DNA from: Crambe crambe
Taxonomy: Eukaryota; Porifera; Demospongiae; Poecilosclerida; Crambeidae
Assembly: GCA_963924555.1 (NCBI GenBank)
Contig: OZ004586.1
Coordinates: 806,001 to 870,000, forward strand
Length of the DNA stretch: 64,000 nucleotides
Direction: 5' to 3'
Shown here: in pieces, positions 1 to 64,000 of the stretch
Position numbering within the stretch: the first letter of the stretch is position 1
Layout of the letters: every line of letters begins with the position of its first letter
Program-made: the position numbers and the translations under genes
The notes under the pieces: model-generated
Seen by the model: only the letters and a program-made list of their open reading frames with translations
What the model was told of the DNA's origin: nothing
Databases searched by the model: none

Positions 1-106
1 ACTTTCCAACTTGCCACCACCTGCTCTCTTCAAATTACAGTCCAAAAAAGGTAAGCAACCTTCCTGTTCTATTTCTGTGGTAAATTGTATGCAGTCACGT
101 AAGCTA

Positions 107-321
107 TTTAGATGGTCTAGTAATTCCTTCTCCAGTGTTTTTTATACTTTTTAGTCAGTGTTTTTTATACTTTATTCTCGATTAGCTACTGATGCTGTGT
201 AAATCCTACAGTGGTTTAGATGGTCTAGTAATTCCTTCTCCAGTGTTTTTTATACTTTTTAGTCAGTGTTTTTTATACTTTATTCTCGATTAGCTACTGA
301 TGCTGTGTAAATCCTACAGTG
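107..321. repeat. Tandem duplication, 108-bp unit, two copies
   Basis: The stretch from tttagatggtctag to cctacagtg occurs twice in direct succession (107-214 and 215-321). A diverged relative of its 3' part recurs at about 6,120-6,180 and 23,090-23,150 beside other TRIM-NHL fragments, so it belongs to the spacer of the TRIM repeats. Bases 1-106 and 322-449 show nothing else I can recognise. Confidence 0.8.
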
Positions 322-454
322 TTATAATTAATGTCCCTGCTCAGCAATTACTGTATCTAGCTACCTGCAAGATTTTCGACCCTCAGCACATAGAAAAAAA
401 TTCTTTGGTAAAGCGAGAAAGGTTGTATCTCAACCAAAGTGCAGTTATGGTAAC

Positions 455-666
455 CAGTGGTGGATCTAGGAGTGGGCATTTCAGGCACATGCCCCCCCCC
501 CTTTTTGGTGTGGCCACTTATAATAATTACAGTGGTGCATGACAGTTTGCAAGTTAGCTGGTTAGCCAAAGCTGGGTAAAAAAAAATTTTTCACGCGCAA
601 GCGCGCGGATATTTTTTCCATAAGCCTGTGTGCCCCCCCTTTTTGAAAATCCTGGATCCACCACTG
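455..666. mobile_element. MITE with CAGTGGTGG terminal inverted repeats
   Basis: The element starts cagtggtggatctagg and ends with the near inverse cctggatccaccactg. It is flanked on both sides by gtaac (450-454 and 667-671), a likely 5-bp target duplication. No coding capacity is seen, so it is non-autonomous. Its ends resemble those of the elements at 3,237 and 20,376. It separates a TRIM remnant from its upstream spacer. Confidence 0.75.
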
Positions 667-689
667 GTAACTATTCACAAACAGTTGAT

Positions 690-2396
690 GTCAGTTGGTT
701 GATATCTCCAGAGAAGTATTTGAACCACAGAAAAGAGGAAATCACCAGTGTGATGGTGCCCACATAATATGTGGAAGCCCCATCCCAATGTACATCAGTG
801 TAGACCCTAAGGAGATCATGGCAGTCAACAAACCTGAAATTCTGTAAACCTGCTGGTATTAAATATCACGATCACAAGCTCTATGTGATAGAGGATGAAG
901 AAGATCTACTAGTCTTTGAAACTCCATATATGAGACCAATGAAGATGTTGAATTTACCTGGAGTGGGTGAAGTACTTGTGGAAGAAGGTTATCTTTACTA
1001 TACTGACACAGTACAAGATAGATTTGTAAAGGTAAATCTTAATGGCACAATCATATCCTCCATTGGAATACCATAGGAGACAAACCAGGACAATTCAACT
1101 TCGCCAATGGCATCAGACTCAGCAAAGATGGAGAAATATTCATGTGTGATTCATGAGTGTTTGATCGAGACCTGAAGTTATTGCGAGTAATAAGAGCTAA
1201 TCTTAGTTTCCCTGCTGATTTGGACTTTGATGAAGCTAGTCTATGTTGTGGAAATGAGAAGTCATCACATCCAAGTCTTGACTCCACAGGGACAGCACAT
1301 TCATTAGCTACATAGGAGAGTATGGGGGTGAACATAGGAGAGTATGGGGGTGAACATAGGAGAGTATGGGGGTGAACATAGGAGAGTATGGGGGTGAACA
1401 TAGGAGAGTATGGGGGTGAACATAGGAGAGTATGGGGGTGAACATAGGAGAGTATGGGGGTGAACATAGGAGAGTATGGGGGTGAACATAGGAGAGTATG
1501 GGGGTGAACATAGGAGAGTATGGGGGTGAACATAGGAGAGTATGGGGGTGAACATAGGAGAGTATGGGGGTGAACATAGGAGAGTATGGGGGTGAACATA
1601 GGAGAGTATGGGGGTGAACATAGGAGAGTATGGGGGTGAACATAGGAGAGTATGGGGGTGAACATAGGAGAGTATGGGGGTGAACATAGGAGAGTATGGG
1701 GGTGAACATAGGAGAGTATGGGGGTGAACATAGGAGAGTATGGGGGTGAACATAGGAGAGTATGGGGGTGAACATAGGAGAGTATGGGGGTGAACATAGG
1801 AGAGTATGGGGGTGAACATAGGAGAGTATGGGGGTGAACATAGGAGAGTATGGGGGTGAACATAGGAGAGTATGGGGGTGAACATAGGAGAGTATGGGGG
1901 TGAACATAGGAGAGTATGGGGGTGAACATAGGAGAGTATGGGGGTGAACATAGGAGAGTATGGGGGTGAACATAGGAGAGTATGGGGGTGAACATAGGAG
2001 AGTATGGGGGTGAACATAGGAGAGTATGGGGGTGAACATAGGAGAGTATGGGGGTGAACATAGGAGAGTATGGGGGTGAACATAGGAGAGTATGGGGGTG
2101 AACATAGGAGAGTATGGGGGTGAACATAGGAGAGTATGGGGGTGAACATAGGAGAGTATGGGGGTGAAAAGGGAGAATTAAGCCGCCCAATCTCAGCAGC
2201 AATCTATCAGAACATTGTGTATGTAACTGATACCATGAATAATCGCATATCAGTATTCACCACAATGGGAGAATTCATTACAACATTTGGTGAAGGAGTC
2301 CTAGCACATCCAGAATGTATAGCTACTGATGATGATGGCTACTTGTTTGTATCTAATAATAGACAACATCTAATTAAGTTTTGTATCATTGTATAA
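690..2396 (+). pseudogene. TRIM-NHL pseudogene, 3' half, interrupted by a minisatellite
   Basis: The sequence aligns by eye with the filamin-to-NHL half of the intact TRIM gene at 15,611-17,632. It runs from the part reading ISPEKY through GSPIP, the CKPAGIKYHDHKLY region, LPGVGEVLVEEGYLYYTD and KVNLNGTIISSIG. It has several frame changes: the first is in the filamin part, another follows SSIG (ataccataggag), and there is a deletion at the CDSRNKR motif. RING, B-box and coiled coil are absent. The NHL codons for NIGxYGxGKGEL are split by the array at 1311-2168. After the array, reading resumes with GEKGELSRPISAAIYQNIVYVTDTMNNRISVFTTMGEFITTFGEG and ends at a TAA at 2394-2396. No intact product is expected. 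Confidence 0.85.
1311..2168. repeat. 22-bp minisatellite, 39 apparently perfect copies
   Basis: The 22-bp unit begins cataggagagtatggg and continues ggtgaa. It repeats without any visible change for 858 bp, which is exactly 39 units. The unit is the local NHL codons (cat, then IGxYGxGK) duplicated in place, since the left and right flanks are the two halves of that motif. On the + strand each frame meets TGA once every three units. On the - strand all three frames stay open, which produces long but meaningless ORFs. There are no spacers, so it is not a CRISPR array. Confidence 0.95.
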
Positions 2397-2612
2397 TGCA
2401 TTTCAGTGCAGCAGAAACTACTGGAACTGAGAAGTAAGTCTGTGATCTGAGCAGGATGGATCATCCACTTCTGGTCCAATTTACCTGTCCTTGATATTTT
2501 CGTGTATGGAGAGTATTTCCTTCTGGCCAGACATGCGCATGTTTAATTGATGAATGTTGAACTATAGAAGAAAAAAATTACACATCTAAAAAGGACATCT
2601 CAATACGTCACA

Positions 2613-3440
2613 TGAGTGTACCCATCTTGAAACCTTTTGAAGTGACATTACAGATAGGTTTGGGCAGAATGCTCCTTGAAGGAGGCAATAAGGTCACATC
2701 TCTACTAGAATGTAGTTGTGATCAACTACATATCATGTGTGACGATGTGCGAATATATGGAAGCCCTATCCCAATATATGTCACTGTAGATCCAAGGGAA
2801 ATTGCAGCAGTCAGCAAACCTCAATTTAGAAAAAGTGTTTGTAGCTAATGCTTGAAGATATGAGCACGAGGACGTCATTGAAAGTACTAGGAGTGAATGA
2901 AGTACTGATAGTAAACGAGTATCTTTTCTACACGGATGTGATTCAACACAGAGTGGTGAAGGTGAATCTCACCATATCAACACAAGGAAACAAACTAGGA
3001 CAGTTCAACTACCCCAATGGCATCAGACTCAGCAAAGATGGCGAGGTTTATGTGTGCGATTCAAGAAACCATCGAGTACAAGTATTCAATCAAGACCTGG
3101 AGGAAGGGAAGAGCTGATGGTTGTTTTGGAATCCTGACTTGAAGCTGGTAAGTAACATTTATGTTGTAGAGGAAGATAATCATCGTGTTCAAGTCCTGAC
3201 TCCACAGGGACAACCAACACATTCGTAACATTGGAGCAGTGGTGTAGCCAGGTTATTTTCATTCCCAGGGCATGGCTATGTTTCATGTTGAACTTGAGCG
3301 TGAAATTGTGCTTTAAGATTCTACTTTTGAGTTATTTATGATAATAGACTTATGTGTTGCCAGGGCCTGTGCCCTGGTAGGCCCTGGCTTGGCTACACCA
3401 CTGATTGGAGGATATGGGAGTGGAAAAAGAATCTTACAGC
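2613..3440 (+). pseudogene. TRIM-NHL pseudogene fragment (filamin end plus partial NHL)
   Basis: About 2,613-2,840 reads like the end of the filamin-type Ig domain (VPILKPFEVTLQI, CDDVRIYGSPIPIYVTVDP) and 2,860-3,110 like the first NHL blades (GVNEVLIVNEYLFYTD, GQFNYPNGIRLSKDGEVYVCDSRNHRVQVFNQDL). Frame is lost after VFNQDL, where ctggaggaagggaagagctgatgg follows, and again before the next blade. A MITE at 3237-3403 is inserted in the NIGGYGSGK codons. The gene's start is missing. Bases 2,397-2,612 hold nothing I recognise. Confidence 0.8.
3237..3403. mobile_element. MITE with CAGTGGTGTAGCC ends inserted in an NHL repeat
   Basis: It starts cagtggtgtagccagg and ends cctggcttggctacaccactg. Both flanks are attggag (3230-3236 and 3404-3410), a 7-bp target duplication. 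Removing one flank copy restores the conserved NHL codons for NIGGYGSGK, which confirms insertion into former coding sequence. Confidence 0.85.
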
Positions 3441-3598
3441 CTATCAAAAATGTACGTGCGCATGCGCATTATTCCCGGAAATGGAGGCAGTATATAGCTA
3501 AATATAGCGGGTTCTTCTACTGTTTTCGCTACATTTTATAGGTCGCGATACTCGAGCCTCTATTCACTTCACTCATCAGAGGCACCTGACAGATTGCT

Positions 3599-5622
3599 AT
3601 GGCCGAAGGTATTTCAAATCCAGAGAAAATTCTTCTTGAAAAATCTATGACAAAGTTGAAGGAAGAACTTACCTGCCCACTCTGTCTTGAGATGTTTAAA
3701 GATCCCAAGAGATTACCATGTGAGCATGTCTTCTGTAGGCAATGTCTCCATTCTTTGGCCTTAAGGAGCATCGTGGATCGATCAGTTGTCCAGAGTGTCG
3801 TAGAGACATACCAGTTCCCAACTTTGATGTCAGCATCTTCTCCACTCCTCACCAAATCAACAGGTTAAAAGAAATCTACGAAAAGAACCTTGAGGTGATC
3901 AAATAGAGCAAGTAACACCACAACCTGCCACTTGTAAAGTCCACAAGTCACAAACTTTAGAACTCTATTGTGAAACATGCAAGAGCCTAGTCTGCCAAGA
4001 CTGTGTTATTTCATCATGCACAAAGAAGAATCATGAATATGGATACATAGATGAGAAATATCGCACAGTTTCGGGAAGAGAACTCAAGCCAATCAAAGCG
4101 CTCCATCAGCAAATGTTAAGTGCATTGGAAGTGATATCAACTGCTGAGAGAGAACTGAAGAATAAACGGAAAGAAAAATTGAGGAGAGTGGAGACCACAT
4201 TTGATGCTCTTTCAGAAATACTTGCAGGAGAAAGAAGATATTTCACAGAGGCCATTGAAAATGCTTTCCAAGAACAAAATCAGAACTATTCTTCCAAGAA
4301 GAATGAGATTTTTGGCATAGCAAGTGAGTTAAGTACCCTCATACACTCTATTGAAATATCTTGTCAAAATGATCCTATAGAAATGTTTGTGGCAGATGTG
4401 ATTAATAAGAAGCAGGAAATAAAGCACATGAATGGTGTGGCCACAAGCTTGTCACCACATCCTATGAAAGTGCCTGAAATGAAAATTGATCCCATAGAAC
4501 TTCAAGATCTTTGTTACACAAAAAATCTCGTATATCAAGAAGGTCGTGTTCTAAAGAGTCATTGTGATAGATCTATTACATTACGCAATAAATGTGTGCC
4601 TATTTTTGAGCCATTCACAGTAGGTATTACTGTGCATGTAAAGCCATCAAGCATAAAACTCAGAGCCCAAAATGTATCAGCACATCTTGAATGTGTCTAT
4701 GATGGTCATTCACAAAGAGTAGATGTCAAACAGATTTCTCCAGAGAAATATTCTTTATCTGTTACTCCAAAGAAAAGAGGAAACCACAAATTACTGTGAT
4801 AGTGCCCACACATGTGGAAGTCCCATCCCAATATACGTCACTGTAGACCCAAAGATTATGGCAGTTGGGAAACCTCAACTTAAAAAAAGTATTCGTAATG
4901 TTGGTGGCATTAAATCTTACGATCAAAAAGTTTATGTGACTCAGCCCAAGAAAGCTTTATTGATTCTTGAAAATGCAAGCTTGAATATAATGAAGACACT
5001 GCAGTTACCTGGAGTAGGTGAAATCCTTGTGGAAGGCGATTATCTTTACTATACAGACATAGCTCAACACAGAGTAGTGAAGGCAGATCTCAATGGTACT
5101 ACTATATCTTCCATAGGAACACAAGGAAACAAACCAGGACAGTTCAACTTCCCCAATGGCATTAGACTCAGCAGAGATGGCGAGATTTATGTGTGTGACT
5201 GCAATAACCATCGAGTACAAGTATTTGATCAAGATCTGAAATTTTTGCGAGTTATAGGGAGCCAGGGAACAGATGATGGTTGTTTAAGAGACCCTGATGA
5301 TTTAGACTCTGGTAATGTTTATGTAGTGGAACAAGGTAATCATCGTGTTCAAGTCCTGACTCCACAGGGACAGCATATTTGCAACATTGGACAATATGGG
5401 AGTGGAAAAGGAAAATTACATTGTCCTATCTCAGCAGCAATCCATAGGAATATGGTCTATGTCACAGATAATGTGAATAAATGCATATCAGTATTCACCA
5501 CAATGGGAGACTTCATCACAACATTTGGTGAAGGAATTCTTACACTTCCAGAATGTATAGCAATTGATGACAATGGTCACATATTTGTAACAGATAATCC
5601 AATACGTGTGGTTGAATTTTAA
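3599..5622 (+). pseudogene. TRIM-NHL gene copy, full length but frameshifted
   Basis: The copy is collinear with the intact gene at 15,611. The RING part reads LTCPLCLEMF and CEHVFCRQC. A 1-base loss near 3,770 (catcgtgg against catcagtgg) then shifts the frame before the last RING cysteines. The B-box (ATCKVHKSQTLELYCETCKSLVCQDC) is in another frame after an in-frame stop (caaatag, about 3,900). The coiled coil and filamin part (4,113-4,790) stays open, until a roughly 11-base deletion after NHKL shifts the frame again. The NHL part reads through to TAA at 5620-5622. The long open stretches suggest recent decay. Alternative: a functional gene broken by assembly errors, but at least three separate breaks argue against this. 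Confidence 0.85.
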
Positions 5623-5779
5623 ACGCACATTGTTATTCTAATCTGTGTCCTTTATTACTTCATTTTATAATTACAATAATATTAAATATGCATTCTAGAT
5701 CTCACATGAATGGCTTCTGCGCATGCGCATAAGGTCCTGGCCCTGGAGCCTCATGCTGGGTATTCCTATATTAGGCTAT

Positions 5780-6060
5780 TTTACACTTCACCAGCTGCAG
5801 GGAACGGTTGATAGTTGTTTTGGAACCCCTGATGATTTAGACTTTGATGAAGCTGGTAACATTTATGTTGTAGAACATCGTGTTCAAGTCCTGACTCCAC
5901 AGGGACAACACATTCGTTACATTGGAGGATATGGGGGTGGAAAAGGAGAACTAGATAATCCTTATCAATATTCACCACAATGGGAGATTTCATCACAGCA
6001 TTCAGTGAAGTACATATCCATCCAGAAGGTATAGCAATAACAATAGTCACAATTATTTGT
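5780..6060 (+). pseudogene. TRIM-NHL fragment (two NHL blades)
   Basis: The fragment reads GTPDDLDFDEAGNIYVVEHRVQVLTPQGQHIRYIGGYGGGKGEL and then a frame-shifted piece of the MGDFITxFxE blade. It matches the last third of the intact TRIM gene and lacks both ends. Bases 5,623-5,779 hold a gcgcatgcgcat palindrome at about 5,717 and are otherwise featureless. Confidence 0.75.
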
Positions 6061-6149
6061 AACGAAATAATAATAAAAAACATGTTCAATTTTTAATTGT
6101 GCATTTATAATAATGTGTTTTTATACTTTATTCTTGACTAGCTACTGTG

Positions 6150-6640
6150 TGATACGTAATGTTGTGTAAATCCTACAGTGCAATTCAAAAACCGTTGATG
6201 TCGGCTAGATTTCTCCAGAGAAATATTTGTTGCCACAGAAAAGAGGAAACCACAAATTGTGATGGTGCCCACATAATTATGTGGAAAATCCCAATGTACA
6301 TCAGTGTAGACCCTAAGAAGCCAGTAGACCTGAAATCCCAGCTGGTATTGAATACTGCGATCACAAGCTCTACATGTGAGACAAACCAACTTCCCCAATG
6401 GCATCAGACTCAGCAAAGATGGAAAAATATTCGTGTGTGATTCAAGTTATTGCGTGTAATAAGAGCTTTTTTCTGTTGATTTGGACTCCTGGTGAAATTT
6501 ATGTTGCCGAAATAGATAATCATCATATCCAAGTCCTGACTCCACAGGGGCAGCACATAGGAGAGTAGCTATGGGGTGAAAAGAATTAAGCCTCCCAATC
6601 TCAGCAGCAATCTATCAGAACATTGTGTATTCAATTAGTA
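6150..6640 (+). pseudogene. Highly degraded TRIM-NHL fragment (block A)
   Basis: Short, out-of-frame pieces recall the intact TRIM gene: gatttctccagagaaatatttg (ISPEKY), gatggtgcccacataattatgtgg (DGAHICG), ccaatggcatcagactcagcaaagatgg (NGIRLSKDG) and caagtcctgactccacagggg (QVLTPQG). Stops occur throughout. It has the same order and style of loss as the 690-1,290 copy, so both derive from one lineage. Confidence 0.75.
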
Positions 6641-7039
6641 AATATCTTTGGAAGAATTTATGATAGAGATTTGCCTAATTCTGTACTTGCATCTACTGAG
6701 GCATGGAGGTGGAGGGCAAAGTGGCAAGCAGAAGATGCTGAAATGCACTGAAACCTTGTGACTGGGGTTAGCTACTTTCCACTCTTTTGCGCATTGTGAG
6801 CCAGGACAAGAAAGGTTGTCATCTTTAGCCTTCATGCATACGATTATATCCACGTTGATCTATGTAGTTGACAGGTTTACACTAGGAGAATTGCAATGTC
6901 CATTCACTTTCATACATCAAGTGGGCGCGGTTTATCAAAAGGCGTGGCCGTGGTCAGTCAGACAACTTTTCCCGCGACCTGCGATTCACCTGAAAAGCTG
7001 CAAAAGCTAGACCCGCCCCTGAGTCTGCCAGAGATATTG

Positions 7040-7531
7040 ATGGTTGAACGCTGCGAGGACCGCCTTCCGAGACCAGCTACTGGATTTCTGGTGAGAGCTG
7101 AACTGCGGATGACTCCAGATAAAGGAATCGGGGTATTTGCTGCGCAGTTCATCCCTGTCAAAACCAGGATATACGAAAGTGAACCCATCTCCTACTCTGA
7201 GGAGGAAGCAAGCGCGCTCCTCGAGTCTTTACCAACTCTGGAGGAACGCAAGCACTGGCTGGAACATGCTTATGGCAGCCAGGGGAAGGTATGTATTGAT
7301 CAGGATGATTCAACAATGATAAATCACTCAGACAATCCCAACATGATCAATGAACTCTTATCTGAACATAAACATAAGGTGAAAAATTATAGCATTGCTG
7401 TGCGTAACATAGAAGAAGGAGAAGAGCTGACTGAGGATTATAGGACATACTCACTCACTCCAGCCTATATCAGATTGTGTAAGAAATATGGTGTCTGTGA
7501 AGTGTACGAAATGGAGAGTTACTCGAAATGA
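7040..7531 (+). CDS. Small SET-domain protein, copy A
   Basis: This is a single-exon reading frame of 163 residues. SET hallmarks are present in order: GIGVFAAQF (the GxGxFA cofactor-loop motif), MINHSDNPNM (the NHSxxPN motif) and EEGEELTEDY (GEELTxDY with the active-site tyrosine). SET proteins transfer methyl groups from S-adenosylmethionine to lysines. The substrate here is unknown, and the short length with no pre-SET or zinc post-SET resembles stand-alone SET proteins. The frame is open upstream to an ATG at 6896. I chose 7040 because copy C (33,386) shares sequence only from just before this ATG. Copy A differs from B and C at nine sites in its 3' half, giving T/K, N/Y, S/G and I/T changes. 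All three copies keep the motifs. Confidence 0.75.
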   Translation: MVERCEDRLPRPATGFLVRAELRMTPDKGIGVFAAQFIPVKTRIYESEPISYSEEEASALLESLPTLEERKHWLEHAYGSQGKVCIDQDDSTMINHSDNPNMINELLSEHKHKVKNYSIAVRNIEEGEELTEDYRTYSLTPAYIRLCKKYGVCEVYEMESYSK

Positions 7532-8211
7532 TAAGATGCCAGTTCACCAAATTGCTTTAGATTATTATTATTTTTAAATAAAAAGACAATTATAAGTTTA
7601 GATTTTAAGTCCTTAGCTTAATAAGCCTCAGTATACATATAGCTAATAATAGGTTATTCCACAACCTACACTCTAATCATAATTATTATAGCCTTATTTG
7701 GGCATTGTTATCATAAATCAGTAGCTATAGGCTATAAATGTACTTATGGCTACACACAAAGATTGATATTGAACAGATTCCCAGGTTTTTCTGCTGTGGA
7801 TTGCTGCTGAGATGGGGTTATTCAATTTCCCTTTTCTATTGTGCCATCCATGCCGTTTGATACTACTGTTTCCTCTCTTCTTTGGATGACAGCTTTCACC
7901 ACAATGGGAGAATTCATCACAACATTTGGCATCCAGAATGGTCACTATAGCTATTCAAAGAAGTGATAATAGCTGAAGATATTGCACAGTATTAATTAAT
8001 GGGGGAGGAGCCCCCTCCCCTAAATTTAAACGAAGCCCTGCATGTGATGTTGGGATTATTTCCGGTATGATATGTGGCTACTGAATGTAAGAATATGCAC
8101 CAAGTTTTGGTTTTGTTTTAATATTGAAATTGGAGGGGAGATGTTTATAATACACCATACTGGGTGCTGACATAGCTAATGGAACATGGTCTATAGCTAG
8201 CTAGAGCAATT
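7532..8211. other. SET 3' flank and spacer with small TRIM-NHL scraps
   Basis: AT-rich flank with aaataaaa (7,577) as a possible poly(A) signal for the SET gene. About 7,795-7,860 on the - strand reads KGKLNNPISAAIHS, and about 7,894-7,945 on the + strand reads FTTMGEFITTFG. Both are NHL-blade scraps in opposite orientation. The part from about 7,650 on reappears at 24,660 and 37,021. Confidence 0.6.
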
Positions 8212-9854
8212 CTAGTCAATGTTGATGTGTTCAGGAGCAATGTCTGTGGTCTTCAGTCGATCCATGTCTATTAGGTGTCTCTTGGTTGGACAATTCTGCA
8301 CAACCATATACAATAGACTTTAGTGTAAGAAACCCAAAGAAGCTCCTCTAGATCAAACCAAATGTGATGTTCCTTTCTTAACTGACTTGGCTGAGCTCTC
8401 TAAAATGGCACAGACTGACTTACCCATGGCTGTTCCATCTCAGACATGTGATTTAGCAACTGGGAAAATATAAAGTAGCTCCAGAGAACAGTGTTTAAAA
8501 GTCTGTTTCTATTTGCATTCACCTAACACCTTGATCACTTTTTAATGCATTGACAGAGAGCTCCAGCTGCTGGTGTTCAAAACTCGAAATTTGGTAGAAA
8601 GTTGAGTAAATGATAGGTGAATGCAAATGGACTTTAACTAGCTATAGTCACCTTTCTCATTTCCACTTTGTTTAGTGCTGTACCAATCATTATAGAGGAC
8701 CTGTGACATGATTATATAGCAATGCAATATTGAAGGGGAACCCCCCAATAATTATACTCGATGGCTGTTACGTACATCAAAAGACTTACCTGCAAGCCCT
8801 TGATGCAAACATGGATCTCACAGCAGTGGGCCTTACCACTTCTCCCTGTTGCAATTGAGAGGCATCATTGTTGCACCAAATAATAAAGCTAAGTATTATT
8901 ATTTACTGGTGTGCATCCATCATCTGAGAGCATGAACACCTTTCCTCAATATCTGAACAAAAGAAGGAAAAACACTTTAGTGTGTGTCTATTGCCAGGTG
9001 GGGAGTTCTTATTGCATAAGTGCATGCATTTCCATCAACCATAATCGTAAAGGACCTTTCTTTTCCATGGACCAGTTTTTGGAGACTGGTTTAGCAGCCA
9101 ACTTGATTCTCTTCATGGGAGGGGCTAAAGCAGATGAACAAAATTAATGATACATATAACAAAAAAATAATAATAATATAATAATAATGATAATAATAAT
9201 AATTGCACCTTCTGTGTCAATCTGGAATTTGAAACCATTCATTTCAAATATCTTCAAGTTATCCATTATGATGCTCTCACTGACGGCTGACAACTCCAAA
9301 TCTTTAGGTCTGTAGAAAAAGTAACAATAGGATTAGCTACCTGGTCATTCATAGCTCAGAGGCACATGTATGGATCTAGGCTCAGCTGCAGATTAAAGTT
9401 TTTAAAGTTTATACATGAGCAGCTTCTGATGTTGAATGACAGTTTCTTCCTGCAGACGTTCAAAGTTGTACTTTTTGTCTGTTGCATGCTGGTCCACTAT
9501 GAACAGATCACTCTCCAGTCTGGCAATGATGAAGCCAAGGTTGAACTGTCCTATCACTTGCATCTGTAGAAAGTCAAATTTTCTGGGGGATAGGAATTAG
9601 TAGATTGAAAATCAAATTGATGTGTGATAGACTCACTTGATTTCTTTTCTCAGTTCCTAGCCTTGTTACTGCTTGGATCAATCTTAGCTCTGAACCTTGA
9701 CCTTTGCCTCTCTACGACACTTCACCAGTAGTGGACTTCCCTTCGTTGACTGCTTGCTCACTCCACAGTGACTTCAGCCTGGCGGTAATGATATCAAGGT
9801 CAAGTCTAACCTCCATCTCTGGAACATGACTGGGAGAAGAAGAAACTGCACTAT
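8212..9854 (-). pseudogene. PMS2 3'-end pseudogene (block A)
   Basis: It is a near copy of the last nine exons of the full PMS2 gene (37,468 to about 39,178), introns included. Recognisable parts are the terminal exon, the FASRACR exon, the DQHATDxKYNFE exon region and the serine-rich linker exon. Breaks: 12 bases are lost in the CPHGRP exon (cttggttggacaattc), and several small deletions lie in the linker exon (9,660-9,770). Sequence similarity stops abruptly at 9,854 inside the linker exon, so the ATPase half is absent. It cannot encode a MutL protein. Confidence 0.88.
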
Positions 9855-10099
9855 CGCGAGTACCAGGGCTAACGATGAAGGAGGAGGGGGTTAGCTTTCA
9901 TATTGGTCATGTCATGATGTATGTACAATGGTCATGTGGTGTATGTACAGTGGTTATGTGATGTATGTATAGTGGTCATGTGATATAGCGTAAGCTGACC
10001 TATTATCGCCATACAGGAAGTGCTCCCTATTATCGCCAATAGCCAATTATCTTTTTGTGGCACCCCAGCAGAGCAAACAACACCGTCCACCCCACTTGT

Positions 10100-10256
10100 A
10101 AAGTCCACAAGTCACAGCCTCTAGCAGACATGTGACGTCTGCATTTCATTCTGCTCGAAAAAGAACGAACATGGGTTTATGGATGACATGGTTAAGAAAC
10201 ATCAGACAGTTCTAGAGGAAGAACTTGAACCGATCACAGCACCGAGCACAGCATGA
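10100..10256 (+). pseudogene. TRIM B-box/coiled-coil scrap (block A)
   Basis: Reads TCKVHKSQ, a short gap, CDVCISFCSKKNEHGFMDDMVKKHQTVLEEELEPITA. This corresponds to the end of the B-box and start of the coiled coil of the intact TRIM gene, with a deletion of the LELYCETC part. It is only about 150 bp with no RING. Just upstream, 9,905-9,990 carries four imperfect roughly 24-bp repeats of the type tggtcatgtgatgtatgta. Confidence 0.75.
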
Positions 10257-12841
10257 GTACGAAAGCCTCACGAGGTAGCTAATCATGAAGAATAGGGGAA
10301 TTAAGAGCAGTTTAGAACTAAAATTTAGGGGGCCAAAATCATTTCAAGAGAGACAACTCCCTTGCCCCTACTTTAAAAAAAACTCTGTTTGTAGTGGTTT
10401 TGAAAACACTTCGTGGAGCTGGAAGAGATTCACATTGGCTCCACTAAGGAACTGGGGTGGGAAGAAACTGCTCGCTGGATCAAGTTCAAAGAAGACGTGG
10501 AAGAGGGTAGTGACGTCCACATGTGTCTGCCCTTGCATTCCACAGTCTTGTGGAGGTCCGCCAGGGTCTAGAAACAGGTCAAAGTTCAAGTCTTGATCAA
10601 GAATTGCTAGATGCAAAGGATCATGACTACCCCACCGTTGTGGACGGGATTGTTAAGAGTTTAGTGGAATTAAATCTCCTTCCCAACGAGCTTTTGGACC
10701 AAGTGAGAAGACTGCTGCTCAAGAAACGCAAGCATCCTTCCTCCTCTTTATGGGACAAGTTAAGGCAAACAGCTGCAGGTTGGTAAAGGGTAGATAGCAC
10801 GGCAGATTCGGTGTGCAGTGTTTTGTTGTTTTTTCATTCCATTCCACTTGTGATTCCATAATTCAGTGATTTCTACTCTATTCCAGATAGCAACCTGCTT
10901 CGGAGCAGGAGACCGAGTTCTGATAATACCAGTAAAAATTCAAATGACCACACCCACCTCCAGAAACCCCCTCTCGTCCTTCACTCCCACTCGAGTCCTG
11001 TTCCTTTTGAGAAGATAATAGCACAGTAAGTTACTTGTCGTCTCTCCTCCTCCTCCTCCTCTCATCCACTTCACTTACCTCACATCTTCCCCCTCACAGG
11101 TACAGCCCAACAACTCTTCAATACTGCCAACGAAAGATACTATGGTGCACGTCAGCTCTGCACCAGCAATGTTCTCTGCCACTCAAGGACCACCAGACAT
11201 CTCAGACTTCAACAGCAAGAAAGTCACCTTCACAGTGGAAGTGAACTCTGACTTTTCAGATCATACCAGTGCAGGTACAAATTGAGCCCTTTAGAGTCAC
11301 CTGAAGTGAACTTTGAAGTTAGCTTGCCTCAGAGTGGGTCTACTTTGAATGAGCCCCTGTAGTAGAAGTGAACTCTGCCCTTTAGTAGGTGTTTTTACAT
11401 ACAGAATTTCCCTTCATAGACTCCGCCCATGGTAACTCCCAACCAAACTCCACCCACCAAGACCACACCTCTTTTAACAAGCAACTCTTCACCACCAAGA
11501 CCACACCCCTCTTGACGAGCAGAAGATAGAAGTGAGATGGAGGCAGATTCTGCCTACTCTGAGATGTCCACTAGGGATGGCGATGATCCAGTCACTTCCA
11601 CCAAGCGTCCACCAATTGCTATCCTAGACAAGATCCCAGAGGAGGCGGAGTCTCTCACTGTGCTGGTGGGTGGGGTGAACTTCCTAAAGCAACCAATCAC
11701 AGCCTTCATTCATCTGAAACATGTATTGTTATATTTATTTTAATGAATCTTGTTTAGGTAATTGCTTAGGATGAGTTGATGGAGGTGCCTATCCCACTTC
11801 GGTTTATATTCCTCTAGATAGCTAGGACCTGACAACCAGTCACGTAACTATCACGAGGTTGGAAGAGCCATGGCAACCCTAATGTCAGAAAAGACAAATA
11901 GGATTTAGGAAAAGGACATAAACTCTTATAGTGTTTCCATGAAGTGGCGTACTCTGCTGTGTCCAAGGAGGACTTGCTGGAGGCTATGGACGAGTTTCTG
12001 GATGACAGCATCGTCCTTCCCCCAGGGGATTGGGACGAGGACCTCTTGCTCTCCGCTATGCACGAGAAGAATACCATCCAAAGACAAAGAGGTCAGACAC
12101 AGCATCTTGCTAAGCAGTGTATAACAACAACAACAACAATAACAACAACAAATCCTTGCCTGCAAAAATCTTCCCACTCCATTGGCAACATTAAACTTTG
12201 TTTGTTTGTTTGTTAGAGGACCACAAGGAGGCTGTCAAAAATTACGACAAATTGGTAAGAGAACCCATGAAACACTCGCATCGTTTCTGTGGAGGGTTGT
12301 GGAAAGACCTGAAGAACTTTGCTTCCCGCTATCCCAGTGACATCAAGGACTCCTTCAACCTCCAAGTCTTGGTTTCCATCTTCTTCCTCTACATCTCGTT
12401 CCTCGCTCCTGCCATAGCCTTCGGTGGTCTGATGGAGGAAATCACAGGAAACCAGATTGGAGAGACAGAGACTCTCTTGGCCACTGGACTGGGAGGAATT
12501 GTTGTTTCGTTGTTTGCTGTACAACCCTTGACAGTACAGTTGATCATTGTCGTCCAAGATAATAAGAACAAGGTGACCATTACCCGTCTCCCACTCTCTC
12601 CTCTCCCATTGTACCCCATCATTGTGCCCATCATTGTGCCATTACCCCCTTCCCTCTGGAGCCGGCCCTGGTACTCACGTCAAAAATAACATCCTCATAT
12701 ACGATGACAGGACCTGTGAATGCCAGGTCTATTCTCTCTGGTCTAGCGGGTCTAATTGGGATCCCCTTCCTGTGTGGTGCTCCCGTTAGATCCATCCAGC
12801 ACCTCCAGGCACTTAGTGTATTCACAAAGAAGCATGCCCCT

Positions 12842-12968
<127 letters not shown>

Positions 12969-13721
12969 CCCCCCCCCCCTCAGTTGTCACTCCATTTGCC
13001 AGTGTGGTGCTGGAAAGGATCCCCATCTCAGTGGTGCTGAGTGTGTTCTTCTATTTGGGCTTCGTCTCTCTGAGTGGTATCCAGCTTACCAATCGCATGA
13101 AACTCTTCTTCATCTTACCAAAATACCATTCCAATGCCATTTATGTCAGAAAAGTACGAGTGCCTATACAGTGAAAACAAAATGTGTAAAAACAACCCAT
13201 TTTTAGGTTATCTGAGTTCCAATTTGCAAATTAGATAAGGTCTACACATTTGTGAGTAGAGAAATCCAGCAGGATGGCTAAAAATGTGTTATATGATCAG
13301 CTATATTTGTCCTGAATTAGGACATTAGGCAATTTAGATCAGAAAATGTCCTCTATCCTGCTGTTATCACTTTTGAGTAGAAGGTTATTTATACAATAGG
13401 TCATCTCCTTCTAATTGCTCACTCAATTTTTCTTGTGCTAGGTTCGTACATGGAAGATGCACATTTACACACTGATTCAGGTATTTTGTGTGGCACTGCT
13501 CTTTGCTGTCAAACTCTCTGAGGCAGCTGTGTCCTACCCTCTCATCATCGTCCTCCTCATCCCACTTAAGTGGATTCTGGGAAAAACCATCTTCAACAAG
13601 GAGGAGATGGAGGCTGTAAGCTTCTATGTGTATAGTTTGTTTCACAATTTGAAAAGTCAAAAAGGTTTTCTGATTCAGTGTTTTGTGCATTGGTCGGGTA
13701 AATGGTCTCGCTATAGTCAGG

Positions 13722-14395
13722 TAGCCTCGTTCCCAGGCCTTCCTTTCTCACGTACCACACGGGAGGAAGAGAAGAAGAAGAAGAAAAATAAGCGAGTGGA
13801 AGGCCTGGTACAACTTATCACGTGAGTGACGTCAAGGGTAGAGAGGAGGTAGAGAGGACTTTAATTGTGCGTGGGCATGTTTTACTCTGCAGCATGACCA
13901 TGCCTATGCTTTCTGGACAGGACCATCAAACAGATCAGACCGTCCTCGCGATCATAAATTTGAATGCTTCAGTTTGTCCTAGGCCTACTGGAGCAGTCTG
14001 TGACATCTAGGATGGTGAAGATCAGGAGTAAACCCAAGAGTATTAGACCTAACTATCTACTAGTTAGCTACGTAACAAAAAAGCTAGCTAGCTACATTGC
14101 ATGCTGGACTGTGTACTTAAATCAGCTATCTATTTCGTGTAGAAGTCTAAAGTCTGCTCCATCTAAGTCGCTTCAGTTCTTCCAGGGTAAAGTGTGAAAG
14201 AGATCGCGTGGGCGCTTGTTTTCTGATGTCATGAGTTAGCTTGCATATCGCCCACGCTCATTAAATATCACGCTGTTTGTGACGTCACTCACGTGATAAG
14301 TTGTACCAGGCCTTCCTCTCTCTTATTTTTCTTCTTTTTCTTCTTCTCTTCCTCCTGTGTGGTACATGAGAGAGGAAGGCCTGGGAACGAGGCTA
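13722..14395. mobile_element. Foldback/MULE-like element, 9-bp target duplication (block A)
   Basis: The ends are perfect inverses over at least 22 bp (tagcctcgttcccaggcctt inward), with looser pairing for over 100 bp including tcacgtgagtgacgtca. Flanks are atagtcagg on both sides (13713-13721 and 14396-14404). A 9-bp duplication is typical of Mutator-like elements. It lies in the last intron of the SLC4 pseudogene. The paralogous remnant at 21,500-21,530 keeps the uninterrupted site. Confidence 0.88.
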
Positions 14396-14785
14396 ATAGT
14401 CAGGCTCTCCCCCATAATACCTGTAACTGAGTGGTATGAACAATCTGGGTGGGTTGAAGTTATGCAAACTGCATTAATGGTCCATACAGTTGTAGCTACC
14501 TGAAGTGAGACCATCAAGATATGAATAATCTAGATATTAATCTGTATATTTCTTTCCTCCTGCAGTTGGATAACAAAGAAAATGCGAAGCCGGACCATGC
14601 AGATGTGGGAGAGTTTGAATTCACTCATGCCCCTTACTAATGAACAAGCAAATTACTCATCCCTTGCCAACAACCTCACTCTCTTTATGTGTGTGTATAA
14701 TGAATATTAGTCAGTAGGTGGAGACGGCACCGGACTGAAAGGGGCGTGTAGAGGGCAAAAAGGGGCGTTCCGCAGTTTTAACTTT

Positions 14786-15497
14786 AGGCCACACAAACTT
14801 TATTATTAGTTTCTCAAGCCCGCCCGCATCATATTTTTTCATCGACGTACAATTTTTTATATTAAATTAATTGTGGTTAAATTCTTATTGCGCATGCGCA
14901 TACGCCGAGTCTACAGTTCCTGTATCTTCTGCTACTATGCTTTTGTCTACTAAAATACTCTCGCTAGGATATGCTATCCTCACCTGGAACGTTGACCACC
15001 CTCCAGTCGCTAAATAAACGGGTTTTTATGAACGGAAGTGGGCGTGGTTTCAATAAAAATTAAAATATAAACGCGCATCCCGCATAGTCTGGCGTAGCCA
15101 GCTCCAGGCACTTCCGGAACTCCAGCGCAAGGGTCTGGTAACACAATACTTCGACTTGTTCCTGCTAAAACGATGAATACCATTAACTGACGCGTTATGA
15201 CGTTTAATGACGTGTAGCTAGCTATAACAACCATAATTATTACGGGATCGGGAGGCCATTTTTTTCTTCGCGCGAGGTGTTGCTATGACAATTAAACAAG
15301 ACAACGTCATTTTACGACACTAAAACGTCATATTACGTAAATAAAAAATTTAGGCCGGGAACAAGTCGAAGTATTGTGTTACCAGACCCTTACGCTGGAG
15401 TTCCGGAAGTGCTTGGGGCTGGCTGCGCCAGACTACATCCCGCATGACTTTCTGAAATAAATTGCCTGAGAAACTAATAATAAAGTTTGTATGGCCT
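14786..15497. mobile_element. Outer foldback element with a nested MITE
   Basis: ggccacacaaactttattat at the left is the near inverse of ataataaagtttgtatggcc at the right (about 33 paired bases). The interior holds a gcgcatgcgcat palindrome (14,887) and the nested element 15085-15435. In block B the right arm is missing because the duplication ends at the nested element. Confidence 0.65.
15085..15435. mobile_element. MITE with long inverted ends, 9-bp target duplication (block A)
   Basis: tagtctggcgtagccagctc at the left pairs with the right end (gctggctgcgccagacta), and pairing continues for about 75 bp (acttccggaactccagcg, ggtctggtaacacaatactt). It is flanked by catcccgca at 15076-15084 and 15436-15444. 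No coding capacity. Probably the same superfamily as 13,722 by duplication length. Confidence 0.88.
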
Positions 15498-15610
15498 TAT
15501 AGCTAGCTAGCTGTAGATAGCTATTTAAACTTGGTGTGGTTTACTGCCTATCATTTTTAATAGAGACGATCAAATCCTTACGTGCAGTATTGTAATTACT
15601 AACCGTTAGA

Positions 15611-17632
15611 ATGGCCGAAGGTACGTCAAGTCAAGATAAGATATTGAAAACGCTGAAGGATGAACTTACCTGCCCACTCTGTCTCGATATTTTTGAAGAC
15701 CCTAAAAGGTTACCATGTGAGCATGTCTTCTGTAGACAATGTCTCCATTCTTTGGCCTTAAGGAGCATCAGTGGATCGATCAGTTGTCCCGAGTGTCGTA
15801 GAAACATACCAGTACCCAACCATGATGTCAGCATCTTCTCCACTCCTCACCAAATCAACAGGCTGAAAGAAACATATGAAAAGAATCTTGGTACTGACCA
15901 CGCAGCACCACAACCTGTCACTTGTAAAATCCACAACTCTCAAACTTTAGAACTCTATTGTGAAACATGTGAAAAGTTAGTCTGCCGAGACTGTGTTATT
16001 TCATCATGCACAAAGAAGAACCATGAATATGGATACATAGATGATATGGTCGAGAAATATCGCACAGTTTTGGGAAGAGAACTCGAGCCAATCAAAGCGC
16101 TCCATCAGCAATTGTCCAGTGCATTGGAAGTGATATCAACTGCTGAGAGAGAACTGAAAAATAAACGGGAAGAAAAATTAAGGAGAGCGGAGACCACATT
16201 TGATGCTCTTTCAGAAATACTTACAGAAGAAAGAAGATATTTCACAGAGGCCATTGAAAACTCTTTCCAAGAACAAAATGGAAACTATTCTTCCAAGAAG
16301 AGTGAAATCCAAGATGAAGTGAGCAAGTTGAGTTCCCTCATACAATCCATTGAAATTTCATCACGGAATGATCCAAAAGAAGTTTTTCTGGCAAATGTGA
16401 CTCAAAAGAAACAGACAATAAAGCATGCAAAAGGTGTGGCCACGAATTTATCACCACACCCAGTGAAAGTACCTGAAAAGGAAATGAATTTGTTAGATCC
16501 TACCGAGTTCAATGACCTTTGTCACCTAAAAAATTTTGTGTATCAAAGTGAAGATCCCCTAAAGAGTCGCTTTGACAGATCTGTTGCATTACGTAACAAG
16601 TGTGTGCCGATGATGGAACCATTCAAAGTAAATGTCTTCTTAGCTCCCAACTCTGGAAGAAAGTATTTTGGAAGGGCCAAAAAGATCGTGTCTCAACTGG
16701 AATGCACTTATGAGAACTATTCACAAAAGGTAAATGTTGAACAGATATCTCCAGAGAAATATTCATTGTCCGTTACACCACAGAAAAGAGGAAACCACAA
16801 ATTGCACATTAAGTGTGATGGTGCCCACATATGTGGAAGCCCTATCCCAGTGTACGTCAGTGTAGACCCTAAGGAGATCGTGGCAGTCAGCAAACCAGAA
16901 GTTCTAGATTTACGTAAACCTGCTGGTATTAAATATCACGATCACAAGCTCTACGTGATAGAGGTTGAAGAAGATCTACTAGTCTTTGAAACTCCATATA
17001 TGAGACCAATGAAGATGTTGAAGTTACCTGGAGTGGGTGAAGTACTTGTGGAAGAGGGTTATCTTTACTATACTGACACAGTACAAGACAGACTTGTAAA
17101 GGCAAATCTTAACGGCACAATCATATCCTCCATTGGAACGCTAGGAGACAAACCAGGACAATTCAACTTCCCCAATGGGATCAGACTCAGCAAAAATGGA
17201 GAAATATTTGTGTGTGATTCACGTAACAAGAGAATACAAGTGTTTGATCGAGACCTGAAGTTATTGCGTATAATAAGAGCTAATTTTCATTTTCCTGCTG
17301 ATTTGGACTTTGATGAAGCTGGTAACATTTATGTTGTTGAAATATGTAATCATCATGTTCAAGTCCTGACTCCTCAGGGACAGCATATTCGTAACATTGG
17401 ACAGTATGGGAGTGGAAAAGGAGAATTACATCGTCCTGTCTCAGCAGCAATCCATAGGGATATGGTCTATGTCACAGATAGTGTGAATAAACGCATATCA
17501 GTATTCACCACAATGGGAGAATTCATCACAACATTTGGTGAAGGAATTGTTACACGTCCAGAATGTATAGCAATTGATGACAATGGTCACATATTTGTAA
17601 CAGATAATCGAATGTATGTGGTAAAATTTTAA
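15611..17632 (+). CDS. TRIM-family protein: RING, B-box, coiled coil, filamin Ig, NHL repeats
   Basis: This intact, intronless frame of 673 residues is the only undamaged member of the local family. RING finger at about 21-62 (CPLCLDIF, CEHVFCRQC, CPECRR), B-box at about 105-145 (CKIHNSQTLELYCETC, CRDC), coiled coil at about 165-260 (rich in E/K, SALEVISTAERELKNKREEK), filamin-type Ig domain at about 335-430 (ending GSPIPVYVSVDP) and NHL blades to the end (GQFNFPNGIRLSKNGEIFVCD, FDEAGNIYVVE, HRPVSAAIHRDMVYVTD). The order is that of the TRIM2/3/71 class: RING proteins with E3 ubiquitin ligase activity and an NHL propeller that binds RNA or protein. Ligase activity here is inferred from intact zinc ligands. 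The exact orthologue cannot be told, and lineage-specific expansion is likely. The start is the first ATG and is shared with the frameshifted copy at 3599. Confidence 0.93.
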   Translation: MAEGTSSQDKILKTLKDELTCPLCLDIFEDPKRLPCEHVFCRQCLHSLALRSISGSISCPECRRNIPVPNHDVSIFSTPHQINRLKETYEKNLGTDHAAPQPVTCKIHNSQTLELYCETCEKLVCRDCVISSCTKKNHEYGYIDDMVEKYRTVLGRELEPIKALHQQLSSALEVISTAERELKNKREEKLRRAETTFDALSEILTEERRYFTEAIENSFQEQNGNYSSKKSEIQDEVSKLSSLIQSIEISSRNDPKEVFLANVTQKKQTIKHAKGVATNLSPHPVKVPEKEMNLLDPTEFNDLCHLKNFVYQSEDPLKSRFDRSVALRNKCVPMMEPFKVNVFLAPNSGRKYFGRAKKIVSQLECTYENYSQKVNVEQISPEKYSLSVTPQKRGNHKLHIKCDGAHICGSPIPVYVSVDPKEIVAVSKPEVLDLRKPAGIKYHDHKLYVIEVEEDLLVFETPYMRPMKMLKLPGVGEVLVEEGYLYYTDTVQDRLVKANLNGTIISSIGTLGDKPGQFNFPNGIRLSKNGEIFVCDSRNKRIQVFDRDLKLLRIIRANFHFPADLDFDEAGNIYVVEICNHHVQVLTPQGQHIRNIGQYGSGKGELHRPVSAAIHRDMVYVTDSVNKRISVFTTMGEFITTFGEGIVTRPECIAIDDNGHIFVTDNRMYVVKF

Positions 17633-18361
17633 AATTGTGTGCATAATAATCATTATCAGTGTTCTTTATACTGCATTCTCTTTCATGTGTGATTATGATG
17701 TTCCTGCTCAGAAATTAATCCGCAAGAAACCATAGGAATGCATGGTTGTGCGCATGCGCATGATCCTGGAAATGGACAATGTTACAAGAAACTGCTATCA
17801 GAGAGTGCGGTAGCACTCTCTAGCTAAGTAGGGATGGTAGGTCAAAGTCCATAGGACAGTATAAACTAAAAACTCTTCTTTCTCTTCTACCCTTACTCTA
17901 CAGATTCTCACAAGTCATGGCCCTATCCCTACATCTACACAGAAGACAGGACAATGTATAATAATCTAAAATTCATTCTACAACATTAACAAAAAACGAT
18001 TTCAAAAATTGACTTTTGTTCTAGTTTTTAACATAATAATAATCAGATCGGCGTACTGACTAACTGGCTATAGTCATCAGAATTCTGTTCGGGCCATCTG
18101 TTAGAGCGGCACCTAGAGGCTGATCTTTTGCTATTAGTTTTCACTACAGTTCCATTTCACAATTCAGTGATTATGGAACACTAGCTAATCTTTCTTCGCC
18201 ATTTTAAGGGCGGGGCCACATAGGTGCGCGCTAGCTAGAGCTGTTCAGCTTTGATATCTATACTTCAGCTAGCTATTTCTTGTGTTTCAGTCATTCCTCA
18301 GTACAGATTCTCATCCTACACATAATCAGTACTTAGCTCTGTGCAGTTTGCTCACTTCACC

Positions 18362-19057
18362 ATGCCAGTACTTCCAGCTGCGCACCCCCTCCCAGAAGGC
18401 AAGGAACTATAGATAACGCATTTTCATTCATTACTCTTACAATTACATCATCCAGTGCCACCTCCAGCCGCGCACCCCCTCCCAGAAGGTAAGCAACTAT
18501 GGAAATTTCTCCACTCTCACAATTACATCATCCAGTGCCACCTCAGCTGTGCGCCCCATCCCAGAAGGTGAGCAACTACATGTATGTATAATTATCACAT
18601 TCACTGCTCTCACAATTACATCATCCAGTACCACCTCCAGCCGCACGCCCCCTCCCAGAAGGTAAGCACTATAGATAGCACATTTCATGATCTTACAATT
18701 ACATCATCCAGTGCCACCTCCAGCTGTGCGCCCCCTCCCAGAAGGTAAGGAAGATAACACATTTCATGATCTTACAATTATATCATCCAGTGCCATCTCC
18801 AGCTTCCCACCCTCACCCAGAAGGTGCATGGAGGGGTAGGGCCAGGGCCAGGGGGAGGGGACGTCAATGGTTCTGCCCGTTCCCGTGTGAGTACATACTT
18901 AACTATTTTCCACCAACACATAACATGCATCACCATAATCTATAATTCCAGACCCAAACATGTACAATGGAAATTGTAAGTAATATAAAACAGTACAAAA
19001 TCACTTAGCTATAGCTACTTCTCTTTTCCAGTACACTTTCATTACCATGGGAGGTAA
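18362..19057 (+). CDS. Microexon-array gene, copy 1 (probably decaying)
   Basis: Inferred exons: 18362-18398, 18456-18488, 18536-18567, 18629-18661, 18712-18744, 18791-18886, 18952-18975, 19032-19057 (stop TAA). Internal introns have AG acceptors with the shared tract acaattacatcatccag and GT donors (gtaagc, gtgagc). Each microexon encodes VPPPAxxPxPE. The long exon encodes a basic Gly/Arg segment and CPFP, and the tail reads YPNMYNGN then LHFHYHGR. Defects relative to copy 2: the first donor is GC (aaggcaagg), one microexon is 32 nt (one C lost) so the frame breaks, and 8 bases are inserted upstream of the ATG. There are four internal microexons against eight in copy 2. Function unknown and no family recognised. 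Confidence 0.55.
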
Positions 19058-19805
19058 AAAGTAAGTCGTGCACTCTAACACTATAAAATATTTCATTTGC
19101 ATCTCAATACTTGCAGAAATCCTCAACAAGAACTCAAGGCAAGCATAAAGCTGCTATAGCTAGGCTTCATTTAACCCTATTGCTTTATACTTGCAGAACT
19201 CAAATCATTCATAATAACTTAGATATAATCTCACGATCATCACATACTCAAACAGCAGATCTCTATACTAAGCTGCACAAAATCCTGCTATCAAAGCTAC
19301 CAGCATCATAACATGTACACACAGGAGGTAGCACACGTGCCACAAATTACTACTCTTATTTGCTCATTCCCCACACCCTCCCTCATACAAGACAACCAAA
19401 CGTCTAGTATTCAACTTAATGTTTCATTCTGCTCTCATTTGCACTGCACATGCTCATCCATCCTCCCTCATGTAAGACAACCAAACCTCAACAACTATTA
19501 TTAAATTGAATGATTGTGCTCCTCTACAATAATGCTTTTCACTCTTATTGCACATGCCCACACACATTAATTGAAAAAAGAAAACACCAATAATTATGAA
19601 ATTTGGATATTAGCTAAGTGCAGCCATTCATTTCTTCAGGTTCTTCTTCACCACTGCACCTTCTCATTCTCTGCCAAGTGAAGATATTGAAGCCTCTTCA
19701 TCAGTCAATCATCCCTGACGAATATAACATTCAGTGCTATGTACTTACCAAAGAGGAACATTTCAATTTATATAGCTAATTACAAAGAAAAAGAATGGAA
19801 ACAAG

Positions 19806-20271
19806 TGAATGCAAAAAATTTCTTCTAAATAAAAAGTGAAGTAGGGATAGCAGTAAAATTTAGCTGCTTTCCTATCACTCCTACCCCTCCTGAAATTTCA
19901 ATATCCACGCCCATATATACACCCAACTTAAATCCCTACTCTTCACTCCCCCTTCAGCAATAAGTGAGTCAAGTAACCCCTTACCCGTACCCATCACCAA
20001 ACTCAAGAATCACAGCAATAATATTATTACAAAACTACTATTCCTACTTCACTCCTAAGGAGGCCTAGGAGTGAGTTTGGTGATGGGTACGGGTAAGGAG
20101 TTACTTGACTCACTTATTGCTGAAGGGGGAGTGAAGAGTAGGGATTTAAGTTGGGTGTATATATGGGCGTGGATATTGAAATTTTAGGAGGGGTAGGAGT
20201 GATAGGAAAGCAGCTAAATTTTACTGCTATCCCTACTTCACTTTTTATTTAGAAGAAATTTTTTGCATTCA
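19806..20271. mobile_element. 466-bp foldback element (unit 1)
   Basis: Two arms of about 215 bp are near-perfect inverses around the centre near 20,035. They start tgaatgcaaaaaatttcttc and end with its inverse, and include gaagtagggatagcagtaaa and cttaaatccctactcttcac in each arm. A related, shorter-centred copy lies at 34,000-34,400. Transcripts would form a long hairpin. No ORF. Confidence 0.88.
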
Positions 20272-20375
20272 CTTGTCTAAAAAGTAAGAGCTATGTGGTA
20301 AGCCTAAGTACCATAGCTACAATTCACACTCATCCGGGCTATTTTTTGTTATTAGTCTATGTGCTATATCACCTT

Positions 20376-20791
20376 CAGTGGCGTAGGAAGATGGTTTTGA
20401 ATAGGGGGGCCACCTAAGTAATAGTCAAGACCACGCCTATTTTACTGGAGGGGGGGCACTAATGACTAGTTTTTAGAAAAAAATCAAACTCCAAAGTAAT
20501 TTATTGTTCGTTGGTTTACAATAATTATGGCTAATTCTTTGTGTTCAATTGACATTCAGTCATAGTGCTTAAATAGCTAAGTTTTCATTTGATGAAGGGA
20601 AGAAAAAGAGCGTTCTGCTGTGGCTGAAGTGACTGGAAATGTCAAGTATAATCTAATCACTTCCTGAAACATGCCTTTGTAGATTTCACTTTTATTACAA
20701 ATTATGCAGTGTATAGTAGCTATAGCAATTATGCAATCAATAATAAGGGGGGGCCCTGCCCCCTGTGGCTCCCCCTATTCCTACGCCTGTG
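20376..20791. mobile_element. MITE with CAGTGGCGTAGG ends
   Basis: Starts cagtggcgtaggaag and ends ttcctacgcctgtg, with G-rich (ataggggggcc) and C-rich (ccccctattc) subterminal parts that pair. Flanked by acctt at 20371-20375 and 20792-20796. Same end type as 455-666 and 3237-3403. Confidence 0.75.
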
Positions 20792-20824
20792 ACCTTTCTT
20801 GAAAGCACGACAAGTTGAAGGTGC

Positions 20825-20945
20825 CTACTCTGTCTAAAGATCCCAAGAGATTACCATGTGAGCATGCCTTAAGGAGCATCAGTGGAGTGAATCCGAGTGA
20901 TCAGTTGTCCCAAGTGTCATAGAGACATACTAGTACCCAACTTAA
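20825..20945 (+). pseudogene. TRIM RING-finger scrap
   Basis: aaagatcccaagagattacc, tgtgagcatgcc and gtgatcagttgtcccaagtg are pieces of KDPKRLPCEHV and SISCPEC from the RING domain. The middle (FCRQCLHSLA) is deleted and 5 bases are inserted. Too short to encode a finger. Confidence 0.75.
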
Positions 20946-21960
20946 CTCCTTCAATGGTTCTTTCTTAGTGGGGGAAGGCTTTGGAGCCATCGTACCTGCT
21001 ATTCTGGTAAGGAAAATACATGAAGGAGCCCTCATCCTAATCAATACTTCAACCTTTGGGGGGCGTGTTGCCCTAGCAGCCCCCCAACAGCATATGATTC
21101 CTTGACGTAGCTACCCCCTTACCAATCACATAAAACTCTTCTTCATCTTACCAAAATATCACATATGTCTGAGTGCCTATTATTATATAAACGATAAAGG
21201 GTAGAGTTTCTGCAGTATCCTGACATAGTTTGACTGGACAATCTCATTATGCAATGAATCATCTCCTTTTTTATACTCTTTCTTTGTGCTAGGTTCGTAC
21301 ATGGAAGATGCACATTTACACACTAATTCAGGTGTTTTGTGTGGCACTGTTGTTTGCTGTCAAACTCTCTGAGGCGGCTGTGTCCTACCCTATCATCATT
21401 GTCCTCCTCATCCCTGGGGGAATGGAAGCTGTAAGCTTCTATGTGTATAGTTTGTTTCGCAATTTGAAGAGTCAAAAGGCTTCTGGTTCAGTGTTTTGTG
21501 CATTGATCAGGCAAATGGTCTCACTAATCAGGCTCTCCCTGAGTGGTAAGAAGAATCTGGAAGGTGTCGGTAAATACTTAAGTGCATTAATCAGGGGTGG
21601 AGTCTTAGGTCAGGTATGGGGGTATTTACCTGACCACTTTTTAGTCATGAACTTTGAACACAGCAAATGCTGAAACATTTCCCCCAGAATGCACCAGATT
21701 CGATCTAAGAGGCCCTAAAAATCAAAATTTTTCTGGGGGGGTGCATGCCCCCAGACTCCTCTAGATGGTGCACTGTGTAGTCACAACTACCAATACTACC
21801 TGATCACTTCAATTTCGAAGGCTCCATCCCTGTTAATGCTCCATACAGTTGTAGCTACCTGAAGTGAGACCATCAGGATATGAATAATCTTCTTTCCTCC
21901 TGCAGTTGGATAATGAAGAAAGATGTGGGAGAGTTTGAATTCACTCATGCCCCTTACTGA
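20946..21960 (+). pseudogene. SLC4 remnant, third copy (C-terminal exons)
   Basis: Pieces: caatcacataaaactcttct (MKLFFILPKYH exon end), 21,296-21,431 reading VRTWKMHIYTLIQVFCVALLFAVKLSEAAVSYPIIIVLLIP then GGMEA and a gtaagc donor, and the last exon near 21,906-21,960 ending GEFEFTHAPY-TGA. Relative to block A it lost the WILGKTIFNKEE part and 22 bases of the last exon (NKENAKPDHA). It lacks the foldback element of 13,722, so it preserves the empty site. A non-functional fragment. Confidence 0.82.
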
Positions 21961-22233
21961 TGAACAAGCAAATTACTCATCCCTTGCCAACAGCCTCACT
22001 CTCTTTACGTGTGTGTGTATAGTTACATAAAAATACATAGGTGGAGACGGCACATGACTAAAAGGGAGCATAAGTGCGTGGCTGCGTCAGACTAGGCTAG
22101 CTAGCTGTAGATAGCTATTTCAATTTGGTGTGTGGTGTGACCCAGGCCCGTAGCAACCGGTCAGGCCAGTCAGGCCATGGCCTGACCACTTTTAGGGCTA
22201 AGTTAACCTTTGACCCTTATTTTATCAACACAC

Positions 22234-22887
22234 CAGGGCTGGATCCAGGGGTGGGGTTGAGGGGGTTGCAACCCCAAGCTATTAGAAAATGAAAATGCTA
22301 TTTGACCATGCCTACAGCTACTTGCTTAGCTATGTCTATTTTTCTTTGACAACTTGTGTTTCTCCTCTAAAGTAGTTTAATTAGAAGAGAGAATACATGT
22401 GTGGGCTAACTAAACTAGGAACTAATGTGGTTACTATGGCTACAGTCAAAGAAAGAAACAATCTATGTATATATGACACATCCATTCTGGCTTTCACTTT
22501 CAAGGTCACACATTGGATAACTTGGTGCATACTAACTGTGATTTCCTTTTACGATCACACCTGTGACCATGCACGTGTCACTTCAAAGATATCTTTCAGA
22601 GTACATTACACATCGGATAATTCAGTGTATACCAACTGTGATTTCCTGAACAATCACACCTGTGACCTTGCACGTGTCACTTTGAAGATATCTTTGGCCT
22701 ACATTTTCAAGGTCACACATTAGATAACTCAGTGCTGTGATTTGAGGTGTGACCTTACATGTGTCACTTTGTGTTTGAGTACCAGTGAACGGCCCACATG
22801 GGTAACTATACTCCTTCCTTCATGGTCCAGTGTTTAAGTTCTTAGTCCTGCAACCCCACTTATCTGAAAATCCTGGATCCAGCCCTG
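22234..22887. mobile_element. Inverted-repeat element with internal diverged repeats
   Basis: Starts cagggctggatccagg and ends cctggatccagccctg, with ggttgcaacccc near one end and gcaacccc near the other. The interior (about 22,500-22,770) has three diverged units of roughly 110 bp sharing gtgatttcct, gatcacacctgtgacc and gcacgtgtcac. No convincing protein. Just right of it, 22,888-22,982 is an inverted partial copy of 13,172-13,290, another dispersed repeat. Confidence 0.65.
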
Positions 22888-23129
22888 CATTATAACACAT
22901 TTTTAGCCATCCTGTCAAATTCTACTCACAAATGTGTAAACCTTATCTAATTGGAACTCAGATAACCTAAAAATGGGTTGTTTTTACACATATCCATAGC
23001 AATAACAATAGTCACAATTATTTGTAATGAAATAATCATGTTGTTCAATTTTTAATTGTGCATTTATAATGATGTAATCAGAGTGTTTTTATACTTTATT
23101 CTTGACTAGCTACTATGTGATACGTAATG

Positions 23130-23625
23130 TTGTGTAAATCCTACAGTGCAATTCAAAAACCGTTGATGTCGGCTAGATTTCTCCAGAGAAATATTTGTTG
23201 CCGGCCACAGAAAAGAGGAAACCACAAATTGTGATGGTGCCCACATAATTATGTGGAAAATCCCAGTGTAGACCCTAAGAAGCCAGTAAACCTGAAATCC
23301 CAGATTTGCATGCTGGTTTTGAATACTACGATCACAAGCTCTACATGTGAGACAAACCAACTTTCCCAATGGCATCAGACTCAGCAAAGATGGAAAAATA
23401 TTCGTGTGTGATTCATGTTTGATCAAGTTATTGCGTGTAATAAGAGCTTTTTTCTGCTGATTTGGACTCCTGGTGAAATTTATGTTGCCGAAATAGATAA
23501 TCATCATATCCAAGTCCTGACTCCACAGGGGCAGCATATAGGAGAGTAGCTATGGGGTGAAAAGAATTAAGCCTCCCAATCTCAGCAGCAATCTATCAGA
23601 ACATCGTGTATCCAATTACTTCTAT
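23130..23625 (+). pseudogene. Highly degraded TRIM-NHL fragment (block B)
   Basis: Counterpart of 6,150-6,640 with small extra indels (ccggccacag, agatttgcatgctgg, catgtttgatcaag). These retain a little more of the ancestral NHL text, so the two copies have lost different bases. Stops throughout. Confidence 0.75.
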
Positions 23626-24046
23626 AGTTTGTCAGTAAATATCTTTGGAAGAATTTATGATAGAGATTTGCCTAATTCTGTACTTGCATCTACTGAGGCA
23701 TGGAGGTGGAGGGCAAAGTGGCAAGCAGAAGATGCTGAAATGCACTGAAACCTTGTGACTGGGGTTAGCTACTTTCCACTCTTTTGCGCATTGTGAGCCA
23801 GGACAAGAAAGGTTGTCATCTTTAGCCTTCATGCATACGATTATATCCACGTTGATCTATGTAGTTGACAGGTTTACACTAGGAGAATTGCTCTGATCAC
23901 CAATGTCCATTCACTTTCATACATCAAGTGGGCGCGGTTTATCAAAAGGCGTGGCCGTGGTCAGTCAGACAACTTTTCCCGCGACCTGCGATTCACCTGA
24001 AAAGCTGCAAAAGCTAGACCCGCCCCTGAGTCTGCCAGAGATATTG

Positions 24047-24538
24047 ATGGTTGAACGCTGCGAGGACCGCCTTCCGAGACCAGCTACTGGATTTCTGGTG
24101 AGAGCTGAACTGCGGATGACTCCAGATAAAGGAATCGGGGTATTTGCTGCGCAGTTCATCCCTGTCAAAACCAGGATATACGAAAGTGAACCCATCTCCT
24201 ACTCTGAGGAGGAAGCAAGCGCGCTCCTCGAGTCTTTACCAACTCTGGAGGAACGCAAGCACTGGCTGGAACATGCTTATGGCAGCCAGGGGAAGGTATG
24301 TATTGATCAGGATGATTCAAAGATGATAAATCACTCGGATAATCCCAACATGATCTATGAACTCTTATCTGAACATAAACATAAGGTGAAAAATTATGGC
24401 ACTGCTGTGCGTAACATTGAAGAAGGAGAAGAGTTGACTGAGGATTATAGGACATACTCACTCACTCCAGCCTATATCAGATTGTGTAAGAAATATGGTG
24501 TCTGTGAAGTGTACGAAATGGAGAGTTACTCGAAATGA
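24047..24538 (+). CDS. Small SET-domain protein, copy B
   Basis: 163 residues, single exon, with motifs GIGVFAAQF, MINHSDNPNM and GEELTEDY intact. The 5' half matches copy A at four sites where C differs. Between about 24,320 and 24,440 it matches copy C at nine sites where A differs, then is A-like again downstream. The frame is open upstream to an ATG at 23903. Predicted lysine methyltransferase of unknown target. Expression is not known for any copy. Confidence 0.75.
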   Translation: MVERCEDRLPRPATGFLVRAELRMTPDKGIGVFAAQFIPVKTRIYESEPISYSEEEASALLESLPTLEERKHWLEHAYGSQGKVCIDQDDSKMINHSDNPNMIYELLSEHKHKVKNYGTAVRNIEEGEELTEDYRTYSLTPAYIRLCKKYGVCEVYEMESYSK

Positions 24539-25218
24539 TAAGATGCCAGTTCACCAAATTGCTTTAGATTATTATTATTTTTAAATAAAAAGACAATTAT
24601 AAGTTTAGATTTTAAGTCCTTAGCTTAATAAGCCTCAGTATACATATAGCTAATAATAGGTTATTCCACAACCTACACTCTAATCATAATTATTATAGCC
24701 TTATTTGGGCATTGTTATCATAAATCAGTAGCTATAGGCTATAAATGTACTTATGGCTACACACAAAGATTGATATTGAACAGATTCCCAGGTTTTTCTG
24801 CTGTGGATTGCTGCTGAGATGGGGTTATTCAATTTCCCTTTTCTATTGTGCCATCCATGCCGTTTGATACTACTGTTTCCTCTCTTCTTTGGATGACAGC
24901 TTTCACCACAATGGGAGAATTCATCACAACATTTGGCATCCAGAATGGTCACTATAGCTATTCAAAGAAGTGATAATAGCTGAAGATATTGCACAGTATT
25001 AATTAATGGGGGAGGAGCCCCCTCCCCTAAATTTAAACGAAGCCCTGCATGTGATGTTGGGATTATTTCCGGTATGATATGTGGCTACTGAATGTAAGAA
25101 TATGCACCAAGTTTTGGTTTTGTTTTAATATTGAAATTGGAGGGGAGATGTTTATAATACACCATACTGGGTGCTGACATAGCTAATGGAACATGGTCTA
25201 TAGCTAGCTAGAGCAATT

Positions 25219-26864
25219 CTAGTCAATGTTGATGTGTTCAGGAGCAATGTCTGTGGTCTTCAGTCGATCCATGTCTATTAGGTGTCTCATGGTTGGACAA
25301 TTCTGCACAACCATATACAATAGACTTTAGTGTAAGAAACCCAAAGAAGCTCCTCTAGATCAAACCAAATGTGATGTTCCTTTCTTAACTGACTTGGCTG
25401 AGCTCTCTAAAATGGCACAGACTGACTTACCCATGGCTGTTCCATCTCAGACATGTGATTTAGCAACTGGGAAAATATAAAGTAGCTCCAGAGAACAGTG
25501 TTTAAAAGTCTGTTTCTATTTGCATTCACCTAACACCTTGATCACTTTTTAATGCATTGACAGAGAGCTCCAGCTGCTGGTGTTCAAAACTCGAAATTTG
25601 GTAGAAAGTTGAGTAAATGATAGGTGAATGCAAATGGACTTTAACTAGCTATAGTCACCTTTCTCATTTCCACTTTGTTTAGTGCTGTACCAATCATTAT
25701 AGAGGACCTGTGACATGATTATATAATAGCAATGCAATATTGAAGGGGAACCCCCCAATAATTATACTCGATGGCTGTTACGTACATCAAAAGACTTACC
25801 TGCAAGCCCTTGATGCAAACATGGATCTCACAGCAGTGGGCCTTACCACTTCTCCCTGTTGCAATTGAGAGGCATCATTGTTGCACCAAATAATAAAGCT
25901 AAGTATTATTATTTACTGGTGTGCATCCATCATCTGAGAGCATGAACACCTTTCCTCAATATCTGAACAAAAGAAGGAAAAACACTTTAGTGTGTGTCTA
26001 TTGCCTTGAAAAAGGTGGGGAGTTCTTATTGCATAAGTGCATGCATTTCCATCAACCATAATCGTAAAGGACCTTTCTTTTCCATGGACCAGTTTTTGGA
26101 GACTGGTTTAGCAGCCAACTTGATTCTCTTCATGGGAGGGGCTAAAGCAGATGAACAAAATTAATGATACATATAACAAAAAAATAATAATAATATATGA
26201 TAATAATAATAATTGCACCTTCTGTGTCAATCTGGAATTTGAAACCATTCATTTCAAATATCTTCAAGTTATCCATTATGATGCTCTCACTGACGGCTGA
26301 CAACTCCAAATCTTTAGGTTCGTAGAAAAAGTAACAATAGGATTAGCTAGCTGGTCATTCATAGCTCAGAGGCACATGTATGGATCTAGGCTCAGCTGCA
26401 GATTAAAGTTTTTAAAGTTTATACATGAGCAGCTTCTGATGTTGAATGACAGTTTCTTCCTGCAGACGTTCAAAGTTGTACTTTTTGTCTGTTGCATGCT
26501 GGTCCACTATGAACAGATCACTCTCCAGTCTGGCAATGATGAAGCCAAGGTTGAACTGTCCTATCACTTGCATCTGTAGAAAGTCAAATTTTCTGGGGGA
26601 TAGGAATTAGTAGATTGAAAATCAAATTGATGTGTGATAGACTCACTTGATTTCTTTTCTCAGTTCCTAGCCTTGTTACTGCTTGGATCAATCTTAGCTC
26701 TGAACCTTGACCTTTGCCTCTCTACGACACTTCACCAGTAGTGGACTTCCCTTCGTTGACTGCTTGCTCACTCCACAGTGACTTCAGCCTGGCGGTAATG
26801 ATATCAAGGTCAAGTCTAACCTCCATCTCTGGAACATGACTGGGAGAAGAAGAAACTGCACTAT
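25219..26864 (-). pseudogene. PMS2 3'-end pseudogene (block B)
   Basis: Same remnant as in block A, with identical loss in the CPHGRP exon and the same abrupt end within the linker exon. Only a few extra bases (ccttgaaaaag near 26,005) differ. Derived from block A's state by the segmental duplication. Confidence 0.87.
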
Positions 26865-27109
26865 CGCGAGTACCAGGGCTAACGATGAAGGAGGAGGGGG
26901 TTAGCTTTCATATTGGTCATGTCATGATGTATGTACAATGGTCATGTGGTGTATGTACAGTGGTTATGTGATGTATGTATAGTGGTCATGTGATATAGCG
27001 TAAGCTGACCTATTATCGCCATACAGGAAGTGCTCCCTATTATCGCCAATAGCCAATTATCTTTTTGTGGCACCCCAGCAGAGCAAACAACACCGTCCAC
27101 CCCACTTGT

Positions 27110-27266
27110 AAAGTCCACAAGTCACAGCCTCTAGCAGACATGTGACGTCTGCATTTCATTCTGCTCGAAAAAGAACGAACATGGGTTTATGGATGACATG
27201 GTTAAGAAACATCAGACAGTTCTAGAGGAAGAACTTGAACCGATCACAGCACCGAGCACAGCATGA
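27110..27266 (+). pseudogene. TRIM B-box/coiled-coil scrap (block B)
   Basis: Same as 10,100-10,256, with no visible difference. Preceded by the same four imperfect 24-bp repeats (26,915-27,000). Confidence 0.75.
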
Positions 27267-29846
27267 GTACGAAAGCCTCACGAGGTAGCTAATCATGAAG
27301 AATAGGGGAATTAAGAGCAGTTTAGAACTAAAATTTAGGGGGCCAAAATCATTTCAAGAGAGACAACTCCCTTGCCCCTACTTTAAAAAAAACTCTGTTT
27401 GTAGTGGTTTTGAAAACACTTCGTGGAGCTGGAAGAGATTCACATTGGCTCCACTAAGGAACTGGGGTGGGAAGAAACTGCTCGCTGGATCAAGTTCAAA
27501 GAAGACATGGAAGAGGGTAGTGACGTCCACATGTGTCTGCCCTTGCATTCCACAGTCTTGTGGAGGTCTGCCAGGGTCTAGAAACAGGTCAAAGTTCAAG
27601 TCTTGATCAAGAATTGCTAGATGCAAAGGATCATGACTACCCCACCGTTGTGGACGGGATTGTTAAGAGTTTAGTGGAATTAAATCTCCTTCCCAACGAG
27701 CTTTTGGACCAAGTGAGAAGACTGCTGCTCAAGAAACGCAAGCATCCTTCCTCCTCTTTATGAGACAAGTTAAGGCAAACAGCTGCAGGTTGGTAAAGGG
27801 TAGATAGCACGGCAGATTCGGTGTGCAGTGTTTTGTTGTTTTTTCATTCCATTCCACTTGTGATTCCATAATTCAGTGATTTCTACTCTATTCCAGATAG
27901 CAACCTGCTTCGGAGCAGGAGACCGAGTTCTGATAATACCAGTAAAAATTCAAATGACCACACCCACCTCCAGAAACCCCCTCTCGTCCTTCACTCCCAC
28001 TCGAGTCCTGTTCCTTTTGAGAAGATAATAGCACAGTAAGTTACTTGTCGTCTCTCCTCCTCCTCCTCCTCTCATCCACTTCACTTACCTCACATCTTCC
28101 CCCTCACAGGTACAGCCCAACAACTCTTCAATACTGCCAACGAAAGATACTATGGTGCACGTCAGCTCTGCACCAGCAATGTTCTCTGCCACTCAAGGAC
28201 CACCAGACATCTCAGACTTCAACAGCAAGAAAGTCACCTTCACAGTGGAAGTGAACTCTGACTTTTCAGATCATACCAGTGCAGGTACAAATTGAGCCCT
28301 TTAGAGTCACCTGAAGTGAACTTTGAAGTTAGCTTGCCTCAGAGTGGGTCTACTTTGAATGAGCCCCTGTAGTAGAAGTGAACTCTGCCCTTTAGTAGGT
28401 GTTTTTACATACAGAATTTCCCTTCATAGACTCCGCCCATGGTAACTCCCAACCAAACTCCACCCATCAAGACCACACCTCTTTTAACAAGCAACTCTTC
28501 ACCACCAAGACCACACCCCTCTTGACGAGCAGAAGATAGAAGTGAGATGGAGGCAGATTCTGCCTACTCTGAGATGTCCACTAGGGATGGCGATGATCCA
28601 GTCACTTCCACCAAGCGTCCACCAATTGCTATCCTAGACAAGATCCCAGAGGAGGCGGAGTCTCTCACTGTGCTGGTGGGTGGGGTGAACTTCCTAAAGC
28701 AACCAATCACAGCCTTCATTCATCTGAAACATGTATTGTTATATTTATTTTAATGAATCTTGTTTAGGTAATTGCTTAGGATGAGTTGATGGAGGTGCCT
28801 ATCCCACTTCGGTTTATATTCCTCTAGATAGCTAGGACCTGACAACCAGTCACGTAACTATCACGAGGTTGGAAGAGCCATGGCAACCCTAATGTCAGAA
28901 AAGACAAATAGGATTTAGGAAAAGGACATAAACTCTTATAGTGTTTCCATGAAGTGGCGTACTCTGCTGTGTCCAAGGAGGAGGCTATGGACGAGTTTCT
29001 GGATGACAGCATCGTCCTTCCCCCAGGGGATTGGGACGAGGACCTCTTGCTCTCCGCTATGCACGAGAAGAATACCATCCAAAGACAAAGAGGTCAGACA
29101 CAGCATCTTGCTAAGCAGTGTATAACAACAACAACAACAACAATAACAACAACAAATCCTTGCCTGCAAAAATCTTCCCACTCCATTGGCAACATTAAAC
29201 TTTGTTTGTTTGTTTGTTAGAGGACCACAAGGAGGCTGTCAAAAATTACGACAAATTGGTAAGAGAACCCATGAAACACTCGCATCGTTTCTGTGGAGGG
29301 TTGTGGAAAGACCTGAAGAACTTTGCTTCCCGCTATCCCAGTGACATCAAGGACTCCTTCAACCTCCAAGTCTTGGTTTCCATCTTCTTCCTCTACATCT
29401 CGTTCCTCGCTCCTGCCATAGCCTTCGGTGGTCTGATGGAGGAAATCACAGGAAACCAGATTGGAGAGACAGAGACTCTCTTGGCCACTGGACTGGGAGG
29501 AATTGTTGTTTCGTTGTTTGCTGTACAACCCTTGACAGTACAGTTGATCATTGTCGTCCAAGATAATAAGAACAAGGTGACCATTACCCGTCTCCCACTC
29601 TCTCCTCTCCCATTGTACCCCATCATTGTGCCCATCATTGTCCCATTACCCCCTTCCCTCTGGAGCCGGCCCTGGTACTCACGTCAAAAATAACATCCTC
29701 ATATACGATGACAGGACCTGTGAATGCCAGGTCTATTCTCTCTGGTCTAGCGGGTCTAATTGGGATCCCCTTCCTGTGTGGTGCTCCCGTTAGATCCATC
29801 CAGCACCTCCAGGCACTTAGTGTATTCACAAAGAAGCATGCCCCTG

Positions 29847-29849
<3 letters not shown>

Positions 29850-29914
<65 letters not shown>
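29850..29914. repeat. (CT)n microsatellite (block B)
   Basis: About 65 bases of CT then a C run and tcag. Net length differs from block A by 63 bases, which keeps the surrounding + frame open in both copies. Confidence 0.93.
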
Positions 29915-29916
<2 letters not shown>

Positions 29917-30662
29917 CCCCTCAGTTGTCACTCCATTTGCCAGTGTGGTGCTGGAAAGGATCCCCATCTCAGTGGTGCTGGGTGTGTTCTTCTATTTGGG
30001 CTTCGTCTCTCTGAGTGGTATCCAGCTTACCAATCGCATGAAACTCTTCTTCATCTTACCAAAATACCATTCCAATGCCATTTATGTCAGAAAAGTACGA
30101 GTGCCTATACAGTGAAAACAAAATGTGTAAAAACAACCCATTTTTAGGTTATCTGAGTTCCAATTTGCAAATTAGATAAGGTCTACACATTTGTGAGTAG
30201 AGAAATCCAGCAGGATGGCTAAAAATGTGTTATATGATCAGCTATATTTGTCCTGAATTAGGACATTAGGCAATTTAGATCAGAAAATGTCCTCTATCCT
30301 GCTGTTATCACTTTTGAGTAGAAGGTTATTTATACAATAGGTCATCTCCTTCTAATTGCTCACTCAATTTTTCTTGTGCTAGGTTCGTACATGGAAGATG
30401 CACATTTACACACTGATTCAGGTATTTTGTGTGGCACTGCTCTTTGCTGTCAAACTCTCTGAGGCAGCTGTGTCCTACCCTCTCATCATCGTCCTCCTCA
30501 TCCCACTTAAGTGGATTCTGGGAAAAACCATCTTCAACAAGGAGGAGATGGAGGCTGTAAGCTTCTATGTGTATAGTTTGTTTCACAATTTGAAAAGTCA
30601 AAAAGGTTTTCTGATTCAGTGTTTTGTGCATTGGTCGGGTAAATGGTCTCGCTATAGTCAGG

Positions 30663-31336
30663 TAGCCTCGTTCCCAGGCCTTCCTTTCTCACGTACCACA
30701 CGGGAGGAAGAGAAGAAGAAGAAGAAAAATAAGCGAGTGGAAGGCCTAGTACAACATATCACGTGAGTGACGTCAAGGGTAGAGAGGAGGTAGAGAGGAC
30801 TTTAATTGTGCGTGGGCATGTTTTACTCTGCAGCATGACCATGCCTATGCTTTCTGGACAGGACCATCAAACAGATCAGACCGTCCTCGCGATCATAAAT
30901 TTGAATGCTTCAGTTTGTCCTAGGCCTACTGGAGCAGTCTGTGACATCTAGGATGGTGAAGATCAGGAGTAAACCCAAGAGTATTAGACCTAACTATCTA
31001 CTAGTTAGCTACGTAACAAAAAAGCTAGCTAGCTACATTGCATGCTGGACTGTGTACTTAAATCAGCTATCTATTTCGTGTAGAAGTCTAAAGTCTGCTC
31101 CATCTAAGTCGCTTCAGTTCTTCCAGGGTAAAGTGTGAAAGAGATCGCGTGGGCGCTTGTTTTCTGATGTCATGAGTTAGCTTGCATATCGCCCACGCTC
31201 ATTAAATATCACGCTGTTTGTGACGTCACTCACGTGATAAGTTGTACCAGGCCTTCCTCTCTCTTATTTTTCTTCTTTTTCTTCTTCTCTTCCTCCTGTG
31301 TGGTACATGAGAGAGGAAGGCCTGGGAACGAGGCTA
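30663..31336. mobile_element. Foldback/MULE-like element (block B copy)
   Basis: Same element and same 9-bp flanks (30654-30662 and 31337-31345, atagtcagg) as in block A. The insertion therefore predates the A/B duplication. Confidence 0.87.
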
Positions 31337-32022
31337 ATAGTCAGGCTCTCCCCCATAATACCTGTAACTGAGTGGTATGAACAATCTGGGTGGGTTGAAG
31401 TTATGCAAACTGCATTAATGGTCCATACAGCTGTAGCTACCTGAAGTGAGACCATCAAGATATGAATAATCTAGATATTAATCTGTATACTTCTTTCCTC
31501 CTGCAGTTGGATAACAAAGAAAATGCGAAGCCGGACCATGCAGATGTGGGAGAGTTTGAATTCACTCATGCCCCTTACTAATGAACAAGCAAATTACTCA
31601 TCCCTTGCCAACAACCTCACTCTCTTTATGTGTGTGTATAATGAATATTAGTCAGTAGGTGGAGACGGCACCGGACTGAAAGGGGCGTGTAGAGGGCAAA
31701 AAGGGGCGTTCCGCAGTTTTAACTTTAGGCCACACAAACTTTATTATTAGTTTCTCAAGCCCGCCCGCATCATATTTTTTCATCGACGTACAATTTTTTA
31801 TATTAAATTAATTGTGGTTAAATTCTTATTGCGCATGCGCATACGCCGAGTCTACAGTTCCTGTATCTTCTGCTACTATGCTTTTGTCTACTAAAATACT
31901 CTCGCTAGGATATGCTATCCTCACCTGGAACGTTGACCACCCTCCAGTCGCTAAATAAACGGTTTTTATGAACGGAAGTGGGCGTGGTTTCAATAAAAAT
32001 TAAAATAAAAACGCGCATCCCA

Positions 32023-32373
32023 TAGTCTGGCGTAGCCAGCCCCAGGCACTTCTGGAACTCCAGCGCAAGGGTCTGGTAACACAATACTTCGACTTGTTCC
32101 TGCTAAAACGATGAATACCATTAACTGACGCGTTATGACGTTTAATGACGTGTAGCTAGCTATAACAACCATAATTATTACGGGATCGGGAGGCCATTTT
32201 TTTCTTCGCGCGAGGTGTTGCTATGACAATTAAACAAGACAACGTCATTTTACGACACTAAAACGTCATATTACGTAAATAAAAAATTTAGGCCGGGAAC
32301 AAGTCGAAGTATTGTGTTACCAGACCCTTACGCTGGAGTTCCGGAAGTGCTTGGTGCTGGCTGCGCCAGACTA
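32023..32373. mobile_element. MITE at the right edge of block B
   Basis: Copy of the element at 15085-15435. The left flank has catccca (two bases fewer) and the right target duplication is absent because block B ends exactly at the element's last base. Confidence 0.82.
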
Positions 32374-33380
32374 CTAAATTGTCCCAAACAAACAGGAGAG
32401 GAGAAGAAGTGTGCCAAATTTCTGCTAAACTATAGCCAATTGGTAAGTTCAAAGAATACAAAGAGTGGGCTAGTATAGTGCTAAACAAGCATAGTTCTTA
32501 AAAAGGCTGGTTTCTCAAGTGTTAGAGGGTATAATTGCGAGTAACAATGGTAGTTCGACTTTGTGGACCTCTGGAGCTTGGATGTTAAAAGTATAGTCTC
32601 TTTTTCCCCACTAATCTGTTAGGTAGTGATCATTTATATGTACATATGTACTTTTTAAAGGTGCCTGTATGTCGATGTTACTGTTTCTTCAGATTACCCA
32701 TGGCTGGCTGTCAAGAAAAGCTATAGTAAAGTAGGATACTATAATGTAGCAACTAATACTGTCACTTTATACATATTTCCTTTCATGTTATAATAAGAAA
32801 ATGATAATAACAAGTACTGATAGTGCACTGCTGAACATCCAATTCATCGAGAGATTTGTTGTGATATACTTGTTTTGAGGGATCAAGATGAAGAGTAAAG
32901 CTGCCCCAGTGTATCCTTTCCTGCCCCTGATACAAGGAGATGTCTCATCTCCTCATATAAGAACAACAACATAGTGAAATGGCTTCTTAAGCCATCAATG
33001 GCAAATGGCATGCCATCTCCAGCCCTGCACAAAATTAAAACTACTTGAGTACATATAGTCAACTAGTATCTTTCATTTTATACCAAAAGTAAGGCAGCTA
33101 GACTTCTATTTTAGTAGTAGGAGTGCCACAAAACTTTTCAGTCACCTGTTTCTTCCATAGCAACAGTAAATAGACTAAACTGACATGATAAACTACTACA
33201 GCTATAGGTCATTGAGCCTTTTCACTTATAATCATAATTATTGCTGCGCTAAATACCTTGCCTTTCACCCTCTTTCTTATTTTGTGTAAGATTTCTCTGT
33301 TCGCCAGGTACCTACACGGATGGTCTATAAATTCTACGCGCGCATGCCCTGTTTCCAATCCTGTGTACGTAGTCTAGTGA
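32374..33380. other. Unassigned spacer, about 1 kb
   Basis: AT-rich, with no ORF of note and no similarity to other parts of the window that I can see. It separates block B from the third SET copy. Confidence 0.5.
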
Positions 33381-33385
33381 TATTG

Positions 33386-33877
33386 ATGGCTGAACGCTGC
33401 GAGGACCGCCTTCCGAGACCAGCTACTGGATTTCTGGTGAGAGCTGAACTTCGGATGACTCCAGATAAAGGAATCGGGGTATTTGCTGCGCAGTTCATCC
33501 CTGTCAAAACCAGGATATACGAAAGTGAACCCCTCTCCTACTCTGAGGAGGAAGCAAGCGCGCTCCTCGAGTCTTTACCAACTCTGGAAGAACGCAAGCA
33601 CTGGCTGGAACATGCTTATGGCAGCCAGGGGAAGGTATGTATTGATCAGGATGATTCAAAGATGATAAATCACTCGGATAATCCCAACATGATCTATGAA
33701 CTCTTATCTGAACATATACATAAGGTGAAAAATGATGGCACTGCTGTGCGTAACATTGAAGAAGGAGAAGAGTTGACTGAGGATTATAGGACATACTCAC
33801 TCACTCCAGCCTATATCAGATTGTGTAAGAAATATGGTGTCTGTGAAGTGTACGAAATGGAGAGTTACTCGAAATGA
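33386..33877 (+). CDS. Small SET-domain protein, copy C
   Basis: 163 residues with the full set of SET motifs (GIGVFAAQF, MINHSDNPNM, GEELTEDY). The similarity to copies A and B begins only a few bases before this ATG (gatattgatgg), which is why it is preferred as the start. An upstream in-frame ATG at 33320 (MVYKFYARMPCFQ) has no counterpart. Copy-specific changes include K to I and Y to D in the HKVKN region (HIHKVKNDG). The 3' flank continues like A and B to about 33,999, where a 3-kb insertion begins. Confidence 0.77.
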   Translation: MAERCEDRLPRPATGFLVRAELRMTPDKGIGVFAAQFIPVKTRIYESEPLSYSEEEASALLESLPTLEERKHWLEHAYGSQGKVCIDQDDSKMINHSDNPNMIYELLSEHIHKVKNDGTAVRNIEEGEELTEDYRTYSLTPAYIRLCKKYGVCEVYEMESYSK

Positions 33878-33999
33878 TAAGATGCCAGTTCACCAAATTG
33901 CTTTAGATTATTATTATTATTTTTTTAAGACAATTAGAAGTTTAGATTTTTAAATTTTTTAAGTCCTTAGCTTAATAAGCCTCAGTATACATATAATAA

Positions 34000-34400
34000 T
34001 GAATGCAAAAAATTTCTTCTAAATAAAAAATGAAGTAGGGATAGCAGTAAATTTAGCTGCATTCCTATCACTCCTACCCCTCCTAAAATTTCAATATCCA
34101 TGCCCATATATACACCCAACTTAAATCCCTACTCTTCACTCCCCCTTCAGCAATACGTGAGTCAAGTAACCCCTTACCCGTACCCATCACCAAACTCAAG
34201 AATCACAGCAATAATATTATTACAAAACTACCTCACATATTGCTGAAGGGGGGGTGAAGAGTAGGGATTTAAGTTGGGTGTATATATGGGCGTGGATATT
34301 GAAATTTTAGGAGGGGTAGGAGTGATAGGAATGCAGCTAAATTTTACTGCTATCCCTACTTCATTTTTTATTTAGAAGAAATTTTTGCATTCACTTGTTT
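34000..34400. mobile_element. Foldback element (unit 2)
   Basis: Arms start tgaatgcaaaaaatttcttc and end with its inverse. The centre is shorter than in the 19,806 copy because part of one arm (the gggtacgggtaagg part) is missing. No ORF. Confidence 0.82.
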
Positions 34401-35394
34401 CCATTCTTTTTCTTTGTAATTAGCTATATAAATTGAAATGTTCCTCTTTGGTAAGCACATAGCACTGGATATGGAAGATAACAATACTTGTGTATTATTC
34501 ATATTCAAAAGAAGTAGTTATTTCCAAATATATGCTAAGAAAAGCTCAATGATTAATTTTGAATGTTATATTCGTCAGGGATGATTGACCGATGAAGAGG
34601 CTTCAATATCTTCACTTGGCAGAGAATGAGAAGGTGCAGTGGTGAAGAAGAACCTGAAGAAATGAATGGCTGCACTTAGCTAATACCCAGATTTCGGTGT
34701 TTTCTTTTTTCAATTAATGTGTGTGGGCATGTGCAATAAGGAGTGATTGGGCAGTTTTTGTATTGAGAGTACCCTCTCATGCATGCCTGCTGAGGGTTAA
34801 TTTGCAATCGGTATTGTTTGCAAGCATAGGACTGAAGAATGTTTTGTTATCTTGAGGGAGGAGAGTATGACTGACATGAAGGATGAGTAGCTATCTGTTG
34901 TGGATACAGTACTGAGGAGTGAAAAGCATTATTGTAGAGGAGCACAATCATTCAATTTAATAATAGTTGTTGAGGTTTGGTTGTCTTACATGAGGGAGGA
35001 TGGATGAGCATGTGCAGTGCAAATGAGAGCAGAATGAAACATTAAGTTGAATACTAGACGTTTGGTTGTCTTGTATGAGGGAGGGTGTGGGGAATGAGCA
35101 AATAAGAGTAGTAATTTGTGGCACGTGTGCTACCTCCTGTGTGTACATGTTATGATGCTGGTAGCAGGATTTTGTGCAGTTTAGTATAGAGATCTGCTGT
35201 TTGAGTACGTGATGATCGCGAGATTATATCTAAGTTATTATGAATGATTTGAGTTCTGCAAGTATAAAGCAATAGGGTTAAATGAAGCCTAGCTATAGCA
35301 GCTTTATGCTTGCCTTGAGTTCTTGTTGAGGATTTCTGCAAGTATTGAGATGCAAATGAAATGTTTTATAGTGTTAGAGTGCACGACTTACTTT
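34401..35394. other. 3' part of repeated unit 2, no assigned gene
   Basis: Mostly an inverse match to 19,058-19,805. About 34,700-34,930 has extra sequence that is absent from unit 1. Short ORFs occur in both copies but their ends differ and no family is recognised. Probably 3' untranslated or spacer sequence of the microexon gene. Confidence 0.5.
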
Positions 35395-36456
35395 TTACCT
35401 CCCATGGTGATGAAAGTGTACTGGAAAAGAGAAGTAGCCATAGCTAAGTGATTTTGTACTGTTTTATATTACTTACGATTTCCATTGTACATGTTTGGGT
35501 CTGGAATTATAGATTATGGTGATGCATGTTATGTGTTGGTGGAAAATAGTTAAGTATGTACTCACACGGGAACGGGCAGAACCGTTGACGTCCCCTCCCC
35601 CTCCGCCTGGCCCTGGCCCTACCCCTCCATGCACCTTCTGGGTGAGGGTGGGAAGCTGGAGATGGCACTGGATGATGTAATTGTAAGATCATGAAATGTG
35701 TTATCTTCCTTACCTTCTGGGAGGGGGCGCGCAGCTGGAGGTGGCACTGGATGATGTAATTGTAAGATTATGAAATGTGCTATCTATAGTGCTTACCTTC
35801 TGGGAGGGGGCGTGCGGCTGGAGGTGGTACTGGATGATGTAATTGTAAGAGCAGTGAATGTGATAATTCTACATACATGTAGTTGCTTACCTTCTGGGAT
35901 GGGGCGCACAGCTGGAGGTGGCACTGGATGATGTAAGATGTAATTGTGAGAGTGGAGAAATTTCCATAGTTGCTTACCTTCTGAGAGGGAGCGGTGTGCG
36001 GGTGGAGGTGGCACTGGATGATGTAATTGTGAGAGCAGTGAATGTGATAATTCTACATACATGTAGTTGCTCACCTTCTGGGATGGGGCGCACAGCTGGA
36101 GGTGGGACTGGATGATGTAATTGTGAGAGTGGAGAAATTTCCATAGTTGCTTATCTTCTGGGAGGGAGCGGCGTGCGGGTGGAGGTGGCACTGGATGATG
36201 TAATTGTAAGAGCAGTAAATGTGATAATTCTACATACATGTAGTTGCTCACCTTCTGGGATGGGGCGCACAGCTGGAGGTGGCACTGGATGATGTAATTG
36301 TGAGTGGAGAAATTTCCATAGTTGCTTACCTTCTGGGAGGGGGTGCGCGGCTGGAGGTGGCACTGGATGATGTAATTGTAAGAGCAGTGAATGAAAATGC
36401 GTTATCTATAGTTCCTTACCTTCTGGGAGGGGGTGCACAGCTGGAGGCACTGGCAT
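35395..36456 (-). CDS. Microexon-array gene, copy 2 (complete frame, 152 residues)
   Basis: Inferred exons in order of translation: 36420-36456, 36330-36362, 36252-36284, 36155-36190, 36075-36107, 35978-36013, 35891-35923, 35797-35829, 35714-35746, 35566-35667, 35477-35500, 35395-35420. They sum to 459 nt with no frame break. All are joined in phase 1, the eight internal microexons are 33 or 36 nt, and introns are 45-61 nt within the array. Microexons encode VPPPAAHPLPE, VPPPAVRPIPE and VPPPPARRSLPE types, alternating as two-unit repeats. Then come a basic segment (GAWRGRARARRRGRGRQ), CPFP, YPNMYNGN and LHFHHHGR. One donor (36155) is AT instead of GT. No known domain. A further upstream exon is possible, since the acceptor tttcag at about 36,520 opens an in-frame stretch. 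Transcription is unproven. Confidence 0.62.
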
Positions 36457-37020
36457 GGTGAAGTGAGCAAACTGCACAGACTGATTATGTGTAGGATGAG
36501 AATCTGCACTGAGGAATGACTGAAACACAAGAAATAGCTAGCTGAAGTATAGATTCTCACAAGTCATGGCCCTATCCCTACATCTACACAGAAGACAGGA
36601 CAATGTATAATAATCTAAAATTCATTCTATATCATTAACAAAAAACGATTTCAAAAATTGACTTTTGTTCTAGTTTTCAATATAATAATAATCAGATCGG
36701 CGTACTGACTAACTGGCTATAGTCATCAGAATTCTGTTCGGGCCATCTGTTAGAGCAGCACCTAGAGGCTGATCTTTTGCTATTAGTTTTCACTACAGTT
36801 CCATTTCACAATTCAGTGATTATGGAACACTAGCTAATCTTTCTTCGCCATTTTAACTTAAGGGCGGGGCCACATAGGTGCGCGCTAGCTAGAGCTAGCT
36901 GTTCAGCTTTGATATATATATATAGAGTAAGGGTAGAAGAGAAAGAAGAGTTTTTAGTTTATACTGTCCTATGGACTTTGACCTGCCATCCCTATTAGAG
37001 AGTGCTACCGCACTCTCTGA

Positions 37021-37467
37021 TAGGTTATTCCACAACCTACACTCTAACCATAATTATTATAGCCTTATTTGGGCATTGTTATCATAAATCAGTAGCTATA
37101 GGCTATAAATGTACTTATGACTTCTTTGGATGACAGCTTTCACCACAATGGGAGAATTCATCACAACATTTGGCATCCAGAATGGTCACTATAGCTATTC
37201 AAAGAAGTGATAATAGCTGAAGATATTGCACAGTATTAATTAATGGGGGAGGAGCAAATGCTCCCTGCCCCTCCTCTAAATTTAAACGAAGCCCTGCATG
37301 TGATGTTGGGATTATTTCCGGTATGATATGTGGCTACTGAATGTAAGAATATGCACCAAGTTTTGATTTTGTTTTAATATTGAAATTGGAGGGGAGATGT
37401 TTATAATACACCATACTGGGTGCTGACATAGCTAATGGAACATGGTTTATAGCTAGCTAGAGCAATT
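37021..37467. other. PMS2 3' flank, third copy of the block A spacer
   Basis: Resumes the block A/B spacer at taggttattccacaac. It holds the small NHL scrap (ttcaccacaatgggagaatt, 37,140) and the stretch ggaggagcaaatgctccctgcc. A region of about 40 bp of the A/B version (the SAAIHS scrap) is missing. Confidence 0.6.
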
Positions 37468-40400
37468 CTAGTCAATGTTGATGTGTTCAGGAGCAATGTC
37501 TGTGGTCTTCAGTCGATCCATGTCTATTAGGTGTCTCATGGTTGGTCTTCCATGTGGACAATTCTGCACAACCATATACAATAGACTTTAGTGTAAGAAA
37601 CCCAAAGAAGCTCCTCTAGATCAAACCAAATGTGATGTTCCTTTCTTAACTGACTTGGCTGGAAATAGCTAAGGTCTCTAAAATGGCACAGACTGACTCA
37701 CCCATGGCTGTTCCATCTCAGACATGTGATTTAGCAACTGGGAAAATATAAAGTAGCTATTCAAGAGCCTAAGAACAGTGTTTAAAAGTCTGTTTCTATT
37801 TGCATTCACCTAACACCTTGATCATTAATTTTTTTAATGCATTGACAGAGAGCTCCAGCTGCTGGTGTTCAAAACTCGAAATTTGGTAGAAAGTTGAGTA
37901 AATGATAGGTGAATGCAAATGGACTTTAACTAGCTATAGTCACCTTTCTCATTTCCACTTTGTTTAGTGCTGTACCAATCATTATAGAGGACCTGTGACA
38001 TGATTATATAGCAATGCAATATTGAAGGGGAACCCCCCAATAATTATACTCGATGGCTGCTACATACATAAAAAGACTTACCTGCAAGCCCTTGATGCAA
38101 ACATAGATCTCACAGCAGTGGGCCTTACCACTTCTCCCTGTTGCAATTGAGAGGCATCATTGTTGCATCAAATAATAAAGCTAAGTATTATTATTTACTG
38201 GTGTGCATCCATCATCTGAGAGCATGAACACCATTTCCTCAATATCTGAACAAAAGAAGGGAAAATACTTTAGTGTGTGTCTATTAATTGCATTGAAAGA
38301 GGTGCATGGGGAGTTCTTATTGCACGAGTGCATGCATTTCCATCAACCATGCATAATCGTAAAGGACCTTTCTTTTCCATGGACCAGTTTTTGGAGACTG
38401 GTTTAGCAGCCAACTTGATTCTCTTCATGGGAGGGGCTAAAGTAGATGAACAAAATTAATGATACATTATAACAAAAAAAACAACAACTGCACCTTCTGT
38501 GTCAATCTGGAATTTGAAACCATTCATTTCAAATATCTTCAAGTTATCCATTATGATGCTCTCACTGACGGCTGACAACTCCAAATCTTTAGGTCTGTAG
38601 AAAAAGTAACAATAGGATTAGCTAGCTGGTCATTCATAGCTCAGAGGCACATGTATGGATCTAGGCTCAGCTGCAGATTAAAGTTTATACATGAGCAGCT
38701 TTTGATGTTGAATGACAGTTTCTTCCTGCAGACGTTCGAAGTTGTACTTCTCGTCTGTTGCATGCTGGTCCACTATGAACAGATCACTCCCCAGTCTGGC
38801 AATGATGAAGCCAAGGTTGAACTGTCCAATCACTTGCATCTGTAGAAAGTCAGATTTTCTGGGGATGGGAATCAGTAGATTGAAAATCAAATTGATGTGT
38901 GATAGACTCACTTGATTTCTTTTCTCAGTTCCTCTTCAGCAGTCTTGTTACTGCTTGGATCAATCTTAGCTCTGAACCTTGACCTTTGCCTCTCTACGAC
39001 ACCCTCTGAGGAAGAGCTAGGGACTTCGCCAGTAGTAGACTTTCCCTCGTTGACTGACCCAGCTTCTTGCTCACTCCACAGTGACCTCAGCCTGGTCGTA
39101 ATGACATCAAGGTCAAGTCTAACCTCCATCTCTGGAACATGACTGGGAGAAGAAGAAGCTGCACTATCCAGATTCATAGACAGAGCTTTCTTAGATTTTT
39201 TCTTTCCACTGGAGACTTCCCTCACATGTTTAGAATTTAACTTACTTTCTCTTTCATTTGACTTCACATCTAATAATTTTGATTTCACTGGAGAGGTCAT
39301 GACATTGACTGGTCTGTAAGAGAAGTTCATTAAGGGTCCAGATTTCAAGGATCCAGGAGATAAATGTGCCCTGGAAGGAGATATCGGATTATCACAGTCA
39401 CTTCTTAAAATTTCTTCTTCTTCATGATCTGATGAACCAAGATGTTCTTCCTCCGCAATGTGATAGTCATTTAGTGTGTCTCCTTTATCATTCATCTCCT
39501 CAGTGGTATCACCAGGAGATACACCCCATCTAACGTCACTTGAAGGGCCAACATGTCTCTCATCTTCTTTGGAAGGCAAAGGAAACTCATCAGTACACAA
39601 AATTTCATTATCAATAGAAGATTCCTCAGTTAAAGACCTTCTCCCTGGATGTAAAACTCCAAAATCGACCAGTTTAGCCTCTAATAATAAAATAAGTATT
39701 TTAATTAATGTATCTCAAGTATACATTGCCCTCACGTTTGGTTGCTGGTTCAACTTTCCTTGCATTTCCTAAATGCTCCACATTCCTATAACATTGTGTA
39801 ATCATTACATCAGCAAGGGAATTCCCTACAACCAGCATGCTTATATATACAACTTCTGACAACAACATGACAATAACAACACCTTTTAAAATTTGTAAAA
39901 CCAGAGAGTCTTGGTCCGCCAGGTGAAGAAGAACTGGAAGGAGTCGAAATGGATGTGGCCTCTGATGAAATGGGTGTGGTTCCAGTAGACAGCGAGTGAG
40001 TATCAAACTGCCCTTGCATTTGCTCATAGAGGGTACAGAGAGAAACCTAAGTGATATTAGGACGTCACTGCTTGAAACGTTTTGTATAAAAAAATTATTG
40101 TATTGGTAGCTGAATCATTTCAAGGAAGACTTACTCTGATAAGAAGAAGTAAAACTTTTTCATGATGGAGCATCACTTGTCGTTTGTCTGGTGTGATATT
40201 CACATCAATACTTTCTGATAGAAGCAGAAAGGCACAGTAATGCTATAACACAATGCTCTTTGTCCAGTGTTGAAAGGAGAGCAGATACCTCTTGCTGTAC
40301 TGATGTTTAGGATGACACAAGGGTATTGATGTCTGTTGAACATGTGGTACACCTCATTCACTGTCCTGGCCAGCTGATGAACGGGCACAACAGTATTGTC

Positions 40401-41735
40401 TCTTTAGACACGACAGCGAAAGAATTGGACATGACTAAACAATTGTGTTACCTTCGCATGGTCACAAGGCCTGTTGTTGAAGAAATAGAACTGCCTATCT
40501 GCTGCACTTCGGCCATAATTTTGAGTGCATCTTGAAATATAACCTGTAAACCTTTATACCAGGGAGTAATTATGACAATAATGGTGTTGGTCTACACTTA
40601 GCTATGGGTTTCTTGTATGGCTCACTTGAAAGAGTTGATATCGGAAGAAGTGAGGTGGGAACATTCCTCTCTTGCAGTAAAATCATCCTCGACACACTCG
40701 GGAAATTCTACAAGCTGCTCCAACTGCAAGGATTCATGGATTTATGTAGATACATGCACTGAATGGCCTAACTGATAGCTCAATGTCCCTGCTATCAACC
40801 TGTTTAGGTCCAAAAACATCCAAAATGTTTGCCCTCAGGTTAGGATTGCCACTGGTGGCTAGGACTTGCTGTTTCTTGCAGTTTTTCCCCGCCTGGTTGC
40901 AGCACGAGATTCGAACTCCTGTGCTCACCAGACAGTAACCTTGAAGCATCTGCACCATCTTGTTGAACTCCTAGGAGTGATTTAATTATAGAGGGGTTGA
41001 CTCATTGCATTAAAGCTAACAAAATGATACTACAATGGATCTGTAATTAACTACCTTCTTTAAGTTTCTAAGAAACTCCTTGTGCCTCACTGGAAGAGTA
41101 TAGAATAACCGTGCAATGCTCACTGTCGTTCCGACCTAAATAGCACCCACCATTGAACAAGTGAGAAGTACAGATATATTAATGGACCTCTCTGGCACAG
41201 CTGCTCTGAGACTTGATTACACCGTTATTGTCATACAAGAGTTTCGTTCCCACAGACTTTGATTCGTGGCAAGTGGTGATAGTCATGTCACTGAAATTAA
41301 AAAGAAGCCAATTCATAAGGATAATTTCCTTTGATGTTACTTAGCAATATGTTTTCATTTTCTTACCTCAAAGCACACAAAGAGCTCAGTGCCTCTCCAC
41401 GGAAACCGAATGTAGCCACACCCATTTCCAAATCCGAGAAATCTTGTATCTTGGAGGTATGGTGCTTGAGGGTAAGTCCCTGGAAATCAACTTCGTCCAC
41501 ACCAGACCCATTATCAGTGACCTCCACCAGCTCACTCCCATATTCCTTCAGTCGCACCTCTGTATCATGTGCATGAAGCATTTGTAGTCACATGACAGTC
41601 ACACTCACCAATGGAAGTGGCCCCACTATCAAGTGAGTTCTCCACCAACTCCTTCACTGCCACAGCCAAGCTAAGGACAACTTGTCCAGAGCATATCTGA
41701 TGCACGGTCTTCTTATCAATGGCTCTCACGGACAT
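37468..41735 (-). CDS. PMS2: PMS2, MutL-type mismatch repair endonuclease subunit
   Basis: Twenty exons inferred by homology and splice signals, about 866 codons (human PMS2 is of similar length): 41609-41735, 41367-41559, 41188-41290, 41055-41135, 40800-40970, 40626-40723, 40452-40543, 40289-40373, 40135-40214, 39883-40046, 39736-39785, 38912-39644, 38691-38858, 38494-38594, 38368-38436, 38199-38245, 38082-38137, 37944-37992, 37702-37737, 37468-37563. GHKL ATPase motifs: [30 protein letters not shown]-terminal endonuclease motifs: [23 protein letters not shown]. It acts with MLH1 in nuclear mismatch repair, nicking the discontinuous strand. The joint between exon 6 (ending INSF plus 2 nt) and exon 7 ([12 protein letters not shown], which needs 1 nt) is out of phase, so either the allele or assembly has a 1-base error or splicing differs. 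Head to head with SLC4. Confidence 0.9.
37788..37925. mobile_element. MITE-like repeat in a PMS2 intron
   Basis: Ends tttgcattcacct and aggtgaatgcaaa are inverses. Copies lie at the same place in blocks A (about 8,503-8,632) and B (about 25,509-25,640). A diverged relative at about 59,270-59,435 in the Trio-like gene shares caccttgatcatt, agagagctc, atgcatt and gtgttcaaa/gtgtttgaaa, in the same order. Confidence 0.65.
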
Positions 41736-41959
41736 GCTGAATCGTAAAATTACTCAGTAAAAACACGCGCATGCTATTAACTTTATTGCTGACTCAGCAG
41801 TAATTAGTTGAGCACGCCTTCCTTTCCGCGGCTGAAAACCTTTCAAATCCAGCGATGACTTCATTATTGTAGTTTTTCTCTCGCTCACCTGTCCACGAGA
41901 GGGTATGAGCGGTAGTACGGCCAAGAGATAACATTAGCTGAAGTTCTAAAGTCGGAGGG
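41736..41959. promoter_or_regulatory. Shared divergent promoter region of PMS2 and SLC4
   Basis: Only 224 bp separate the PMS2 start codon (-) from the SLC4 start codon (+). Both 5' UTRs and promoters must lie here unless upstream exons exist. It contains a tgacttcat CRE-like site (41,866) and a ccgcgg, but no TATA box. The bidirectional layout is read from gene positions. Promoter activity is inference. Confidence 0.6.
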
Positions 41960-51780
<9,821 letters not shown>

Positions 51781-52253
51781 GGACAAGAAGAATAGTTACA
51801 ATAGCTCCTCTCAGTTTGCTTAAAAAGTGTAGCTATAAAATAGCATTGTTCTTTATTTAAAGGCAGTTAAGTTTGGTATCATAAAGCAGTGCTTTCTTAT
51901 TTTCAAGATAATTGTTTATTTTTAGCAGAACAATTATTTATTTATTTATAGTGTTCCTGGCACTATGTATCATTCACATTTTCTTGTTAAATTATTTTTT
52001 ACATTCCTATTGATTTTTGTTTGATCAAAACAGATCTTTACCTATTCCATGTTCGCATGTGCGTGCACGTCCCTATGGCGGCGTTGATCCTTTACCTGCA
52101 ATTAATTGAGCATCATTAATGTTTCTGGGCTGGTCAGTACCATACCACCGTGTCTAGAAAGATATCAGAATATAAATCTACACATACACAAAAGGTCAAA
52201 CTTCATTAGTGGTTTTATTAATTAGGGTGAATGCTGAATAATTAATACAAAAG
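51781..52253. other. Intergenic, SLC4 3' flank
   Basis: AT-rich 3' flank between the convergent SLC4 gene and the 1254-residue gene. No gene seen. Confidence 0.5.
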
Positions 52254-52400
52254 CAGTGTTGCCAGGTTCGTGGATTTATCCACAATTTGTGGATTTTTGG
52301 ATAAGAAAATTGTCTATGGATGTCTATGGATGTCTATAGAGATGTCTATGGTATCCTTTTCTGTCTGTGGATTTTTTAAGAGAGCAACCTGGCAACACTG
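52254..52400. mobile_element. MITE with CAGTGTTGCCAGG ends
   Basis: Starts cagtgttgccaggtt and ends aacctggcaacactg, flanked by caaaag on both sides (52248-52253 and 52401-52406). The interior has atggatgtctat repeated three times. It lies 29 bp from the stop codon of the next gene and may form part of its 3' UTR. Confidence 0.85.
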
Positions 52401-52428
52401 CAAAAGTCACATGGAATAAAGCAAATTC

Positions 52429-55400
52429 TCAGTAGGTATCAAGGACTCTTCTTTCAGCTGTTTCAAATAGCTCCGCGTTGGCTCTTTCATTGTCAGCTTC
52501 ATCTCTTATCACCTCATATCCATTAAATCTTCTTAAAGTTTCTTGTTTGATCAGGGAAAACACATTAGAGTTCACTAAAGAGACACATCTGTAGCCACAG
52601 TGGGACACCACTATCAGGAAAAATACAAAGATTGCTACAGCTAAAAGAAAGATGTAAGCTTGAATGACTGAAGGCTCTCTGAAGATAAAAGTACAGCTTA
52701 TTATCAGCCAGTAGTCTGCCATGAAAAACATGTCTATTAGCCGAATTACGATGTTCTTGTACGGATGACAGAAGGCTTGTGTGAGGAGGAATGCCAGAAT
52801 GACATAATGATGGATAGTCAGCATGATTTCAGTGTTAGTTCCTTGGAGAATGCCACTGACTGTGAAGAGGGTAATGGTAATCCAGAGGCGCAGTCCAAAC
52901 CAGAACCTCCACTTATCTTTGAAAGGACCACCATAAGCATCGATGAAGGGCTTGAATTTGTTGACTAGTTTGAACCTCATGAAGCAGTAAGAGAAAGTGA
53001 TGAGGATGCTGTAAGGAAGTAGAAACAGTGCAACGAATGCTGTAGCAAGAAATAGATAGAAACCGTGCACACCATGGCCGTAATCTTCACCACTGTAATA
53101 CCACACTGTCTGTTCACTGAGATTTGAATAATCATGCTGATGGTATATTATTGAATAAAGTGTAGTGTGGCTGAGAATATCGATCACTGTACGTAACAGT
53201 TTGGAAAATGAAAGGTAGAATAACGTGGCTAGAACTTGTACTGAAGATTTAGATATGAAGTTGGAAACCCTAACTGAATGGTTTGCGATGATGATCATTC
53301 CAATGACAATGCTCCATAGGTACACAGGAAAGATGAACTGGAATCCTACTCTAGCAGTGGTAGTCATTCCCTCATAGAAGCAGAGTGGAAAACCAAGATT
53401 AAGGTTGAGTAATGAGATAACAATGTGAAGGTATTTTAAATATGGTCCATGGTAATCTCGTGTTAGTTGATCCATTGATAGACCCAGTATGTTGGCGTAG
53501 AATATGACTCCATTGATGGTGCCTGTGGCTACAGTGAGTCGTAATGCAAAGAGAAGTACTACTAGAATGAGTCCGGCTATAGCATACACTGGGAGAGTGA
53601 GGAGATAGAGATCAGTACAGTTATCATAGCAGACATCAGATCCAAATACTACACTGTAATTCTCCTTGCACTGACCACATATGATTCCAGTGCGGTTGTT
53701 GAGGCAGGATAGATCAGTAATGGAGTTATTCAGAGTGAAAGTATTAAACTTTGGATCACAATAGTTTGGCGGACAATTCCTGGTGAATGAGATGATTGTT
53801 CTATTAGAATCATGCCAGTAGCCAGTCCAGTAACCTTTTGGACTGGTAAAGATTCGGCTATCAATGTCACATTTGTAGTTTTGCTTAAGGAAGGCATTGG
53901 AGCAATTGCAGTAACCTTGTTCAGATAATTCAAAGCCAGTTGGACAATGTGCGCTCACATATGCATGAAAGTTGATGTCTACGCTTCCTGACCTGTAACG
54001 GTTAACAAGGTAACAGACTGTTTCTTTCTCCTCATTTTTGAAATAAAGCGATACCGTTGAGTTCATTTTCCTTACTGAAGAATCGAAATTTAGTATTATT
54101 AATGTATCATCTGAACAGCTCACCTGTTGCACACTGAAGACATCATCATAGGAAAATTTAATGGCAATGGCTCTTTCTCCAGGATAAGTGTGGAAGTGCG
54201 GCTCAAAAGCTGACGATCCAAACTTAAGATCTAAATAATCAGTATAGTTGCAATTCCACTCCTTTGTATGCGATTGCCAACATAGTCCATTCGGGAGAGA
54301 CATAAATTTGTCAAAGGGATTCATTTCTTTAAATAGTGTATCAAATAACGAAGTGCATTTGTATCTCGAGTTCTTCTGGTCCCAATCAAGAAAATCAAAC
54401 TTAAAATCTTGTGATTTTGGACATAAAATCACTTCATCATGTTCTGCTCGGATGAAGCAGAACATTGATGTGAAAAGAGAATTTGGTACACCAAAGTGAT
54501 TGGTATTGTTCTTGAAGTAAAGTGCAATGTTTATATCAGTGAAATTATGGTCTGAATAAATCTTATCTGGAAGTATCTTTATGGAGCACTGTTTTGGAGC
54601 AAAGATAGCGCTTCCGTAGATCGCTGTGTTATTATAAAAACCAGCTTCCAAAGGTTCTTTCAGATACAAATAAGAGGAGTCATCCAGTACGATTCCTCCT
54701 CCACCTTGGATGTTATAAGTGTATGCACCGCTGAGAGTAAAATTCCCAGTTATCACTAAATGACTCTTTCTATTGATGTCCATTACTCTACCACGATCAA
54801 CTGAAAAATAGTTTGTGCCACTCACGGTAGCATTTGTGTCTTGAAATTGCATCGTGGCTTGGAGAGACGGAGGCACGTGGTCATACTGTAAGTGAGTGTT
54901 AATCATGCTGAGAATATTGAGTTGGCCAGCTGGAAGACCCTCGACAGTGAATAGATAGTCGTATGAACCAATGACGTTAGAGTGACCTAAATTGTGCACG
55001 AAATCCTTCATGCACCAAGTTGTGTTTTCCATTACAACTTCTTGTTGAGTGAAATCCCATAAAATCTTAAGCAAATATTTAATGTATTTTTCAGTTGAAT
55101 TTGGTTCAGTGTGGGTATATAGGACGAATGCTGTGTTCTTTATCATTAAAGAGCTTTTTACTTCGCTTTTCCTTTTTTTCCTAGAAGACGTATCACGGTA
55201 CTGCACGTTCAGTGGTATTATCATGAAATGACCCAAAGATGTGGTACTTCCATGCAGGCAATATTCATGAGGGATTCCTTCATATGTAATTCGAGAATCA
55301 GATGAGCCACCAATGAAGGCGATAAGTATTCCAATCTTTGGGCCCGTCCAAGCCTTGGGAAAAATACTTGGTTTCATAAGCATACCGATGTCTGCATCAA

Positions 55401-56193
55401 AATTTTGCTGGGCTACAATGAGAGTGAGCCATCCAGTGATTGATGATGTCGATAAAGTCTCTCTATAGTCAATATCCATATAATCCCAATGTTTTTCGAA
55501 TTTGGTAGAAGGTGATAAGGTTGAATTGTTTGCAATATGCAGCTTGCATTTTGTACTGGATGTTATAAGACTATCTGTATAATGAAGTAGAGTTTTCATT
55601 TCAGGTACAACATTAGAAGTGATGATACGAATACTGCTGTGACCACACAAATTCGCTCCTATGATGCTAAACGCACTGGAGTCTTGCTCGTGAGGTATCA
55701 AGTTGTTCAGTGATAAGTTATAGCAGTGGTTGAAAAGAAACGCAGCTCTTGTGTGATCATACCTCAAGAATTGGTTGCTATCATTGATGTACCTCACAGC
55801 TGATGCTGGAATATCACCTGCACAGTTCTTGAACACAACCGAACTAATGGTGAGGTTGGAGACATTGACGAACCCAAATCCTCCAGATCCTGGGAGGCAT
55901 AGAACTTCAACGTGATCGTATCCCTTTTCAATCATCTGTTGTGATGGAGCAATAGTGATTTCTGAGCTATTTTCAATCACACAAAACGGATATCGTCCAC
56001 TGATAGTGAGCGAAGAGTTGTCGAGTTCAAGGTTGGTATTGGGAAGGAGATTTCCACTGGGAGAACACAGATACTTCATCAGAATCCCGCCCTCCTTAAT
56101 GAGCACTGCTTCAGCTGAATGGCTGGAAGTTAGTGTGCCCATTAAATACCAAGCAGTAAGAAAGGTCCAACAAATACTATGTAACTTATCCAT
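52429..56193 (-). CDS. Large secreted-ectodomain multipass membrane protein, family not recognised
   Basis: A single uninterrupted frame of 1254 residues. An N-terminal hydrophobic signal (WTFLTAWYLMGTL) is followed by an ectodomain of roughly 840 residues with many N-x-S/T sites and cysteines, and short repeated hydrophobic patches (VSNLTISSVVFKNC) suggestive of a beta-helix fold. A cysteine-rich segment (CNCSNAFLKQNYKC, CLNNRTGIICGQCKENYS) precedes about eight or nine hydrophobic spans, starting LLTLPVYAIAGLILVVLLFA. Between late spans lies PFIDAYGGPFKDKWRFWFGL, which I recall from large uncharacterised proteins of sponges and cnidarians. The tail is short and charged. A receptor- or channel-like surface role is inference. 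No introns, unlike its neighbours. Confidence 0.82.
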   Translation of the reverse strand: MDKLHSICWTFLTAWYLMGTLTSSHSAEAVLIKEGGILMKYLCSPSGNLLPNTNLELDNSSLTISGRYPFCVIENSSEITIAPSQQMIEKGYDHVEVLCLPGSGGFGFVNVSNLTISSVVFKNCAGDIPASAVRYINDSNQFLRYDHTRAAFLFNHCYNLSLNNLIPHEQDSSAFSIIGANLCGHSSIRIITSNVVPEMKTLLHYTDSLITSSTKCKLHIANNSTLSPSTKFEKHWDYMDIDYRETLSTSSITGWLTLIVAQQNFDADIGMLMKPSIFPKAWTGPKIGILIAFIGGSSDSRITYEGIPHEYCLHGSTTSLGHFMIIPLNVQYRDTSSRKKRKSEVKSSLMIKNTAFVLYTHTEPNSTEKYIKYLLKILWDFTQQEVVMENTTWCMKDFVHNLGHSNVIGSYDYLFTVEGLPAGQLNILSMINTHLQYDHVPPSLQATMQFQDTNATVSGTNYFSVDRGRVMDINRKSHLVITGNFTLSGAYTYNIQGGGGIVLDDSSYLYLKEPLEAGFYNNTAIYGSAIFAPKQCSIKILPDKIYSDHNFTDINIALYFKNNTNHFGVPNSLFTSMFCFIRAEHDEVILCPKSQDFKFDFLDWDQKNSRYKCTSLFDTLFKEMNPFDKFMSLPNGLCWQSHTKEWNCNYTDYLDLKFGSSAFEPHFHTYPGERAIAIKFSYDDVFSVQQVSCSDDTLIILNFDSSVRKMNSTVSLYFKNEEKETVCYLVNRYRSGSVDINFHAYVSAHCPTGFELSEQGYCNCSNAFLKQNYKCDIDSRIFTSPKGYWTGYWHDSNRTIISFTRNCPPNYCDPKFNTFTLNNSITDLSCLNNRTGIICGQCKENYSVVFGSDVCYDNCTDLYLLTLPVYAIAGLILVVLLFALRLTVATGTINGVIFYANILGLSMDQLTRDYHGPYLKYLHIVISLLNLNLGFPLCFYEGMTTTARVGFQFIFPVYLWSIVIGMIIIANHSVRVSNFISKSSVQVLATLFYLSFSKLLRTVIDILSHTTLYSIIYHQHDYSNLSEQTVWYYSGEDYGHGVHGFYLFLATAFVALFLLPYSILITFSYCFMRFKLVNKFKPFIDAYGGPFKDKWRFWFGLRLWITITLFTVSGILQGTNTEIMLTIHHYVILAFLLTQAFCHPYKNIVIRLIDMFFMADYWLIISCTFIFREPSVIQAYIFLLAVAIFVFFLIVVSHCGYRCVSLVNSNVFSLIKQETLRRFNGYEVIRDEADNERANAELFETAERRVLDTY

Positions 56194-56958
56194 AGCAATA
56201 TTTTCTATGGAAATAACAATTACCTTGTTCCAGTCCTCTAACTTATATAGGCTGCAGTCATCGAATGTTTATTCTAAATGCTGAAGCTGATTTTTTATCA
56301 CTTTGGTCACAGGTGTATGTATAAGCTTAAAAAACAGTTGTTACCTTCAGTGTCACTTCGATGTTTTTCAGTGTGTCTTCATTTTGCCGGCCACTACAAG
56401 TTCTAGGATTACCAATTTCATGTTGTTGTTTTTTGTTAGTTTAGTTATGTAACATGTTACTATCACATCAACCTTGAGACTGTAAACAGGAGACCTGCAA
56501 TCTGGTTAGTGCTTGTAGTAAAGACTGCTATTATGAAAGATGGGGTTTAGCTACATAGAAACAGTCTACAGATCTGCAGATTGTATGGTAAGATCTGCAG
56601 ATTGTATGGTAACATTCTACGCACTAACATCAGAGTACTCACACATCTAGAATATGAAAGTTCGAGAGGTTATAGATATCCCTCAAGGCAAAGCGGGGCT
56701 ATTCCAAACGGCAGGTAATTCCCAATTGTTCAAATATTTCTGAAATTACCGAGACTTCGGAGCTCAATGCTGGAGGATATAATCTACTAAAATGGAGCTC
56801 ATAAGCTCGAGGAGTTTTGAAATATTTGAATAGCCCCGCCATTCGAAATAGCCTCGCTTTACCTTACATGATAATCTTGCATTTTATAATCACATAAAAT
56901 AATTTGTTAATTTTCTTATGATAATTAGATTGATAATAAAAACAACTGTGTTTTATAA
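56194..56958. other. Intergenic between the membrane protein and the Trio-like gene
   Basis: Upstream region of the 1254-residue gene (-) and 3' flank of the Trio-like gene (-). Apart from the foldback at 56685-56865 and a short direct repeat (agatctgcagattgtatggt, 56,571 and 56,591) I see nothing. Confidence 0.55.
56685..56865. mobile_element. Foldback element, AAGGCAAAGCGGGGC ends
   Basis: aaggcaaagcggggctattc at the left pairs imperfectly with the right end (gaaatagcctcgctttacctt), and gttcaaatatttctgaaa pairs with tttgaaatatttgaat. About 180 bp, non-coding. Confidence 0.72.
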
Positions 56959-59900
56959 CTATGGTGAGTTGCTATGGAGATTGTTTGTCCATTTCTGATT
57001 GGTTACGTAAGTCTTTAGTCGGGCAGTGCTTAGCTTGGTGGCGACTGTGGTGGTGGTGTTTGATTCGTCTTCCTCATTCACGAGCTTCAGCCAAGACTGC
57101 TTCAGAGCTTGCTGGCAATCAAGTCTTTTACTGATAACAATAATAATCATTACAAAACTGAAAAGATGGACACTTTTGGCACATGTAACATTATCATTAG
57201 CCATTTCTCAAGTATGCTCTGATGTAACAGTCCCAAACTTCCGATACATTGGTTGGGGTCTCTCGACATTACATTCACTGCCTACTAGTAGCTAATCATG
57301 GGAGAGTCGGCGAGTATTATGAAAATGAATCCATAGCTATCTGGGACAATTTCTTGTCTAATTTATCCAAGACATGCGTACTACTGAGTTTTTTAAAATT
57401 ATCAATAGATTGGATTGTAATGTCTGGTTTCAAGATGGAGTAAGGATATACGTAGCTGCCAGTATTACAGATCTGGTGGCATGCTCCTTTGTGGAATCAA
57501 GATCTCTACTGAGGAGGGTGAAAAGGAACCTCCAATGAAGGATACTCCGAAAGAAGACAAATCTCTCGACAAAGGACAATCTAAAAGTACTTCTTGTAAA
57601 TATACTCAAAATGACCCTAAAAGAGGACAACCTCTCTACAAAGAACACTTTTGTTCCGATGCACTACATACAGGAAATCCTTCCACATGCTTAATGTTTT
57701 ACTCACCTTCCATCTTTGACTAAAAGTGCAGAGATGAAGCTGGTGGCAGAAGCCGAAATGTCCTTGAAACTTCTGACAGGGAAGGAAAAGTGGCTGGCAA
57801 TGATGTTATCCCTCGTCAGGTCCAAAGAGTCCACTTGGAAGGGGGAGGTTCCCCCAAGCCTAAAGAAGACAAGTAAAGTTCAATAATTTCCTGACCCAAC
57901 CCATTAATTTCAGTGTATTATAATGAACAAGGGGGTTCATATTTTTTTGCAAACAATGAAAATTTCTGCACTATACAAAAAATTGTGTGTGACCATTTAC
58001 TAGCTCTGGAAATACTATCTTCTGCATTATACAAAAATTTCTGAAATTTCTGCACTATACAAAAAAAATAAATTGTGTGTGACCATTTACTAGCTCTGGA
58101 AATACGATCTTCATGATCACAGGAACTTACAGAGCGTAGAGGAGAACGCCCGAGGACCACATATCAGCTGCTGTGGTGGCTGGCTGTCCTTGCAAAATCT
58201 CTGGTGCTAAAACAACAACAACAACAACAACAACAAAAAAAAACAGTTATGTTATGTACATAAATTATACCCTATTTGTGGGAGGTTTTGAGGAAATTCA
58301 CAAGTACTAGGTTTGAGTGTGACCTCACCTTCATATGCTATGTCACCATGAGGTCTTTCTAAAATGAAGTCAGTCGAGGAGTCAAGTTTTCTAGAGCGCT
58401 CAAAATGGATAAGTTTTACCAACGGCAAGTCTTCATCCACTGCGTAATACACTAATACATTCTGAGGCTGCAATGAGTGCAAAATTTTTATGATTTTTCA
58501 AGGGAAGGAAAGAAAAGAAAAGGAAGAAGAGAGATACTTCTCTTTGACGTCAAGGTACACATTCCTCTGTAAGAAAAGGAAAGGGTGTTCTTCTTTTGAC
58601 AAGGTACACATTCCTCTTTGAATGGACTTTGGTCTGGGGTCCTATTTTGTAAGGGAAAAGGGAGATGCTCTTCTTTGACGTCAAGGTATACATCCCTCTT
58701 TGAATGGCTTTTGGTCTGGGGGGTCTTACCCTGATGCCGAGGTGAGCTATCATCTGCTGGTGAAGGTAGTTGACCGCGTGAAAAACTTGCTGCATGCACA
58801 GAGCAGCACACTGCTCTGTCAAATTGTCATATTTGACGAAATACTCCAAAATATTGAGCCCACTCACTCTGTGTGTAGGAAGGAAATAAAAACTGAAAAA
58901 TGTTGTTAAGTCTATAATTGTAGTGACTGTGTGTAGGGAGGAAATTGAAAACTGAATGACATTGCACAATAATTATGCTGGAAAATGAATTATGACTTGT
59001 ATTGGTGGATTGCAAAATTATACCTTTGGAATATCAGGATGAAGTTTTTTTGTGTGAGGTGAGCTGAGGTCAACTGGACAATGTTGGGATGGTCCAAGCC
59101 ACACAATATCTCCAGTTCGTGCTGTGCATGGTCACGCCCCACATCAAGAGGGAGGAGTTTCGCGGCGAACGTCTGGTGTGTCTTTTTATGGAGACACTTG
59201 TGCACCACACCAAACCGACCTCTGATCAGGACAAAATAGTAAAATTTGAATCAAGCATGCTTTGATGGAATTGACCTAAACTTTGACACCTTGATCATTC
59301 ACTACAACTGCTATAACTTTCTGAGAGAGAGCTCTCCGTCGATGCATTAAAGTTAGGAATTTGGATTGTGCTGGTGTTTGAAATTTGGTTAAGGATTGAG
59401 AAAGTTATCCAGGTGCCAAGTGAATGGAAATAGACTGGTAACCATCATGGGTTATGGCAATAGCAAGTGTGCATCTCATCTTACCTGCCAATCTTTCCCT
59501 GTAACTCGTAATGAGTATCGAAAGGTTCCAGAGAGAACTCTGTCACCTCCATGTGGGATTTCGATAACTTCACTCCCTCTGATTCTTCACTCATGGGACT
59601 ACTCCCCATGGGGTTGATGGCGTACACACCAAAGGTGTACTCTGTCCCTGGCACCAGGTCTTCCACCAGCACATGTGGCTCAGTAATGTGTTTCATCACA
59701 GAATTCCATCTGTAGTTGACATGTGCAATCTAATACTCAGAGATTGGCTAGTGTTACAAAATGACATCATAATTGCAGGGGCTTTCCCTTATATAACTAA
59801 TCACCTCCCCAACTTGTCATAATTAACAGGGTTTTACCCTCTATCAATATAATATACTTCATACCCCATAGACCTACTTGTCATAATTAACAGGGCTTTA

Positions 59901-62900
59901 CCCTCATACCCCATAGAACTACTTGTCATAATTAACAGGGTTTTACCCTCTATCAATATAATATACTTCATACCCCATAGACCTACTTGTCATAATTAAC
60001 AGGGCTTTACCCTCATACCCCTACTTATCATAATTAACAGGGCTTTACCCTCACACCCCATAGACCTACTTGTCATAATTAACAGGGTTTTACCCTCTAT
60101 ACTTCACACCCCCGTAGACCTACTTGTCATATATGGTATCTTTGTACTCCACAAGGTAGTGTGAGATGGGGGAGTGGCCTGTGAAGATGGGCGGAGTCCA
60201 CGAGAGTCTTACAGATGTTGAGGTAAGGGGTCTGACCACAATATCATATGGGGGGTCAGGCGAACCTGAAAACAACAACAAACAAACAAATGAATAAACA
60301 AACAGAAGAAGGGAGTAGATAATACAATTGTTCCTACTTCATTTCTACTTACTGAGCACAGTGAGTCTAGCAGTGCTTGAAGCCACACCTTCCTCGTTAG
60401 CAATAGTGCAGGTGTAATCCCCTTCGTCCATTACGTCCACGTCGTTGATCCTCAACACACAACTGTCCTTTCCCACGCTAGCAAAGGCTCTGTCTATGGT
60501 CAGAAGAGCACCATTGCAACTCCACTCCACACTTGGGAGGGGGTAAGTGGAACCATCGAATCCGCATCGAAAGTAGACAGAGCGTCCTGAAATTATCGTC
60601 TCATCACATAGGGGAGCCATGACCTCAGGAGCCTGATGAAATAAAAGGTCAAAGTACACACATGAAGGTCAGAGTACATAGTGAAAGGTCAGAGTACACA
60701 ATAAGTGTAGAATAAAAGGGTCAAAGTAAAGAATAAAAGTACACATTCTGATTATACTATACCTTTGGTTTGACATTGCCATCAACAGCCATGACCCCAT
60801 CCTTCATCTGCTTCTCATTCTCTTCGATCTCCTGAAAGCTGTAGCTGGAAGTAACTCGGAGCTTCTCCTGTTTGGGGTTGCTCTTCTTCTTCTTCAGTTT
60901 CTTCTTGCGCTCGTGGGGGAGAGGAACAGTGCTGCTGTTGCCCGGTGCGAGGCTGGCAAGTTTCAGTGCAGACGACCCTGGAGAAGACCCAGAGGACTTC
61001 AAGTTCCTGCGCTGGTACTCTGAGGGAAATAAATCAATAGATAAATTAACAACAACAACAACAACAACAACAACAACGACAACAATAACAACAACAACAC
61101 AGACCATTCTCTTCTTATTGCTAGCATTGTAGCAGCTCACCCGCTTGAATAGCTGCTTCTTCCTCTCTTCCCAAATGTCCATCAAAACGGTCCAGGAAGG
61201 AGCCAGGGACCCAACCCTGCTCATAAAACTTGAGGCTCTTGGGCGTGATATCTCGCACTAGTCGAGCCAACCACCAATCAGATGAGCTGTCCATGACGTC
61301 AAAGATCTGTCCCTTGAGGATATACATGATCCCCTCATCATCCTTGGGGGGAGCACAGTCCTCCGCCACAATGTAAAGGTTCAAAGTTCGTGGAGCAAAA
61401 GTGGGAGAAGCAGGTGTGGCCTCACCAACCTTTTGAAATAAGTAATTAAAACACTATCACTTTAGGGCCCAAGATAAGAGGTGTTGATAATATCCCTGTT
61501 AATTGTAATCATTATAACAGTCATTTCTTTATGGCCCATGGGCTACTACTCATACTGCCTTGAAACTCACTGAGACTGTGTTGGCTCTGGACCTGCCAAA
61601 GACATCTGGAAAGTGGGTGGGGCTTAAGGAGAAAGCAGTAGTATTGGTGCGAGGTCTGGCGCCGCTGGGGGTGAGGGGGAACTCCATCTCCTCATCCTCT
61701 TGTTCTGAATCGTCACTTACATTGATCATGGCCACACTCATGGCTACTGTGTTATGATTTAGCCTGCAAGCAAGACAGGTCACAATGGAATCAATGTTGG
61801 GACTGGAACATGGGAACCAAAAATGATGAGGATCAGGAATCAGTGGTATATGGGAACCAAATATGGAGTGTCAGTATGGATTGGAGTATAGGAACTGAAT
61901 CAGTATGGACTGGAGTATGGGAATCAGTGTATGTATGGAAGTTGAGATTTCTGCAGGAGGACTTGTAGGATCCCAGTATGTAGTGTATTAACTTACGTTG
62001 GTGTCCTTGGTTGTAAAGATGGAGATGCCAGCCCTTCATTTCGAACTCTTGTGCCAGAAGAGGCCAATGCTAAGGAGAGAAGAAATATAATATACTGTCT
62101 AAATGATATGAGCACTGGTTAATTGTATGCAAGACATATAGAGACTGTGCACATGATCAATAAGGTTAATGTACTGTATGCAAGACATTAGTGAGCATGG
62201 AGCATTACACATTTGTAAGCACACTGACAACAGATGCTATGGACTAGTGATAACAAATAAAGCATGTGACATACACACAGCCAGCATCCACACCTTTGAG
62301 TAACTCAAACTGTCTCTTCATGATGTCTTTAAGTGCTTGTAACCATTCCTGCTTCTTCTCCACACTGCTGGCCTCCAGCAAGTAGTACTGGTCCCAATCT
62401 CCAACCACGCCAGTCCCCACAGCAAAACGATTAGGGTGGTCCCCTTCTTTCTCTGCCACTAAGAGACTGTGAACCTTGAGGGAGTCTTTGAAGACAAAGA
62501 GGCCGTCCGCATCCTTCTCTTTGGTGATGATCAAGCGTTGGTCCAAAAGGAAAAGTTGTCTCCGAGTTCCGCTGCGTTTGCCTTTCTCAGAAACTGTAAA
62601 CTCATCCTAAATAATAGTCAAGATTAAAAGTACATAAACAAACAGTTTCCCAAACAACAACAACAACAACAACAATAACAACAACAACAACACCTGGAGA
62701 ATAAGCTGTCCAAATTTGTGTACATTCCCTTCACATCCATAGATCATGCTGAGTGTCATGGCGTCGTTGGCTCTCTTGGGAACCTCCTGGGTGATCTGAA
62801 CTGCCTTCTCCAGAGCTGGAGTGACCATGGAGATCTTCTCTGCAGTGGCACGCAAGTCGCGGAGGAGCAGCTTGTACATGCTCATCCGTTGGACAGGTCG

Positions 62901-63717
62901 GATCAGGAACGAGTCTATCCCCTCTCTGTTCTTCAGTGTCTGTTGGATATCCTAAAATGGGAGAGAGAAAGAAGGTAAGTCAAGAAAAACAACAGTTGTT
63001 TTGTTTGTTTATTTGTTTTGTTTGTTTATTTGCTTGTTTGTCTGTTTTTCTCTATAAAGTACTTACTTCAAAGAAAGTTCCTCCAGAGTGAGTGTAAGTC
63101 CAGAGGAAAGATTCGGACTTTGGCTTATTCTCACAGTAAGTCACATACAAGTCAAAATTGTGTGCCTGCATGGGAAATGTCACATGATACACAGAGTAGT
63201 CACATGATAATCATGTGATACTGTATAATTATTGGAGACTGAATAACATTGTAGTACAATTGAGTCACACAATGATATCAGTCACATGATAGTCATGTGA
63301 TATGCATCAATACTTAAAGCAAGTCACATGATAGTCGTGATATGCATCACTATTGACACCAATACTCACAAAGCAAGTCACATGAGTCATGTGATATCTG
63401 ATATCCGTCACTATTGACACCATGATCAAGTCACATGATAGTCATGTGATATGCATCACTTGACACCAATACTTACATGATCCACAAAACACTGGACAGT
63501 GGCCTCCAGAGAATCCTGGCTACGTTTGAGAGCTTCAAGGAAGGTGTCCCTATGGAAGTAGAGGAGGGATTTGATGTTACCAAATATGGTCTTCTTCTTC
63601 CCCTTGAGGGCATTGGGGAGGTTGGGAGAGTCCATCTCACTCATGTACGAGGTGATACATTCCTCGAGCTTGGCCACATATGTCGCCTCAGTGTCAATAA
63701 CCTCTTTTAAGATGTGT
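56959..63717 (-). CDS. TRIO: Trio/Kalirin-like RhoGEF, C-terminal half with pseudokinase (partial)
   Basis: Seventeen phase-consistent exons, about 1082 codons, continuing beyond the right edge: 63477-63717, 63067-63165, 62694-62951, 62294-62606, 61997-62069, 61571-61763, 61141-61429, 60763-61019, 60353-60632, 60124-60265, 59485-59709, 59024-59221, 58730-58868, 58329-58467, 58131-58206, 57707-57859, 56959-57130. Domains in order: DH (VIDTEATYVAKLEECI, FLIRPVQRMSMYKLLL, PKRANDAM), PH (LFLLDQRLIITKEK, WLQALKDIM), SH3 (WWLARLV, GWVPGSFLDRF), Lys-rich linker, Ig (DEGDYTCTIANEEG), FN3 (SWTPPIFTGHSPISHYLVEY) and kinase. This is the second GEF unit to C-terminus of Trio/Kalirin, which activates Rho-type GTPases at membranes and the cytoskeleton. 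In the kinase the ATP lysine (FAAKL) and helix C Glu are present. HRD has become HLG (HLGIRPQN) and DFG has become HFE (LIHFERS), so catalysis is unlikely. Confidence 0.9.
58560..58729 (-). repeat. Imperfect repeats abutting a splice donor in the kinase region
   Basis: Three units share aaggtacacattcctct or aaggtatacatccctct, two of them continuing tttgaatgg and ttggtctgggg. The last runs into the donor of the exon at 58730-58868 (read on the - strand). Confidence 0.65.
59812..60123 (-). repeat. Intronic minisatellite made of copies of a splice donor (FN3 exon)
   Basis: About six copies of a unit containing cttgtcataattaacagggt, with tttaccctc and often catagacctacttgtcat. On the - strand each unit carries atgacaagtaggtc, the exact end of the exon at 60124-60265 plus its GTAGGT donor. 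Unit length varies from about 45 to 65 bp. Confidence 0.82.
62655..62693 (-). repeat. (GTT)n tract at a splice donor
   Basis: On the - strand the donor of the exon 62694-62951 is CAG followed by gtgttgttgttgttgttg, so the intron starts with a GTT repeat that includes the donor GT. Similar CAA/GTT tracts occur at 12,123, 29,127, 47,450, 58,210 and 61,050. Confidence 0.8.
63186..63476 (-). repeat. Repeats extending from the DH exon donor
   Basis: Units share agtcacatgatagtcatgtg and atatgcatcactattgacac, then caatactcac or caatacttac. The one adjoining the exon at 63477 is the real donor (gtaagtattg on the - strand), and an upstream unit has gtgagtattg. The palindrome cacatgatagtcatgtg recurs four times. 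Confidence 0.75.
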
Positions 63718-64000
63718 CTGTGGAGGGAGGGGTGGGGGAAGAGAGAATGACAGAAATGAAGCACACCTGATATCATGTAGTAAATCTTAAAATCACTTCT
63801 TTTTTTCTTTTTTTTTGCACCCTACAATGTTATTTGGAATTGAATTCCACCATAATTATGTGTAGAGGAAACGCTAATTGGGGTGTAATGCCAGAAAGAG
63901 TTTTTTTCTTCTATTTTTTTGCTGCCTGAGGGCAGTGGAAGTAGTGGCAGTGTTACTCTGTATTCACGAAGAGAAACAATGGTAGAACTTCTTCACTAGT
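63718..64000. other. Right-edge intron sequence of the Trio-like gene
   Basis: A pyrimidine-rich stretch (read on the - strand) precedes the acceptor cctccctccacag of the DH exon. No further upstream exon could be identified in the last 280 bp. Confidence 0.5.

Follow-up and report, generated by a model that had tools for sequence, protein, structure and literature searches.

The array of tiny exon-like units on the - strand between 36456 and 35395 of the analysed stretch of the Crambe crambe genome (64,000 nucleotides, hereafter the window) is, we think it likely, cargo carried by a non-autonomous rolling-circle transposon of Helitron2 type, approximately 2.5-4 kb long, in which it forms part of a gene-like tandem exon-intron cassette; the transposon part of this reading is well supported. 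The gene-like layout of this array, referred to here as copy 1, was confirmed from the sequence, and features of the cassette suggest that it was probably derived from a spliced gene. A sequence-only reading of the window had taken the array for one gene with one second copy. Instead, the array is a dispersed repeat, and at least one module of the candidate element (the hairpin end, the adjoining region or the palindrome end) was found in 34 of the 36 loci fetched from outside the window.

Cassette anatomy in the two window copies

Starting from an ATG exon, the copy 1 cassette runs through eight units of 33 or 36 nt (in order 33, 33, 36, 33, 36, 33, 33 and 33 nt), a 102-nt exon whose start is a ninth unit, a 24-nt exon and a 26-nt stop exon (Table 1). 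Between the ATG exon and the 102-nt exon lie nine spacers, of 57, 45, 61, 47, 61, 54, 61, 50 and 46 nt, and a single AT donor follows the unit at 36190-36155. When joined, the predicted exons give 152 residues and a stop, with junctions that, by reading of the sequence, are in phase 1. On all these points copy 1 bore out the sequence-only reading, which had described eight 33/36-nt units spaced at 45-61 nt with one AT donor, phase-1 junctions, and a 152-residue frame assembled from the units together with the first, 102-nt, 24-nt and stop exons.

Copy 2 has four internal units, the number given earlier; one of them (18536-18567), however, is 32 nt long and breaks the frame, and the first exon ends in a GC donor, neither of which the earlier description mentioned. 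The two copies are oppositely oriented and occupy unrelated sites, and they therefore represent separate insertions.

The genes of the window (HCO3 transporter, RING/B-box/NHL, SET and RhoGEF) are animal-like. A 9.4 kb segment containing copies of the SET-domain gene is duplicated approximately 17 kb apart at 97.8% identity (6031-15436 and 22996-32374), with further partial copies at 33376-33995 and 37121-39168, and a perfect minisatellite of 39 copies of a 22-bp unit (1310-2168, 100% match) is open in three - strand frames. No Rfam match was found in the window at gathering thresholds, and a tRNA search returned none.

Table 1. Features of the candidate element and its cassette in the window (positions are those of the window)
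Feature	Position	Strand	Remarks
Copy 1, whole non-autonomous Helitron-type element (predicted), 3.0 kb	34000..37020	-	Runs from the hairpin end at 37020 to the palindrome end at 34000; ends common to other loci; empty paralogous sites
Copy 1, 3' terminal module with palindrome	34000..34470	-	
Copy 1, stop exon	35395..35420	-	
Copy 1, 24-nt exon	35477..35500	-	Donor GTAAGT
Copy 1, 102-nt exon	35566..35667	-	Last unit and Arg-rich part
Copy 1, array of eight 33/36-nt units and short spacers	35714..36362	-	TRF period 177 bp, equal to a unit pair; type string bABABACDZ
Copy 1, first exon	36420..36456	-	ATG to phase-1 donor
373-bp inversion upstream of the cassette	36548..36920		Copy 1 only, among the loci compared
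Copy 2, whole element (predicted), separate insertion	17798..20271	+	To 20275 counting CTTG; opposite orientation to copy 1
Copy 2, 5' terminal hairpin AGAGAGTGC-GGTA-GCACTCTCT	17800..17821	+	Folding energy -9.3 kcal/mol, z -5.4
Copy 2, cassette	18362..19057	+	Four units between a first exon with a GC donor and the 96-nt, 24-nt and stop exons
Copy 2, 3' terminal palindrome	19801..20276	+	205-nt arms, 99% complementary, with inverted copies of AAGTAGGGATRGYAG
Unoccupied paralogous site 1, at A^T	7649..7650		
Unoccupied paralogous site 2, at A^T	24656..24657		

Dispersal, ends and relatives of the element

With one unit as the query, a search of the genome (143 Mb in 119 contigs) returned at least 289 matches. 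The 36 fetched loci and the two window copies made up a set of 38 loci, in which 274 units were recognised, from 1 to 18 per locus, by a unit finder that was anchored on the acceptor and the CCCAGAAG end rather than on length and that missed degraded units. Most of the 274 measured 33 nt (217) or 36 nt (46), with six of 37 nt and five of other lengths. The motif of the C-terminal exon was present at 29 places with no more than two mismatches.

The loci remain homologous beyond the cassette, as far as a fixed end on either side. Both terminal modules were matched somewhere in the fetched stretch at 14 of the 36 loci, and both ends were found in order by pattern, 2.5-4.0 kb apart, in the two window copies and in eight fetched array loci, the eight including two pairs of duplicated segments. 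Two loci, L041 and L043, have no terminal module; parts of them closely match other copies, and we read both as apparently truncated copies of the element.

In the sense of the cassette, the 5' end starts with TCAG and a hairpin, TCAGAGAGTGCGGTAGCACTCTCT, followed by AAGTAGGGATRGYAG. The hairpin folds at -9.3 kcal/mol (z -5.4, folded as the - strand), and 0 of 200 shuffles folded as well. The pattern of the hairpin terminus had 859 exact matches genome-wide and its reversed control none. Among 100 places listed, the terminus often occurs in tandem at steps of approximately 230 bp (for example C1:5393595-5394559), and tandem hairpin termini are also seen at the 5' end of a Rep-encoding Helitron in locus L047. 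The 15-nt AAGTAGGGATRGYAG lies approximately 24 nt from the 5' end (28 nt in copy 2), and its inverted copy 33-37 nt from the 3' end, where the element reads CATTCA or CACTTG.

These ends resemble Helitron2 more closely in some respects than in others. The asymmetric terminal inverted repeat expected of Helitron2 is present, and at the one insertion with empty sites there is no target duplication, as is likewise expected; of the hairpins expected at both termini, the 5' one was seen, whereas the 3' end is a long palindrome and not a short hairpin. With the canonical Helitron (Helitron1) the element shares the 5' TC and the A^T target, and it lacks the CTRR in which Helitron1 ends, 10-12 nt after a hairpin.

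The insertion of copy 1 could be compared with unoccupied sequence, as the segment around it is paralogous to 7030-9855 and 24037-26865, both of which are without the element at the matching place. On the simplest reading of this evidence, which comprises one insertion and two paralogous empty sites, filled and empty sites differ by an element at A^T, without target duplication, and by four bases, GCTA, beside the site. Four-base insertions of the TAGC/GCTA type recur at unrelated places in copies that are otherwise nearly the same: beside the empty site near 7640-7650, in L028 and L044, and in copy 2 near 17822. In the list of left ends, some of which are internal tandem ends, the intact TCAG is always preceded by A; where the right end is the short GCATTCA, in eight rows that include two pairs of duplicated segments, the next base is always T. 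The 373-bp block inverted in copy 1 has the other orientation in all compared loci that possess it.

Rep-encoding relatives were sought with a 352-base stretch beside the hairpin terminus in L047 as a query for Helitron 5' ends, and 40 candidate matches were scored. For each of the best five of the 40 (93-100% identity), an ORF of 2163-2428 aa with the Helitron_like_N (PF14214) Rep domain lies 3746-3986 bp downstream on the same strand; these five ORFs are thereby linked to the shared 5' end, and the 5' region of the L047 Helitron begins with the same terminus as the array element. Judged by eye, none of the remaining 35 scored matches (88-92%) is so placed with respect to the 67 PF14214 matches. 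A sixth ORF of near-equal score (C17:3003413) has no such upstream match among the 40 scored, and the many other Helitron ORFs without one among those 40 seem to belong to other subfamilies. The Rep-encoding Helitrons with the shared 5' end are a likely source of transposase for the array element; at the 3' end of the Rep-encoding Helitron, another short element occupies the place. An array-free element of 1.15 kb in L045 has both end types, and it is for this reason that we regard the exon-intron cassette as cargo.

Two other assignments of the ends were tried. In one, the hairpin closed a Helentron-like element at its 3' side; this was dropped once Helitron ORFs were seen to follow the hairpin end and to share its orientation. 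In the other, C1:5050023 was considered as a partner end, but a distinct 1.15 kb element without an array, lying in reverse orientation, turned out to end there.

Frames, constraint and alternative explanations

Constraint on the cassette was assessed from distinct non-CpG changes over possible changes among copies. For the array, 179 units in six classes with at least 12 members each gave 16/169 synonymous, 16/353 nonsynonymous and 61/897 intronic changes, a hint of constraint when the array units are taken alone. The corresponding figures for the tail (27 loci) were 9/99, 29/324 and 13/360, and by themselves they gave no such hint. Once array and tail were pooled (synonymous 25/268, nonsynonymous 45/677, intronic 74/1257) the weak hint was gone, and no purifying selection on the frame was found among these copies (nonsynonymous versus synonymous, p 0.17; versus introns, p 0.55). 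Before correction for CpG, variation was greater in exons than in introns for five of the seven unit classes. CpG transitions in the array exons of the six classes numbered 43 at 18 possible nonsynonymous changes and 22 at 6 possible synonymous ones; because they far exceed other changes in these exons, they suggest that the element copies are methylated. Exons no more conserved than introns are what neutral decay after insertion would be expected to leave, and are silent on the source element. A parent gene outside the elements was not found, the one pattern search giving a single hit, within an element locus.

The same transposon could instead carry an ordinary satellite-like tandem repeat, as many HINEs do, the look of an exon being a coincidence in one ancestral unit, and we judge this unlikely. 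Central tandem arrays figure in the accessible parts of two accounts of HINEs (PMC4067079, PMC7492417), and the lack of exon constraint beyond that of introns fits such an origin, as does the appearance of an equivalent single-unit exon in 116 of 3000 shuffles of the unit. Because the units are copies of each other, their eight matching phases amount to one coincidence, and the earlier claim that chance duplication of non-coding DNA was excluded is weakened accordingly. The non-repeated tail of 300 nt is far less easily produced by chance, and it tells against a satellite: the two tail introns have strong splice sites (GTGAGT and GTAAGT donors, TTCCAG acceptors) with the frame open across them, and a comparable open two-intron chain arose in 0 of 3000 dinucleotide shuffles, although the shuffle criteria were chosen after the sequence was seen. 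Exon lengths, moreover, differ by 3 (33 and 36 nt) and spacers by 4, 7, 11 and 14, though 37- and 32-nt units occur.

It is very unlikely, in our estimation, that the cassettes form a family of living, spliced, protein-coding genes, belonging to the host or the transposon, held under selection and with unit number as a source of variation. Such a family would agree with the 265 of 274 recognised units whose length is a multiple of three, with the 264 that are followed by GT (in 26 cases the unit is the final one, and there the model reads on through the GT), and with a frame kept to the stop over recognised units, through 1 to 14 internal units, in nine of the 18 loci with first exon and tail. 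However, because few of the proline and alanine codons in these units are one step from a stop, intact frames would be expected in young copies. Seven of the nine frame-keeping loci (L011, L013, L015, L016, L022, L023, L026, L041 and copy 1) have a gap with a possibly missed unit, an abnormally short spacer or, as in L041, a lost acceptor; L023 alone is contiguous and has GT-AG at every junction, copy 1 being contiguous bar its one AT donor. The undepleted nonsynonymous changes of the pooled set and the greater variability of exons before CpG correction also argue against a living family, and the predicted protein has no Pfam match.

That copies 1 and 2 are a resident two-copy gene produced by local duplication, with no mobile element, is scarcely credible: the window does contain the duplicated 9.4 kb segment, but both copies lie outside the duplicated match, in opposite orientation and at different sites, and the empty paralogous sites and the 36 further loci speak against a resident gene with one extra copy.

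Array growth, known systems and significance

When units were sorted into classes (A, B and so on) by exon and intron length, the order b(AB)nACDZ emerged in many loci, among them L023 and L028 (bABACDZ) and L009 and copy 1 (bABABACDZ), and the commonest neighbour pairs were BA (27) and AB (26). Some loci depart from this order or contain unclassed units. Because arrays often keep the order, they seem to change largely by whole two-unit steps with the ends fixed. The sequence-only reading had proposed gain and loss of whole exon-intron units by unequal exchange; the range of 1 to 18 units and the AB pairs are in keeping with the gain and loss, whereas slippage during rolling-circle copying fits as well as unequal exchange does, so that neither mechanism is singled out.

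Our data are consistent with a model in which an ancestral Helitron would have captured the cassette from a spliced gene. Thereafter, whole exon-intron units, in many cases AB pairs, may have been added to the array and removed from it through either unequal exchange or slippage in replication, with transposition spreading versions that differ in unit number. As the units are in-frame modules, a spliced product, if any, would vary in its number of VPPPA-type repeats without loss of frame. The present copies seem to be decaying neutrally.

Comparison with known systems is limited to those parts of the cited sources that were accessible. Like the Helitron2 elements FoHeli1 and FoHeli2 of Fusarium oxysporum (PMC5148889), the array element starts with TCAG and a 5' terminal hairpin, has an asymmetric inverted repeat with its 3' copy tens of bp inside the 3' end, and has Rep-encoding relatives. 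The Fusarium elements end in ATTTT, whereas the sponge element ends in a palindrome with 205-nt arms and CATTCA or CACTTG, and unlike them it carries a tandem exon-intron cassette, in an animal genome. With the HINE and DINE-1 elements, as far as these are described in PMC4067079 and PMC7492417, it shares non-autonomy, subterminal inverted repeats, a terminal stem-loop and dispersal, and like HINEs it has a central tandem array between two terminal modules. HINEs are characterized by a TT target and T-rich borders, whereas the array element is at A^T at the one site with empty paralogues. In these accounts DINE-1 and HINEs are described as being without coding capacity, whereas the tandem unit of the array element reads as an in-frame exon and an intron, with additional exons downstream.

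The micro-exon genes of schistosomes (PMC8293314, PMC5825161, PMC10526429) likewise contain runs of short symmetric exons whose skipping leaves the frame intact, though in the sponge array the exons are predicted. The schistosome genes, as those sources portray them, are resident genes with introns of up to 5 kb and secreted products; in contrast, the copy 1 spacers measure only 45-61 nt, and the units are near-identical copies set within a transposon. Non-autonomous Helentrons with central tandem arrays (PMC7492417, PMC4067079) and runs of symmetric microexons in schistosomes (PMC8293314, PMC5825161) are thus each already known, to judge from the accessible parts of these papers. No report of an exon-intron array carried by a Helitron was found in the literature searched, which was covered by titles and the beginnings of abstracts, with subscription journals mostly outside it.

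The array element links rolling-circle transposons, satellite-like central arrays and symmetric microexons, which are usually separate subjects. The 38 arrays, many of which share a unit order and differ in unit number, represent a natural series in which the gain and loss of exon-intron units can be studied. A bolder form of our proposal, to which we give little weight, is that a Helitron mobilised a working spliced gene of expandable in-frame microexons, each insertion seeding a proline-rich protein of different repeat number; if true, transposition would itself generate length variants, which could serve the host or the element's own cycle. Under the capture model that we favour, and if such arrays do come from captured genes, some of the central repeats of non-autonomous Helitrons may be gene-derived.
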